A DNA stretch of 49,311 nucleotides from Sorangiineae bacterium NIC37A_2 (GTDB taxonomy: Bacteria > Myxococcota_A > Polyangia > Polyangiales > Polyangiaceae), in the NCBI GenBank assembly GCA_002085155.1, contig NASX01000012.1, positions 20,894 through 70,204 on the forward strand, read 5' to 3'. The position numbers and the translations under genes are program-made. The notes under the pieces are model-generated. The model had not been told where the DNA came from, did no database searches, and saw only the letters and a program-made list of their open reading frames with translations. Numbering within the stretch: the first letter of the stretch is position 1; the number at the start of each line of letters is the position of its first letter. Shown here in pieces: positions 1-49,311 of the stretch.

Positions 1-296
1 CGATCGAAGCCGAGACCGGGCGGAGCGCGGAAGCTTCGCTCAAAGACGCGCCATTCGGTCTGGCCCCGAGCGGCCACCGCGACGATCGCGCGAGGGGCGC
101 TCTCCTCAGCAGCCGGGGCCGGCTTGTCTTCCGTCGCGCTCCCGCCGCTGCCGAGGGTCGTGGCGACCTCGAAGGGCGTATAAGGGTGATCGTCGTTGCA
201 GGTGCAGCCTCCGATGTAGGTTGCACAGCCGAACATCGCGAGAAGGGCGAGGCCGCGGAGCGGTATGCGGTGATGTGGGGGCTTTCTGACGAGCAC
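1..296 (-). CDS. putative lipoprotein, 3' end outside window
   Basis: This reverse-strand frame stays open to the left edge, so the C-terminus is missing. A GTG at 296 gives a short basic start (MLVRKPPHHR), a hydrophobic stretch and a lipobox-like LAMFGC with the candidate lipidated Cys at residue 24. More Cys residues follow (YIGGCTC), then an Ala/Glu/Pro-rich segment. The signal peptide and lipobox support export and anchoring in the envelope. No family is recognised. The gene is divergent from the giant TPR gene, with about 220 bases between the starts. An overlapping 89-codon ORF in another frame (106-375) looks arginine-rich and spurious. Confidence 0.5.
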   Translation of the reverse strand, partial: MLVRKPPHHRIPLRGLALLAMFGCATYIGGCTCNDDHPYTPFEVATTLGSGGSATEDKPAPAAEESAPRAIVAVAARGQTEWRVFERSFRAPPGLGFD

Positions 297-519
297 GATA
301 GGGCGTGTAGCAGTGGTCCGGGGCGATCGGATCCCCGAGAGCGCGCTTTTTGAGCCTTCTGGCCTGCGACCGCATCGGGTTTTGCCGCGCGCGGGGGCCC
401 CGAGGCGAAATCCTCGAAATATATGGTTGTTTGCGCCTTTGTGCCCCTGATAGGCTCTCCGGTCCGGTTCGAGGGGTCGACTGAAGGATTCAACGGGCTC
501 GGGCTCGCGAGGCATAAGA
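297..519. other. divergent intergenic region
   Basis: This spacer separates the truncated lipoprotein gene and the giant TPR gene and must hold both promoters. A short AT-rich patch (about 415-432) is the only composition change. A weak sigma-70-like pair can be drawn (TTGTTT at 427, GATAGG at 449, 16-base spacer), but it is not convincing. A GAGG at 509-512 sits seven bases before the TPR start codon and is a good ribosome binding site. Confidence 0.4.
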
Positions 520-3500
520 ATGGACGCACACACGGTTCGCACCGCCCTTGGCGCATTGCAAGGAAACCCAGACTCAAACGAAGCATGGGATAGCCTGAAA
601 GGGGCTCTCTCAAGTACGGAGGGCGATCTGTCTCCGAGTGAGGCGGATGAGCTCTTGAGGTGGGCCGCCGCGCGACACAGGCTGCGCGGTGACGCGCGCG
701 TCGCTTACGAGCTGTTAGAACTCAGTGCGGGCCTTGGCTTGACGCCGGAAGCGCTCGCCGCGCTCCGAAAAGAGCAAGTCGCAATACTCGTGTCTGAGCT
801 CCTCGAGGCGCAAAAGGCTTTTGAGCTGAGTGAAAAAGCGGTCCTGGAAGCACCGGGCGACGCTGAGCTCGAGCGGCTGCGAGACGAGCTGTTCGACCGC
901 GTGCACAACTGGAAAGCGAACGCCGAAGGCTACATGGTCGAGGCGGATAGCGCCCCCGACGACGCTTACCAGAGCGCGATGTTGATGCGCGCGGCGGAGG
1001 CCGAGGTTTGTTTTTCGGAAGAGCCGAGCCTGCTTCGGGTCGAGGAGAACCTTGAACGGGCGATCCGCCTCGACTCGGCGAACCTGTTGGCGGCCCGTCT
1101 GCTCGAGGCCGTCTATCGCAAGAGCGCCCGTTACGACGAGGTCGTGCGAGTTCTCGAGCGCATCTCGGAGCGCTCTCCGGACCGCGGCGCGCGACTCGAG
1201 GCCTTTGTCCGCCTCGCGCATGTCTTCGCCACGAAGCTGAGCGATCCGGAGCGCGCTGCGGCGGCGTACGATCGGGTGCTCGAGCTCGATCCGACCCAGT
1301 CGGACGCGACCGCTTACGCGTCCGACTACTATTCGAATCATGAGCGCTGGGACGAGCTCGTGCGCGTCTATGAGCGCCCGCTGCGCGGACGTCAGCCCGA
1401 TCCGTCGTTCCTCGGCGAGATGCTCCAGGTGGCGCTCCTGCACTGGCGCAAGCGGAACTCTCCCGCGGACGCCGAGCCCTGGTTCGATCTGATCCGGCGC
1501 ACCGACCCGACGCACGAGATCATGCTCGGATTCTACCGCGAATATAAGGCGGGGCTCTCGGACGAAGCGGGCCTCGTCCACATCCTGCAGGCCGCCCAGC
1601 GCGCGCTCCCGCCTGGTGATGAGCGGAGCGCGGCGCTCGCCGAAGAGATCGCGCGCCTCACCCTGTCCCAGGCCGGCGCTCACAAGGCCATCGAAGAGTT
1701 CAAGGCGGCGCTCCGCGCCGATCCGAACAACCAGGGCGTGCGCGACGAGCTGAAGAAGCTCTACAAGCAGACCCAGGGCCACAACGCCCTTGTCGAGCTC
1801 CTACGCCAGGAGCTCGAGCGCACGGACGCCGACGACTACCAGAAGCGTCTCACGATCTTGCGCGAGATTGCCACCGTGTACCGTGAGTACATCAAGAGCG
1901 ATACCGCTCTGGTCGGTGTGCTGAACCAGATCGTCCAGCTCGACGGCAAGCTCGACGAGCATGACGTCGGCGAGGTCCGCGAGTTGGTTCATCTTCACGA
2001 GAAGCTGGGCCGCCCGCGGGAACTCCTCGTCAGCAAGAAGCTGCTCGCGGAGATCGTGCCGGATCGCGAGGAAAAGAAGGCCCTCTACAGGTCCATGGGC
2101 CGAGCCTGGCTCGACCAGTTCTCCCAGGTCCAGCACGCGATCGAGGCCTACGCAGCGCTCCACGAGCTCGATCCGCTCGACACGGAGGCCATCGAGCGCC
2201 TCGACGAGCTTTACCGGAAGCGTCGCTCCTGGAAGGAGCTCTATGAGCTGTACCGAGAGCAGCTCGGGCGGAAGGAAGGCCTGCAGAGGGTGCCGCTCCT
2301 CAAAGAGCTCGCTCAGCTGTCCGCCGAGCGTCTCGGCAACATCGAGGAAGCCCTCGAGCTCTACGGTCAGATCCTCGATCTTGATCCGACCCGCACCGAC
2401 GCCCTCCAGCGCATGGAAAAGTACGCGGAGCGGAGCAAGAACCTCCGGAGTCTCGCGGACGTTCTCGAGCGCCAAGCGCGCATCCTCCCCGAGGACGAGA
2501 CGCGTGTGCCAGTGCTCACGAAACTCGGCGGCGTCTACGAACAGCTCGAAGAGCCGGAGCTCGCGGTCCAGACCTGGCAGCGGGTTCTCGCGGCTCAGCC
2601 CGGCAACGTGCGCGCGATGCGTGTCCTGCGCGACACCTTCCTCAAAGGCAACCGCTTCGACGAACTCGAGCAGCTCTTCATGAGCCAAGGGGACGCGGAG
2701 ACGCTCGCCGAAGTTCTCAGCACGGCCGCCGACCGGGCCACCGATCCTGAGGTCCGCCTTGACTTGAGCAACCGCGCCGCGCGCGTCTACGAGCAGAGCC
2801 TCGGCCAGAGCGCCCGCGCTGTGCGCTCCTACGAGCGCATCCTCTCCATCCGTCCGGGTGACTCCTTTGCGATCGAACGACTACTGTCGATCTATGAGCA
2901 GGAGGAGAAGTGGGCGCGGATCCCGCCGCTCCTCGAGGCGCTCTCTGACTTGCGTCCGGAGCCCGAAGAGAAGCTCGAGATCTTGATGCGCCTGGTGCGC
3001 GTCCTCGGCGGGCAACTCGGTGATCGCAAGGGGGCTGCCCAGGCCGCTCGCAGGGCCTTCGAGGTTCTGCCGACTGATCCGCGCGCGCTCGACCTGCTCG
3101 ACGACGCCTGCCGCACCCTCGGCAACTGGGATGAACTTGTCCAAGCCTTCTCTCACCGCATTGCCACGCTCTCCCGTGCCACTGCGCCCGCGGCCCCCGC
3201 TGCGGTCGCGACCTCTGAGGTTCCGCCTCCCGAGGAGCCCTCGCGTCCCTCCGAGACCGGCCAAAAGCCGGCCAAGAAGCGCAGAGGCAAAGGCAAGAGC
3301 AAGGCCAAGGCCGAGCCGACGCCGAGTGTCCCGCCCGCTGACGAGGTCAAGCCCGCTGAGGAGAGCAAGTCGGTCGCCCCGGCTCCCCTCGACGAAGCCT
3401 CTGCTCAGGCCCGCCGTGAGCTCGTCTTGCGCCTGGCCCGCGTGCAAGGCGAGGAGCTCGGTCAGGTCGGCGGCGCCCTCGATGCTCTCCGAAGACTCGC

Positions 3501-6500
3501 GTCCGATTTCCCCGGCGATGATGAATTGATGACCCTGTTCGAGGGCCTGCTCCGTCGGGAGCGACGGCCGAACGACGAGCGCTGGCTCTACGCTCACAGG
3601 GCCAGCGTCACGAGCCCCGCGGGCCCCGCGTACGCCGCCTGGGCTGCCTTCGAGGAGAGTCAGGGGGAGATCGACAAGGCGCTCGAGCTCTACGAGCAGG
3701 CCTCGAAAGACGAGGAGAACGTCCCTGCTCTCGAGGCGGTGGTGCGCCTCGCGCTGCTCCAAGGGCAGCCGGAGCGGGCGGCGAAAGCTCTCGAACGACT
3801 CACGGAGTGCTTGGAGGGCGAGCGCCAGGCGCAAAAGGAGGCGGCGCTTGCGTCCCTGTACGCGAGCGCGCTCGGGCGTCCAGTGGACGCTCTCGAGCGA
3901 GCCGAGCGCGCGCGTGCCCTCGGCGCTGAGCGCGGTCAAGTCATCCTGGTCCTCAAGCGTCTCGTCGAGGAACCTGTGGTTCGCGCCGAGGCCGCTCGTA
4001 TTTTGAGCGAGCTCTACGAGGCGGGCGGCGACGCGCGTCAGGAAGCCGATGCGGTCCGGGCGATGCTCTCTGAGGCGGGCCCTGGAACTCCCGAGCGCGC
4101 GGAGGTCTACGATCGGTTGATATCGATTTATGAGCACAAGCTCCATGAGCCGAGCGGCGCGCTCAATGTGACCCTCGATGCTCTGCGCGAGATGCCGGAG
4201 CGGGAGGCTCTCTGGGATCAGGCGACGGCTCTCTCGGAGCGGGCAGGGCGTCCGACGGACCTGCTCGATGCGCTTCGAGAAGCTGTGAGGCGCGACCTGC
4301 CGACCGACGTGGCCATCGATCTGGCGCGCCGCGCGGCGGCGGTCTGTGAAGAAGTGCTGCAAGATCCGGCAGGCGCCGTCCCCTTCTACGAGAAGATCTT
4401 GGCCCTTCTGCCCGAGGACGACGTGGCCTGGCCCCGTCTTCGCGAGATCCTGACAGCGGGCGAGCGCTGGAACGAGCTCGAAGACCTGTGTGTGCGGGAA
4501 GCTCAGCGCACCCCCGATCCGCTCCGCAAGATCGAGCTGCGGAGCGAGGTCGCCCTTCTGGCTGAGGATATTCTCGGCGACGCGGGGCGAGCGGTCTCCT
4601 ATCACAAGGAGATCCTCGAGCTCGACGAGAACTACAAGCCTTCCCTCGAGTCCCTCGACCGACTGCTCGGACGTCTCGGCAAGAAACAAGAGCTGGCCGC
4701 GTTGCTCGAGCGACGGATCTCCATCGCCGACTCCTCGGAAGAGCCGGCCCTCCGAGTGCGCGCGGCGCGGCTCGCCGTCGAGCTCCATGAGCCCGAGCGC
4801 GCCATCGAGCACGTCGAGCAGGTCCTCACCGTGAACCCCGCGGATTACGAGGCGCGGGACGTGGCCGAGACCTTGCTCCAAATCGGCAAGGTGAAGCTCC
4901 GCGCCGCGAGCCTTCTCGAAGCGACCTATGAGGCTCGTGACGAGGTGCGCGACTTGGTGCGGGTGCTCGGAGTGCGAGCTGAGGCGCTGCGTCCGGCGTC
5001 GCCCTCCGAATCGACACCGGAGATCGAGGTCGAACGGCGCGATCTCCTGCGCCGCATCGCAACCCTCCGCGACGATCGGCTCCACGACGACGCGGGCTCC
5101 TTCGACGTGTTCGCGGAGCTGGTCCCCCTCGATCCAGAGGACTTCGATCTGCGCTCACGCCTGATCGATGCTGGGCGCCGCCTGGGCCGCAGTGAGCAGG
5201 TGGTCGAGGTTCTTGGACAAGCGGCGGAAGCTGCCTCCTCCGCCGAGCTCAAGGGCCAAATCCTCACCGAGGCCGCGCACGTTCAGGAACAGATCCTCGC
5301 CGACGTGCCCGGCGCGATGCAGACCTATCAGCGGATCGTGGCGATCGATGGAGCCGATACGGATCTCATCCTGTCGGCCTACCGCGCCATGGAGAAACAC
5401 CTGGTGCTTGACTCGCGCTATGAAGCGCTGGCGGAGAACCTCAAGGCACAGGTCGCTCTCGAGAGCGACTCGGTGGTGCGCGCCGAGCTCTACGGGCGCT
5501 TGGCTCATCTTTACGCCGAGACCTTGAACGAGCCTCAGGCGGCGACTTTGGCCTGGGAGGGGCGCCTCGAGGATATGCCGGATGATCCGGCCTCTTTGAT
5601 TGCTCTCTCCGAGCTCTACGATCAGGCGGGGCGCTACGAAGATCTGGCGTCGATCCTGCTCCGTCGCCGCGAAGCTGCTCTCCAAGATCGGGAGCGCCAA
5701 GCGCTCACGGCGCGCCTCGCTGAGGTCCAGGAGGTCAAGCTCGGCCAGCTTGAGCGTGCCATCGAATCCTACCAAACCCTGCTCGACGAGGCCGGCCCGA
5801 GCCCTGAAGTTCTCTCGGCTCTGGCGCGCCTGTTCCAGAAGACCGCTCGCTATGGCGATCTCGGTGACATCCTCAGCAAACAAGCGGAGGTCTTGCCGGA
5901 CCAGACGGCGCAGCTTGCAGCGCTCTACGCGCTCGGTCAGCTTCGCAGCACGGAGCTCGGAGATACCTCGGGTGCCGTCGACGCCCATCGTCAGGCCCTT
6001 GTGATCGACATGAACTACGGGCCGAGCCGAGAAGCTCTGCTGGCTCTGCTCGATGGTCCCGATGAGCCGACCCGCCTTGAGGTCGCCGAAATCTTGCAGC
6101 CGATCTTCGAGGCAGAAGGAAACTACGAGGGACAGCTGCGCCTTGCTGAGGTGCAGGCGAGCGCTTCGGACGATCCTCAGTACCGCGCCGAACGGCTCAA
6201 GCGGGCGTTTGAGATCTGTGAAGACCTGCTCGGTGACAAGGAGCGAGCTTTCAAGCTGGCGCTCTCGGGTCTGAGTTCAGCCCTCGAGAGCTCGGAGCTC
6301 GATAGCTACCTGAAGACCATCGATCGCTTGGCGCTGGTCACCGACCGGCGCGCAGAACAAGCAGCCGCCTTGAGCCAAATCGTCAAGGACATCTTCGACG
6401 GCGATCTTCAACTCGAGACCTATCACCGCATCGGCGCCATCTACCGAGACGACCTCGGGGATCTGCCGCGCGCGATCGCCGCCTATCAGAGCGCCCTTGA

Positions 6501-9500
6501 GGCGAATCCCGACGATCCTGCCTCCCTAGAGGCCCTCGATCACCTGCTGCTCGAGCTCGGGAAGAACGAAGAGCTCGTCGACATCTTGGATCGTCGCCGC
6601 GCGCTCGCCCTCTCGGACGAGGAACAAAAGGAGCTCCTCTACCGGAAGGCTCGGCTCCTCGCGGGAGCGTTGAACCAGCCCGACAAGGCCATCGAAGCCT
6701 TTGAATCGCTGGTCGACATCGCCCTCGAGCCTGAAGCTGTTTCCGCGCTGTCGTCTCTGTACACTTCCGAAGAGCGTTTTGATGACCTCGCCGCTCTCAT
6801 TGAGCGCCAGGTGGAACAAGCTGGTCCCCAGGCGGCGCCGCACCACGTCGAGCTCGCTCGAGTGCTCATTGATCGCAAGAGCGACCTCGACCGGGGCCTC
6901 GACGAGCTGGATAACGCGCTGATCAAAGACCCCTCACAGTCGAGCGCGATCCAGCTGCTCGAAGAAATGGCCGATCGCGACATCGAACCGATGTACAAAG
7001 CGCGCATTGGCAGCATCCTCGAGCGCGTCTACCTAGCTCGGACCGACTACGATAAGCTCCTTCGAGCCCTCTCGCTCCAGCTCACAGCGAGCGACGCACC
7101 CACGGACAGGCGCGAGTTCGCGACGCGCATGGCGCAGATCTACGAGGAGCAGAAGGAAGACTACGCCTCTGCGCTCAAGATGAACGCCATGGTGCTCGCT
7201 CTCGATCCCGAGGACGAGTTGACCGTTTCGGAGATGGAGCGTCTCGCGCGGGTGCTCGGGAGTCCCTTGGAGCTCGCGTCCCTGTTCCGAGCCCAGGTCG
7301 TGACCACCGGCGTCGACGGAGAAGCTTCGGCGCGCCTCGCCCGTCGCGCTGGTCAGATCTACCTCGAGCAGGGGGATCCGGCGCAGGCGATTCCGCTGTT
7401 CCGCCAGGCTTTTGAGGTGATCCCGGAAGACCATGAGCTCTTCATTTGGCTCGACCGCGCTTACGAGAGCGCAGGGACCATCGAAGATCGGATCGCGCTC
7501 TATCGGGCCGCCCTCGAACAGCGCTACGAGCCTCAGGAGCGCGTCGGTCTGTTCTCACGCATCGCAGATCTCGCGGAGAAGGCCGGAGACGAGCCGCAAG
7601 CCATCGAAGCCCTCTCGGAGATCCTGGCTCTTGACGAGGAGCACGAACCGGCGTTCCGGGCGCTCGAGCGCCTCTATCGCAAGCGCTCCGAATGGCAGGA
7701 GCTCGTCACGCTGTACGAGCGCTGGCTTGAGGCGGTGCCGGGTCCGAGGTCGCGGGCCGAGCGACTCTCCTTGGCCCATGTGCTCGAGCGAGAGCTGAAG
7801 GACTCCGAGCGCGCTCTCGATCAGCTGGAGGTGATCGTACAGGAGGAGCCCAGCGAGGCTCTGGCGCTCGCCGAAATCGAGGCGTTCCGCGCCCGTCCGG
7901 AGCTCAGGGCTCGGGTGGTCGAGATCTTGGTCCCGATCTACGAGACGACGGACAACTGGCAGGGCTTGCTCAGGCTCCTCGAGGATCGTTTGGAGCTGGC
8001 TCACGACGAGAGCGAAAAGGCGAGCCTCTACGCGGAGGCGGCGCTGCTCACGGAGCAGCGCGCCGGCGATCTCGGCCTCTCCATGGACCTCTTCGCGCGG
8101 GCCTTGACCCTCGCACCGGAGCGGGACGAGCTCCGGGAAGAGCTCGAGCGCCTCGCGGCGCGCACAGAGGACTGGGCGAAGCTGGCCGAGACCTATCGCG
8201 AGCTCCTCGAGACGCGGCCTGATCTGGATCACAGGAGCGACGTAGTGGCGCGTCTAGCCTTCTTGCTCGACAAGAAGCTCGACGATCCGCGGGCGGCGCT
8301 GGTGCTCTACCTGGAGCGCCTCGAAGCGGATCCGACCGACTTCGACAGCATCTCGGTCGTGATTCGGCTCTCGACGCTGCTCGGAGATTGGGTCGCCCTC
8401 GAGAAGGGTCTCTCGTACAAAGCAGAGGTCACTTACGAGCCGGCGGCGCGCCGTTCGATCCTCCTTGAGCTCGGTGAGCTGCGTCATCTGAGCCTCGAGG
8501 ACTCTGCCCGCGCCATGGAAGCTTATGAGCGAGCGCTCGCCGAAGACGAGCGCGACGCGGAGATCTTGGATCGCCTGATCGAGCTCTATCAGGGCGGTGA
8601 AGACCCGAATCGTCTCGTCGAGCTGTACCTGCTCCGCGCCGACGCCGACGGTACCGAGCCGGACGAAGCTTATTCGTTCTTGCTGAGCGCCGCTGATCTC
8701 TTCGAGCAACGGCTCGAGGAGCGCGACCGCGCCATCGAATGTCTGACCCGGGCGCTCGTGGTCCGGCCCCTGGATCCGACGGCGACCGCCGAGCTGGCGC
8801 GCCTCTATGAGAAGGAAGAGCGCTTCAGCGACCTCCTGGATCTCTTGAAGGAGAGCGTGGGAGCAGCGGAGACGGAGGAAGCGCGCGCCGAGATTCGGCA
8901 CCGGATCGCTCGCGTGCTGATCGACAAACTCAGCGCTCCCGAAGAGGCCCTCGAGACCTGGGCAGCGATCCTCGCGACCAATCCGGCAGACGAGCGCGCT
9001 CGCGAGGGCATTTTTGCCCTGGCCGAAGGGGAGGAACATTTCCAGGTTCCGGCGGCAGAGATCTTGGTGCCCGCGCTCACGGCCATCTCCGCCAAGGCCG
9101 ACCTCGTGCGCGCTCTTCGCTATCGTCTGAGCGCGGAGGAGGACAGCCTCACGCGTCTCGGGACCCTCGGGCAGATCGCAAACCTGGAGGTCGAGCTGGG
9201 ACACTTGGACGCGGCCCTTCTGGCCCTGCTCCAAGGGCTCAGGGGTGAGCCGTCCGCCTTCGAGGTGCACGACGAGGCCCGCGCTCTGAGCCGCAAGATC
9301 TCGAAGCCTGAGCTCTATGCCCAGGCCCTCGCGGAGATGATCGAGGAGGAGACCGATCCTTCGGTGCAGAGGGTTCTCTGCATTCGCGCAGCCGAGGTCC
9401 AGAAGCAGGACATCGGCGACGTGAAGGCCGCTGCGGCGGCCTATGAGCTCGCTTGCGAGCGCGTTGGCGACGACGAAGAACTCCTGGTTGCCCTCGACGG

Positions 9501-11937
9501 TCTCTACCTAGAGCTCAAGGAACCCGAGCAGCTCGTCAGTGTGCTCGAACGGCGCCTCGCGCTCGCGGTCGATCCGGGTGAGCAAGCGAAGCTCTTGGTG
9601 CGCATCGGCTCCCTTGAGCTGTCGGAGCTCAAGCGTCCCGAAGCCGCTCTCGCGGCCGTCAAGCGCGCCTTGGAATACGATGTCACAAGCGAAGAGGCGG
9701 TCGGTCTCCTCAAAGAGCTCATCGATCGGGACGAGCTGTTCGACGAGGTGTTCGACGTGCTCGAGGAGACCTATCGAACGAGGCGTCAGGGCGCGGCCCT
9801 CGCTGACCTGCACCGTCTGCGACTCGGTCGCGCAGAGGACACCGCGGCACGTATCGATGGACGTCGCGCTCTTGCGCACGTGCTCGAGGACGAATGCCAA
9901 GATCCTCGCGCTGCCCAGGACATCCTGGCTGAAGGTGTGCTCGAGGATCCGACGAACCTCGGGCTGGTCGACGAAGTCGAGCGACTCTTGCCCCTCACCG
10001 GCGCCTACCAGGCAGGCGCTGAGATCTTGGTGCGCGCGAGTGAGCTCAAGAGCGCAGCAGATTCGGCCAGCGAGCTTTGCCTCCGGGCGGCCGAGTGGTT
10101 CGAGCGGGGCGGCGATCTCGAGCGTCAGCTCGGAGCATTGCGCTCGGCGGCCGCGTTGGCTCCGGAGAGTGACGAGATCTTGGCGCGGATTGAGGCTCTG
10201 GAAGAGCAGCTTGGTCAGGAGCAGGCCCTGCTCGGGACCCTCGACAAACGCGCCGCTCTTGCCCTCGATGATCACGAGCGGATCGAGTTCTTGCGCAAGC
10301 GCGCGGGGCTCGCGGAGAAGCTCGGCCAGGCGAAGGAAGCAGAGGTCTCGCTGCGCGCGATCCTGGAGCTCGCTTACCAGGATGTCGGAGCCCTGTCGGC
10401 CCTGACCGAGCTTCGCCGAGCGGCAGGCGATCACGAAGAGGAGTTCGTCCTGCTCCTCCGGCGGGCCGAGGCCGAGCCGGACGCTTCGATGGCTTGGGCG
10501 CTCCGACGCGAAGCGGCGGAGCTCGCTCGAGATCGCCTGGGCAAAGCGGAGGAGGCTGCGCGCCTGTTCGAGGGCCTCGTCGAAGAGAGCTCTGACGACG
10601 AGTCCGTGGTAGACGATCTCCTGAAAGCCTACGAACTCGCGGGAGAGTGGGATAACTGGGTATCCGCCGTCGAGCGTCGCTTGGATCGGACGAGCGACGA
10701 GCGGAGGCGTGCGGCGCTCCGCCTGGAGCTGGCTCGGGTCCACCTCTCGCGTCGCAACGATCCGGCTACGGCGGCTGAGCTGCTCGAGAGTGTCCTCGAG
10801 TTTGACCAGCGCTTCGAGGGCGCAAGCGCTGAGCTTGTCGCGATCTACGAAAAGGCCGGAGAGCATGAGCGGCTGAGCGACCTCTTGGCTCGCGAGGTCG
10901 GCAGAGCTCTCGAAGACGGTCAGACCCCGGAGGCCGCGAGCCTTGGCCGTCGGCGTGCGGCCCTTGTGGAGACCGAGCTCGAGGATCTGCCGCTCGCTCG
11001 CAGCATCTGGCGCGAGATCAAGGCCATCGATCCGGGCCCCGAGGTATACTCGGCGCTGGTCCGTCTGGACCTTGCGCTCGGCGAGCGTGAGAGCGCGGCG
11101 GTGGAGCTCGAAGAGTGGGCTGGGTCGCTGAGCGGCCGAGAGCAAGCGGAGAAGCGCCGGGAGCTCGCGGCGCTTTACCGTGAACTCGGCCAGTCGGACG
11201 CGATGCTCAGGAACCTCGAGTCGGCGCTCGCGCTCGATCCGAGTGACCGGCAGCTGCGCGCGGAGCTCAAGCAGAGCTACGACGCTCTCGACCGCGTCGC
11301 CGACGTGGCGCGCATGACCGCGGAAGAAGCCGATCTCGAGACCAAGCCAGCGGATCGGGTCCGTTTGCTCCGAGAGGCAGCGGCTTTGCTCCGGCAGCGC
11401 ACAGGTGATCTGGCCGGTGCGGCGACGATGCTCGAAAGAGCGGTCGAGCACGCCGGGGACGACAGAGCGCTGCTCCTTGAGTTGTGCGATCTTTATACCG
11501 AGTCCGGCCGTGGCCACGACGCGGTCCAGGTTCTCACGCGCATCGTCGACAGCTACGGGGGCAAGCGCGTCAAAGAGCTGGCCGACGTGCATCGTCGCCT
11601 CGCCAAGGCTCTAGTCGCGCTCGGGGAGCCGGCCCGAGCTATCGAGGAGCTGGACAAGGCTTTCCGCATCGAACCGGGCAATGTCGGCGTCTTGCACCAG
11701 CTCGGAGAGCTGGCCATCCAGAGCGGCGACGCCAAGAAGGCTCAGCAGATGTATCGCGCCCTCCTCTTGCAGAAGCTCGAGGCAGGTTCACCCATCACCA
11801 AAGCTGAGGTGTTCGTGCGGCTCGGCCAGACCCACGTCATGCTCGGTGAGAACCCGAAGGCGAAGCAGATGTTCGAGCGCGCCCTGCAGGCGGATCCGAA
11901 CCTCGAACTCGCTAAGGCCGAACTTCAGAAATTGTGA
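520..11937 (+). CDS. giant tetratricopeptide-repeat protein, 3805 residues
   Basis: One uninterrupted frame of 3805 codons starts at an ATG preceded by GAGG with a seven-base spacer. Almost the whole protein is helical TPR/HAT-like repeat. Loop motifs of the type LELDPT, DLDPTRTD, ALDPSDRQ or IEPGNVG recur, and helices carry the A--AY--L and W-ELV--YE patterns. Between residues ~2200 and ~2900 and again ~3140-3790, the loop motifs come every ~70-75 residues, so the unit looks like a pair of TPRs. A Pro/Ala/Lys-rich linker with a KKRRGKGKSKAK cluster at about residues 887-965 interrupts the array. There is no signal peptide, membrane segment or catalytic domain, so a cytoplasmic scaffold is the best inference. 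The partner is unknown. The stop codon is one base from the next start. Confidence 0.93.
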   Translation: MDAHTVRTALGALQGNPDSNEAWDSLKGALSSTEGDLSPSEADELLRWAAARHRLRGDARVAYELLELSAGLGLTPEALAALRKEQVAILVSELLEAQKAFELSEKAVLEAPGDAELERLRDELFDRVHNWKANAEGYMVEADSAPDDAYQSAMLMRAAEAEVCFSEEPSLLRVEENLERAIRLDSANLLAARLLEAVYRKSARYDEVVRVLERISERSPDRGARLEAFVRLAHVFATKLSDPERAAAAYDRVLELDPTQSDATAYASDYYSNHERWDELVRVYERPLRGRQPDPSFLGEMLQVALLHWRKRNSPADAEPWFDLIRRTDPTHEIMLGFYREYKAGLSDEAGLVHILQAAQRALPPGDERSAALAEEIARLTLSQAGAHKAIEEFKAALRADPNNQGVRDELKKLYKQTQGHNALVELLRQELERTDADDYQKRLTILREIATVYREYIKSDTALVGVLNQIVQLDGKLDEHDVGEVRELVHLHEKLGRPRELLVSKKLLAEIVPDREEKKALYRSMGRAWLDQFSQVQHAIEAYAALHELDPLDTEAIERLDELYRKRRSWKELYELYREQLGRKEGLQRVPLLKELAQLSAERLGNIEEALELYGQILDLDPTRTDALQRMEKYAERSKNLRSLADVLERQARILPEDETRVPVLTKLGGVYEQLEEPELAVQTWQRVLAAQPGNVRAMRVLRDTFLKGNRFDELEQLFMSQGDAETLAEVLSTAADRATDPEVRLDLSNRAARVYEQSLGQSARAVRSYERILSIRPGDSFAIERLLSIYEQEEKWARIPPLLEALSDLRPEPEEKLEILMRLVRVLGGQLGDRKGAAQAARRAFEVLPTDPRALDLLDDACRTLGNWDELVQAFSHRIATLSRATAPAAPAAVATSEVPPPEEPSRPSETGQKPAKKRRGKGKSKAKAEPTPSVPPADEVKPAEESKSVAPAPLDEASAQARRELVLRLARVQGEELGQVGGALDALRRLASDFPGDDELMTLFEGLLRRERRPNDERWLYAHRASVTSPAGPAYAAWAAFEESQGEIDKALELYEQASKDEENVPALEAVVRLALLQGQPERAAKALERLTECLEGERQAQKEAALASLYASALGRPVDALERAERARALGAERGQVILVLKRLVEEPVVRAEAARILSELYEAGGDARQEADAVRAMLSEAGPGTPERAEVYDRLISIYEHKLHEPSGALNVTLDALREMPEREALWDQATALSERAGRPTDLLDALREAVRRDLPTDVAIDLARRAAAVCEEVLQDPAGAVPFYEKILALLPEDDVAWPRLREILTAGERWNELEDLCVREAQRTPDPLRKIELRSEVALLAEDILGDAGRAVSYHKEILELDENYKPSLESLDRLLGRLGKKQELAALLERRISIADSSEEPALRVRAARLAVELHEPERAIEHVEQVLTVNPADYEARDVAETLLQIGKVKLRAASLLEATYEARDEVRDLVRVLGVRAEALRPASPSESTPEIEVERRDLLRRIATLRDDRLHDDAGSFDVFAELVPLDPEDFDLRSRLIDAGRRLGRSEQVVEVLGQAAEAASSAELKGQILTEAAHVQEQILADVPGAMQTYQRIVAIDGADTDLILSAYRAMEKHLVLDSRYEALAENLKAQVALESDSVVRAELYGRLAHLYAETLNEPQAATLAWEGRLEDMPDDPASLIALSELYDQAGRYEDLASILLRRREAALQDRERQALTARLAEVQEVKLGQLERAIESYQTLLDEAGPSPEVLSALARLFQKTARYGDLGDILSKQAEVLPDQTAQLAALYALGQLRSTELGDTSGAVDAHRQALVIDMNYGPSREALLALLDGPDEPTRLEVAEILQPIFEAEGNYEGQLRLAEVQASASDDPQYRAERLKRAFEICEDLLGDKERAFKLALSGLSSALESSELDSYLKTIDRLALVTDRRAEQAAALSQIVKDIFDGDLQLETYHRIGAIYRDDLGDLPRAIAAYQSALEANPDDPASLEALDHLLLELGKNEELVDILDRRRALALSDEEQKELLYRKARLLAGALNQPDKAIEAFESLVDIALEPEAVSALSSLYTSEERFDDLAALIERQVEQAGPQAAPHHVELARVLIDRKSDLDRGLDELDNALIKDPSQSSAIQLLEEMADRDIEPMYKARIGSILERVYLARTDYDKLLRALSLQLTASDAPTDRREFATRMAQIYEEQKEDYASALKMNAMVLALDPEDELTVSEMERLARVLGSPLELASLFRAQVVTTGVDGEASARLARRAGQIYLEQGDPAQAIPLFRQAFEVIPEDHELFIWLDRAYESAGTIEDRIALYRAALEQRYEPQERVGLFSRIADLAEKAGDEPQAIEALSEILALDEEHEPAFRALERLYRKRSEWQELVTLYERWLEAVPGPRSRAERLSLAHVLERELKDSERALDQLEVIVQEEPSEALALAEIEAFRARPELRARVVEILVPIYETTDNWQGLLRLLEDRLELAHDESEKASLYAEAALLTEQRAGDLGLSMDLFARALTLAPERDELREELERLAARTEDWAKLAETYRELLETRPDLDHRSDVVARLAFLLDKKLDDPRAALVLYLERLEADPTDFDSISVVIRLSTLLGDWVALEKGLSYKAEVTYEPAARRSILLELGELRHLSLEDSARAMEAYERALAEDERDAEILDRLIELYQGGEDPNRLVELYLLRADADGTEPDEAYSFLLSAADLFEQRLEERDRAIECLTRALVVRPLDPTATAELARLYEKEERFSDLLDLLKESVGAAETEEARAEIRHRIARVLIDKLSAPEEALETWAAILATNPADERAREGIFALAEGEEHFQVPAAEILVPALTAISAKADLVRALRYRLSAEEDSLTRLGTLGQIANLEVELGHLDAALLALLQGLRGEPSAFEVHDEARALSRKISKPELYAQALAEMIEEETDPSVQRVLCIRAAEVQKQDIGDVKAAAAAYELACERVGDDEELLVALDGLYLELKEPEQLVSVLERRLALAVDPGEQAKLLVRIGSLELSELKRPEAALAAVKRALEYDVTSEEAVGLLKELIDRDELFDEVFDVLEETYRTRRQGAALADLHRLRLGRAEDTAARIDGRRALAHVLEDECQDPRAAQDILAEGVLEDPTNLGLVDEVERLLPLTGAYQAGAEILVRASELKSAADSASELCLRAAEWFERGGDLERQLGALRSAAALAPESDEILARIEALEEQLGQEQALLGTLDKRAALALDDHERIEFLRKRAGLAEKLGQAKEAEVSLRAILELAYQDVGALSALTELRRAAGDHEEEFVLLLRRAEAEPDASMAWALRREAAELARDRLGKAEEAARLFEGLVEESSDDESVVDDLLKAYELAGEWDNWVSAVERRLDRTSDERRRAALRLELARVHLSRRNDPATAAELLESVLEFDQRFEGASAELVAIYEKAGEHERLSDLLAREVGRALEDGQTPEAASLGRRRAALVETELEDLPLARSIWREIKAIDPGPEVYSALVRLDLALGERESAAVELEEWAGSLSGREQAEKRRELAALYRELGQSDAMLRNLESALALDPSDRQLRAELKQSYDALDRVADVARMTAEEADLETKPADRVRLLREAAALLRQRTGDLAGAATMLERAVEHAGDDRALLLELCDLYTESGRGHDAVQVLTRIVDSYGGKRVKELADVHRRLAKALVALGEPARAIEELDKAFRIEPGNVGVLHQLGELAIQSGDAKKAQQMYRALLLQKLEAGSPITKAEVFVRLGQTHVMLGENPKAKQMFERALQADPNLELAKAELQKL

Positions 11938-11938
11938 G

Positions 11939-12835
11939 ATGACCATGAGCCAGCGCGTTGAAGTCTGGATCGACGCTCTTCGCGCTACGGGCTCGCCTGT
12001 CGTCAGCGTTTTCGACCGGGGTCTCCTTTATGGAGACTCCGTTTTCGAAACGCTCCGCACCTACGGCGGGCGTATCTTCGAGCTTGAGGCGCACCTCGAG
12101 CGTTTGAAGAGCTCGGCGGAGCTCGTGGGGATTCCGTGGCTCCCGGAGTTCGAGAACCTTGGGCCCGAGACGAGGGCACAAGTGGAGAGCGCCGGCTTTC
12201 CAGAAGCCTACGTGCGCCTCATGGTCACCCGCGGGGAAGGGCCGCTGGGGCTCCTACCAGATCCCGCGCTCCGCCCGCGGCGCATCACCTTGATCAGCGA
12301 GCTCTCCCTCCCGGGCGAGGAGTTCTACGAGCGAGGCGCGAAGGTGAGCTCCTTTGTCGCTGAGCCGCGGTTCGGCCTGAAGGAGCTGGCAGGTGCTAAA
12401 ATGGGCAACTACGTCCTTGGGATCCGGGCGCTCCGAGCGGCGCGCCAGCAGGGGGCAGATGAGGCGATTTTCGTCGATCCAAATGGGGTGGTGAGTGAGG
12501 GGGCCACCTCGAATGTCTTCTTCGTGCGCGGCAGGACGCTCCTGACGCCTCCAGAGGAAGGGATCCTCGCGGGCATCACTCGCGCGGTTGTCCTGGACCT
12601 AGCGGAGCGAGCGGGCCTCGAGGTCCGCTGGGAAGCTCCGAACATCGATGAGCTCGGAGCGGCCGACGAGGTCTTCCTCACCTCGAGCCTGCGGGGGATC
12701 GTGCCGGTCGTGGAGGTCGATGGACGGACTGTGAGTTCGGGAGTGCCAGGGCAATGGACCCGGAAGCTGCGGGTTTTGCTGGAAGAGCGCGCTCTTCAGA
12801 GAAGCTTGAACGGAACAAGAGCACGAGACCTGTGA
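11939..12835 (+). CDS. class IV PLP aminotransferase (BCAT / aminodeoxychorismate lyase type)
   Basis: The 298-residue protein has the fold-type IV PLP signature. The candidate Schiff-base Lys is K154 in GAKMGNYVLG. It is followed by the GADEAIFVD segment, the E187 block (VSEGATSNVFF) and the cofactor-binding segment GILAGITRAVV. Such enzymes include branched-chain aminotransferase, D-amino-acid transaminase and 4-amino-4-deoxychorismate lyase, and sequence inspection alone does not separate these. Length fits all three. The start is the ATG one base after the TPR gene stop; a second ATG lies two codons later. The frame is also open upstream, but that part is a shadow of the TPR gene. Tight spacing implies co-transcription with the giant gene. 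Its last 158 bases are antisense to the transporter gene. Confidence 0.88.
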   Translation: MTMSQRVEVWIDALRATGSPVVSVFDRGLLYGDSVFETLRTYGGRIFELEAHLERLKSSAELVGIPWLPEFENLGPETRAQVESAGFPEAYVRLMVTRGEGPLGLLPDPALRPRRITLISELSLPGEEFYERGAKVSSFVAEPRFGLKELAGAKMGNYVLGIRALRAARQQGADEAIFVDPNGVVSEGATSNVFFVRGRTLLTPPEEGILAGITRAVVLDLAERAGLEVRWEAPNIDELGAADEVFLTSSLRGIVPVVEVDGRTVSSGVPGQWTRKLRVLLEERALQRSLNGTRARDL

Positions 12836-13556
12836 CCCACATGAGCGCGATGGTCGCCCGCATGATGAGGCGCCGTCCGCCCCGGAGCGCAAGCCGCACT
12901 CCGACCAGGGCTCCGAGCACGGTGCCGATCGCGAGCATGAGACCTCGCCGCACGTCGAGTTGGCCCGACTGAGCGAACACGAAAAGAGAGGGAATCGTGA
13001 AGGCGAGCACCAGCGGCAACTTTACGCCGTTGGCTTTCACTGGATCGGTCTCGAAGAAGCTGACCGCCACGACCACGATCCAGAGTCCGACGCCGGCCTG
13101 AAGAAATCCGCCGTAGGTACCGACGAGCAGAAGCGCCGGCAGCTTGAAGATCCGAAGGAGCCGGGGGGAGAGTCTTTTCGGGGCTTTTTCGCCGACTCCT
13201 CGCAGCAAGACAGCGCCCATGACGAGGAACAGGAGCCCGAACACGCGCTCCAGGCTCTTGGGATCGAGCTGGGTGGCGAGGTAAGCGCCGAGCAGAGCTC
13301 CGATCGCGAGCGGAGGAAACATTGCTCCGAACAGTCTTCGATCGAGCGGCGCGCGGCGGAGGTAGCTCGTTGTTGCGACCAAAGCTTGCAGGACCACGGC
13401 GATCCGATTCGTCCCGTTCGCGAGCCCGAGCGGCAACCCTGTCGCCATGAGCAGCGGCAGGATCAAAAACGAGCCCCCGCCTGCCAGCACGTTGATGACC
13501 CCCGCAACAAAACCTGCGGGGATGAGGAGCCACTCCCAAAACGTCGGGAAAGCCAC
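12678..13556 (-). CDS. TSUP (TauE/SafE) family membrane transporter
   Basis: This 292-residue polytopic protein starts MAFPTFWEWLLIPAGF and shows the family's glycine-rich first repeat (VINVLAGGGSFLILPLL), followed by about seven further hydrophobic segments. TSUP proteins export or take up sulfur-containing organic anions such as sulfite, sulfoacetate or taurine derivatives; the substrate here cannot be read from sequence. The last helix ends near residue 248. The remaining ~45 residues are polar and Pro/Ser/Arg-rich and are encoded antisense to the aminotransferase gene. Family members usually stop near the last helix, so this tail may be a passive read-on to the next stop. The gene lies 5 bases after recR and probably belongs to the dnaX-recR operon. 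Confidence 0.88.
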   Translation of the reverse strand: MAFPTFWEWLLIPAGFVAGVINVLAGGGSFLILPLLMATGLPLGLANGTNRIAVVLQALVATTSYLRRAPLDRRLFGAMFPPLAIGALLGAYLATQLDPKSLERVFGLLFLVMGAVLLRGVGEKAPKRLSPRLLRIFKLPALLLVGTYGGFLQAGVGLWIVVVAVSFFETDPVKANGVKLPLVLAFTIPSLFVFAQSGQLDVRRGLMLAIGTVLGALVGVRLALRGGRRLIMRATIALMWVTGLVLLFRSSFSEERALPAKPAASGSIALALPNSQSVHRPPRPARSPAGSR

Positions 13557-13561
13557 TCGAG

Positions 13562-14167
13562 TTAGAAGGTCCTCCGGCCCTCGATCGCGCGACCCAGGGT
13601 GATCTGATCTGAGAACTCGAGGTCTCCGCCGTGGGGCACACCGCTCGCGATGCGGCTCACCCGTACGTTCCGCTCGGCGAGCTCGCGGGCCAAAAACAGC
13701 GCCGTCGCCTCGCCATCGACGCTCGGAGGAGTCGCCAAGATGACCTCTTCGACGCCGAGGGCTTCGACTCGAGTGATGAGCTCGGCGGTGGGTAGGTGTT
13801 CGGCGCGGACTCCGTCGAGGGGCGAGAGCAGTCGACCCAAAACGAAATAGCGGCCGCGCATGGCGCCGCTGCGCTCGATCGCGAGCAGGTCTTGAATCCG
13901 TCCGACGACGCAGAGCAGTTTGTTATTGCGACGGGGATCTAGGCAGATCGTACATTCCGGCGGTCGTCCTTCGACTCGTTCGGCCAGATTGCCGCATTTG
14001 TGACACCGGCCCACTCCGGTCGGCATCGAGGAAATGGCGGCGCCTAGCTCAAGTGCTAACGCGGGCTCCAGCACGAGCTCAAGGGCGAAGCGTTGCGCCG
14101 TCTTGTCGCCGACACCGGGGAGGCGGGACAGCTGCTCGACGACGCGACGAAAGGATTCGGGCCACAT
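13562..14167 (-). CDS. recR: recombination mediator protein RecR
   Basis: The 201-residue protein has the usual RecR length and layout. A helix-hairpin-helix (RLPGVGDKTAQR) lies near residues 15-27, a Cys4 zinc finger uses C55, C58, C72 and C75, and a Toprim domain spans about 82-175. RecR works with RecF and RecO to load RecA on SSB-coated gaps in recombinational repair. The ATG lies three bases after the dnaX stop, the classical dnaX-recR arrangement, although no ybaB gene intervenes as it does in many bacteria. Confidence 0.97.
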   Translation of the reverse strand: MWPESFRRVVEQLSRLPGVGDKTAQRFALELVLEPALALELGAAISSMPTGVGRCHKCGNLAERVEGRPPECTICLDPRRNNKLLCVVGRIQDLLAIERSGAMRGRYFVLGRLLSPLDGVRAEHLPTAELITRVEALGVEEVILATPPSVDGEATALFLARELAERNVRVSRIASGVPHGGDLEFSDQITLGRAIEGRRTF

Positions 14168-14170
14168 GGT

Positions 14171-16423
14171 TCAGTCTCGGGAGAGGGGGCGGACGAAGGT
14201 GAGCTCACCGTCGAGGATGCGCCGGGCCGCTTCGACCTTCGGGTTGTTGCGAACGGCGCGCATGGCCTGTTCGTAGCGCTCCCGACGGGCCTTTTCTTTC
14301 TGGTCACGGGTCGAGAGCCAGGAAGGGTCAATCTTCTGGGAGACGATCTGGATCTCGACCTCCCGCCCGAGAGCGCTCCGGGCTGCCTCGCGCACAAGCT
14401 CGAGGAAGCTCTTTTCACCGACCTGCTCGGCGAAAAGAAACTCACGGTCGAAGACGAACTTGAGAGAGTTCGACGGCGTCCCGCTCGGCAGGGGGATCAG
14501 CTGATCGAAGAGGGCAGCCGCGTGAGCGTCACGGGCGCGGAGGGCGTCCGAGATGAGGAACTCGTCGCTCGCTTCGCCTTCCCCCAGGTCACTCCAGGGC
14601 TCTTCGCTTTCTGGCAGAGCAGGTTCAGCCGCTCGGGCGGCCGGCGATGCAGGCTCCTCGGAGGCCGCGGCATGGGCAGGCGCGGGAGCAGCGGCGGGCG
14701 CGGGAGCAGCGGCAGGCGCGGGAGCAGCGGCAGGCGCGGGAGCAGCGGCGGGCGCGGGTGAAGGAGCAGACGGCTCGTCTGGGGGGGCCACGACAGGCGC
14801 GCTGAGGGCCGGAGTTTCGGCTCGTGGCGCTTGCTGGGGACTTTGGACTGGGGCGCTGGGGGGCGAGGCAGGAGGCGCAGCTTCGGTGGGGGAAATCTCC
14901 GGAAAAGCGCTCGGCTCGAGGCTCGAGGAGGTGACCGGTACGGAGAGCTCCGGCGCGGGGGCCGCGGAAACCGGCGAGGCGTAGGCGAGGGGCTCGGGGA
15001 CTGTCTCCGGCTGCGGAGGCGCGAGGCGCTCGGGGGAGGCCGGGCTCGCGAGGGGACTCGAGGCGCCCGGCGAGGGAGAGCTTGCGGGGCTCGGAGAGCC
15101 CGGGTCAGGTTCGACGTCGTCGGAGGCGTCGGGCTCTTTCCGCCGGGGCGTCGCCGTAGCTGCGGGAGACTCACTGCGCTGAGCGGTCTCTCGCGCTGGG
15201 GCGCGCATGGGCGGCGCGTTGCGCCTCGGTTCACCTGTGCGAGGCGCGGGCGCTGCGCCCGTGAGACGGCGCTCGAGATGCCCGAGTCGGTGCAAGAGCT
15301 CATCGACCGAGAGAAGGTCCGGCCGGAGCGCGAGTCGCACACACTGCATTTCGAGGCCGGCGCGAGGGTCACTGGACCGGACGACGTCGTCGAAGTCCTT
15401 CGAGAAGGCTTGGTGGAGGCGGACGAGATCGGTCTCGGAGCGAGTAGAGGCGAGCCCTGTGAGGCGCTCGAGAGCGTCCATCGGACGATCGACCAAGGTC
15501 CCATTTGAGCCTGCGACCTTGAGCACCACCAGGTCCCGGAAGAGCGAGAGCAGGTCCCGCGCGACGTGGACGAGATCGTAGCCTTGCTCCGCGAGCTCTC
15601 CGATGTGCTCGAGGGCTTGGGCAGGCTGTTTGTCGAGGATCGCTGTGGCGATCTGCTCGAGGGCGACGGTGCTGGCGACCCCGAGCACCCGGGCCACGTC
15701 TTTTCCGTGCAGCTCTGCGCCCCCGAACGCGATCACCTGGTCGAGCAGGCTCATGGCGTCGCGCATGCTGCCGGCGGCTTGGCGCGCGAGGATCGAAATC
15801 GCCTCTTCGTCCGCTTGGATCGACTCCTGGCTGAGGACGTAGCGCAAGCGGTCCGCGATCACCTTTGCGCCGATCATTTTGAAGTCGAAGCGCTGGACCC
15901 GGCTCAAAATGGTGATGGGGACTTTGTGAACTTCGGTCGTCGCGAAGATGAACTTCACGTGGGCCGGGGGTTCCTCGAGGGTCTTCAGGAACGCGTTCCA
16001 GGCGGCCTGAGAGAGCATGTGGACTTCGTCGACGATGACGATCTTGAAGCGATCGCGGGTCGGCCTGTAGGGGAGCGAGTCCTGGAGCCGGCGCACTTCA
16101 TCGACGCCGTTGTAAGAAGCGCCATCGATTTCCTGGACGTCGAGATCGGTCCCTTTGGCGATTTCGACGCAAGCAGGGCAGGTGAGGCAGGGATCGACGG
16201 TCGGGCCTGTAGCGCTTCCGTCTGGGCCCATGCAGTTGAGCGCCTTGGCGAGGATGCGGGCGCTCGTCGTCTTGCCGACCCCGCGCACCCCGGTGAAGAG
16301 GAACGCGTGTGCGACCCGATTCTGCGCGATAGCGTTGCCGAGCGTCTGCGCGACGTGGTCTTGGCCGACCAGATCGCGAAAGCTCATGGGCCGCCATTTG
16401 CGCGCCAGTACGACGTAGCTCAT
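14171..16423 (-). CDS. dnaX: DNA polymerase III subunit gamma/tau
   Basis: This 750-residue AAA+ clamp-loader ATPase assembles beta clamps and couples polymerase cores at the fork. It shows Walker A (GVRGVGKTT, residues 45-53), a four-Cys zinc site (C64, C79, C82, C85), Walker B (VIVDEVH, 129-135) and the sensor/arginine-finger segment ILSRVQRFDF, where the common SRC reads SRV. Residues ~375-610 form a long Pro/Ala/Ser linker containing a PAPAAA repeat. The C-terminal domain (~610-750) resembles the tau region. No A-rich slippery sequence for a programmed gamma frameshift is visible. The start ATG follows AGGCGGG. It begins the reverse-strand dnaX-recR-transporter unit. Confidence 0.96.
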   Translation of the reverse strand: MSYVVLARKWRPMSFRDLVGQDHVAQTLGNAIAQNRVAHAFLFTGVRGVGKTTSARILAKALNCMGPDGSATGPTVDPCLTCPACVEIAKGTDLDVQEIDGASYNGVDEVRRLQDSLPYRPTRDRFKIVIVDEVHMLSQAAWNAFLKTLEEPPAHVKFIFATTEVHKVPITILSRVQRFDFKMIGAKVIADRLRYVLSQESIQADEEAISILARQAAGSMRDAMSLLDQVIAFGGAELHGKDVARVLGVASTVALEQIATAILDKQPAQALEHIGELAEQGYDLVHVARDLLSLFRDLVVLKVAGSNGTLVDRPMDALERLTGLASTRSETDLVRLHQAFSKDFDDVVRSSDPRAGLEMQCVRLALRPDLLSVDELLHRLGHLERRLTGAAPAPRTGEPRRNAPPMRAPARETAQRSESPAATATPRRKEPDASDDVEPDPGSPSPASSPSPGASSPLASPASPERLAPPQPETVPEPLAYASPVSAAPAPELSVPVTSSSLEPSAFPEISPTEAAPPASPPSAPVQSPQQAPRAETPALSAPVVAPPDEPSAPSPAPAAAPAPAAAPAPAAAPAPAAAPAPAHAAASEEPASPAARAAEPALPESEEPWSDLGEGEASDEFLISDALRARDAHAAALFDQLIPLPSGTPSNSLKFVFDREFLFAEQVGEKSFLELVREAARSALGREVEIQIVSQKIDPSWLSTRDQKEKARRERYEQAMRAVRNNPKVEAARRILDGELTFVRPLSRD
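14680..14751. repeat. 18-bp tandem repeat inside dnaX linker
   Basis: Four head-to-tail copies of an 18-base unit (GCGCGGGAGCAGCGGCGG on the plus strand, with one alternating base) lie here. On the minus strand they encode the hexapeptide PAPAAA of the tau linker. The units differ only at the penultimate base, so the array is nearly homogeneous and is a likely site of slippage length variation. Confidence 0.9.
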
Positions 16424-16501
16424 CTGCCCGCCTGGGCTAGCAGAAAGCCCCCCGGGACTCCATGGTGACGGCCCTGTGGCCGGGGCTCTTTGGGCGTTGT
16501 A

Positions 16502-16515
16502 GGGTCCATGGACCC
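16502..16515. promoter_or_regulatory. 14-bp perfect palindrome before the signalling operon
   Basis: GGGTCCATGGACCC is a perfect palindrome ending two bases before the chosen start codon of the lipoprotein gene at 16518. It lies in the 94-base divergent spacer from dnaX. A dimeric repressor site is possible, or the palindrome could occlude the start codon in mRNA. It does not match BirA or BioR operators known to me. Confidence 0.35.
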
Positions 16516-16517
16516 CT

Positions 16518-17318
16518 ATGGCGGCGCTCAGGTTCCGGGGCGCACACGCGCTCCGCTGTCACTTTGCTTGGACCATGTTCGGGTGCGGCCTTGTTGTGGC
16601 GCCTTTCGGTTGCGGCGGCTCCGAGCGCCCCCCGGAGCTCCCCACACAGCCCTCCCCGCTCGAAGAGCGGAAGGAGGCGGCGGCTCCCCGAGAAAGTTCT
16701 GCTGAGCCCGACGCGGGGTGGACCCTTGTCGCCGAGCGGCGCGGCGCAGCTTCGGTGCAGTTCGTGGAGCCGACCTTCTCGCTGCATCTCGATGGTCCGA
16801 AGCGCTGGGTCCAAAGGCAGCCGGGCAGGGAAGGGGGGGTGATGTTGGATGACCATCGCCCGCGCCCTCTCAGCAAAGAGGCGACGACGATCGAGCTCTC
16901 CAAGCTCATTCCGGAAGATCTCGAGCTCGCCCCAGGACAGCATCAGATCGTTGTCTGCGAAGAGAGCGATGGGGCGCGCGTGTGTTCGGGGCGGGCATTT
17001 TCCTGGACCGTGGAGGGGCGGGCCAGCGAAGTGCCCTTCCTGGCGCCGGATTGCCTCCTTTGGGAGCCGGGCGGGACCTACTTTGCAGCAGACGCCATCC
17101 CATTTTTGGCGCTCGGAGCCTCCAGGGAGGACGGCGCGCCCGCGATCTCCTACCGAATCCATCATGGGGACAAGCGCGCCACGGTGGAGGCAGCATTGAA
17201 CGAGCGGCTCGCGGTCTCGCTTCCGGTCGGCGACACACGTGTCGAGCTGCTCTGCGGTCCAAGCTCGACTCTCGCCGGGACTCGCACGATTACGATCAAC
17301 CCCGGTTCCCAGCCATGA
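16518..17318 (+). CDS. putative lipoprotein heading the histidine kinase-bioA operon
   Basis: The 266-residue protein begins with a basic segment and a hydrophobic stretch ending in the lipobox-like APFGC, then a Pro/Glu-rich linker, which suggests an envelope-anchored lipoprotein. The remainder is mixed sheet-like sequence with a few Cys residues (VVCEESDGARVC, APDCLLW) and no family I recognise. The ATG at 16518 gives the best signal peptide. An internal ATG at 16575 would leave it too short and uncharged. No clear Shine-Dalgarno is seen. Its TGA overlaps the kinase ATG by four bases, so the two are translationally coupled; a sensory accessory role for the kinase is an inference from that. 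Confidence 0.72.
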   Translation: MAALRFRGAHALRCHFAWTMFGCGLVVAPFGCGGSERPPELPTQPSPLEERKEAAAPRESSAEPDAGWTLVAERRGAASVQFVEPTFSLHLDGPKRWVQRQPGREGGVMLDDHRPRPLSKEATTIELSKLIPEDLELAPGQHQIVVCEESDGARVCSGRAFSWTVEGRASEVPFLAPDCLLWEPGGTYFAADAIPFLALGASREDGAPAISYRIHHGDKRATVEAALNERLAVSLPVGDTRVELLCGPSSTLAGTRTITINPGSQP

Positions 17319-18883
17319 GCATCGACGAGGGACCTACCGCGCTCGCCTGGATGAGCGTGTACGCAGGGCTCGCGGGATTTTACTTCTTGGCGGCGCGCCG
17401 GATTTCTGGGCGCGGCTACGCGTACCTCGGCGGGATGATGTCGTGTTTTGCGCTGAGCGCCTTGAGCTTCTGGATCGCGCGGCGCTCGAACGATTACGGG
17501 ACCGACCTCGCTCTGGGGCGCTTGATCGTGCTGTCGGGAGCGCTGGCGCCGCCTTTCCATAGCCGATTCATGATCGAGTTCTTGCGCTTTCCTCCGATGC
17601 CGCGAGTGATCTCTGCGAGCTTTCTCTGCGCTGCGGCGATCATCGTGTGCGACTTAGGGGTCGCGGCGTCTTCCTGGTCCTGGGCCGTGCATGGAGGAGC
17701 GCGACCCTTCGTTGTGACGGCCCCCGAGCTCGGCGTCACGATGGCGGGCTTGGTTGTCTTGCACTTGGTCTTTGCCGCGACGCTGCTCTATCGGGCGATT
17801 CGTGAGGGCAAACGAGCGGCGCGCGTTCTGCTTTTTCTGGTGGTCTGCGTCGGGCCCGCTGTTGTCGTCGACTACGGGCTGACCCTGTCGACCGGCCATG
17901 GGCTTCCGGTGATCGAGGTGGCCCTTTGGGTGTATGGGCTCGTGGTGGCGTTAGTTTTGCTCTCGGAGCTGCGCGGCGCCGAGGGCCTGCTCGAACAGAC
18001 AACTTCGAGCCTCGCCGAGCGCACCGCGGAGCTTGAGGTGTCTTACGCCGAGCTCGAACAGGTCCAGACAGAGCTCGACGAGAAGGAGCGGCTCGCGGCG
18101 GTCGGGGAGCTCGCGGGAGCTATCGCCCACGAGGTCCGCAATCCGCTCGCTGTCATCATGAACGCCGCCAGCGGGCTGCGCCGCCCCTTGGCGCAAGAGG
18201 ACACGCAATCACTGCTTGCCATCATCGAAGAAGAGGCGCACCGCTTGAATCATCTGGTCGAAGACCTGCTCCGTTTCGCGCGCCCGTTTGTGCTCGCCCG
18301 GGGCCCGGTCCTGATCGAAGAGCTGTTTCGCCAGATCGCCCAAGACATCGAGCCGATCTACGAAGTGTCGATCGAGATCGAGCCAGGGGAACGAACGCGC
18401 TCGGTTTGGGTTGATGGGAGCCTCTTGAAGTTCGCGATCGAGAGCGTCGTCGACAATGCCCTCCTCTCGATGCCTCGGGGCGGACCTCTTTCGCTGCGGC
18501 TTCGCCGTGGGCCGACGTCCTCGGATCCAGACGGTCTCCGGCTTGAGATCGAGGACAAGGGATCTGGCATGTCGCCTGCGATTCTCGAAAAGGCAAAAAA
18601 GCCATTCTTTTCGACGCGACCGCGCGGCTCCGGTCTCGGCCTCCCGATCGTCGAGCGCATTGTCCGGGAGCACGGCGGCGAGCTGCTCATTGAGAGCAAG
18701 GTCGGTAGCGGCACCCTGGTCTCCCTCTGCTTTCCGATGGAGGTCCTGGGGGAGGGGCCCGTCTCCTCGACGCGGGGTGTCCCTTCGTCCTTGCGGAGAC
18801 GCGCTCGGGCGAGGGCAGGGCAGCGCGTCGACTCTAGCCGCGGCGAGACCCTCGCCGCCTTCGAACCGAGAGAAGATCAGTGA
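17315..18883 (+). CDS. membrane sensor histidine kinase, NtrB-like, 7 TM
   Basis: The 522-residue protein has about seven hydrophobic segments in residues 10-217, a coiled coil at ~222-260, then HisKA and HATPase_c domains. The phospho-acceptor is H272 in AHEVRNPL, an NtrB-type H-box. The N-box contains N381 (SVVDNALLSM), G1 is DKGSGM (414-419) and G2 is GSGLGLPIV (438-446). A ~40-residue Arg/Ala-rich tail follows. The reading frame is open further upstream, but the ATG at 17315 overlaps the previous stop as ATGA and precedes the first helix. It is the obvious partner of the sigma-54 response regulator three genes downstream. The ligand is unknown. GTGA overlap couples it to bioA. Confidence 0.92.
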   Translation: MSIDEGPTALAWMSVYAGLAGFYFLAARRISGRGYAYLGGMMSCFALSALSFWIARRSNDYGTDLALGRLIVLSGALAPPFHSRFMIEFLRFPPMPRVISASFLCAAAIIVCDLGVAASSWSWAVHGGARPFVVTAPELGVTMAGLVVLHLVFAATLLYRAIREGKRAARVLLFLVVCVGPAVVVDYGLTLSTGHGLPVIEVALWVYGLVVALVLLSELRGAEGLLEQTTSSLAERTAELEVSYAELEQVQTELDEKERLAAVGELAGAIAHEVRNPLAVIMNAASGLRRPLAQEDTQSLLAIIEEEAHRLNHLVEDLLRFARPFVLARGPVLIEELFRQIAQDIEPIYEVSIEIEPGERTRSVWVDGSLLKFAIESVVDNALLSMPRGGPLSLRLRRGPTSSDPDGLRLEIEDKGSGMSPAILEKAKKPFFSTRPRGSGLGLPIVERIVREHGGELLIESKVGSGTLVSLCFPMEVLGEGPVSSTRGVPSSLRRRARARAGQRVDSSRGETLAAFEPREDQ

Positions 18884-20202
18884 AACGACAAGAGCTCATC
18901 GAGATCGATAAGCGCCACGTTTGGCACCCTTACACTCCCATGCAGGAGTACATCGAGCGGGGCGAGCCGCTCGTGATCGCCGAAGCGCGCGGAGCCGTGC
19001 TCCGAGACGTCGATGGACGTAGCTACTACGACGGGAACGCGAGCTGGTGGACGGCCCTCCTCGGCCACAACCATCCGCGCCTCATCGAAGCGCTCCACGA
19101 CCAGTCGCGGAAGATGTGCCACGTCGCGTTCGGAGGCATGACCCATGAGCCCGCGGTCCTCCTCGCCGAAAAGCTCGCGGCGCGCGCGCCCGGGGAAATG
19201 CCGCACGTATTTTTCAGCGACAACGGGTCCACCGCGGTCGAAGCCGCGCTCAAGATGAGCCTCCAGTTTCACAAGCAGAACGGCGCTCCCGAGCGCACTC
19301 GCTTTGTCGCCCTCGAGCACGCCTTCCACGGTGAGACCCTGGGCGTGACCTCCCTTGGAGGCGTCGATGCCTTTCGGCAGGCCTTCGACGGCAGTCTGCC
19401 CCTCACTGTCTATCACGCGCCTTCCCCCGGCGCGCACGGACAAACCGTCGAGAGCGCCGTCCAGTCTCTCAGCGGGCTCCTCGAGCGCCACGGCAGTTCG
19501 ATCGCAGCTATGGTCGTGGAACCTCTGATTCAGGGCGCGGGGGGGATGCTCATGCATCCTCCCTCTTACCTCTCGGAGGTGCGACGGCTGACCCGAGAGT
19601 ATGGCGTGCACCTGATCGTTGATGAGGTGTTCACCGGCTATGGCCGCACGGGGACCTTCTGGGCCAGCGAACAGGCAGGCATCGAACCGGACATCCTCTG
19701 CACAGCGAAAGGGCTCAGCGGCGGCGTGCTTCCGTTTGCAGCGACGTTGACGCGGACCGAGATCTTCGAGGGCTTTTTCGGCGATCCATCGCGCGCGTTC
19801 TATTACGGGCACACGTTTGCCGGAAATCCCCTCGGCGCTAGGGTAGCTCTCGAGGTGCTCACGGTGTACGAAGAAGAAGCGGTGCTCGAAGGGATCCCGG
19901 AGCGCTCAAGGCGCCTCCGCGGGCTCATTGAGCGCGTGGCGGCGGCGCATCCCGGGGCGCGACGGCCGCGGTCGCTCGGCATGTGTGGGGCTGTCGAACT
20001 GGGAGACGGAGCCGACTATTTGAATCGGCTCGGCTGGCGAGTGTTCGACGAAGCGAAGAAGCGGGGCGCTTACCTGAGACCGCTCGGCAATGTTGTCTAC
20101 CTGGCGCCGCCGCTCAACATTCCGCTTTCGGACTTGGACGCGCTGATCGCGATCGTCGAAGAGAGCATTGATATCGTCATGAGGGAATATGGCAAAGCGT
20201 GA
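18880..20202 (+). CDS. bioA: adenosylmethionine-8-amino-7-oxononanoate aminotransferase
   Basis: BioA makes 7,8-diaminopelargonate from 7-keto-8-aminopelargonate using S-adenosylmethionine and PLP, the antepenultimate step of biotin synthesis. The 440-residue protein carries the diagnostic WHPYTPMQ (15-22), the cofactor-binding DNGSTAVEAALKM block, D248 in LIVDEVFTGYG and the Schiff-base Lys K277 in TAKGLSGG. The GTG start overlaps the kinase stop by four bases. No other bio gene is in the window, so it is separated from the rest of the pathway. Its 3' end overlaps the ferredoxin gene by 14 bases. Confidence 0.95.
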   Translation: MKRQELIEIDKRHVWHPYTPMQEYIERGEPLVIAEARGAVLRDVDGRSYYDGNASWWTALLGHNHPRLIEALHDQSRKMCHVAFGGMTHEPAVLLAEKLAARAPGEMPHVFFSDNGSTAVEAALKMSLQFHKQNGAPERTRFVALEHAFHGETLGVTSLGGVDAFRQAFDGSLPLTVYHAPSPGAHGQTVESAVQSLSGLLERHGSSIAAMVVEPLIQGAGGMLMHPPSYLSEVRRLTREYGVHLIVDEVFTGYGRTGTFWASEQAGIEPDILCTAKGLSGGVLPFAATLTRTEIFEGFFGDPSRAFYYGHTFAGNPLGARVALEVLTVYEEEAVLEGIPERSRRLRGLIERVAAAHPGARRPRSLGMCGAVELGDGADYLNRLGWRVFDEAKKRGAYLRPLGNVVYLAPPLNIPLSDLDALIAIVEESIDIVMREYGKA

Positions 20203-20560
20203 GAGATACCTGTTCGTGTGCGTGAATCGGCGAGAAGAAGGCGCTCCGAATGGATCTTGCGCTGTGCGAGGAGCTTTGGACATACACGCAGAGTTGAAGA
20301 AGAGCCTCAAGGAGCGGGGCCTCGCCGCCACGCGCGCTCGCGCATGCACGTCCAGCTGCCTCGACGTATGTTGGGCGGGACCTGCGATTTTCGTGGAGCC
20401 CGATGGGTACGCTTATGGGCGGGTGCGCCTCGAGGATGTTCCCGAAATCGTCGACGCCCTGGAGCAGGGGACGCGGGTCGAGAGGTTGGTCCTGTCGGAA
20501 GAGGAATACACCGAGCCCCGAAAGCGCTCGCAGCCGGCCCCGGGGGACGGGGGAGAATGA
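20189..20560 (+). CDS. thioredoxin-like [2Fe-2S] ferredoxin
   Basis: The 123-residue protein matches the thioredoxin-fold ferredoxin family. C11 and C24 form the first pair, and C57 and C61 in CLDVCWAGP form the second, with an extra Cys at 53. It is followed by a DGYAYGRVRLEDVPEIVDAL segment like the family's C-terminal helix. Such proteins carry a [2Fe-2S] cluster and act as small electron carriers or cluster donors. The start overlaps the bioA end by 14 bases and the stop overlaps the next ATG by four. A link to Fe-S-dependent biotin synthase is an inference from position. The C-terminus is charged and probably disordered. Confidence 0.9.
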   Translation: MAKRERYLFVCVNRREEGAPNGSCAVRGALDIHAELKKSLKERGLAATRARACTSSCLDVCWAGPAIFVEPDGYAYGRVRLEDVPEIVDALEQGTRVERLVLSEEEYTEPRKRSQPAPGDGGE

Positions 20561-21918
20561 ACGCGGACGTCCCCGACAAGACGCTGCTCGTCGTGGACGA
20601 CGATGCCAACAATCGGCTGAGCTTGCGGAAGATCTTCGAACGAGAAGGGTTCCGGGTGCTCGAGGCCGAAGGAGCGAAGACTGCTCTTGCGCTCCTTCGA
20701 ACTCACCGGGTCCATGCTCTCTTGACCGATCTGATGATGCCGGGCCCGGACGGAGTCGAGCTCCTGAAAGCGACCAAGGAGATCTCCCCGAGCACGGAGG
20801 TTGTCCTCATGACGGCCTTCGGAACTGTCGAAACAGCTGTCAGCGCCATGAAAGAGGGCGCCTACGATTTCGTCGAGAAACCTCTGAAGAGAGCGACGAT
20901 CGTACGCTCCATCGAGAAGGCTATCGAACACGGCTCTCTCCTGCAGGAAAACCAGAAGCTAAAAGAAGAGCTTCGCACCCTCAAGAATCGTGAGATCATC
21001 GGAACGAGCCCCGTCTTGCGCGCGGTGCTCGCGATGGCCGAACAGGCGGCGCCTTCTCTTGCTCATATCCTCATCTTGGGAGAAAGCGGAACGGGCAAGG
21101 AGCTCATTGCCCGCTACGTTCACGCGCGGAGCGGCCGCGCTGCCGGGCCGTTCGTCGCGGTCAACTGCGCGGCGATCCCTGAGGGAATTCTCGAAGCCGA
21201 GCTGTTCGGTTATGAGCGCGGGGCGTTTACAGGCGCGGTCGGACGCCGGGAGGGTCGCTTCGCGCGGGCGCGGGGTGGGACGTTATTCCTCGATGAGATC
21301 GGGGAACTGACTCCGAGTGTGCAGGTCAAGCTCTTGCGGGTGCTGCAAGAGAACGAGTTCGAACCCCTCGGTGGCGCCCCCATGACGGCTGACGTTCGGC
21401 TGATCGCAGCGACAAACCGGAATCTTCGCGCGGAAGTCGAAGCCGGGCGGTTCCGCGAGGACCTTTACTATCGCCTCAACGTGATTGAGCTCACAGCGCC
21501 GCCTCTGCGCTCCCGGCGAGAAGACATCCCGTTGCTCACGGATCACTTTCTCGGCATTTATTGTCAGAAGAACGGCCGACCTCGGCTGACCGTGGGGCCG
21601 CAGGTCCGCATGCGCCTTTCGGACTATTCTTGGCCGGGCAACGTACGCGAGCTCGAGAACGTGGTCGAACGAGCCTCGGTCCTGGCGCGCGGGCCGGAGC
21701 TCACGCTCGAAGACCTTCCCCTCCCGCTCCGCGTCGCTGAGCCGAGTGAACAAACCTCACTGACCTTTGCGATCGGTACGCCTCTGACCCAGGTCGAGCA
21801 GCATATGATTCGTGAAACCCTGCGGCGTACAGGGGGGGACAAGGCGCTCGCCGCTCAGCTCCTCGGTATCTCGCAGCGGACGATTTACCGAAAGCTCGAG
21901 GAGATGAAGGAAGAATGA
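20557..21918 (+). CDS. sigma-54-dependent response regulator, NtrC family
   Basis: The 453-residue protein has a receiver domain (acidic pair DDD 14-16, phospho-acceptor D58 in LLTDLMMPG, K108), an AAA+ central domain and a Fis-type helix-turn-helix. Walker A is GESGTGKE (175-182), the sigma-54 contact loop GAFTGA is intact (222-227) and Walker B is GTLFLDEIGE. The C-terminal helix-turn-helix (about 415-453) reads LAAQLLGISQRTIYRKLEEM. It should activate RNA polymerase-sigma54 at enhancer-dependent promoters after phosphorylation, presumably by the kinase at 17315. ATGA overlap with the ferredoxin gene fixes the start; the open frame upstream is a shadow. I saw no sigma-54 promoter nearby, so targets are elsewhere or not recognised. 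Confidence 0.95.
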   Translation: MNADVPDKTLLVVDDDANNRLSLRKIFEREGFRVLEAEGAKTALALLRTHRVHALLTDLMMPGPDGVELLKATKEISPSTEVVLMTAFGTVETAVSAMKEGAYDFVEKPLKRATIVRSIEKAIEHGSLLQENQKLKEELRTLKNREIIGTSPVLRAVLAMAEQAAPSLAHILILGESGTGKELIARYVHARSGRAAGPFVAVNCAAIPEGILEAELFGYERGAFTGAVGRREGRFARARGGTLFLDEIGELTPSVQVKLLRVLQENEFEPLGGAPMTADVRLIAATNRNLRAEVEAGRFREDLYYRLNVIELTAPPLRSRREDIPLLTDHFLGIYCQKNGRPRLTVGPQVRMRLSDYSWPGNVRELENVVERASVLARGPELTLEDLPLPLRVAEPSEQTSLTFAIGTPLTQVEQHMIRETLRRTGGDKALAAQLLGISQRTIYRKLEEMKEE

Positions 21919-21937
21919 CCCTCCTTCGTCCGTACTC

Positions 21938-22279
21938 TCAAAGATCGTCCGGAATTTCGTCGGGCTCGACCCCCTCGGCAGCCTGGGGCGAAAGATCGAG
22001 GGGATAGCGGCGGACTCCGAACACCGCGGCAACTTCGAGGTGTCCCCCGAGGGCCCTTACGTACGCAGAGAGAGCATCCAGATCGAGGTCTCGGTGGGCT
22101 TCGAGGGCGCTCAGCCGCTCGGAGGTGAGCACGGGGCTCTGGAGGTCGGTGCGGAGGAGCCCAACGTCCTTGCGGATCTGGGCCAGGGGCACTGGCACAC
22201 GGGACCCGGGGGGCAGACGCTTAGCTCTCGGTGACGCCGGAACCGTCAGGTCTAGAGGGGGGCTCTCCAGTCTGCTCAT
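21938..22279 (-). CDS. HigA-like XRE-family HTH protein, orphan
   Basis: The core (LAQIRKDVGLL, then SERLSALEAHRDLDLDAL, then SAYVRALGGHLEVAAVFG) has the pattern of antitoxin-type XRE repressors: an HTH followed by a dimerising strand ending in ALGG-LE-V--F. The recognition helix region looks degenerate (RTDLQSPVLTSERLSAL) relative to the usual ELA--LGVSQ--VSRLE. The ATG at 22279 gives 113 residues; a TTG at 22321 would add 14. No HigB-like toxin is next to it. It is convergent with the response regulator and downstream of another reverse-strand gene. It could be a stand-alone regulator or a decayed antitoxin. Confidence 0.65.
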   Translation of the reverse strand: MSRLESPPLDLTVPASPRAKRLPPGSRVPVPLAQIRKDVGLLRTDLQSPVLTSERLSALEAHRDLDLDALSAYVRALGGHLEVAAVFGVRRYPLDLSPQAAEGVEPDEIPDDL

Positions 22280-22362
22280 CAAGCCCTGAAACGACCGCCA
22301 CCTGGGCCCTTTAATAGGCAAGCGGCAAAGGCGGGCGGTCTTTTTCAGGGGTGGCGGGGCGC

Positions 22363-22821
22363 TCAGTGCGCGCGGACGGGCAAAATCGGCGCCCAGACCA
22401 GGCGCTCGAGCAGCTCGTCGGAGATGAGCATGCCGCGATCGCTGAAGTAGAGGGCATTGTCGGTCGCGGTGTCGCGACTCTCGCCCACGAAGATGATCCC
22501 CTGGCCCTGCGCGTTGTACCCGAGTTGAACGATTGCGTTCTTGAGCCAGCGACCGCCTCCCTCGAAGTTCAGGTCCTCGGGCAAGGTATAAAAGCCTTCG
22601 CTCGGCAAACGTTTCAGGGTGCGGCCCCAGGTCGGGCTCCGCATCACGGTCGTGGGCTCGCCCCAGTACCAGCGATTGTTCCGGTTCTGACCGGGTCGAA
22701 CTACGAACTTCTGTCCGGATTTCTCGCCGATGTAGACGAGGACATCTGCAGGGAAGGCGTCCTCATGACCAGGCATCGCGGTCGTGGTTCTGTAGAGGCC
22801 GTTTTCGGGGAGGTCGAGCAT
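22363..22821 (-). CDS. unrecognised 152-residue protein starting with a GLYRTT motif
   Basis: The protein has no signal peptide or membrane segment and a balanced composition quite unlike shadow ORFs. Visible motifs are GLYRTTTAMPGHED near the start, VLVYIG, NRWYW, LPSEGFYTL, IVQLGYNAQGQGIIF and YFSDRGMLISDELLERL. The pattern recalls a small conserved hypothetical family seen in myxobacteria, but I cannot name it or give a function. It reads in the same direction as the HTH gene at 21938 with 83 bases between. It is divergent from the peroxiredoxin gene, with 58 bases between the two starts. Confidence 0.72.
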   Translation of the reverse strand: MLDLPENGLYRTTTAMPGHEDAFPADVLVYIGEKSGQKFVVRPGQNRNNRWYWGEPTTVMRSPTWGRTLKRLPSEGFYTLPEDLNFEGGGRWLKNAIVQLGYNAQGQGIIFVGESRDTATDNALYFSDRGMLISDELLERLVWAPILPVRAH

Positions 22822-22879
22822 AGGCGACCCAATCTACAACGCGGATCGACTCTGACAAGGGGAGGCGCTCTCACATTCC

Positions 22880-23524
22880 ATGCAAAATCGTGTAACGATG
22901 CCCGCGCTCATGGCGACCCCACAGACTCCACGTTCTAAGAAGACGGCGGCCAAACCTGCGGCGAAGAGCGCCGCGACCGGTGCCGCCAGCAAGAGTAAGA
23001 CCGCGTCGGCCTCCGCCAGCCGTTCCGCCGCCGCCCAGGTGCCCGCGGCCGCCGTCGAGGTGGACCAGCTGGTGGGGAAAAAAGCTCCTTCGTTTCGTCT
23101 GATGTCCGGGAAGGGAGAGGTCATAAGCTCGTCTTCCCTCGCCGGAGCTCCCTATGTGATCTACTTCTACCCGAAGGATAATACCCCAGGGTGCACCCGA
23201 GAGGCCTGTGACTTCCGAGACGCACAGAAGGACTTTGCAAAGCTCGGTGTGCGTGTGTTCGGTGTGAGTCCCGACTCTACAGCGAGCCATCAAAAGTTTG
23301 CGACCTCCTACGGATTGAACTTCGAGTTACTTTCGGATCCGGACCACGAGCTCGCGGAAAAGTACGGCGTCTGGGCGCTCAAGAAGAACTACGGGCGCGA
23401 GTATTATGGAATCGTGCGCTCAACGTTCATCGTGGACGACAAGGGGAAGGTCCGCGCCGCGTACCGCGGCGTGCGCGTCGATGGCCATGTCCAAAAGATC
23501 CTCGAGGAGCTGAAGTCCAAATGA
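22880..23524 (+). CDS. bcp: Bcp/PrxQ-type peroxiredoxin with Lys/Ala-rich N-terminal tail
   Basis: Thiol peroxidases of this class reduce hydrogen peroxide and organic hydroperoxides with thioredoxin. Residues ~60-214 are the catalytic domain, with the peroxidatic Cys C105 in KDNTPGCTREAC and a candidate resolving Cys C110 five residues on. Typical Bcp is about 155 residues. This one adds ~60 residues made almost only of Ala, Lys, Ser, Thr and Pro, similar in composition to bacterial histone H1-like tails. Starts at codons 1, 7 or 11 are possible and all keep the tail. The stop overlaps the next start (ATGA), so the lipoprotein gene is coupled. Confidence 0.93.
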   Translation: MQNRVTMPALMATPQTPRSKKTAAKPAAKSAATGAASKSKTASASASRSAAAQVPAAAVEVDQLVGKKAPSFRLMSGKGEVISSSSLAGAPYVIYFYPKDNTPGCTREACDFRDAQKDFAKLGVRVFGVSPDSTASHQKFATSYGLNFELLSDPDHELAEKYGVWALKKNYGREYYGIVRSTFIVDDKGKVRAAYRGVRVDGHVQKILEELKSK

Positions 23525-24381
23525 TGGCTCTCGCGCGCCGTTCTCTGCTCACGGTTTGTGTTGCCCTCTCGGCCGCTCTCAGCCTGGGCTGTGAAGACTC
23601 GGGCAAGAAGAGCGCGGCTCTCGCCGCCGAAGATCTGCCGTTTTTGATCCGCGCCACGGACCAAGACGTCAGTGAGGTCCGGAGCGGTCTGCCTGAGGGC
23701 GCGCCCCACCTCGTTCAGCTGTTCGAGGAGCGGCGCCCCGAACAGCCCGCCTTCGAAGCCCTGCATGAGACGCTCGGCCGCGCCCGTGACAAAACCCAGG
23801 ACCTCCGGGTCGCGAAGAGCACGTTCTTCGCGGTCGCGACGCCGGACGGGAAGATCCTGCGAAACGACCAGAAGCAGGACTTGATGGCAGGAAAGATGCT
23901 TTTTGAGTCCTTCCCGGAGCTGAAGAAGGCGCTCGAGGCCGGTTACACCGAAACGCGCGGATCGATGCCCGAGGCGGCTGGCGTGAAGGGTAAACCGGAC
24001 GCGCAGTGGGTCGCGGCAGTGCCGCTCCGCTCCGGAGACGACAGCTTCGGCCTCTATGTCACAGGCTGGTCTTTTTCAGCTTACGCCTATCGGCTCGAGA
24101 CGGCGCTTCGTTCGGAGCTCATCTCGAAGCTCAAGGAGCGCGAGAAGCTCCCTCTCACATACGTATATGTGGTCGTAGGGGATCAAGCCTACGGGGCCCC
24201 GGTGTCTCCCGAGGTGAATGCAAAGGCGGTCCTCGAGTCGAACCCGAAAGAGCAGCTACAGTCGCAGGACAGCTACACGGTGGTGAAGGACATCGACGGG
24301 CGTCGATTTGGGATTGCCGTCGGCCGGGCCAAGAGTCTCGGAGAAGACGTGGCGATCGCCCTGGTGCGAAGTGAGACCTAA
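23521..24381 (+). CDS. lipoprotein, possibly with a Cache-like sensing fold
   Basis: The 286-residue protein has a basic start, a hydrophobic signal and the lipobox LSLGC, followed by an acidic linker. The core contains FFAVATPDGKILRNDQ, WVAAVPLRSGDDSFGLYVTGWSF and FGIAVGRAKSLGEDVAIALV. Alternating strands with a PDGKIL-ND turn recall extracytoplasmic Cache/PAS-like sensor domains; that is a fold guess and no family is assigned. No transmembrane or signalling output domain follows. It is co-translated with the Bcp peroxiredoxin, so a periplasmic role connected to redox stress is conceivable but unproven. Confidence 0.8.
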   Translation: MMALARRSLLTVCVALSAALSLGCEDSGKKSAALAAEDLPFLIRATDQDVSEVRSGLPEGAPHLVQLFEERRPEQPAFEALHETLGRARDKTQDLRVAKSTFFAVATPDGKILRNDQKQDLMAGKMLFESFPELKKALEAGYTETRGSMPEAAGVKGKPDAQWVAAVPLRSGDDSFGLYVTGWSFSAYAYRLETALRSELISKLKEREKLPLTYVYVVVGDQAYGAPVSPEVNAKAVLESNPKEQLQSQDSYTVVKDIDGRRFGIAVGRAKSLGEDVAIALVRSET

Positions 24382-24385
24382 GAGC

Positions 24386-24412
24386 CGAGGGGAGAGCTAA
24401 GAGCTTCCCTCG
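24386..24412. terminator. hairpin between convergent genes
   Basis: CGAGGG (24386-24391) and CCCTCG (24407-24412) enclose a second pairing AGCT/AGCT, giving a nearly continuous stem. It lies just past the stop at 24381 and covers the stop region of the reverse gene ending at 24397. No U-run follows, so it may be a bidirectional or weak terminator. Confidence 0.4.
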
Positions 24413-24579
24413 CGACCGATCTTGTGGATCGTGACGCACATCAGGGCGTAGGCGACACAGGTGACAACGGGCCAAAAGGCTGAGCTGCTTGAGGAGGTGC
24501 TCGCGGCGACGATGCCGAGTGCCACAGCGGAGGCTGCGAGCGAGAGGACGCGGTCTCTTCGTGGGGTGCCTTGGCCCAT
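24397..24579 (-). CDS. small membrane protein, two TM segments
   Basis: The 60-residue frame has a charged start (MGQGTPRRDR), a hydrophobic segment (VLSLAASAVALGIVAAS), a serine run and a second hydrophobic segment (FWPVVTCVAYALMCVTI), then a basic end. This two-helix hairpin is plausible for a small inner-membrane protein and fills the gap between two plus-strand genes. There is no homolog I can name. The alternative is a chance ORF in GC-rich DNA; the hydrophobic, non-arginine-rich composition argues mildly against that. Confidence 0.45.
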   Translation of the reverse strand: MGQGTPRRDRVLSLAASAVALGIVAASTSSSSSAFWPVVTCVAYALMCVTIHKIGREGSS

Positions 24580-24626
24580 ATCCTGTCCTCTAGTCGGAGA
24601 GGGCCGGGCGCGCTAGGACACGCCTC

Positions 24627-25292
24627 GTGCGAGCTGGCTCTGCTCGAGCTTCGATTTGGGGTGATGCCTCTCTGGCCTCTTGGGTGATTGCCTCGGTCTT
24701 TTTGACCGTGGCCTGTGGGCGCGCTCCGCTGCCCGATCCTGAGCCGACGGCCCTCGCTTATGCCGACGCCGTGCGCGCTCGCGACGCGGCCTCGCTCCGG
24801 GAGCTTCTCACGTTGGAGGGGCGGGCAGGGTACAGCGAGGAGGTGCTCGCCCGCCTCCTCGAAGAAAACGAAAAAGAGCTCTCGGCGAGGGTCGCGCTCC
24901 TCGGGGAGGGACCCGGGCTCTGTGAGGCCAGGTGGGAGGCCAAAGTGGAGCTCGCTGACGGTTCAGAGGTCGAGCTCGTTCGCGAGGCAGGGGTCTTTCG
25001 CCTTCAGGCGCCGGCGGGCCTCCGAGGACGTCCGACGAGCGTGCTCGGAGCCATCGAGGAGCTCCGGCGGGCGCTTGAGGCCCGTGACCTGCCGGCGCTT
25101 CTCGACTTGCTCGCGACACCGCGGAGACAGGAGCTCGAGCGTCTGATCGACGACATCGGGCGCGGTCTCGAGGACGCCCGCGGGGTCAGCGAGGAAGAGG
25201 TCGTCTCGGGTGTGGTGGTGCGGCTCGGAAATGGCCGACGCATCACATTGACGCTCGAGGATGGAACCTATCGAATCGTGGAGATCGAATGA
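24627..25292 (+). CDS. lipoprotein with internally duplicated domain
   Basis: A GTG start gives a signal peptide and the lipobox FLTVAC before GRAPLPDPEP. The mature protein consists of two similar halves. Residues ~38-125 contain YADAVRARDAASLRELLT, then VELADGSEVELVREAGVFRLQ. Residues ~135-221 contain LRRALEARDLPALLDLLAT, then VRLGNGRRITLTLEDGTYRIVEI. Each half is a helical A(V/L)-ARD---L--LL element followed by a strand pair, as in small cone-like NTF2/DUF4878-type domains (fold guess). The stop overlaps the DUF4159 gene start (ATGA), making it the first gene of a four-gene envelope operon. Confidence 0.82.
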   Translation: MRAGSARASIWGDASLASWVIASVFLTVACGRAPLPDPEPTALAYADAVRARDAASLRELLTLEGRAGYSEEVLARLLEENEKELSARVALLGEGPGLCEARWEAKVELADGSEVELVREAGVFRLQAPAGLRGRPTSVLGAIEELRRALEARDLPALLDLLATPRRQELERLIDDIGRGLEDARGVSEEEVVSGVVVRLGNGRRITLTLEDGTYRIVEIE

Positions 25293-26068
25293 TGCGGCGA
25301 CGCACCCTGCTTGCTTCGAGTCTCCTCGCGCTTGCGCCCTCTTCTGCGCTCGCGTTTGGGGAGGAGGGCGCATTTCACGCGCGCCTGCTCGGTCCGCTTT
25401 CGGGCAAACGAATGTCGGACGAGAGCCTGAAGCTCTTGGGCTCTGCGATGTCCCGCTGGTCCTTCGAGCTCATGGAGCGCACGAGTGCCCCGGTGCGCAT
25501 CGCGACGACGGTTGTCTCCCCTGAGTCCAAAGAGCTCTTTGACGAACCTTTCATCATCTGGACCGGCGCGGAGGATCCGGGGACCTTGTCTCGCCTCGCG
25601 GCGCGGCGGTTGAGTGAGTTCTTCCGGCTCGGCGGATTCATGCTGGTGGACGATCAAGCGCCCGAGACAGGCGCGTTTCGCCTCGGCGTTGAGCGAGAAC
25701 TCGAGAAGGTCGCGCTCCCTTCGCCGCGCATCAAGCTCCCCCCCGATCACGTCCTGTTCAAATCGTTTTACTTGATCCCTCGTCCCGTGGGCCGCGTCAT
25801 GGGCCCTTCCGCGGTCGAAGCCTCCCTCGGCGTTGCGGGCAGTGGAGTGTTGTTCCTCCGCCATGACTTGCTCGGGGCCCTCGCGCGCCGAGGGGACACC
25901 TGGGCCTCACCACTTGAGCCCGATGACCCGGAGCAGCGTGAGTACGCCATTCGCTTCGCGATCAACATCGCGATGTACATTCTTTGCACCGACTACAAGG
26001 ACGATCAGGTCCACGCCCCGTACCTGATGCGTCGGCGGACCCGTAGCGGCCCAACTCGGCCGCGTTAG
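25289..26068 (+). CDS. exported DUF4159 domain protein
   Basis: A Sec-type signal (MMRRRTLLASSLLAL..., probable cut after SALA, residue 22) precedes a ~235-residue domain. Features typical of DUF4159 are the early segment with PFIIWTGAED, the LAARRLSEFFRLGGFMLVDD strand-turn, DHVLFKSFYLI and the C-terminal block with EYAIRFAINIAMYILCTDYKDDQVH. DUF4159 genes commonly sit beside MoxR ATPase, DUF58 and VWA/BatA genes. Here the VWA-like protein follows ten bases downstream, while MoxR and DUF58 are absent from the window. Function is not established; a periplasmic component of a membrane-associated complex fits. Confidence 0.88.
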   Translation: MMRRRTLLASSLLALAPSSALAFGEEGAFHARLLGPLSGKRMSDESLKLLGSAMSRWSFELMERTSAPVRIATTVVSPESKELFDEPFIIWTGAEDPGTLSRLAARRLSEFFRLGGFMLVDDQAPETGAFRLGVERELEKVALPSPRIKLPPDHVLFKSFYLIPRPVGRVMGPSAVEASLGVAGSGVLFLRHDLLGALARRGDTWASPLEPDDPEQREYAIRFAINIAMYILCTDYKDDQVHAPYLMRRRTRSGPTRPR

Positions 26069-26078
26069 AGGACTCGGA

Positions 26079-28295
26079 GTGACCATTTTCGGCCAACAGT
26101 TCTCGTCCGACCTCGGAGGAACCTGGGCAGCGCTTGTCGCTCTGCTCGTGCTCGGGACTTTTGTGCTCTTGGGAGCAGAAGGGCGGCGTAGAGGGCGCGT
26201 GCCCTGGGCCCATATCGTGACGGGTGCCCTGGGCGCACTGGCTCTCGCGCTCGCGGTATTGCGTCCGAGTTTGGTGCGACAAGGAGTGCAGTCGGCTCCG
26301 GCTCGTGTGGTCGTCTTGGTGGACGCCTCGGAGCGCATGAACCTTCCTGCCACGGGCTCGTCGCGCCGAGCTGACGTTCAGGATCGCGCTCTCGAAGACC
26401 TCGCCCGCGTGTTCCCGTCGGCTCGGCTTGAGGTGCTCGCCTATGGTGATCACGCGAACCTCGAAGAGCTTGAGGTCGCGCGCAAAGGGCCGCCTCAGAT
26501 TGGAAACGAGCTTGGTCCCGCGCTGGAGAAAATCCCCCGGGGCGAATCGGGCCCTCCCGGCGCGATCGTGGTCCTGACGGACGGGCGAGTCAGTCGAGGC
26601 AGCTCGTTCGGTCGGGCCGAGGACTATGTCGCGGCCTGGCCCGAGGTGCCGATCCATTCGGTGCGGGTCGCCGATGAGCCGCTTCGGGATCGCAGCATCG
26701 CAAGTGTGCGCATGCCGGACGTGGTGGTGGCCCACGAGCCGTTCCACGTGGATCTCGACGTCAGGTGCTCCGGCGGGGTGCCTTGTCAGGCGGGCCCCTT
26801 CCAGGTTCGTGAGCTTCTCCAAGGCGCGCCGCCCATCGAGCTCTACCAGGGACGCGTCGAGCCTGATCCGAAAGACGCCTCGATGCTGAAGGCTTCTTTC
26901 GACATCACGCTGGACCGCTCGGGTCCCCGCATCGTCGAAATTGCGCTCGCTTCGGACGCGAGTGACGTCGTCAAAGACAATGATCGAAGGCTCTTACCCG
27001 TCGGGGTACGGCGCGATCGTCTGCGGATCATGTACGTGGCTGGTCGCGCCACCTACGACGTGAGGGCGCTCCGGACCTTCCTCAAGAGCGATCGCAGTAT
27101 CGATTTGGTAGGGTTTATGATCCTGCGAACCGCGCTGGACGACGTGATGGCGCCCCCGAGTGAGTTGGCGCTGATCCCGTTCCCGGTCGACGAGCTGTTC
27201 TCCGAACATTTGCCGAGCTTCGACGCTGTAGTGCTCCAGGATATCGACGCTGAGGAGTACGGGATCCGCGTGCATTTCTCGGGACTGCGCGACTACGTGC
27301 TCCGGGGGGGCGGGCTGGTCTTGGTCGGCGGTCCGGAGTCCTTTGGGGCGGGCGGGTACGCAGAGGGGGGGCTCGCGCGCGTGCTCCCCGTTCAGATTCC
27401 GACCGGGAAGAAGAGCTTCGATCTGAAGCCCTTCGTGCCGCGGTATACTCGGGTGGGCCGTGAGGCGCCGATGCTCGGGGCGCTCCGTGAGATGCTCGGG
27501 GAGCGTTTGCCTGAGATGGCGGGCGCAAACCTGGTCGGAGCCGCGGCGCCTTCGGCCTACGTGCTCTGGGAACATCCCGGGCTGGGTCCGGCGGGCAGCT
27601 CAGAAAAAAGTGGCATGCCGCTTCTCACGCTCGGCGACTTCGGAGACGGACGCAGCGTCGCGCTCGCGGTGGACGCGACCCACAAGCTGCGCTTCGGTCC
27701 CGAAGGCGCGCTGAGTGGAGGTCGAGCCCACGGTGCGCTTTGGGAAGGCATCTTGGGCTGGCTCATGCGCGATCCCCGCTACGAGGCGGCGCGCATCTAT
27801 GCGCCCTGGCCCTGCATCAGCGGGCGTCCATTTCGCATCGAAGTACAGCCGCTGCCAGGCGTGACCGAGCAGGTCACCATGCAGGTGAGTGAGCTCTCCG
27901 CGACTGAACGCGCTGTCGGAGCTATCCGGGAAGGGGAGACCCGTGATGGTTCCCTGGTGTCCTTCGTCATCCCGGGGCCGAAGCCGGGCGGCTATGCGAG
28001 CACCGTGCGCTTCTCCTCGGGACCTGCTTCGCGTTTTGTCTTTGCCTGTGAGGCGGGGGGTGATGCTTGGGCCGATACCCGACCAGACCCGGGGGCGCTC
28101 AAGGCGCTGTCGAGCGCGAGCGGTGGCGTGAGCGTGGCGCCGAGCGAAATCGATCGCCTGCCGGAGCCTTCGGGAACCAAAGTCATCACCGAGCGCACCG
28201 AGTCGCCCGTGCTGCCCGACGCTGCCTGGGCCGGAGCTGCTTGTTTTTTCCTCGCGCTGCATTGGATCGTTCGACGGCGGGACGGGTATCTATGA
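26079..28295 (+). CDS. membrane protein with VWA-like and class I amidotransferase-like domains
   Basis: The 738-residue protein has two N-terminal TM helices (~17-33 and 45-62), a von Willebrand A-like domain starting at VVVLVDASERM, a central beta-sandwich part, a class I glutamine-amidotransferase-like region (~325-480, with LVLVGGPESFGAGGYAEGG) and a last TM helix near 712-730. This layout is known from DUF4159/BatA-type operons. The metal site is degenerate: D82-A-S84-E-R86 lacks the second Ser of DxSxS, though TDG (167-169) is kept. No catalytic Cys-His-Glu triad is evident in the amidotransferase-like part. The GTG start lies ten bases after the DUF4159 stop, and its own stop overlaps the HEAT gene start. 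Confidence 0.87.
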   Translation: MTIFGQQFSSDLGGTWAALVALLVLGTFVLLGAEGRRRGRVPWAHIVTGALGALALALAVLRPSLVRQGVQSAPARVVVLVDASERMNLPATGSSRRADVQDRALEDLARVFPSARLEVLAYGDHANLEELEVARKGPPQIGNELGPALEKIPRGESGPPGAIVVLTDGRVSRGSSFGRAEDYVAAWPEVPIHSVRVADEPLRDRSIASVRMPDVVVAHEPFHVDLDVRCSGGVPCQAGPFQVRELLQGAPPIELYQGRVEPDPKDASMLKASFDITLDRSGPRIVEIALASDASDVVKDNDRRLLPVGVRRDRLRIMYVAGRATYDVRALRTFLKSDRSIDLVGFMILRTALDDVMAPPSELALIPFPVDELFSEHLPSFDAVVLQDIDAEEYGIRVHFSGLRDYVLRGGGLVLVGGPESFGAGGYAEGGLARVLPVQIPTGKKSFDLKPFVPRYTRVGREAPMLGALREMLGERLPEMAGANLVGAAAPSAYVLWEHPGLGPAGSSEKSGMPLLTLGDFGDGRSVALAVDATHKLRFGPEGALSGGRAHGALWEGILGWLMRDPRYEAARIYAPWPCISGRPFRIEVQPLPGVTEQVTMQVSELSATERAVGAIREGETRDGSLVSFVIPGPKPGGYASTVRFSSGPASRFVFACEAGGDAWADTRPDPGALKALSSASGGVSVAPSEIDRLPEPSGTKVITERTESPVLPDAAWAGAACFFLALHWIVRRRDGYL

Positions 28296-30724
28296 GGCGG
28301 CTATGGGCGCTCCTCGCGGCGGGCGCCGCGCTCCTTGCGCCGGGGGTACGGGCGGAGACCTGGCCGACCCCAGCGAGTGAACTTGCGCGTTTGCGCAGCG
28401 GATCAGAGGCTGACCGAATCGAGGCTGCGATCGCTGCAGCGAGCTCGGCGCCGCGGATTCGGGAAAGCGCCTGGGCGCTCCTCGCGCGGGATTCGAGCTC
28501 CGAGGTGCGCGTGCGCGTCCTCCTCGAATCGGCGGGCAGGCCCGTGTCCGATGAGCTGGCAGCACGGCTCGCTGAGCTCGCTTTGGATGATGATGAACAT
28601 GTGAGCGAAGCCGCGCTGGTCTGGCTCCGGGGCGCCACGGAGGTCGTCTTGCCGGCCCTTTCGCGGGCCCTGTTTTCTGGGAAGAGCGCGGTTCGTGCGG
28701 GCGCGGCCCTTTCGATCGGCGAACTGAAAGGTGGTCCGGACGAAGCTCGGGAGGGGCTCTTGATCGGGGCCCTCCGCGACAGTGAGCCGAAGGTGCGCGC
28801 CCAGGCGGCCCGCGCGCTCGGGGCGTCGGCTCGTGAGCGCGCTCTGCCCAGCTTGTCGCTGCTTCTCCGAGACCCGGACCCCGCGGTGCGAAAAGAAGCG
28901 GCTCGTGCGCTAGCGGCGACGGGCGACGAGACGGCGGCAGAGCTGCTCCGTCAGGTGATGGGGGAGCTTGTGCCGCGCGTGCCGGCAGAGCTGCTCGCGG
29001 CCTACCTTGAGACAGAACAAGGGCGAACCGACCCACTGTCTTTGCGCCTCCTCGTCGCGACGCTTCAAAGCACCGAGAGCCGGGCAGGGCTGTCCGCGCT
29101 AGAGCGGTTGAGCCCGAGCCCTTGGATCGCTCGGCTGTTCGAATTGAGCTCGACCGCGGCAGGGCACGAGACTGTGCGCCGGCTCCTCCAGACCCTTGAC
29201 TTGGATCCGACCCGCCCTGCCTCGGAGCTCCTCGAAGCGAGGGCCCGAGATTGCGCCCTGCGCGAGTCGGAGCTCTTGTGTCACAAATGGGTTCAGGGAC
29301 TCTCCCCGGAGGCGGCGCCCTGGCGCGCCGCAGCTTACCGCGCGCGGCGTTTGACGGCCTTTGAGACCTTTGACGGGGTGCGTCTCAGCGAATCTCCCGA
29401 GCTCCAGGCGCTTGCCCTCGAACTGCTCGAAGGAAAGGACCGCGAGGCTCGACGGGCTGCGCTGCGTGCGCTCGAGTGGGACGACGAGCCCGGGGACGAC
29501 CTCGTCCAGCCTTTGGCATTTTTCCTCGAGCGGTCGGACCTTGCGTACGATGAGGTGAGCTCGGCGCTTCGCCTGCTGGGTCGAAGTTCTACGCCCAAGG
29601 CCCAGTGGCTCGTCGAGAAGCACGAAGAATCGACGGTCACGGCCATTCGGACAGCCGCCACCTCGGCGCGCCTCGAACAACTTCTGAGCGGGCCTGAGCC
29701 CGATTGCGCTGAGCTCCAAAGGCGCGCTGTCGAGCGCGAATATACTTCGCTGCCGCCTCGAGCGAGGCGACTGTCTCGCGGGGCGCTCGAGTGCCTCGTG
29801 AGCGCCCTCGATGGTCGCCCGTCCGCAGAGAGGGGCGTGCTGTTGGATCTTCTGCTGGATGCTCGCCTCGATCAGGTGAGCCCAAGTAAGCTCGAGGCCC
29901 TCGCAGCCCAAGTTTTTTCGTTCAGCCGGAGGGCCCGCGGCGCCGAGCGCTCGCTCCTCGTCCAGCTCACTCTTCGGCTCGGCGTGCCCCGAGAGCTCCT
30001 TCGTCTGGCCCGGGAGGGCCGCCTGGAGTCGAGTTCGCTGGGACCATTGGCGCTTGCGCTCCGCACGCGAGGCGCGTCTTCCGAGCTGGGTGCTCTTGAG
30101 AACCCTCGTTCTGCTCATGAACTCATTACGCTCCTAGACGCGCCGAGCCGCCTCGAGCGTATCCGAGCGATGCTCGACCTCCGACCGGCATTGGCCACCG
30201 GCGACGTCACCGGTGCCGAGAAGGCTCAGATCGCTGAGCGCGCTTGCCTTGCCGTGCGCGGTCGCGACGATCTGACCGCTGCTGCCGCGATCGCCTTTTT
30301 GGGAGCGCTCGGCCCCCGGGAAGTGGGAGAGGCCTGCTGGCTCGACGCCACGGTTCGCAGCTACATGTCGAAAGACCTGCCCCAACGGATGGCGGCTGTT
30401 TTCGTGGCGCAAAAGTGGCCAGAGGACGCCGCGGCCCGGCGGGTGCTGCGTCTCTGCCGCCTCGGAGAGCAGGAGGTCGGCCTGGTTCGATGGTGTGCGC
30501 GAGACTCGGGGCAACAGAAGGCAGCACCGCTCACGTCGGGTCTCGAAGGAGCCCCGAAGCTCGTCTCGCGTCGGCTCGTCGGTGGGCCCGGGACTCGCGC
30601 CGTCTTCCTTTCTTTTACCGCCGAGCATGGGGCGCTGAGCGACCTTCAGCTCGAGCTCGTCGACGCCCATGGCCCGAGGCTCGTGCCCGAAGGGCGCGAA
30701 ACAGTGCTCGCCTTCCCTCTCTGA
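28292..30724 (+). CDS. exported HEAT-repeat protein
   Basis: The start is the ATG overlapping the previous stop (ATGA); a longer open frame upstream is a shadow. The 810-residue product begins with a signal peptide (MRRLWALLAAGAALLAPG, cut near VRA-E) followed by HEAT repeats, clearest at residues ~75-230: LRDSEPKVRAQAARALG, then LLRDPDPAVRKEAARALAATGD. Later parts remain helical and Glu/Leu-rich but the repeats blur. The final ~60 residues are strand-rich (RAVFLSFTAEHGALSDLQ). A periplasmic protein-interaction scaffold serving the VWA protein is inferred from coupling. Confidence 0.87.
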   Translation: MRRLWALLAAGAALLAPGVRAETWPTPASELARLRSGSEADRIEAAIAAASSAPRIRESAWALLARDSSSEVRVRVLLESAGRPVSDELAARLAELALDDDEHVSEAALVWLRGATEVVLPALSRALFSGKSAVRAGAALSIGELKGGPDEAREGLLIGALRDSEPKVRAQAARALGASARERALPSLSLLLRDPDPAVRKEAARALAATGDETAAELLRQVMGELVPRVPAELLAAYLETEQGRTDPLSLRLLVATLQSTESRAGLSALERLSPSPWIARLFELSSTAAGHETVRRLLQTLDLDPTRPASELLEARARDCALRESELLCHKWVQGLSPEAAPWRAAAYRARRLTAFETFDGVRLSESPELQALALELLEGKDREARRAALRALEWDDEPGDDLVQPLAFFLERSDLAYDEVSSALRLLGRSSTPKAQWLVEKHEESTVTAIRTAATSARLEQLLSGPEPDCAELQRRAVEREYTSLPPRARRLSRGALECLVSALDGRPSAERGVLLDLLLDARLDQVSPSKLEALAAQVFSFSRRARGAERSLLVQLTLRLGVPRELLRLAREGRLESSSLGPLALALRTRGASSELGALENPRSAHELITLLDAPSRLERIRAMLDLRPALATGDVTGAEKAQIAERACLAVRGRDDLTAAAAIAFLGALGPREVGEACWLDATVRSYMSKDLPQRMAAVFVAQKWPEDAAARRVLRLCRLGEQEVGLVRWCARDSGQQKAAPLTSGLEGAPKLVSRRLVGGPGTRAVFLSFTAEHGALSDLQLELVDAHGPRLVPEGRETVLAFPL

Positions 30725-30758
30725 AACTGACTCCACGCCTCGCGGACCGGAGTGTTTC
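30723..30758. terminator. imperfect hairpin between convergent HEAT and dehydrogenase genes
   Basis: GAAACTGACTCC (30723-30734) can pair with GGAGTGTTTC (30749-30758) with a two-base bulge. It starts at the HEAT gene stop codon and lies between two convergent genes. No clear U-run follows, so the call is tentative. Confidence 0.3.
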
Positions 30759-30835
30759 TCAGTTCGGGTTCTGTGAGCACAGTCGATGGGCGCCGCACTC
30801 CAAGGTCCCGCGCGCCAGCTTGTCCTCCTGGCTCG

Positions 30836-33800
30836 TTAGTGCAGGGACGTGCCGGCAGCTTTGCCCTGCTCGGCGAGGAAACTCGCGAGAACTTCCGCAG
30901 GGTGCTTCGGCAAAAAGCCCCCAAAACGCTTCACCTGGCTGCGGCAGGAGTGACCCGTAGCGAGGACCTTCCGCTGCTCAGGGCCTTCGGTGGGCAACTT
31001 CTGCTGCCAACTCATCTCGAAGATCCCGCGAGATTCTTCGTAGTGGGAGGCCTCATGACCGAAGACGCCGCACATCCCGCAGCAACCGGTCGTTTCGACA
31101 TCGAGAGTGTGCCCGAGACCGCGAAACACTTCCTGCCAAAGCGCCGCCGACTTGGGCGCCATGGTGCGCTCCGTGCAATGACCGAAGAGGCGATAACGAG
31201 CCTCGGCGGAGCGCGTTTCGAGCAGCGGTTGCGGACGCACCTTGAGCTCCCGCGCCAAGAACTCCTGGAGCAGCTCGACCTTCACCCCTGCCATCTCAGC
31301 GAGCTTCAAGTGTTGATATTCGTCGCGGTAGGTGAGCGTCACGGCGGGTTCGATGCCGACGAGAGGGACCCCGAAGGACGCCGCTTCTTTGAGGAAGGCA
31401 GCGGTGCGCGCCGCACGTCGCCGGAACCAACTCAGAAAGCCCTTCACGTGAAGCGCTTTGCCGTTCACTTGAAACGGCAAGAAGATCGGTCGGTAGTCGA
31501 GGGCTCGCAGGAGGTCGAACGTCGCAAGGGCCACGTTCGGCTCGAAGTAGCTGGTGAAAGTGTCCTGAACGATCAGAACTGTGCGGGCTTTTTCCTCCGG
31601 GGAGAGGCGCGCGAGGGTCGTCCTATCGTAGGACTCAGCTCCCCGCTCCCGCAGTTTTGCCTCGAGGCGCTCTGTTCCCAGCGCAGGAGTATCCACGATG
31701 CCGATGAAGCGCAAAAGTGCGCGCGACGGCGCCGATTGGATGATGAGGTTCGAGAGCTTCGGCCAAATGGCGAAGAAGTGAATCATCCACTCGAGGAGCG
31801 CCGTGAAGTAATCCTTGAGGGGGCGTCGGTAGCGCGTGTGGTAGTTCTCGAGGAACTCCGCTCGGAGGTTCGGTACGTCGACCTTGATCGGACAATCGGT
31901 CGCGCAGGCCTTGCAGGCGAGGCAACCGTCCATCGCGTCGTAGACCTCATGAGAGAAGTCGTCCTTGCTCTCGCTGCGCCCGTGGACGAACTCGATCGGC
32001 GCCGGGGTTTCGCCCCCTGTTAGAAGTTCTCCGCCCGCTTGGGTGGTCAAACGAAGCCACTCGCGCAAGATCCCGGCGCGTCCTTTGGGGGAATGGATCC
32101 GGTCTTTGGTCACCTTCGACGAAGGGCACATCACCGAGTCCGGGTTCCAATCGAAGCAGGCGCCGTTGCCGTTACAATGGATGCTGGTGTGGAAATGTGC
32201 CCGCACTTCCTCGGGGATTTGCCGATCGAAGGAGCCGCGCGTCGTGCCGCGTACCTGGACGAGACTGTCATTTGAGCTCGGCGGGGTCGCGAGTTTCCCG
32301 GGGTTGAGCTGATTGTGAGGATCGAAGGCTCCTTTGACGCGGCGCATCTCCGCGTAGAGCTCCGGACCAAAGAACGTCGGCGTGTAGTTGCTCCGATAGC
32401 CGCGCCCGTGTTCGCCCCACAGGACTCCGCCGTATTTCTTCACGAGAGCGACGACCTGGTCCGAAATCTGAGCGAGCCGCTTTTCGTCCTCGGGATCGCG
32501 CAGGTTCAGCGCCGGACGCACGTGCAAGCAGCCGACATCGACATGTCCGAACATGCCGTAGCGCAGCCCGTGGGCGTCGAGGACGGCGCGGAACTCCTGA
32601 ATGTAGTCGGCGAGGTGTTCTGGTGGGACCACCGTGTCTTCGACGAAGGGCACGGGGCGCCTTTCGCCCGAGACGTTGCCCAGGAGCCCAACGCCCTTCT
32701 TCCGAAGGCTCCAGAGGGCCAGTTGGTCCTTCTTGTCGGTGGCGAGAGTGTAGCCGGTGGAGCGGCCCTCTTGGCCCCGCTCGCTGTCCAGGAGCTCGAT
32801 GAGCTTACGCACCTTGCCGTCAACGAACTCGGCGTCCGGACCTTCGAACTCGACGAGGTTGACCGCGGCGAGCGGTGTCTCGCCCGTGTCGTCGAGCAGA
32901 TGCCCCACGCTGTGCCAGATGACGTCGCTCTTGGCGAGAGAGACGATCAGCTGATCGATGGTCTCGATGGCGCTCGGCTGCGTCTCAGCGAGCCGTGCCG
33001 CGGCGCGCAGAGCTGCGTCGAAGCTCGCGTAACGAATCGCGAGCAGCCTTTTTTCGGTGACGATCGGGAGGATCCTGAGCTTCGCTTCCGTCAAGACACC
33101 GAGCGTTCCTTCGGACCCTGCGAGCACACGACTGAGATCAAAAAAGCCTTGCTCGTCTTTGACGTGGGCGAGGTCGTACCCGGTCAGGAAGCGTCGCAAT
33201 TTGGGGAGCTCGGCCTCGATGCGCTCTTTGCTCCGCTCACAGATGTCGTTGATCTCGCGGTAGAGGGCGCCGATCGAATCTTTTCGCTCGAGCTCGCGAT
33301 TGAGCTCGGGGGGCGAGAGCCTCTTCGTTTGCAGGAGCTGCCCGCCCCAGAGAACTGTCTCTACGGCAAGCACGTGTTCACTCGTCTTGCCGTAGACGCG
33401 CGAGCCTTTGCCCGAGGCGTCCGTGCTGATCATTCCGCCCAGAGTGGCTCGATTCGACGGCGAGAGCGTCGGCGCGAAGAAGCGGCCGTGAGGCGCCAGA
33501 TGGCGATTCAGCTCGTCGAGGACGACCCCCGGCTGTACCCGGACCCAGCCTTCCTCGAGGTTCACCTCGAGGATCGAGCGGAGGTGGCGGGAGACATCGA
33601 GCATGAGCCCGTCGCAGAGCGACTGCCCGTTCGTTCCCGTGCCGCCGCCCCGAGGGCTGAGGCGCACCTCCCGAAACCTGGGGTCGGCGAGCACTCGCAG
33701 CGCCACTTTGACGTCCTCGACGTGGTGGGGAAAAAGGACGCCGAGCGGGAGGAGCTGGTAAACGCTGTTGTCCGTGGCAGCGGTGAGGCGCGTCGCGTAG

Positions 33801-33901
33801 TCAGTCTGGATCTCTCCTTCGAAACCGTGCGCCCTGAGCTCTTCCAGGTAGGCGGCATAGTGGGCGGGCAGGTCCCGCTGAGGCGAGAGGAGAGGGATCA
33901 T
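30836..33901 (-). CDS. ydiJ: FAD-linked oxidase / Fe-S protein, YdiJ type
   Basis: The 1021-residue fusion has the length and order of E. coli YdiJ, a D-2-hydroxyglutarate dehydrogenase-type enzyme. The N-terminal half is a PCMH-type FAD-binding domain (LSPRGGGTGTNGQSL, residues ~82-96; TLGGMISTDASGKGS) and FAD-oxidase C domain. A ferredoxin motif CLACKACATDCP follows at ~650-663. The last third contains heterodisulfide-reductase-like CCG elements (LFGHCTERT and TGCCGMCGVFGHEASHYEES, ~935-950). It would oxidise a 2-hydroxyacid and pass electrons through Fe-S centres to the quinone or other carriers; the exact substrate is not decided by sequence. It is divergent from the di-heme peroxidase gene. 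Confidence 0.92.
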   Translation of the reverse strand: MIPLLSPQRDLPAHYAAYLEELRAHGFEGEIQTDYATRLTAATDNSVYQLLPLGVLFPHHVEDVKVALRVLADPRFREVRLSPRGGGTGTNGQSLCDGLMLDVSRHLRSILEVNLEEGWVRVQPGVVLDELNRHLAPHGRFFAPTLSPSNRATLGGMISTDASGKGSRVYGKTSEHVLAVETVLWGGQLLQTKRLSPPELNRELERKDSIGALYREINDICERSKERIEAELPKLRRFLTGYDLAHVKDEQGFFDLSRVLAGSEGTLGVLTEAKLRILPIVTEKRLLAIRYASFDAALRAAARLAETQPSAIETIDQLIVSLAKSDVIWHSVGHLLDDTGETPLAAVNLVEFEGPDAEFVDGKVRKLIELLDSERGQEGRSTGYTLATDKKDQLALWSLRKKGVGLLGNVSGERRPVPFVEDTVVPPEHLADYIQEFRAVLDAHGLRYGMFGHVDVGCLHVRPALNLRDPEDEKRLAQISDQVVALVKKYGGVLWGEHGRGYRSNYTPTFFGPELYAEMRRVKGAFDPHNQLNPGKLATPPSSNDSLVQVRGTTRGSFDRQIPEEVRAHFHTSIHCNGNGACFDWNPDSVMCPSSKVTKDRIHSPKGRAGILREWLRLTTQAGGELLTGGETPAPIEFVHGRSESKDDFSHEVYDAMDGCLACKACATDCPIKVDVPNLRAEFLENYHTRYRRPLKDYFTALLEWMIHFFAIWPKLSNLIIQSAPSRALLRFIGIVDTPALGTERLEAKLRERGAESYDRTTLARLSPEEKARTVLIVQDTFTSYFEPNVALATFDLLRALDYRPIFLPFQVNGKALHVKGFLSWFRRRAARTAAFLKEAASFGVPLVGIEPAVTLTYRDEYQHLKLAEMAGVKVELLQEFLARELKVRPQPLLETRSAEARYRLFGHCTERTMAPKSAALWQEVFRGLGHTLDVETTGCCGMCGVFGHEASHYEESRGIFEMSWQQKLPTEGPEQRKVLATGHSCRSQVKRFGGFLPKHPAEVLASFLAEQGKAAGTSLH

Positions 33902-33974
33902 CGACGGCTCTCTTAGTCGAGCGGCCGCGAGGGCGCTATGGCCGCGTGGAGGCTGGGGGCGCTGAAGCGCGGGT

Positions 33975-34010
33975 GAAATAGCCGCCGTTTGGGGAGGTTT
34001 TGACTATTTC
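33975..34010. promoter_or_regulatory. inverted repeat in divergent promoter region
   Basis: GAAATAG (33975-33981) and CTATTTC (34004-34010) form a perfect 7-bp inverted repeat with 22 bases between. Both arms sit in the 135-base spacer between the dehydrogenase and peroxidase genes, and they are AT-rich against a GC-rich background. The arm centres are 29 bp apart. A regulator site or overlapping promoter elements are possible; a TTGACT at 34000-34005 overlaps the right arm. Confidence 0.35.
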
Positions 34011-34036
34011 CCACGGGTGACCAGACTCGCGCCTCC

Positions 34037-35122
34037 ATGCGTCGATTCTGCATCTCCATTTTCGTGGCCGGTGCGCTCGTAGCCTGCAAAGCCCCGGACG
34101 ACTCCTCCCGGCAGGGAGCTGTTCCGAACCTTGCGCGCGCGAGCGTCTCCGAAACCCAGCTGAGCCTTTCCGACCTGCGTCGTCCGTTCCGTCCTCCGCT
34201 TCCGGAGACCTACGACCTCGAGCCCAAAGGTTCCGACGAACTCGTCCGCCTCGGCCAAATGCTCTACTTCGACAAGCGACTGTCGAAGAACCACGACCTC
34301 TCCTGTAACTCCTGCCACCAACTGGATCGTTACGGCGTGGACGGCGAGGTCACGTCCTTCGGACACAAGAAGCAGCGCGGCGGGCGCAACTCACCGACCG
34401 TTTACAACGCAGCTGGTCACTTCGTGCAATTCTGGGACGGGCGCTCTCCTCACGTTGAGCACCAGGCCACACAACCGATCGTGAACCCCGTCGAGATGGC
34501 GATGGCCGGCGATGACCAGATCGTTGAGACGCTTGAGTCGATCCCGGGCTACGTGTCGGCTTTTGCGAGCGCCTTCCCCGGCGAAGCCAAGCCGATCACC
34601 GTGAAAAACGCGGGCATCGCGATGGGCGCCTTCGAGCGGAAGCTGACGACGCCGAGCCGCTTCGATCGTTTCCTCGCGGGCGAGGACGACGCTCTCACGA
34701 CAGAAGAACAAGAGGGTCTTCGCACCTTCGTTTCCCTCGGCTGCGCGTCGTGTCACGAAGGAACGCTGCTCGGCGGCCGCATGTACCAGAAGGCTGGCAT
34801 CACTGTGGAGTGGCCGAACCAGAAGGACCAGGGACGCTTCGATGTGACGGGTCGCGAAGCGGACAGGATGCTCTTCAAGGTGCCGAGCCTCCGCAACATC
34901 GCCATGACCGGTCCCTACTTCCACGACGGCTCAGTGGAGCATCTGGGAGACGCGGTGCGCCTCATGGGCGAGCACCAGCTGGGTCGTAAGCTCACCGATC
35001 AAGAGACCGGCTCGATCGTGACCTTCCTCAACGCTCTCACCGGCACTCTGCCGGAAGCGTGGATCCAGGAGCCGAAGCTGCCGGCGTCGGGACCGAAGAC
35101 TCCGCGTCCCGATCCGAACTGA
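34037..35122 (+). CDS. di-heme cytochrome c peroxidase / MauG family lipoprotein
   Basis: The 361-residue protein has a lipobox (GALVAC, C17) and two c-type heme sites: CNSCH at 90-94 and CASCH at 236-240. The FWDGR segment (W133) lies between the hemes, matching the conserved Trp of bacterial di-heme peroxidases, and PVEMAM follows in the same block. These periplasmic enzymes reduce hydrogen peroxide with electrons from small cytochromes; MauG-type members modify proteins instead. Sequence alone does not distinguish these. Being a lipoprotein, it is probably anchored to the outer or inner membrane. It is convergent with the HD-domain gene. Confidence 0.93.
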   Translation: MRRFCISIFVAGALVACKAPDDSSRQGAVPNLARASVSETQLSLSDLRRPFRPPLPETYDLEPKGSDELVRLGQMLYFDKRLSKNHDLSCNSCHQLDRYGVDGEVTSFGHKKQRGGRNSPTVYNAAGHFVQFWDGRSPHVEHQATQPIVNPVEMAMAGDDQIVETLESIPGYVSAFASAFPGEAKPITVKNAGIAMGAFERKLTTPSRFDRFLAGEDDALTTEEQEGLRTFVSLGCASCHEGTLLGGRMYQKAGITVEWPNQKDQGRFDVTGREADRMLFKVPSLRNIAMTGPYFHDGSVEHLGDAVRLMGEHQLGRKLTDQETGSIVTFLNALTGTLPEAWIQEPKLPASGPKTPRPDPN

Positions 35123-35239
35123 CGCGAGGGCGACCGCCGGGTCCCGTGCCGCATTTTCCCCTCTTTGGAGGCTGCGGCGCGGGGGCCGGGGCCCCGCGGT
35201 CGAGGCGCTCACGTCCCGCTCGATGTTTCAGAAAAATGT

Positions 35240-35260
35240 GGGGAGGAGATGAGTCTCCCC
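35240..35260. terminator. hairpin between peroxidase and HD-domain genes
   Basis: GGGGAG (35240-35245) and CTCCCC (35255-35260) form a 6-bp perfect stem with a nine-base loop, between convergent stop codons. The plus strand continues TGCTTCCTC, a weak pyrimidine tract. The minus strand reads into CACATTTTTC, a better U-run, so it may end the HD-domain transcript. Confidence 0.45.
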
Positions 35261-35294
35261 TGCTTCCTCAAAAAGTGCGGCGCGAAGCGAAACG

Positions 35295-36083
35295 TCACTC
35301 CTTGGAGACGGCGTCTTTCAGAAGTGAGCTGCTCTTGAGGTGCTCAAGATAGACACTCGACTCGGCTTGTGAAGGAAGCTCGCCGCGCTCGACCGCCTCT
35401 TCGAGTTCTTTCATGAGCGAGCCGACGATCGGTCCGGGACGTAGCTGAAAGTGAGTGATGATCTCGCTACCAAGTCCTTTGGGCAGAGGCGGAACGCGCG
35501 CGTCCTCCTCCGCGATCTTCTCAGCGCGCCGTGCGAGTTCTGCCATTCGTTGGTGATGACGCTCGCGCCGCTCGGGGCGCTTGGTGGTGATGTCAGCGCG
35601 CGCGAGAGCCAAAATGTCCTCAAAATGAGCGCCGAGCTCACGATGAACCCGGCGCACGGCGCTGTCGGTCCAGTCGCGCTGGTACGCTTCGAGATAGCCG
35701 AGGTGGCGAATGATGAAGCTGACCTGTGTTCGAAAATCGGCGGGCAGGTCCGTGCGCTTCGCAGCTCTCTCGAACAAGCGGGCGCTCACAGCCTCATGGG
35801 AGTGAAATGTGACCTTCCCTGATTCGGTGGAATAGGTCTTCACCTTTCCCACATCGTGGAACAGCGCAGCCCACCGCACCGCACGTCGTCGCACAGTTTG
35901 TCTTACGACTTGTTTGGTGTGCGCCCAGAGATCTTTGTGACCTTGTCCGTCACCACCGAAGCCCACCATCGCTTGGACTTCAGGATACAGCTCTGCTAAA
36001 ACACCAGTGCCCTGCAGTAGCTCGAGTTGACCTTCCGGATCGTCGGAGAGTAAGGCCTGTTCGACTGGCGTGAACTTTTCCAC
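35295..36083 (-). CDS. HD-domain protein related to tRNA nucleotidyltransferase HD region
   Basis: The core contains HKDLWAHTKQVV, the metal-binding ALFHDVGKVKTYS and FHSHEAVSARLFERAAKR, the HD-superfamily phosphohydrolase pattern as it occurs in CCA-adding enzymes and their stand-alone relatives. The N-terminal nucleotidyltransferase head is absent, so it is not a CCA enzyme. The substrate is unknown. I chose the GTG at 36083 (VEKFTPVEQALL), which begins just before the conserved helix and gives 262 residues. In-frame alternatives are the ATG at 36182 and the upstream limit at 36245; their extra residues are Ser/Arg-rich, and none has a clear ribosome binding site. It is divergent from the YceI gene. 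Confidence 0.82.
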   Translation of the reverse strand: MEKFTPVEQALLSDDPEGQLELLQGTGVLAELYPEVQAMVGFGGDGQGHKDLWAHTKQVVRQTVRRRAVRWAALFHDVGKVKTYSTESGKVTFHSHEAVSARLFERAAKRTDLPADFRTQVSFIIRHLGYLEAYQRDWTDSAVRRVHRELGAHFEDILALARADITTKRPERRERHHQRMAELARRAEKIAEEDARVPPLPKGLGSEIITHFQLRPGPIVGSLMKELEEAVERGELPSQAESSVYLEHLKSSSLLKDAVSKE

Positions 36084-36287
36084 GGATTCGCTGGTTCGAC
36101 TCGAGGAACGGCGCCCGGAGTGACGCTGGTTCGCGAGGGGCGACGTGTTTACAACGCTGACACTCAACCGACCAGGGAACATTGAGCATTTTACGAACGT
36201 AACCTGATCCAAATCTGGTCCTTGGGCATGTAGGGACCGGGGCAACGTATCGGTGGGTTCAAGAAAGTAGATAGAGGAAGAAAACTA

Positions 36288-36875
36288 ATGAAAGCAGCTA
36301 GTTCTGGACTGAAAAGCCGTTTTTTGGGTGCAATTGCCGGAGTTGCGATGCTGGCAACGGTCGGCGTTGGTGTAGCTGAAGCCGCCCTCACGTACGCGGG
36401 CGACAGCAAGCTGGAGTTTCTGGCCCTCGGACCCGCCGGGCTGAAGATCGTCGGTCAGTACAAGAAGGAAAAGGCCGCTTCTCTCTCGGTGACGGAGAAG
36501 GACGGCTCGATCGTTCTTTCGGTTCCCTGGTCGTCGCTCACGACCGGCATGGGTCTGCGCGACGAGCACATGGGCAAGTACTTCCACACCGACAAGCACC
36601 CGAACGTGACCGTCGAGGTGAGCCGCGCAGCTCTCACGTTCCCTGAGGATCAGAAGGAAGCTTCCGGCAACGTGAAGGGCAAGGTCACCATCAACGGTGT
36701 CACCAAGGAGCTGCCCATCAACTATCAGGTGAAGCGTACGGGCAGCGACTACCACGTGAAGGGCACCTTCACGGTACCGGTCAGCGACTTCAAGGTCGAG
36801 ATCCCCTGCTACCTCGGTCAGTGTGTGAATAACGACGTGAAGGTCCGAGCAGCATTTAAGCTTCGCGAATCCTAA
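36288..36875 (+). CDS. exported YceI-family protein
   Basis: The 195-residue protein starts after a strong ribosome binding site (AGAGGAAG). A signal peptide probably ends at VAEA (residue 32). The mature part is a YceI-type beta-barrel: SSLTTGMGLRDEHMGKYF, then HPNVTVEVSRAAL, then VKGKVTINGVTKELPI and YHVKGTFTVPVSDFKVEIP. YceI proteins are periplasmic lipocalin-like barrels that bind polyisoprenoids or other amphiphiles. The pair C-YLGQ-C near residue 175 may form a disulfide, which is not general in the family. It is a monocistronic unit with its own strong terminator; the codon use and SD suggest good expression. Confidence 0.93.
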   Translation: MKAASSGLKSRFLGAIAGVAMLATVGVGVAEAALTYAGDSKLEFLALGPAGLKIVGQYKKEKAASLSVTEKDGSIVLSVPWSSLTTGMGLRDEHMGKYFHTDKHPNVTVEVSRAALTFPEDQKEASGNVKGKVTINGVTKELPINYQVKRTGSDYHVKGTFTVPVSDFKVEIPCYLGQCVNNDVKVRAAFKLRES

Positions 36876-36896
36876 ATCGATAATACTTTCACCCAT

Positions 36897-36937
36897 GGAA
36901 GGCGCCCCCGAACCTCGCGGGCGCCTTCCTCCTTTTT
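36897..36937 (+). terminator. strong rho-independent terminator of the YceI gene
   Basis: GGAAGGCGCCC (36897-36907) pairs perfectly with GGGCGCCTTCC (36919-36929) over 11 bp with an 11-base loop, followed by TCCTTTTTG. This is the best intrinsic terminator in the window apart from the tRNA one. Confidence 0.88.
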
Positions 36938-37051
36938 GTGCGGGTGGTGGAGCGCTTCAGATGCGCTCGATGAGCGCGCGAAAACGTTCCGAGAGGCGGA
37001 GCATCCCCGCCACGAAAACTCCGAGGAGCTCTCGCTCAGCGGCGCTCAGAG

Positions 37052-38344
37052 CTAGGAAGAAGGCAGATCCTGAACCTTGTCCCAGGGACCTCGGATCGCG
37101 ATGGTGAGTCCATCGCGCTGGAGATTGCAGAAGAGAGTGCTCCCGTCCGGAGAGAAACACACACCAGCGAACTCGCTATCGGAGGCCACGTTGCGAGCGA
37201 TCACGTAGCTGGTCCCGTCGGGGCGGATCCCGCGCAAGTGCTGCGGTCCCATGCCGTCTTCGGCCACGATCGGTTCGCCCCAAGGCGCGACGGTGATGTT
37301 GTCGGGGAACTGAAGGCCGCCGAGGGGCGGCGCTTCTGCGATGAGCTCGAGACGATCGGGGCGCCGGGCGTCTCCGAGAATGAGACGAAAGATCTGTCCT
37401 TTGCCTGCGGTGCCGCCGGTTGTTGCCGATACCAGGACGCTCGGTCGCGACCCAGTTCGCCCCGCGTCGAACCAGATGCCTTCGGCGCGGCGGATCGTGA
37501 GCGCGCCTCGCTCGCTTCCTTGCTCTCGAGTGGGCGTTTGTTTCGCAGCAGGGTCAGGGATCTCGACCCATTCGATTTCTAAAGACGCTCCCCTCCGCAT
37601 CGCGGCAGTGTCGAAATTCGCTTGTCCAGCGGCGCGGGCGACCTGGAGTCGCCCCTCGAACGGGGCGCCTGGGTCGCGCGGAACGAAGCGATAGAGACAA
37701 CCGTCGTTCTGGTCTTCGCTCAGGTAGGCGCAGAGCGTCCTCGGATCGACGGCGGCTGCTTCGTGGCGGAAGCGGCCGTAGCCGTGGAGCGGTCGTGGCG
37801 CTGCGAGGGAGCTCGCCGCCGGATCGCACAAGAACACCCAGCCGTGCCCGGTGTTCTCAGTTTCCTCACAGGTGAGGTAGCCGAACGGGCTCGGGCCTCC
37901 CGAACAATTGAGGGTGGTTCCGGTGAGGACCATGTTCGACCTCTTGACGGCGAGAGTCTTGGGATCGACGACGAGGCGACTGACGCCACCATCTTGGCCT
38001 CGGTCGAAGGCGAGGGAGGGCTGTCCTTGGGGAAAGGCGCCGCGGCTCGGGCTGCGCCCGATCTCGTGGTTTCGCATGAGGACGTAGCTGCCGTCCGGCC
38101 CCTGAAAACAGGCCATACCATCGGGCAGATCTGGGGTGCGCAGGCCGTCGCTCATCGCTGTCCCAGACCGAGAGAGGATGGTCTGGCGAAAGCCCGGCGG
38201 CAGCGCGAGGGGACCGTCGCTCTTCTCGAGACCACTCTCAGAGAGCCCCCGACTGTGGCCGCGTGGAGCGCGGCTCAAGATCGCGGTGAGGGCGGCTGTT
38301 CCGCCGAGCGTCGCGCCCAAATAGATCCACTCTCGCCGATGCAT
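37052..38344 (-). CDS. PhoX-like (DUF839) alkaline phosphatase family protein
   Basis: The 430-residue protein starts MHRREWIYLG with a hydrophobic stretch, a Tat-like twin-arginine signal although not the perfect SRRxFLK. The body matches the PhoX/DUF839 beta-propeller: RNHEIGRSP, GTTLNCSGGPSPFGYLTCEE, GYGRFRHEAAAVDP, YLSEDQNDGCLYRFVP, LQFPDNITVAPWG, EDGMGPQHLRG and FAGVCFSPDGSTLF. PhoX enzymes are Ca/Fe-dependent periplasmic phosphomonoesterases. Key acidic and Cys residues appear present, but activity is not certain, as many DUF839 proteins are uncharacterised. It is transcribed alone, convergent with the YceI gene. Confidence 0.87.
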   Translation of the reverse strand: MHRREWIYLGATLGGTAALTAILSRAPRGHSRGLSESGLEKSDGPLALPPGFRQTILSRSGTAMSDGLRTPDLPDGMACFQGPDGSYVLMRNHEIGRSPSRGAFPQGQPSLAFDRGQDGGVSRLVVDPKTLAVKRSNMVLTGTTLNCSGGPSPFGYLTCEETENTGHGWVFLCDPAASSLAAPRPLHGYGRFRHEAAAVDPRTLCAYLSEDQNDGCLYRFVPRDPGAPFEGRLQVARAAGQANFDTAAMRRGASLEIEWVEIPDPAAKQTPTREQGSERGALTIRRAEGIWFDAGRTGSRPSVLVSATTGGTAGKGQIFRLILGDARRPDRLELIAEAPPLGGLQFPDNITVAPWGEPIVAEDGMGPQHLRGIRPDGTSYVIARNVASDSEFAGVCFSPDGSTLFCNLQRDGLTIAIRGPWDKVQDLPSS

Positions 38345-38431
38345 GGGCTCAGCCTACAGGGCAATAGGGGGCTCCTCAAAATGCCCGGAAGCAAGGTGCG
38401 CTGTGCCTCAATGCCGCGCACCTCGTTCTCG

Positions 38432-40345
38432 TCAATCACGGATCGCCCGACTCGAGAGATCTTCGAGCAAGCTACCGATGCGGCGTGCCACCTGAGCAGG
38501 GCTTTCGAGCTCGGCTCCTTCCGCGAGGAGCGCCTGGTCGTAGAGAAGCTCCATGTAGCGGGCGAGCTCGGGCGAGTCGCTGTTCAATAGCTGCATTTTG
38601 CGCAAATTCTGGATGATGGGGTGGTCCGGGTTGATCTCGAGGATGCGCTTGGTCTCCGGCACCGTGAGGTTCTGGGCCTTGAACATCGCGACCATATGGG
38701 GCGGGAGGCCGCCCTCGGGGGTCACAAGGCAAGCCGGGCTCTCTGCGAGACGGCTGGAGTTGCGGACACTTTGGACCTTGGAGCCCAGCACCGTTTGGAG
38801 TTTCTCGGTGAGGGCGTCGGTGGGCTCGGGCTTCTCCGCGTCACTTTCGCCGAGATCGAGGTCGGCGCTGGTCACGTTGATGAACGGTTTGTCAGCGTAG
38901 TCGGTGAGCTTTTCGAGCGCGAAGGAGTCGACATTGTCCGTGAGCAGAAGCACCTCATGGCCGCTCTTGACCAATTTCTCGAGGTGCGGGCTCTGGCGCA
39001 GCAGCGCGAGGCTCGTTCCCTCGATGTAATAGATGCCTTTTTGGCCCTCCTTCATGCGAGAGACGTAGCCCGCGAGCGTCGTCCATTCGCCGAAAGGCTC
39101 GGCATTCTCTCTTGCCTTTTCGGCGTCGGACGACTCGGTGCTTGGGAGCGTGTGCGCAAAAAGGCAGAGTTCGCTGAGGCGCTCTTTCAACTCTGGCTCG
39201 AAGTAGAGGCCTTCTTTCAAGATGGCGCCGAACTTGGTCCAGAAGGTCACATACTCTTCGGGGCGTTCCTTCTTGAGCTCCTCAATCATGGTGAGGACGT
39301 TTGAGACGACCTGCTTGCGCATGATGCGGACGATGCGCGAATCCTGGAGCGTCTCGCGGGACACGTTGAGCGGGAGGTCCTCGGAATCGACCACACCCCG
39401 CACGAAGCGGAGCCAGCTCGGCAGGAGCTCCTCGGAGCTCTCCATGGCCAAGACGCGGCGCACGTGCAGACGGACGCCATGTTTCGTGCGTGGATCGAGC
39501 AGATCGGCGCGCGCGTTTTTGGGCAGATAGACGATGCCTGCGAACTCTTGGTTGCCTTCGATCTTGAAGTGACGATAGGCGAGCGGCGCTTCCCAATCGT
39601 GAGCGAGGTGTTTGTAGAACTCCTCGTATTGCTCTTTCGTGACCTCCTTCGGGTTCCTTTGCCAAAGGGCTTTGGCTTGGTTCAGGATCTCGGGTTCGTC
39701 CGGCTTTTCCGGGTCGATGAGCTCGACGGGGTGGCCAATGTAGTCTGAATGATGTCGGACGACTTCGCGCACGCGCCAGGGCTTGGCGTATTCTTTTTCG
39801 TCTTCTTTGAGCTTGAGCACGATGGTCGTGCCGGGCTCGTCGCGCTCCGCCGGTTCGATCGTGAAGCTCGTGCGCGCGTCGCTGGTCCAGCGATAGGCTT
39901 GGTCATGGCCGACGGCGCGGGAGGTGACTTCTACCTGCTCGGCAACGAGGAAGGCGCTGTAGAAGCCCACGCCGAACTGCCCGATGAGCTGGGTGAGGTC
40001 GCCTGAGTTTTCTCCAGCCTTCTTGAGGTTCTCGGTGAACTCGCGGGTCCCGGATCGCGCGATCGTCCCGAGGTGGCTGGTCAGCTCCTCTTCGGTCATG
40101 CCGATGCCGTTGTCCGAGATCGTGAGCGTGCCTTCCTTTTCGTTCGGGGTGAGCACGATGCGTCCGGCTTCGAGGGCGAAAGTCGGATCGGTCAGGGCCC
40201 GGAAGCGGCGCTTGTCGATGGCGTCCGCCGCGTTCGAGATCAGTTCGCGGAGGAAAATTTCCTTCTTGGTGTAGAGCGAGTGGACGACGAGGTGCAGGAC
40301 CTTGCTCACATCGGCTTGGAACTCGAGACTCTTCTTTTCGGCCAT
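38432..40345 (-). CDS. htpG: molecular chaperone HtpG (Hsp90)
   Basis: The 637-residue protein covers the whole bacterial Hsp90: an N-terminal GHKL ATPase (REJ-type LRELISNAADAIDKRRF, DNGIGMTEEEL, GQFGVGFYSAF), the middle domain (RRVLAMESSEELLPSWLRF, GVVDSEDLPLNVSRETLQ) and the C-terminal dimerisation domain. It remodels client proteins under stress together with DnaK. The start fits the family (MAEKKSLEFQADVSKVL). No Shine-Dalgarno precedes the ATG, and a heat-shock-type promoter ends only ten bases upstream. Confidence 0.98.
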   Translation of the reverse strand: MAEKKSLEFQADVSKVLHLVVHSLYTKKEIFLRELISNAADAIDKRRFRALTDPTFALEAGRIVLTPNEKEGTLTISDNGIGMTEEELTSHLGTIARSGTREFTENLKKAGENSGDLTQLIGQFGVGFYSAFLVAEQVEVTSRAVGHDQAYRWTSDARTSFTIEPAERDEPGTTIVLKLKEDEKEYAKPWRVREVVRHHSDYIGHPVELIDPEKPDEPEILNQAKALWQRNPKEVTKEQYEEFYKHLAHDWEAPLAYRHFKIEGNQEFAGIVYLPKNARADLLDPRTKHGVRLHVRRVLAMESSEELLPSWLRFVRGVVDSEDLPLNVSRETLQDSRIVRIMRKQVVSNVLTMIEELKKERPEEYVTFWTKFGAILKEGLYFEPELKERLSELCLFAHTLPSTESSDAEKARENAEPFGEWTTLAGYVSRMKEGQKGIYYIEGTSLALLRQSPHLEKLVKSGHEVLLLTDNVDSFALEKLTDYADKPFINVTSADLDLGESDAEKPEPTDALTEKLQTVLGSKVQSVRNSSRLAESPACLVTPEGGLPPHMVAMFKAQNLTVPETKRILEINPDHPIIQNLRKMQLLNSDSPELARYMELLYDQALLAEGAELESPAQVARRIGSLLEDLSSRAIRD

Positions 40346-40355
40346 GACGCGCGGG

Positions 40356-40384
40356 AAATGGGGCCCGGGGCCTTTGGTGTCAAG
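40356..40384 (-). promoter_or_regulatory. heat-shock (sigma-32-type) promoter of htpG
   Basis: On the minus strand CTTGACA (40384-40378) and CCCCATTT (40363-40356) are separated by 14 bases. This is very close to the known RpoH consensus CTTGAAA / CCCCATnT. The -10 box ends ten bases before the ATG, so transcription would begin within a few bases of the start codon, giving a nearly leaderless mRNA. Confidence 0.72.
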
Positions 40385-40507
40385 CCTCGGCCAGGCGACA
40401 AAGTCTCGGGGAGCGGGCCAGGCGGGCGGCGGGGGGTGAAAATTGGCCCTAGAGAAACCGGGCGGGCTTGGTAGAGCCCCCTCGGGCCGGGGTGCTATAC
40501 CTCGAGA

Positions 40508-41629
40508 GTGAAATTGTCTTTGCTTCGCTCTTTTCGGCGCAATTTTGTGTTTTTCGCGAGCCTCGGTCTCGCCTTTGGGGGCTGCGGGGCGCCTGGCACT
40601 TCGAAGTCTGATTCATCATCGGACTCGTCCGGCGATGACCTCCGCACCAATGACTCCAGCGATGACCTGGTGACGCCCGGGGACCTCTCAGGGACGGGTT
40701 CCTCTGGAAACCAAGGCTGCAAAGACGAAGCAGACTGCACCTGCGTCCGCCTGGCGCTGCTCGGAAGCTTGGACTCCAAGGCGATCGACAAGGACACGTC
40801 CGCTTTCGTCGATTGGCTGAACGGCAGCAGCGGCGGAACCGCCAAGGTGACGATGTTCGAACAGAAGCCGTCTTTCGACGCTGCTTTCTTCGAAGAGTTC
40901 GACATTCTGATCGTCGCCAACGTCAACAGTTGGTCGTTCTCCGGGGAGGAGAAGGAGGCTGTTGCCTCTTGGGTGAGGGATGCAGGCGGGGGACTCCTGA
41001 CGCTCACCGGTTTCACGAGCGAAGGGAATGAGCCGTCTGCGACGAGCCAGCTGATTGAGTTTTCAGGGATCTCCTACGGTTCGACCAAGGTCGCTGAGCG
41101 GGGCGAGAACCTCCCGATCTACTACCGGGGCGGGACGGAGAACCTTCGGAACTGCCTTGTGCGCAATGGCGTAAGCTCAAACGATGCCGTCATTACGACG
41201 CCGATCGCCTTCTCACCGGAGAGCGGAGACTACGCCCGCATCACTCAGAATCTCGACTATGTCGGAGCCTATATCGGCTGGGAGGTCCTCGCTCCGAGCG
41301 ACGCAACGGTCATTGCGATCGATCCCACGACCCAGAAGCCGATGGTCGTGGTCAAGCAGGTCGGCCTGGGCAGGGTTTTCGTGTTCGGAGACGAGTGGGT
41401 GATCTTTGCCAACCAGTGGGTCGCGCAGGGGACTCCGACCAACATGCAGATGGATGCCTACAATCCTTGCTGGGTGGAGGCGTCAAAGAGCCCGACCGGG
41501 AGCCCCTTCTTCCACAGCGTACAGAGCCTCTATCAAACCAAACAGTTTTGGTACAACGCGGTCACCTGGCTCGCTCCAGCGCAGCAGTGCGAGTTCGTCG
41601 TGATCGACGAAGACGTCATCATCAAGTGA
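40508..41629 (+). CDS. lipoprotein with amidotransferase-like (Rossmann) domain
   Basis: A GTG start gives a basic signal peptide and lipobox FGGC (C26), followed by an Asp/Ser-rich linker (~32-66), typical of surface lipoproteins. The mature domain begins CTCVRLALLGSLDSK and shows FDILIVANVNSWSFS, the turn WVRDAGGGLLTLTGF and GLGRVFVFGDEWVIFAN. The order of strands resembles class I glutamine-amidotransferase-like folds used in ThuA-like and BatA-type proteins, without an obvious nucleophile Cys. This is a fold-level guess. It stands alone between htpG and the tRNA gene. A 10-bp hairpin follows it. Confidence 0.78.
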   Translation: MKLSLLRSFRRNFVFFASLGLAFGGCGAPGTSKSDSSSDSSGDDLRTNDSSDDLVTPGDLSGTGSSGNQGCKDEADCTCVRLALLGSLDSKAIDKDTSAFVDWLNGSSGGTAKVTMFEQKPSFDAAFFEEFDILIVANVNSWSFSGEEKEAVASWVRDAGGGLLTLTGFTSEGNEPSATSQLIEFSGISYGSTKVAERGENLPIYYRGGTENLRNCLVRNGVSSNDAVITTPIAFSPESGDYARITQNLDYVGAYIGWEVLAPSDATVIAIDPTTQKPMVVVKQVGLGRVFVFGDEWVIFANQWVAQGTPTNMQMDAYNPCWVEASKSPTGSPFFHSVQSLYQTKQFWYNAVTWLAPAQQCEFVVIDEDVIIK

Positions 41630-41672
41630 CCCTTCGGGTGAGGAGCGGGGTGTGCTCGCGGCCCGGGCCTCT

Positions 41673-41695
41673 GGTCGTCCCGAACCGGGACGACC
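41673..41695 (+). terminator. 10-bp perfect hairpin after the lipoprotein gene
   Basis: GGTCGTCCCG (41673-41682) and CGGGACGACC (41686-41695) are perfectly complementary with an AAC loop, 44 bases after the stop codon. No U-run follows (GGGTCGCG), so it may work as a weak terminator or an mRNA 3'-end protector. Confidence 0.5.
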
Positions 41696-41744
41696 GGGTC
41701 GCGCGAGAAAATTCTCGGAGGAGGCGGCTCGTGATGGAAGTGTC

Positions 41745-41772
41745 TTGCTTTCCGAAAAACAGTGGCTAAGGT
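41745..41772 (+). promoter_or_regulatory. candidate promoter of the tRNA gene
   Basis: TTGCTT (41745-41750) and TAAGGT (41767-41772) with a 16-base spacer lie in a locally AT-richer patch. They would give a leader of about 70 bases before the tRNA. Matches to the sigma-70 consensus are partial. Confidence 0.3.
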
Positions 41773-41847
41773 CCGCGGACCTTTTCGCCGGGAGATCCGG
41801 TGACGTGCTCTCGGGCCTAGCTCGGGGTCGCGAAAAAAGAAGGGGTC

Positions 41848-41922
41848 CGGGGCGTGGCGCAGCCTGGTTAGCGCACTAGTCTGGGGGACTAGGGGTCGTG
41901 AGTTCGAATCTCGCCGCCCCGA
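41848..41922 (+). tRNA. tRNA-Pro (anticodon GGG)
   Basis: A full cloverleaf can be drawn: acceptor CGGGGCG with CGCCCCG, D-loop AGCCTGGTTAG, anticodon stem CTAGT/ACTAG enclosing CTGGGGG (anticodon GGG, decoding CCC and CCU), and T-arm GTGAG-TTCGAAT-CTCGC. The discriminator base is A. The gene continues CCG, so the 3' CCA is not encoded and must be added by a CCA-adding enzyme. It is a single tRNA, not in a cluster. Confidence 0.95.
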
Positions 41923-41934
41923 CCGAAACGAAGA

Positions 41935-41974
41935 GCTCCGAGGGACCGAAGGTCCCTCGGAGCGTCGTTTTGTG
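41935..41974 (+). terminator. rho-independent terminator of the tRNA
   Basis: GCTCCGAGGGACC (41935-41947) pairs perfectly over 13 bp with GGTCCCTCGGAGC (41951-41963) around a GAA loop, followed by GTCGTTTTGTG. It begins 12 bases after the tRNA. Confidence 0.9.
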
Positions 41975-42086
41975 TTGAGCCGTCTCGCCGTTCGGGCAGA
42001 AGAGCGATGTTCCGGGCGAGCCGAGCGGGTCGTCGAACCACATTTTCGGGCCCCGATTCCCTCGAGGCGCTGTATAAGCGCCGCCC

Positions 42087-43694
42087 ATGAGCTCCCTGCC
42101 CCGACCGAAGCCCCTCGAAGGCCGCCGCGCGGAGCTGCTCTTGCCAGCAGGTGACCTGTTTCGCCTCAAGACGGCGCTCCTCTACGGAGCGGACGCCATT
42201 TACGCGGGGCTGCCGGACCTCAGCTTGCGGACGAAGAGCGAGTTTGGTCTCGAGGAGCTCGCCGAGGGCGCGCGGCTCGTTCACGCCGCGGGCAAGCGCC
42301 TCTACCTCACGCTGAACCTTTTCACCCAGAACCGGGACGTGCGTCGGCTCGAGGCGGCGGTCGAAGCTTTTCGCTCGATTCGTCCTGACGGAGTGATCGT
42401 CTCGGACATTGGCGTTCTCCACTTTCTCCGCAAGCGGGCCCCCGAACTCGAGATCCACGTTTCGACCCAAGCCAATGTCCTGAGCTACCTGACGGTTCAG
42501 GCTTGGCAGGAGATGGGCGCTTCGTTGGTGGTGCTCGCGCGGGAGGTCAGCTTCGAGGAGCTCTCCGAGATCCGCGCGGAGTGTCCCGACATTCGCCTGG
42601 AGACCTTCGTGCACGGGGCGATGTGCATGACCTATTCGGGGCGCTGCCTTCTGTCGAACTACCTGGCCGAGCGGGGCTCCAACCAGGGCAGTTGCGCCCA
42701 TAGCTGTCGCTGGAAGTACAGCTTGAAGGTCCAGAAGGCCGACGGCACCACGGGCACCATCGACCTGACCTCAGAGAACATGAGCGAGTTCAACTTCTTC
42801 CTCGAAGAAGAGTTTCGCCCAGGCGAGCTGTTCCCGATCGAAGAGGACGCGCGCGGCTCCTATATCTTGAACGCTCGCGACCTTTGTCTGATGCCGCGCC
42901 TCGCCGACTATCTTCGGCTGGGCATCGATTCACTCAAGGTCGAAGGGCGCAACAAGAGCGAGTACTACCTTGCGGTCGTCGGTCGCGCTTACCGGGCCGC
43001 TATTGACCGATATTACGAAGATCCTGAGACCTTCGACGCTCGGCCGTTCTTCGAAGAGCTCGAGACCGTACCGAGTCGCGGCTACACCGAAGGCTTCCAC
43101 TCGGGACGCCTGGGGCCCACGGCGCACAACTACAGCTCCTCGGCGTCTCTCAGCTCCTTCGAATACGGTCTCTTGGTGCGGGAGGTGCGCGAGGACGACG
43201 TCGTCTGCGAGATCAAAAATCGACTCCTCCCGGGGGATGTGCTCGAGTTCCTCGTGCCAGGAGGATTCGAGATCCTCCGGCTCCGCCTCTATGAGTTCGT
43301 CTCCTACGAGACCGGTGAGGTGAAAGATCGCGTCACCGCAGGGGAGGGGCGCGCCATCGTGATTCCGCTCTCCGCCTTCCATACCGAAGGTGCTGAAGTC
43401 GCGCGCCGTTCCCTTGTGCCGGGCGTCGTCGCGCGCAAGGGACGGCCGCTCGACGCGGACAAGAGTGAGCAGCTCGCGTTCGATCGGGCCTCCTTCAACG
43501 TCGAACAGGGCCTTCTGCCGGCTTCGGCTTTAGCCCGAGGCGCTCGAGCGAAACCCCAGGCGACGCGGGCTCCGAAGCTCGGAGCGCTCGGCTGTTGTGC
43601 GCTCGGGTGCAACGGCTGTTTGCCGTTCTGGAACGAGCCCCGCTACGAGACGGCGCGGGTGAAGTATTGTGCGAGTCGAGGACTGCCGTGCTGA
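42087..43694 (+). CDS. peptidase U32 family protein (RlhA/UbiU type)
   Basis: The 535-residue protein shows the U32 pattern: ELLLPAGDLFRLKTALLYGADAIYAG near the start, LYLTLNLF, then the Cys cluster C180-x6-C187-x15-C203 with C207, and C268 in NARDLCLMPRL, followed by GIDSLKVEGRNKSEYY. In RlhA and UbiU/UbiV these Cys bind a 4Fe-4S cluster used in rRNA or ubiquinone hydroxylation rather than proteolysis; one of these roles is likelier here than collagenase activity. The C-terminus has a further Cys-rich end (GCCALGCNGCLPFW). The start ATG fits the family. Its stop overlaps the tsaB start by seven bases, so both may serve RNA modification. Confidence 0.9.
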   Translation: MSSLPRPKPLEGRRAELLLPAGDLFRLKTALLYGADAIYAGLPDLSLRTKSEFGLEELAEGARLVHAAGKRLYLTLNLFTQNRDVRRLEAAVEAFRSIRPDGVIVSDIGVLHFLRKRAPELEIHVSTQANVLSYLTVQAWQEMGASLVVLAREVSFEELSEIRAECPDIRLETFVHGAMCMTYSGRCLLSNYLAERGSNQGSCAHSCRWKYSLKVQKADGTTGTIDLTSENMSEFNFFLEEEFRPGELFPIEEDARGSYILNARDLCLMPRLADYLRLGIDSLKVEGRNKSEYYLAVVGRAYRAAIDRYYEDPETFDARPFFEELETVPSRGYTEGFHSGRLGPTAHNYSSSASLSSFEYGLLVREVREDDVVCEIKNRLLPGDVLEFLVPGGFEILRLRLYEFVSYETGEVKDRVTAGEGRAIVIPLSAFHTEGAEVARRSLVPGVVARKGRPLDADKSEQLAFDRASFNVEQGLLPASALARGARAKPQATRAPKLGALGCCALGCNGCLPFWNEPRYETARVKYCASRGLPC

Positions 43695-44401
43695 AGCCGC
43701 TTCGCGTGCTCGGCATTGAGACATCGGGCCTCTCGGGCTCGGTCGCCCTGGTCGAAGGGGGCAAGGTCGTCGCCCATCGCGCCCATAGCGGCGAAAATCA
43801 GCACGCAGAGAAGATCTTCGGGCTGATCGAGGAAGCGCTCGAGGAGGCGGGCTGGGAACGGGCGAGTCTCGGGCGCGTTGCGGTCAGCCGAGGACCGGGG
43901 GCGTTCACCGCGCTCAGGATCGGAATGGCGGTCGCGGATGGTTTGAGTCTGGGGCTCGGGATTGAGGCTGTCACGGTCAATAGCCTCGAGGCCCTCGCCT
44001 GGAGCCCGTTTGTGGCGCTGGGAGACAGCGCTCCCAAGAGGCAGGAGCGGGAGCTCTTGGTGGCGCTCAGGGACGCGCGAAGGAATGAGCTATTTGTGGG
44101 GGTGTTCGATCGCGACGGCCGAGCGCTCGAGCCCCCTCATGCGATCGCTGTGGAGACGGCTCGCGACGAGCTCCTCCAGCGCCTCGACGGCAGAAGCGCC
44201 TATGTTGTTGGTCAGCCGGGGATCGCCCTCGGGTTCTCGAACGATCTCCCGGCCGCGTTTCACACGGCGGATCCCGACGCGCGCGCTGTAGCGCTGCTCG
44301 GCGCCGAAAAGGAACCGGAAGCGCCGATCCGCCCCGAGTACGTGCGCGGGCCGAACGTCGTGAAGCCGAACCTTCCGCCCTCACCCCTGGCCGGGAGCTA
44401 A
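43688..44401 (+). CDS. tsaB: tRNA threonylcarbamoyladenosine biosynthesis protein TsaB
   Basis: TsaB is the partner and stabiliser of TsaD in making t6A37 in ANN-decoding tRNAs. The 237-residue protein has the ASKHA start VLGIETSGLSGSVAL, the NQHAEKIFGLIEEAL segment, and the family's SRGPGAFTALRIGMAVADGL glycine motif. The C-terminal part is shorter and more variable, as usual. The GTG at 43688 starts inside the preceding U32 gene; a GTG at 43706 is an alternative. No tsaE, rimI or tsaD is adjacent. Confidence 0.92.
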   Translation: MLKPLRVLGIETSGLSGSVALVEGGKVVAHRAHSGENQHAEKIFGLIEEALEEAGWERASLGRVAVSRGPGAFTALRIGMAVADGLSLGLGIEAVTVNSLEALAWSPFVALGDSAPKRQERELLVALRDARRNELFVGVFDRDGRALEPPHAIAVETARDELLQRLDGRSAYVVGQPGIALGFSNDLPAAFHTADPDARAVALLGAEKEPEAPIRPEYVRGPNVVKPNLPPSPLAGS

Positions 44402-44402
44402 A

Positions 44403-44417
44403 CGAGGGCGTCCCTCG
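44403..44417. terminator. small hairpin between tsaB and the methyltransferase gene
   Basis: CGAGGG and CCCTCG form a perfect 6-bp stem around CGT, one base after the tsaB stop and between convergent genes. No U-run is present. Confidence 0.35.
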
Positions 44418-44437
44418 AGCTTGTGGAGCGGCGCCGC

Positions 44438-45697
44438 TTAGCGCGGATCGTAGAGGAGGAAGCTCGCGCGTAAGGGTCCGTTCATGAGCGGTTTGTGGAC
44501 GCGGGGGCGCCCGCCGAAGGCCTGCTCGACGAGGCGGATGCGCGGTGAGGCGGCGGCTTCGTCCGGCTCGCCGACGAGCAACGCTGTCCGAAAGCCCGGG
44601 AGCCGCCGCGCGTAGTCAGCGAGCGCGCTGTAGAGCGCGAAGAGCTCCTGGTCGGAGTACTCGAGGCGGACCCCGTAAGGGGGATTGGTCAGAATCAGCC
44701 CCCCTTCGCCGAGTTCCTTCTGGCGGCCTGCGATGGCGCTGCCGTCGTCCGTTCGGAAATCCCTGCACTCGTGCTCCACGAAGCGCAGGACGCCCGCCGT
44801 GTTGATGGCTCGTAGGGTGAGCTCGGAAACTTCGGGCACAAACTCTCGAGAATACACCACGGGGCGGGCGTCACCAAAAAGCGGCGCGCCGTAGCGCTCG
44901 AACTCGCTCTGGAAGACCGGATGTTTGGCGAGGAGCGGTCCTCGGCCCGACGTCCAAATCGAGCGGCCGAACGCGGAAAGCGCCGCCTCCGCGACGATGG
45001 TTCCGCTGCCGGCCATGGGGTCCACGAGCACGTCCCGTCGGGAGTCGTAGCGAGCGAGCATGAGCAGGAGCGCCGCCAGATCCTCGCGCAATGGTGCTTC
45101 ACCGCTCTCGGTGCGGTAGCCGCGCTCGTGGAGGGGGCGACCAGCGATGTCGAGGGAGACGAGGGTGGTGGCGCGGCCGTCGGGATCGGTGCCGCCGCGC
45201 ACATGGAAGACAAGCTCGGGCTTCCTTGGCTCGACGACGAGCTCGATGCCGCGGTCCTGCGCTCCGTCGACGAGGGCATTCTTCACGGTGCCGACGATCT
45301 GGCGCTCACCGGCTTCTACGGCCGCTGGCGGGAACACTTCGACGCTGATGCTGCTCTGGACACCAGGAAAGAGCTCGCGTGTGTCTTGTCGAACCAAGGA
45401 GCGAAGCTGGTCGTAGAGGGGCTCGAGGCGGGTCTCGTGGAGCTCATAGAGATCCCACAGTACTCGGGCGCTCGTGCGATGGTAGGTCGCCGCGAGCGCG
45501 CCCAAATCGGCGGCGAAAGGATAGGCGACGGCGCCGGGGCCGAGCTTCTGGGCGGGGCGTGCTCGAAACTCCTGGAAACGGGGCGCGTCAAAGGCGCGGC
45601 GGGCGAGCCGGCTGAGCTCGCCGTCCATGATCTTGTTGGAGCCGTAGGTCCCGAGCAGGCGGAGCCGATCGATGCGGCGAGACTCGGGCTTATTCAC
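44438..45697 (-). CDS. THUMP-domain RNA methyltransferase, RlmL N-terminal type
   Basis: The 419-residue protein has an N-terminal THUMP-like region (~10-175) and a Rossmann methyltransferase domain. The SAM motif is DPMAGSGTIVAEAAL (~223-237) and the catalytic motif is TNPPYGVRLEY (NPPYG at ~337), as in N2-guanosine methylases such as RlmL and Trm14. It therefore most likely methylates guanine in rRNA or tRNA. The GTG start (MNKPES...) overlaps the upstream Cys-rich lipoprotein stop by eight bases, so it appears co-translated with an unrelated envelope gene. Confidence 0.9.
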   Translation of the reverse strand: MNKPESRRIDRLRLLGTYGSNKIMDGELSRLARRAFDAPRFQEFRARPAQKLGPGAVAYPFAADLGALAATYHRTSARVLWDLYELHETRLEPLYDQLRSLVRQDTRELFPGVQSSISVEVFPPAAVEAGERQIVGTVKNALVDGAQDRGIELVVEPRKPELVFHVRGGTDPDGRATTLVSLDIAGRPLHERGYRTESGEAPLREDLAALLLMLARYDSRRDVLVDPMAGSGTIVAEAALSAFGRSIWTSGRGPLLAKHPVFQSEFERYGAPLFGDARPVVYSREFVPEVSELTLRAINTAGVLRFVEHECRDFRTDDGSAIAGRQKELGEGGLILTNPPYGVRLEYSDQELFALYSALADYARRLPGFRTALLVGEPDEAAASPRIRLVEQAFGGRPRVHKPLMNGPLRASFLLYDPR

Positions 45698-47147
45698 AGA
45701 CCAGCGCTTTGATCGAGATGTCGTCGATTTCGTAGAAGGGCCCGGACTGGTTCTTTTTGTACGCGAAGATATTCACTTCCGGGTCGGTGTGCGTGGGGAA
45801 GTCCGAGAAGTCGGTGATCCGCCACTCGAACTTCGTCCATTCGTTCGGTGATGGATCGAGCGAATAAGGTTCCCCGCTCTTCGTCGACATGAAGTAGTCA
45901 TGGAACTCCTCGTCGTCGTAATTGTAGAGAGCGCCGTTGATGTAGTTGTCGCTCGTGGCTTTGGCGCTGCCGACCGCGCGGTAGTAGCCGGAGAAGACGA
46001 GGACGCTGGTGCCTGGGAGAAGCGCGAAGGTCTGGTAGATGTCGTAGCTGAGAGCCGCGGAGGTGTCGAAGCGGGCGACATGCGTTCCCGTGCGAGCGCT
46101 CGGTGAGGTGACGAAAACGTTCGGATACTCCGAGAAATCCGCCTCAGCGTAGGGGTCGCCGTTGATGGACTTGGCGAGCAACCAGTACGACTCATCCCCT
46201 TCGGGATCCACGAACTCGAACGACGGATCTGCGAGGAGCTCTTCTTCGAGAACGAGCGAAGTCTTTTCACAGCCGCTTGTGGTGCAGGTCCCCGGGCACC
46301 CATCGTCGCTTGTACATTGGTCGTCGTGCAGGGTGACCTGGCAAATCCCATCCACACAGGCGACTGTTGAGCATTCCTGGTTCGGCGCCGTGCAATCAGC
46401 GGCATTTCTGCACTCGACACACCCCGAATCGGTGCAGACAGGTGCATCCTCTGTGCAGCCGAGGTCTTGGCCATCGTCGTCCTCGGTGTCGATGCACGTC
46501 GTGCAGGCGCCTTCGAAGCAGAGGGGCGCCTCGACATCGCAGCCAGCGTCGGTTTTGGTTCCTTTTTCGCTGTCGACGCAGATCACGCAGGCGTTCGGTC
46601 CGCCGCTTCCGTCGCACACGCCGCCGTCACAGGCTTCGCCCGCGTCTTCGGGAGTATGCGTGCAGGACCCGTCCGCTGAACAGGCGTCTACGGTGCAGTC
46701 GTTCTTGTCGTCGCAGTCTGAGTGTTTCTCGCAGCTCACGCACTGCACTTGAGCGCCCAAGCGACACTGGGGCGCGTCGTCCGTGCAACCGGTGTCCTTG
46801 CGGCGGCCTGGCTGATCGTCGACGCACGCCTGACAGGCCTCTTCACCCGGCACCCCGTTACAGACGCCACCATCGCACTCGGTGCCAGCGCTCAAGGTCC
46901 GGTGTTCGCAATCGCCGTCCTGGTTGCAAACGTCTTCCGTACAGTCGTTCTTGTCGTCGCAGCGCGCAGCGCAGTCAGCGTCGCCGCCCTCACCACCTTG
47001 ACCGCCGAGGCCACCTTCGGGATCTCCCTTTTCGTACTTGTCGAGGCCCAAGACAGCGTGACAGCCGCCGAGTGAGCCAGCCAAGACCGAGCCACAGAGG
47101 AGCCCGAACGCGAGGGTCAGACTGCGATTTCCCGAAGAGCCTTGCAC
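45690..47147 (-). CDS. Cys-rich repeat lipoprotein with C-terminal carbohydrate-binding-like domain
   Basis: A GTG at 47147 gives a good signal peptide and lipobox (SLGGC, about residue 30), then a Gly-rich linker. Repeated Cys modules follow: two close copies of CDDKNDCT-D-C--DG-C with C-GGVC-G, and modules of the type C--C-D-----D-GC---AP-C, spanning ~55-290. The C-terminal ~180 residues start ELLADPSFEFVDPEGD and alternate aromatic strands (TFALLPGTSVLVFSGYYRA, then KFEWRITDF, then FYEIDDISIKALVC), like a jelly-roll carbohydrate-binding domain; this is a fold guess. Such modular Cys-rich lipoproteins are frequent in myxobacteria. A longer frame upstream overlaps the SNF2 gene and is a shadow. 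Confidence 0.85.
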   Translation of the reverse strand: MQGSSGNRSLTLAFGLLCGSVLAGSLGGCHAVLGLDKYEKGDPEGGLGGQGGEGGDADCAARCDDKNDCTEDVCNQDGDCEHRTLSAGTECDGGVCNGVPGEEACQACVDDQPGRRKDTGCTDDAPQCRLGAQVQCVSCEKHSDCDDKNDCTVDACSADGSCTHTPEDAGEACDGGVCDGSGGPNACVICVDSEKGTKTDAGCDVEAPLCFEGACTTCIDTEDDDGQDLGCTEDAPVCTDSGCVECRNAADCTAPNQECSTVACVDGICQVTLHDDQCTSDDGCPGTCTTSGCEKTSLVLEEELLADPSFEFVDPEGDESYWLLAKSINGDPYAEADFSEYPNVFVTSPSARTGTHVARFDTSAALSYDIYQTFALLPGTSVLVFSGYYRAVGSAKATSDNYINGALYNYDDEEFHDYFMSTKSGEPYSLDPSPNEWTKFEWRITDFSDFPTHTDPEVNIFAYKKNQSGPFYEIDDISIKALVCE

Positions 47148-47198
47148 AGTGTTCGGGACGATAACCCCAAGTCTTCCCCTCAGAAAAGGGTTCAAGTC

Positions 47199-47230
47199 CC
47201 CGAGGAGGCCGTGAGCGCCGTCTCCTCGGG
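47199..47230 (-). terminator. hairpin after the SNF2 gene
   Basis: CCCGAGGAG (47199-47207) and CTCCTCGGG (47222-47230) are perfect complements with a 14-base loop, just past the helicase stop. On the minus strand CTTGAACCCTTTTC follows, a weak U-run. This is likely the terminator, and it lies upstream of the Cys-rich lipoprotein gene. Confidence 0.5.
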
Positions 47231-47235
47231 CCGAA

Positions 47236-49311
<2,076 letters not shown>

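Follow-up and report, generated by a model that had tools for sequence, protein, structure and literature searches.

In PMC3169522, GltI (AgmK) of Myxococcus xanthus (MXAN_4863) is described as a 4132-amino acid TPR protein lacking a signal or membrane span and encoded in the glt cluster. A 2026 review presents GltI as a large intracellular scaffold that together with GltG links the motor protein AglQ to MreB (PMC13104615), and another review notes that the threading of GltG and GltI through the peptidoglycan has not yet been investigated (PMC12288465). As to distribution, homologs of AgmK are reported in two myxobacteria only, at >30% identity and size within 30% among CheR-TPR-containing genomes (PMC3447774); a wider spread is reported for the gene group with gltI (PMC3169522). 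A search of openly licensed PMC literature returned GltI/AgmK but no account of giant TPR families other than in glt, and of such giant TPR proteins GltI is the only one with a studied role in the literature found.

Here we analyze a gene of comparable size in a 49,311-nucleotide stretch (the window) of contig NASX01000012.1 from Sorangiineae bacterium NIC37A_2. The gene is the first large ORF of the window and is carried by contig C89, one of the 150 that make up a 5.0 Mb genome (Table 1). What makes it of interest is less its size than the division of its relatives into two families and their near-fixed length.

Table 1. Features of the giant TPR gene and its flanks, in window coordinates
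Feature	Coordinates	Strand	Basis
Giant TPR gene (family A; predicted alpha-solenoid), 3805 aa, about 50 units of 72 residues	520..11937	+	ORF, Pfam, self-comparison, unit model; single full-length ORF in most fetched orthologs
N-terminal conserved core (N-core), residues 385-880	1672..3159	+	family profile/alignment
Disordered basic Pro/Ala/Lys linker, residues 887-954, lineage-specific insertion	3178..3381	+	AlphaFold pLDDT <50; alignment
Extra helix, residues 1834-1844, long unit	6019..6051	+	AlphaFold helix H145-155 of model 1690-2880; step 91
Extra helix, residues 2141-2151, long unit	6940..6972	+	AlphaFold helix H452-462 of model 1690-2880; step 90
Extra helix, residues 2447-2456, long unit	7858..7887	+	AlphaFold helix H758-767 of model 1690-2880; step 88
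Extra helix, residues 2825-2837, long unit	8992..9030	+	AlphaFold helix H1136-1148 of model 1690-2880; step 90
C-terminal conserved core (C-core), residues 3300-3805, the protein end in family A	10417..11934	+	family profile/alignment
Class IV aminotransferase	11945..12835	+	PF01063 1.8e-56; few bases 3′ of giant gene
Divergent predicted lipoprotein gene, 5′ end	1..542	-	continues outside window, contig C89 19408-21435; L002:5409-7436

Repeat architecture

The giant gene is read without interruption from the ATG at 520 to the stop at 11937. Pfam matches above cut-off were confined to TPR families and ARM_TT21_5th, which models the repeats of a TPR protein; TPR_1 matched at 5.3e-38 and TPR_14 at 1.3e-37 with 18 stretches, which places the product among TPR proteins. 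No enzyme domain was found above the Pfam cut-off, and no hydrophobic signal or membrane stretch was detected in the 3805 residues (Kyte-Doolittle, 19-residue mean, maximum 1.4; N terminus -0.26). The original prediction, made from the letters of the DNA, of a 3805-residue TPR array without signal or enzyme domain was thus upheld. Rfam and tRNA scans returned a tRNA-Pro alone.

The protein was compared with itself using BLOSUM62 over lags 1-420. Lag 72 scored highest (z 13.4 against 50 shuffles), followed by lags 17, 375, and 34, with lags 38 and 55 also present, so that the period near 72 residues is dominant, as had been proposed. Across 24 segments of 300 residues, lag 72 was among the top five in 19 and the top lag in 15; lag 71 was the top lag in three others (starts 451, 2251, and 3001), and neither lag was among the top five in the segments starting at 901 and 3451. 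Lag 72 was also the best lag from 10 upwards in all 30 orthologs tested. The unit consists of two hairpins of 34 + 38 residues, about 72 together, and occurs in about 50 copies, in agreement with the two TPRs per unit that were claimed at the outset. When the domain cut-off of a unit model was set at E ≤ 10, 50 copies were found, and 47 when it was tightened to E ≤ 0.001; these counts are partly circular, the model having been trained on the giant protein itself.

A near-constant step of 70-75 residues, expected from the first inspection, was observed for 34 of the 46 steps between units; eight measured 82-92 residues, a second level of organization that had been missed. These long steps, of about 72 + 17 residues, interrupt the near-constant step, and the family-mean lags of 89, 161, 233, 305, and 377 each equal a multiple of 72 with 17 added. 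Between residues 1546 and 3079 a long step recurs every three to five units, while upstream the spacing is irregular; the 82-residue step near residue 1464 apparently accommodates a loop, not a helix. The repeat of 217 bases that had been described applies to the reading frame but not to the DNA: Tandem Repeats Finder and a repeat search of the giant gene gave short matches only, a tandem repeat at the DNA level was rejected on these results, and the duplications are regarded as old because no long DNA-level repeat is present.

Predicted structure

AlphaFold models were obtained for residues 1-1180 (pLDDT 84.7) and 1690-2880 (pLDDT 87.6). In both, four helices per unit are predicted, arranged as hairpins throughout save at the linker, so that a TPR-solenoid fold is predicted for these two segments. 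All four long units within model 1690-2880 hold a fifth helix (Table 1). With pTM values of 0.36 and 0.39, the two models are confident about the local fold but give no prediction of the overall shape. A regular TPR superhelix has about eight repeats and a rise of 6-7 nm per turn; if the giant protein were to coil in the same manner, its length would come to an estimated 80-90 nm or so.

The pLDDT of model 1-1180 falls below 50 only at residues 887-902 and 904-954, within a basic segment rich in Pro, Ala, and Lys. The original prediction had placed a single basic linker near residues 887-965 and had let it split the array. The linker is real, with predicted disorder at 887-954, but it does not split the array: 22 of the 33 aligned family members have little or none of it while their array continues unbroken, and 11 retain it. 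A domain boundary at this point was therefore rejected; judged by the alignment, the linker is an insertion in one lineage and not a boundary between halves.

Two families of near-fixed length

Length was measured between the N-core and the C-core of the fetched proteins. By core-to-core length and tail they fall into two sets, termed family A, in which the chain ends at the C-core, and family B, which has an extra tail. In family A, 2337-2436 residues separate the cores in 44 of 46 distinct proteins and the tail measures -1 to 5 residues, the two exceptions in length being L116 (2116) and L056 (2205). The protein of the window (P0001), with an interval of 2419 residues including the linker and a tail of 0, belongs to family A. 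In family B, 28 of 29 proteins extend 559-572 residues (about 565) beyond the C-core, and the cores are 1842-1876 residues apart in 23 of 29, the other six having 1899-2065. Family B thus has the same 72-residue unit, homologous N- and C-cores, and a near-fixed unit number, but about 500 residues (seven units) fewer than family A between the cores and about 565 added after the C-core. In the length count, L046 and L047 are repeats of L010 and L006, L087 has a partial C-core match only, and the early end of its contig led to L007 being typed as B; G027, G061, G102, and G120, which have short open frames, lie outside the length counts.

Members of the 33-protein alignment are 28-43% identical to the protein of the window. 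Conservation in the family is strongest at about residues 400-550 and 3650-3750, which are candidate docking sites. From about residue 475 on, the N-core is also present in those family B members in which its start is missing. Stretches of RALLLQKL and ITKAEVF sit in the last part of the C-core, and this RALLLQKL/ITKA region near the C terminus is typical of family A and not of B. Unit-sized changes in the aligned array were seen in L056, which loses about 134 and 68 residues, and in L064, which gains 185; several other aligned members carry smaller insertions of 15-43 residues.

A tree built from both cores (44 A and 28 B proteins; L007, L012, L046, L047, L069, L072, L075, and L087 left out) placed all B members in one clade, whereas monophyly of A depends on the root. 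Each family is represented inside as well as outside the class of the window's genome, and at least 20 genomes carry the two. On these sequence comparisons, the giant TPR proteins of Myxococcota include two ancient sister families, A and B. The genome of the window has a family B gene of its own (L003:3304-13818, - strand, contig C63, 3492 aa), which lies next to a TPR lipoprotein gene and to a GltG-like gene whose product has an AgmX/PglI C-terminal domain. Giant TPR ORFs of 2620-4096 aa (L072-L076) were also noted in genomes that carry both A and B; they fit neither family well, their N-core match being weak or absent, and may represent a third family.

The near-fixed length may reflect selection on length or the loss of the similarity needed for slippage. 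Passive freezing of the unit number, in which the repeats have become too old and too diverged for slippage and unequal exchange and with which any function would be compatible, is an explanation to which we give slightly less than even weight. Consistent with it, no long repeat similarity exists at the DNA level, the units differ strongly in sequence, and family B, with 23 of 29 members in the narrow range given above, is almost as constant as A. Some arrays have nevertheless gained or lost roughly one to a few units (L056, L064, and L116), which indicates that a change of unit number is possible but rare. The near-constant unit number offers a natural test of whether the length of a solenoid is functional.

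Distribution in Myxococcota

A protein search of the genome collection yielded ten relatives with 40-42% identity in the best segment, their titles naming Polyangiaceae, Myxococcales, Sorangium, or Proteobacteria. Seven of the ten, counted from the conserved start, are unbroken ORFs of 3778-3796 aa; L010, complete as well, has its start called farther upstream, and L007 is truncated by a contig end. A profile of the N-core, which recognizes families A and B alike, matched, at E ≤ 1e-20, 146 of the 188 genomes that were sampled from the phylum. At E ≤ 1e-75 it matched at least 93 of 188, all 39 genomes of the window's class included, a count made by hand with at most eight candidate places scored per genome. 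Among the matches listed, most open frames measure 3.3-4.3 kaa (genes mostly of 10-13 kb). With strong relatives in about half of the sampled Myxococcota, among which the unit number barely varies where it was measured, the giant TPR protein is a phylum-wide type and not a curiosity. The description of such a scaffold as unusual in the original prediction was accordingly not sustained, GltI/AgmK being moreover a published precedent.

A C-terminal profile of 206 residues gave no match at E ≤ 1e-30 in eight of the 39 genomes of the class (16 candidate places each), and family A may for this reason be dispensable in some lineages; two of those eight genomes later yielded a diverged family A gene.

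Broken reading frames were also seen. An in-frame stop in the family A gene of a metagenome assembly (L012:6665-7640) cuts off the first approximately 143 residues and, since intact relatives exist, is ascribed to error or decay. The family A frame is broken on one contig in G027 (contig C189, ~14831-24861; 2895 + 1070 aa, with the cores apart) and in G102 (contig C1, ~1119300-1129500; 828 + 150 aa), breaks ascribed to assembly error or decay. In G061 and G120 the two cores lie on different contigs, and L069 is truncated by a contig end. Homologs that are split as a rule were rejected: most fetched orthologs are single full-length ORFs, with L012, G027, G102, G061, and G120 as exceptions. An assembly artifact as the origin of the giant ORF was likewise rejected, given the nearly equal length in other assemblies.

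Gene neighborhoods

Neighbors within 4 kb were counted at 47 family A and 29 family B loci using our own ORF caller, not annotation; contig ends truncate some of the flanks, and related loci (L004/L008 and L010/L012 share >90% identity) do not count as independent. At B loci, a TPR lipoprotein gene lies immediately upstream in 24 of 29, and genes for a GltG-like FHA protein and a GltF-like small protein lie within 4 kb in 18 and 10 of 29, respectively. Two GltG-like genes were scanned and matched NF033760 at 3.3e-99 and 3.1e-59; their scores of 333 and 201 bits are below the cut-off of 650 bits, hence GltG-like and not GltG. The label GltF-like reflects only size, a signal-like start, and position in the gene row. 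Because the GltG-like and TPR lipoprotein neighbors resemble the setting of GltI, family B is assigned by gene context as the putative GltI-type family.

None of the 47 A loci, the window's included, has a GltG-like, GltF-like, or B-type TPR lipoprotein gene within 4 kb (some of these flanks being cut by contig ends); five have a different TPR lipoprotein gene at -1. The most frequent neighbor of family A is a class IV aminotransferase gene, found downstream in 19 of 47 loci including that of the window, within 30 bases in 12 of the 19, and on the other strand in L063. In the window, the giant gene and the aminotransferase gene are probably on the same transcript. The aminotransferase had 22 NCBIfam matches, none reaching its cut-off; from its sequence, branched-chain transaminase, D-amino-acid transaminase, and aminodeoxychorismate lyase are candidate identities.

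Genes for MlaE, a PlsC-type acyltransferase, DUF374, or phosphatidylserine decarboxylase lie within 4 kb of 14 of 47 A loci and 0 of 29 B loci; when DUF374, presumably kin of the acyltransferases, is set aside, 12 of 47 A loci have such phospholipid-type neighbors. The +1 place is taken by MlaE in five A loci, DUF374 in five, and phosphatidylserine decarboxylase in four, and by none of them at the 29 B loci. The phospholipid-type neighbors occur in few clades, perhaps through three to four events, and differ from clade to clade. Both kinds of neighbor, aminotransferase and phospholipid-type, are present at two A loci and neither at 16 of 47 (including some contig-end cuts); the window's own locus has the aminotransferase only.

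An MlaE-type permease gene and an ABC ATPase gene are directly 3′ of the giant gene in L004 (21375-23740) and at the equivalent places in L005, L008, L009, and L011, and in four of these five loci a PlsC-type acyltransferase gene is within 4 kb. On the 5′ side in the window, the start called for the divergent lipoprotein gene makes it overlap the giant gene; the true start is probably farther downstream. Its product has a Cys-rich lipobox-like start followed by a conserved PYTPF stretch, as well as Asp-rich motifs (identified by eye), and no Pfam match; a homolog lies within 4 kb of 10 of 47 A loci, the window's included. Farther along the window, at 25289-30724, a row of genes encodes a DUF4159 protein, a protein whose GATase1-like and VWA matches are sub-threshold, and a HEAT-repeat protein.

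Proposed function of family A

The family A protein would be a TPR solenoid built wholly of helices, with about 50 four-helix units (about 100 hairpins), residing in the cytoplasm, where so long a scaffold would hold several partners at fixed positions. By analogy with family B and GltI, it would form the spine of a parallel assembly associated with the inner membrane; a weak hint of envelope phospholipid handling comes from some of the neighboring genes. We favor this reading, giving it about an even chance; its cytoplasmic location, scaffold action, and envelope link are all inferred.

A cytosolic housekeeping scaffold tied to the aminotransferase or to no neighbor, with gene order produced by chance operon drift, appears improbable to us. 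It would account for an aminotransferase without obvious membrane link being the commonest neighbor (19 of 47, 12 within 30 bases), for neighbors that vary by clade, and for the 16 loci with neither kind. It is less easily reconciled with MlaE, DUF374, and phosphatidylserine decarboxylase genes at +1 in different lineages of A and at no B locus.

An extended form of the favored spine reading, which we offer as speculation and hold to be very doubtful, would make family A the fixed-length spine of an undescribed Myxococcota machine parallel to Glt, linking inner-membrane phospholipid synthesis or transport (MlaE, acyltransferases, and phosphatidylserine decarboxylase) with a track or ruler in the cytoplasm; regular bends or docking sites would then be set by the extra helices, which return every three to five units in mid-protein.

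Comparison with known systems

Foldseek searches with both models returned, as the closest solved chains, members of the IFT-A, Ski, and Ctr9/Paf1 complexes (IFT139/TTC21, Ski3, and Ctr9). These are long TPR scaffolds of eukaryotes, but the likeness is one of fold type only, with 10-18% identity, TM-scores mostly of 0.1-0.2, rmsd of tens of angstroms, and matches that in most cases cover no more than about a third of the length. Against shorter superhelices, VIA Z values were 17.0 for LGN/Pins (304 residues, rmsd 16.6), 16.1 for O-GlcNAc transferase (OGT; 357 residues, rmsd 21.5), and 14.2 for consensus CTPR (270 residues, rmsd 14.9), middling values of a kind common among repeat proteins; profile matches to CTPR and OGT chains were also found. 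The canonical TPR is a single 34-residue repeat, as in LGN, OGT, and CTPR, whereas the giant protein has a 34 + 38 double unit with a recurrent extra helix. For the predicted models, the structural comparison, over the families listed, indicates the general TPR-solenoid fold only.

The giant protein resembles GltI/AgmK in being a TPR-only protein of the same size class without signal peptide or membrane span, the latter judged by hydropathy for the giant protein and taken from PMC3169522 for GltI. Family A might on this basis be another copy of GltI/AgmK that acts in Agl/Glt-type motility or a Glt-like machine, and the five A loci with a TPR lipoprotein gene immediately upstream would fit; we nevertheless think this unlikely. 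GltG-like or GltF-like genes are often found near B and never within 4 kb of the 47 A loci, and A and B separate in the tree and differ in C terminus and unit number. A GltJ search at 1e-60 gave no match anywhere in the 188 genomes, a result that does not show absence. The gltI gene lies in the glt cluster (PMC3169522), where it adjoins gltJ, whereas family A genes lack GltG- and GltF-like neighbors over the flanks surveyed. One scaffold design has seemingly been used for two assemblies, by family B with Glt-like neighbors and by family A without them.
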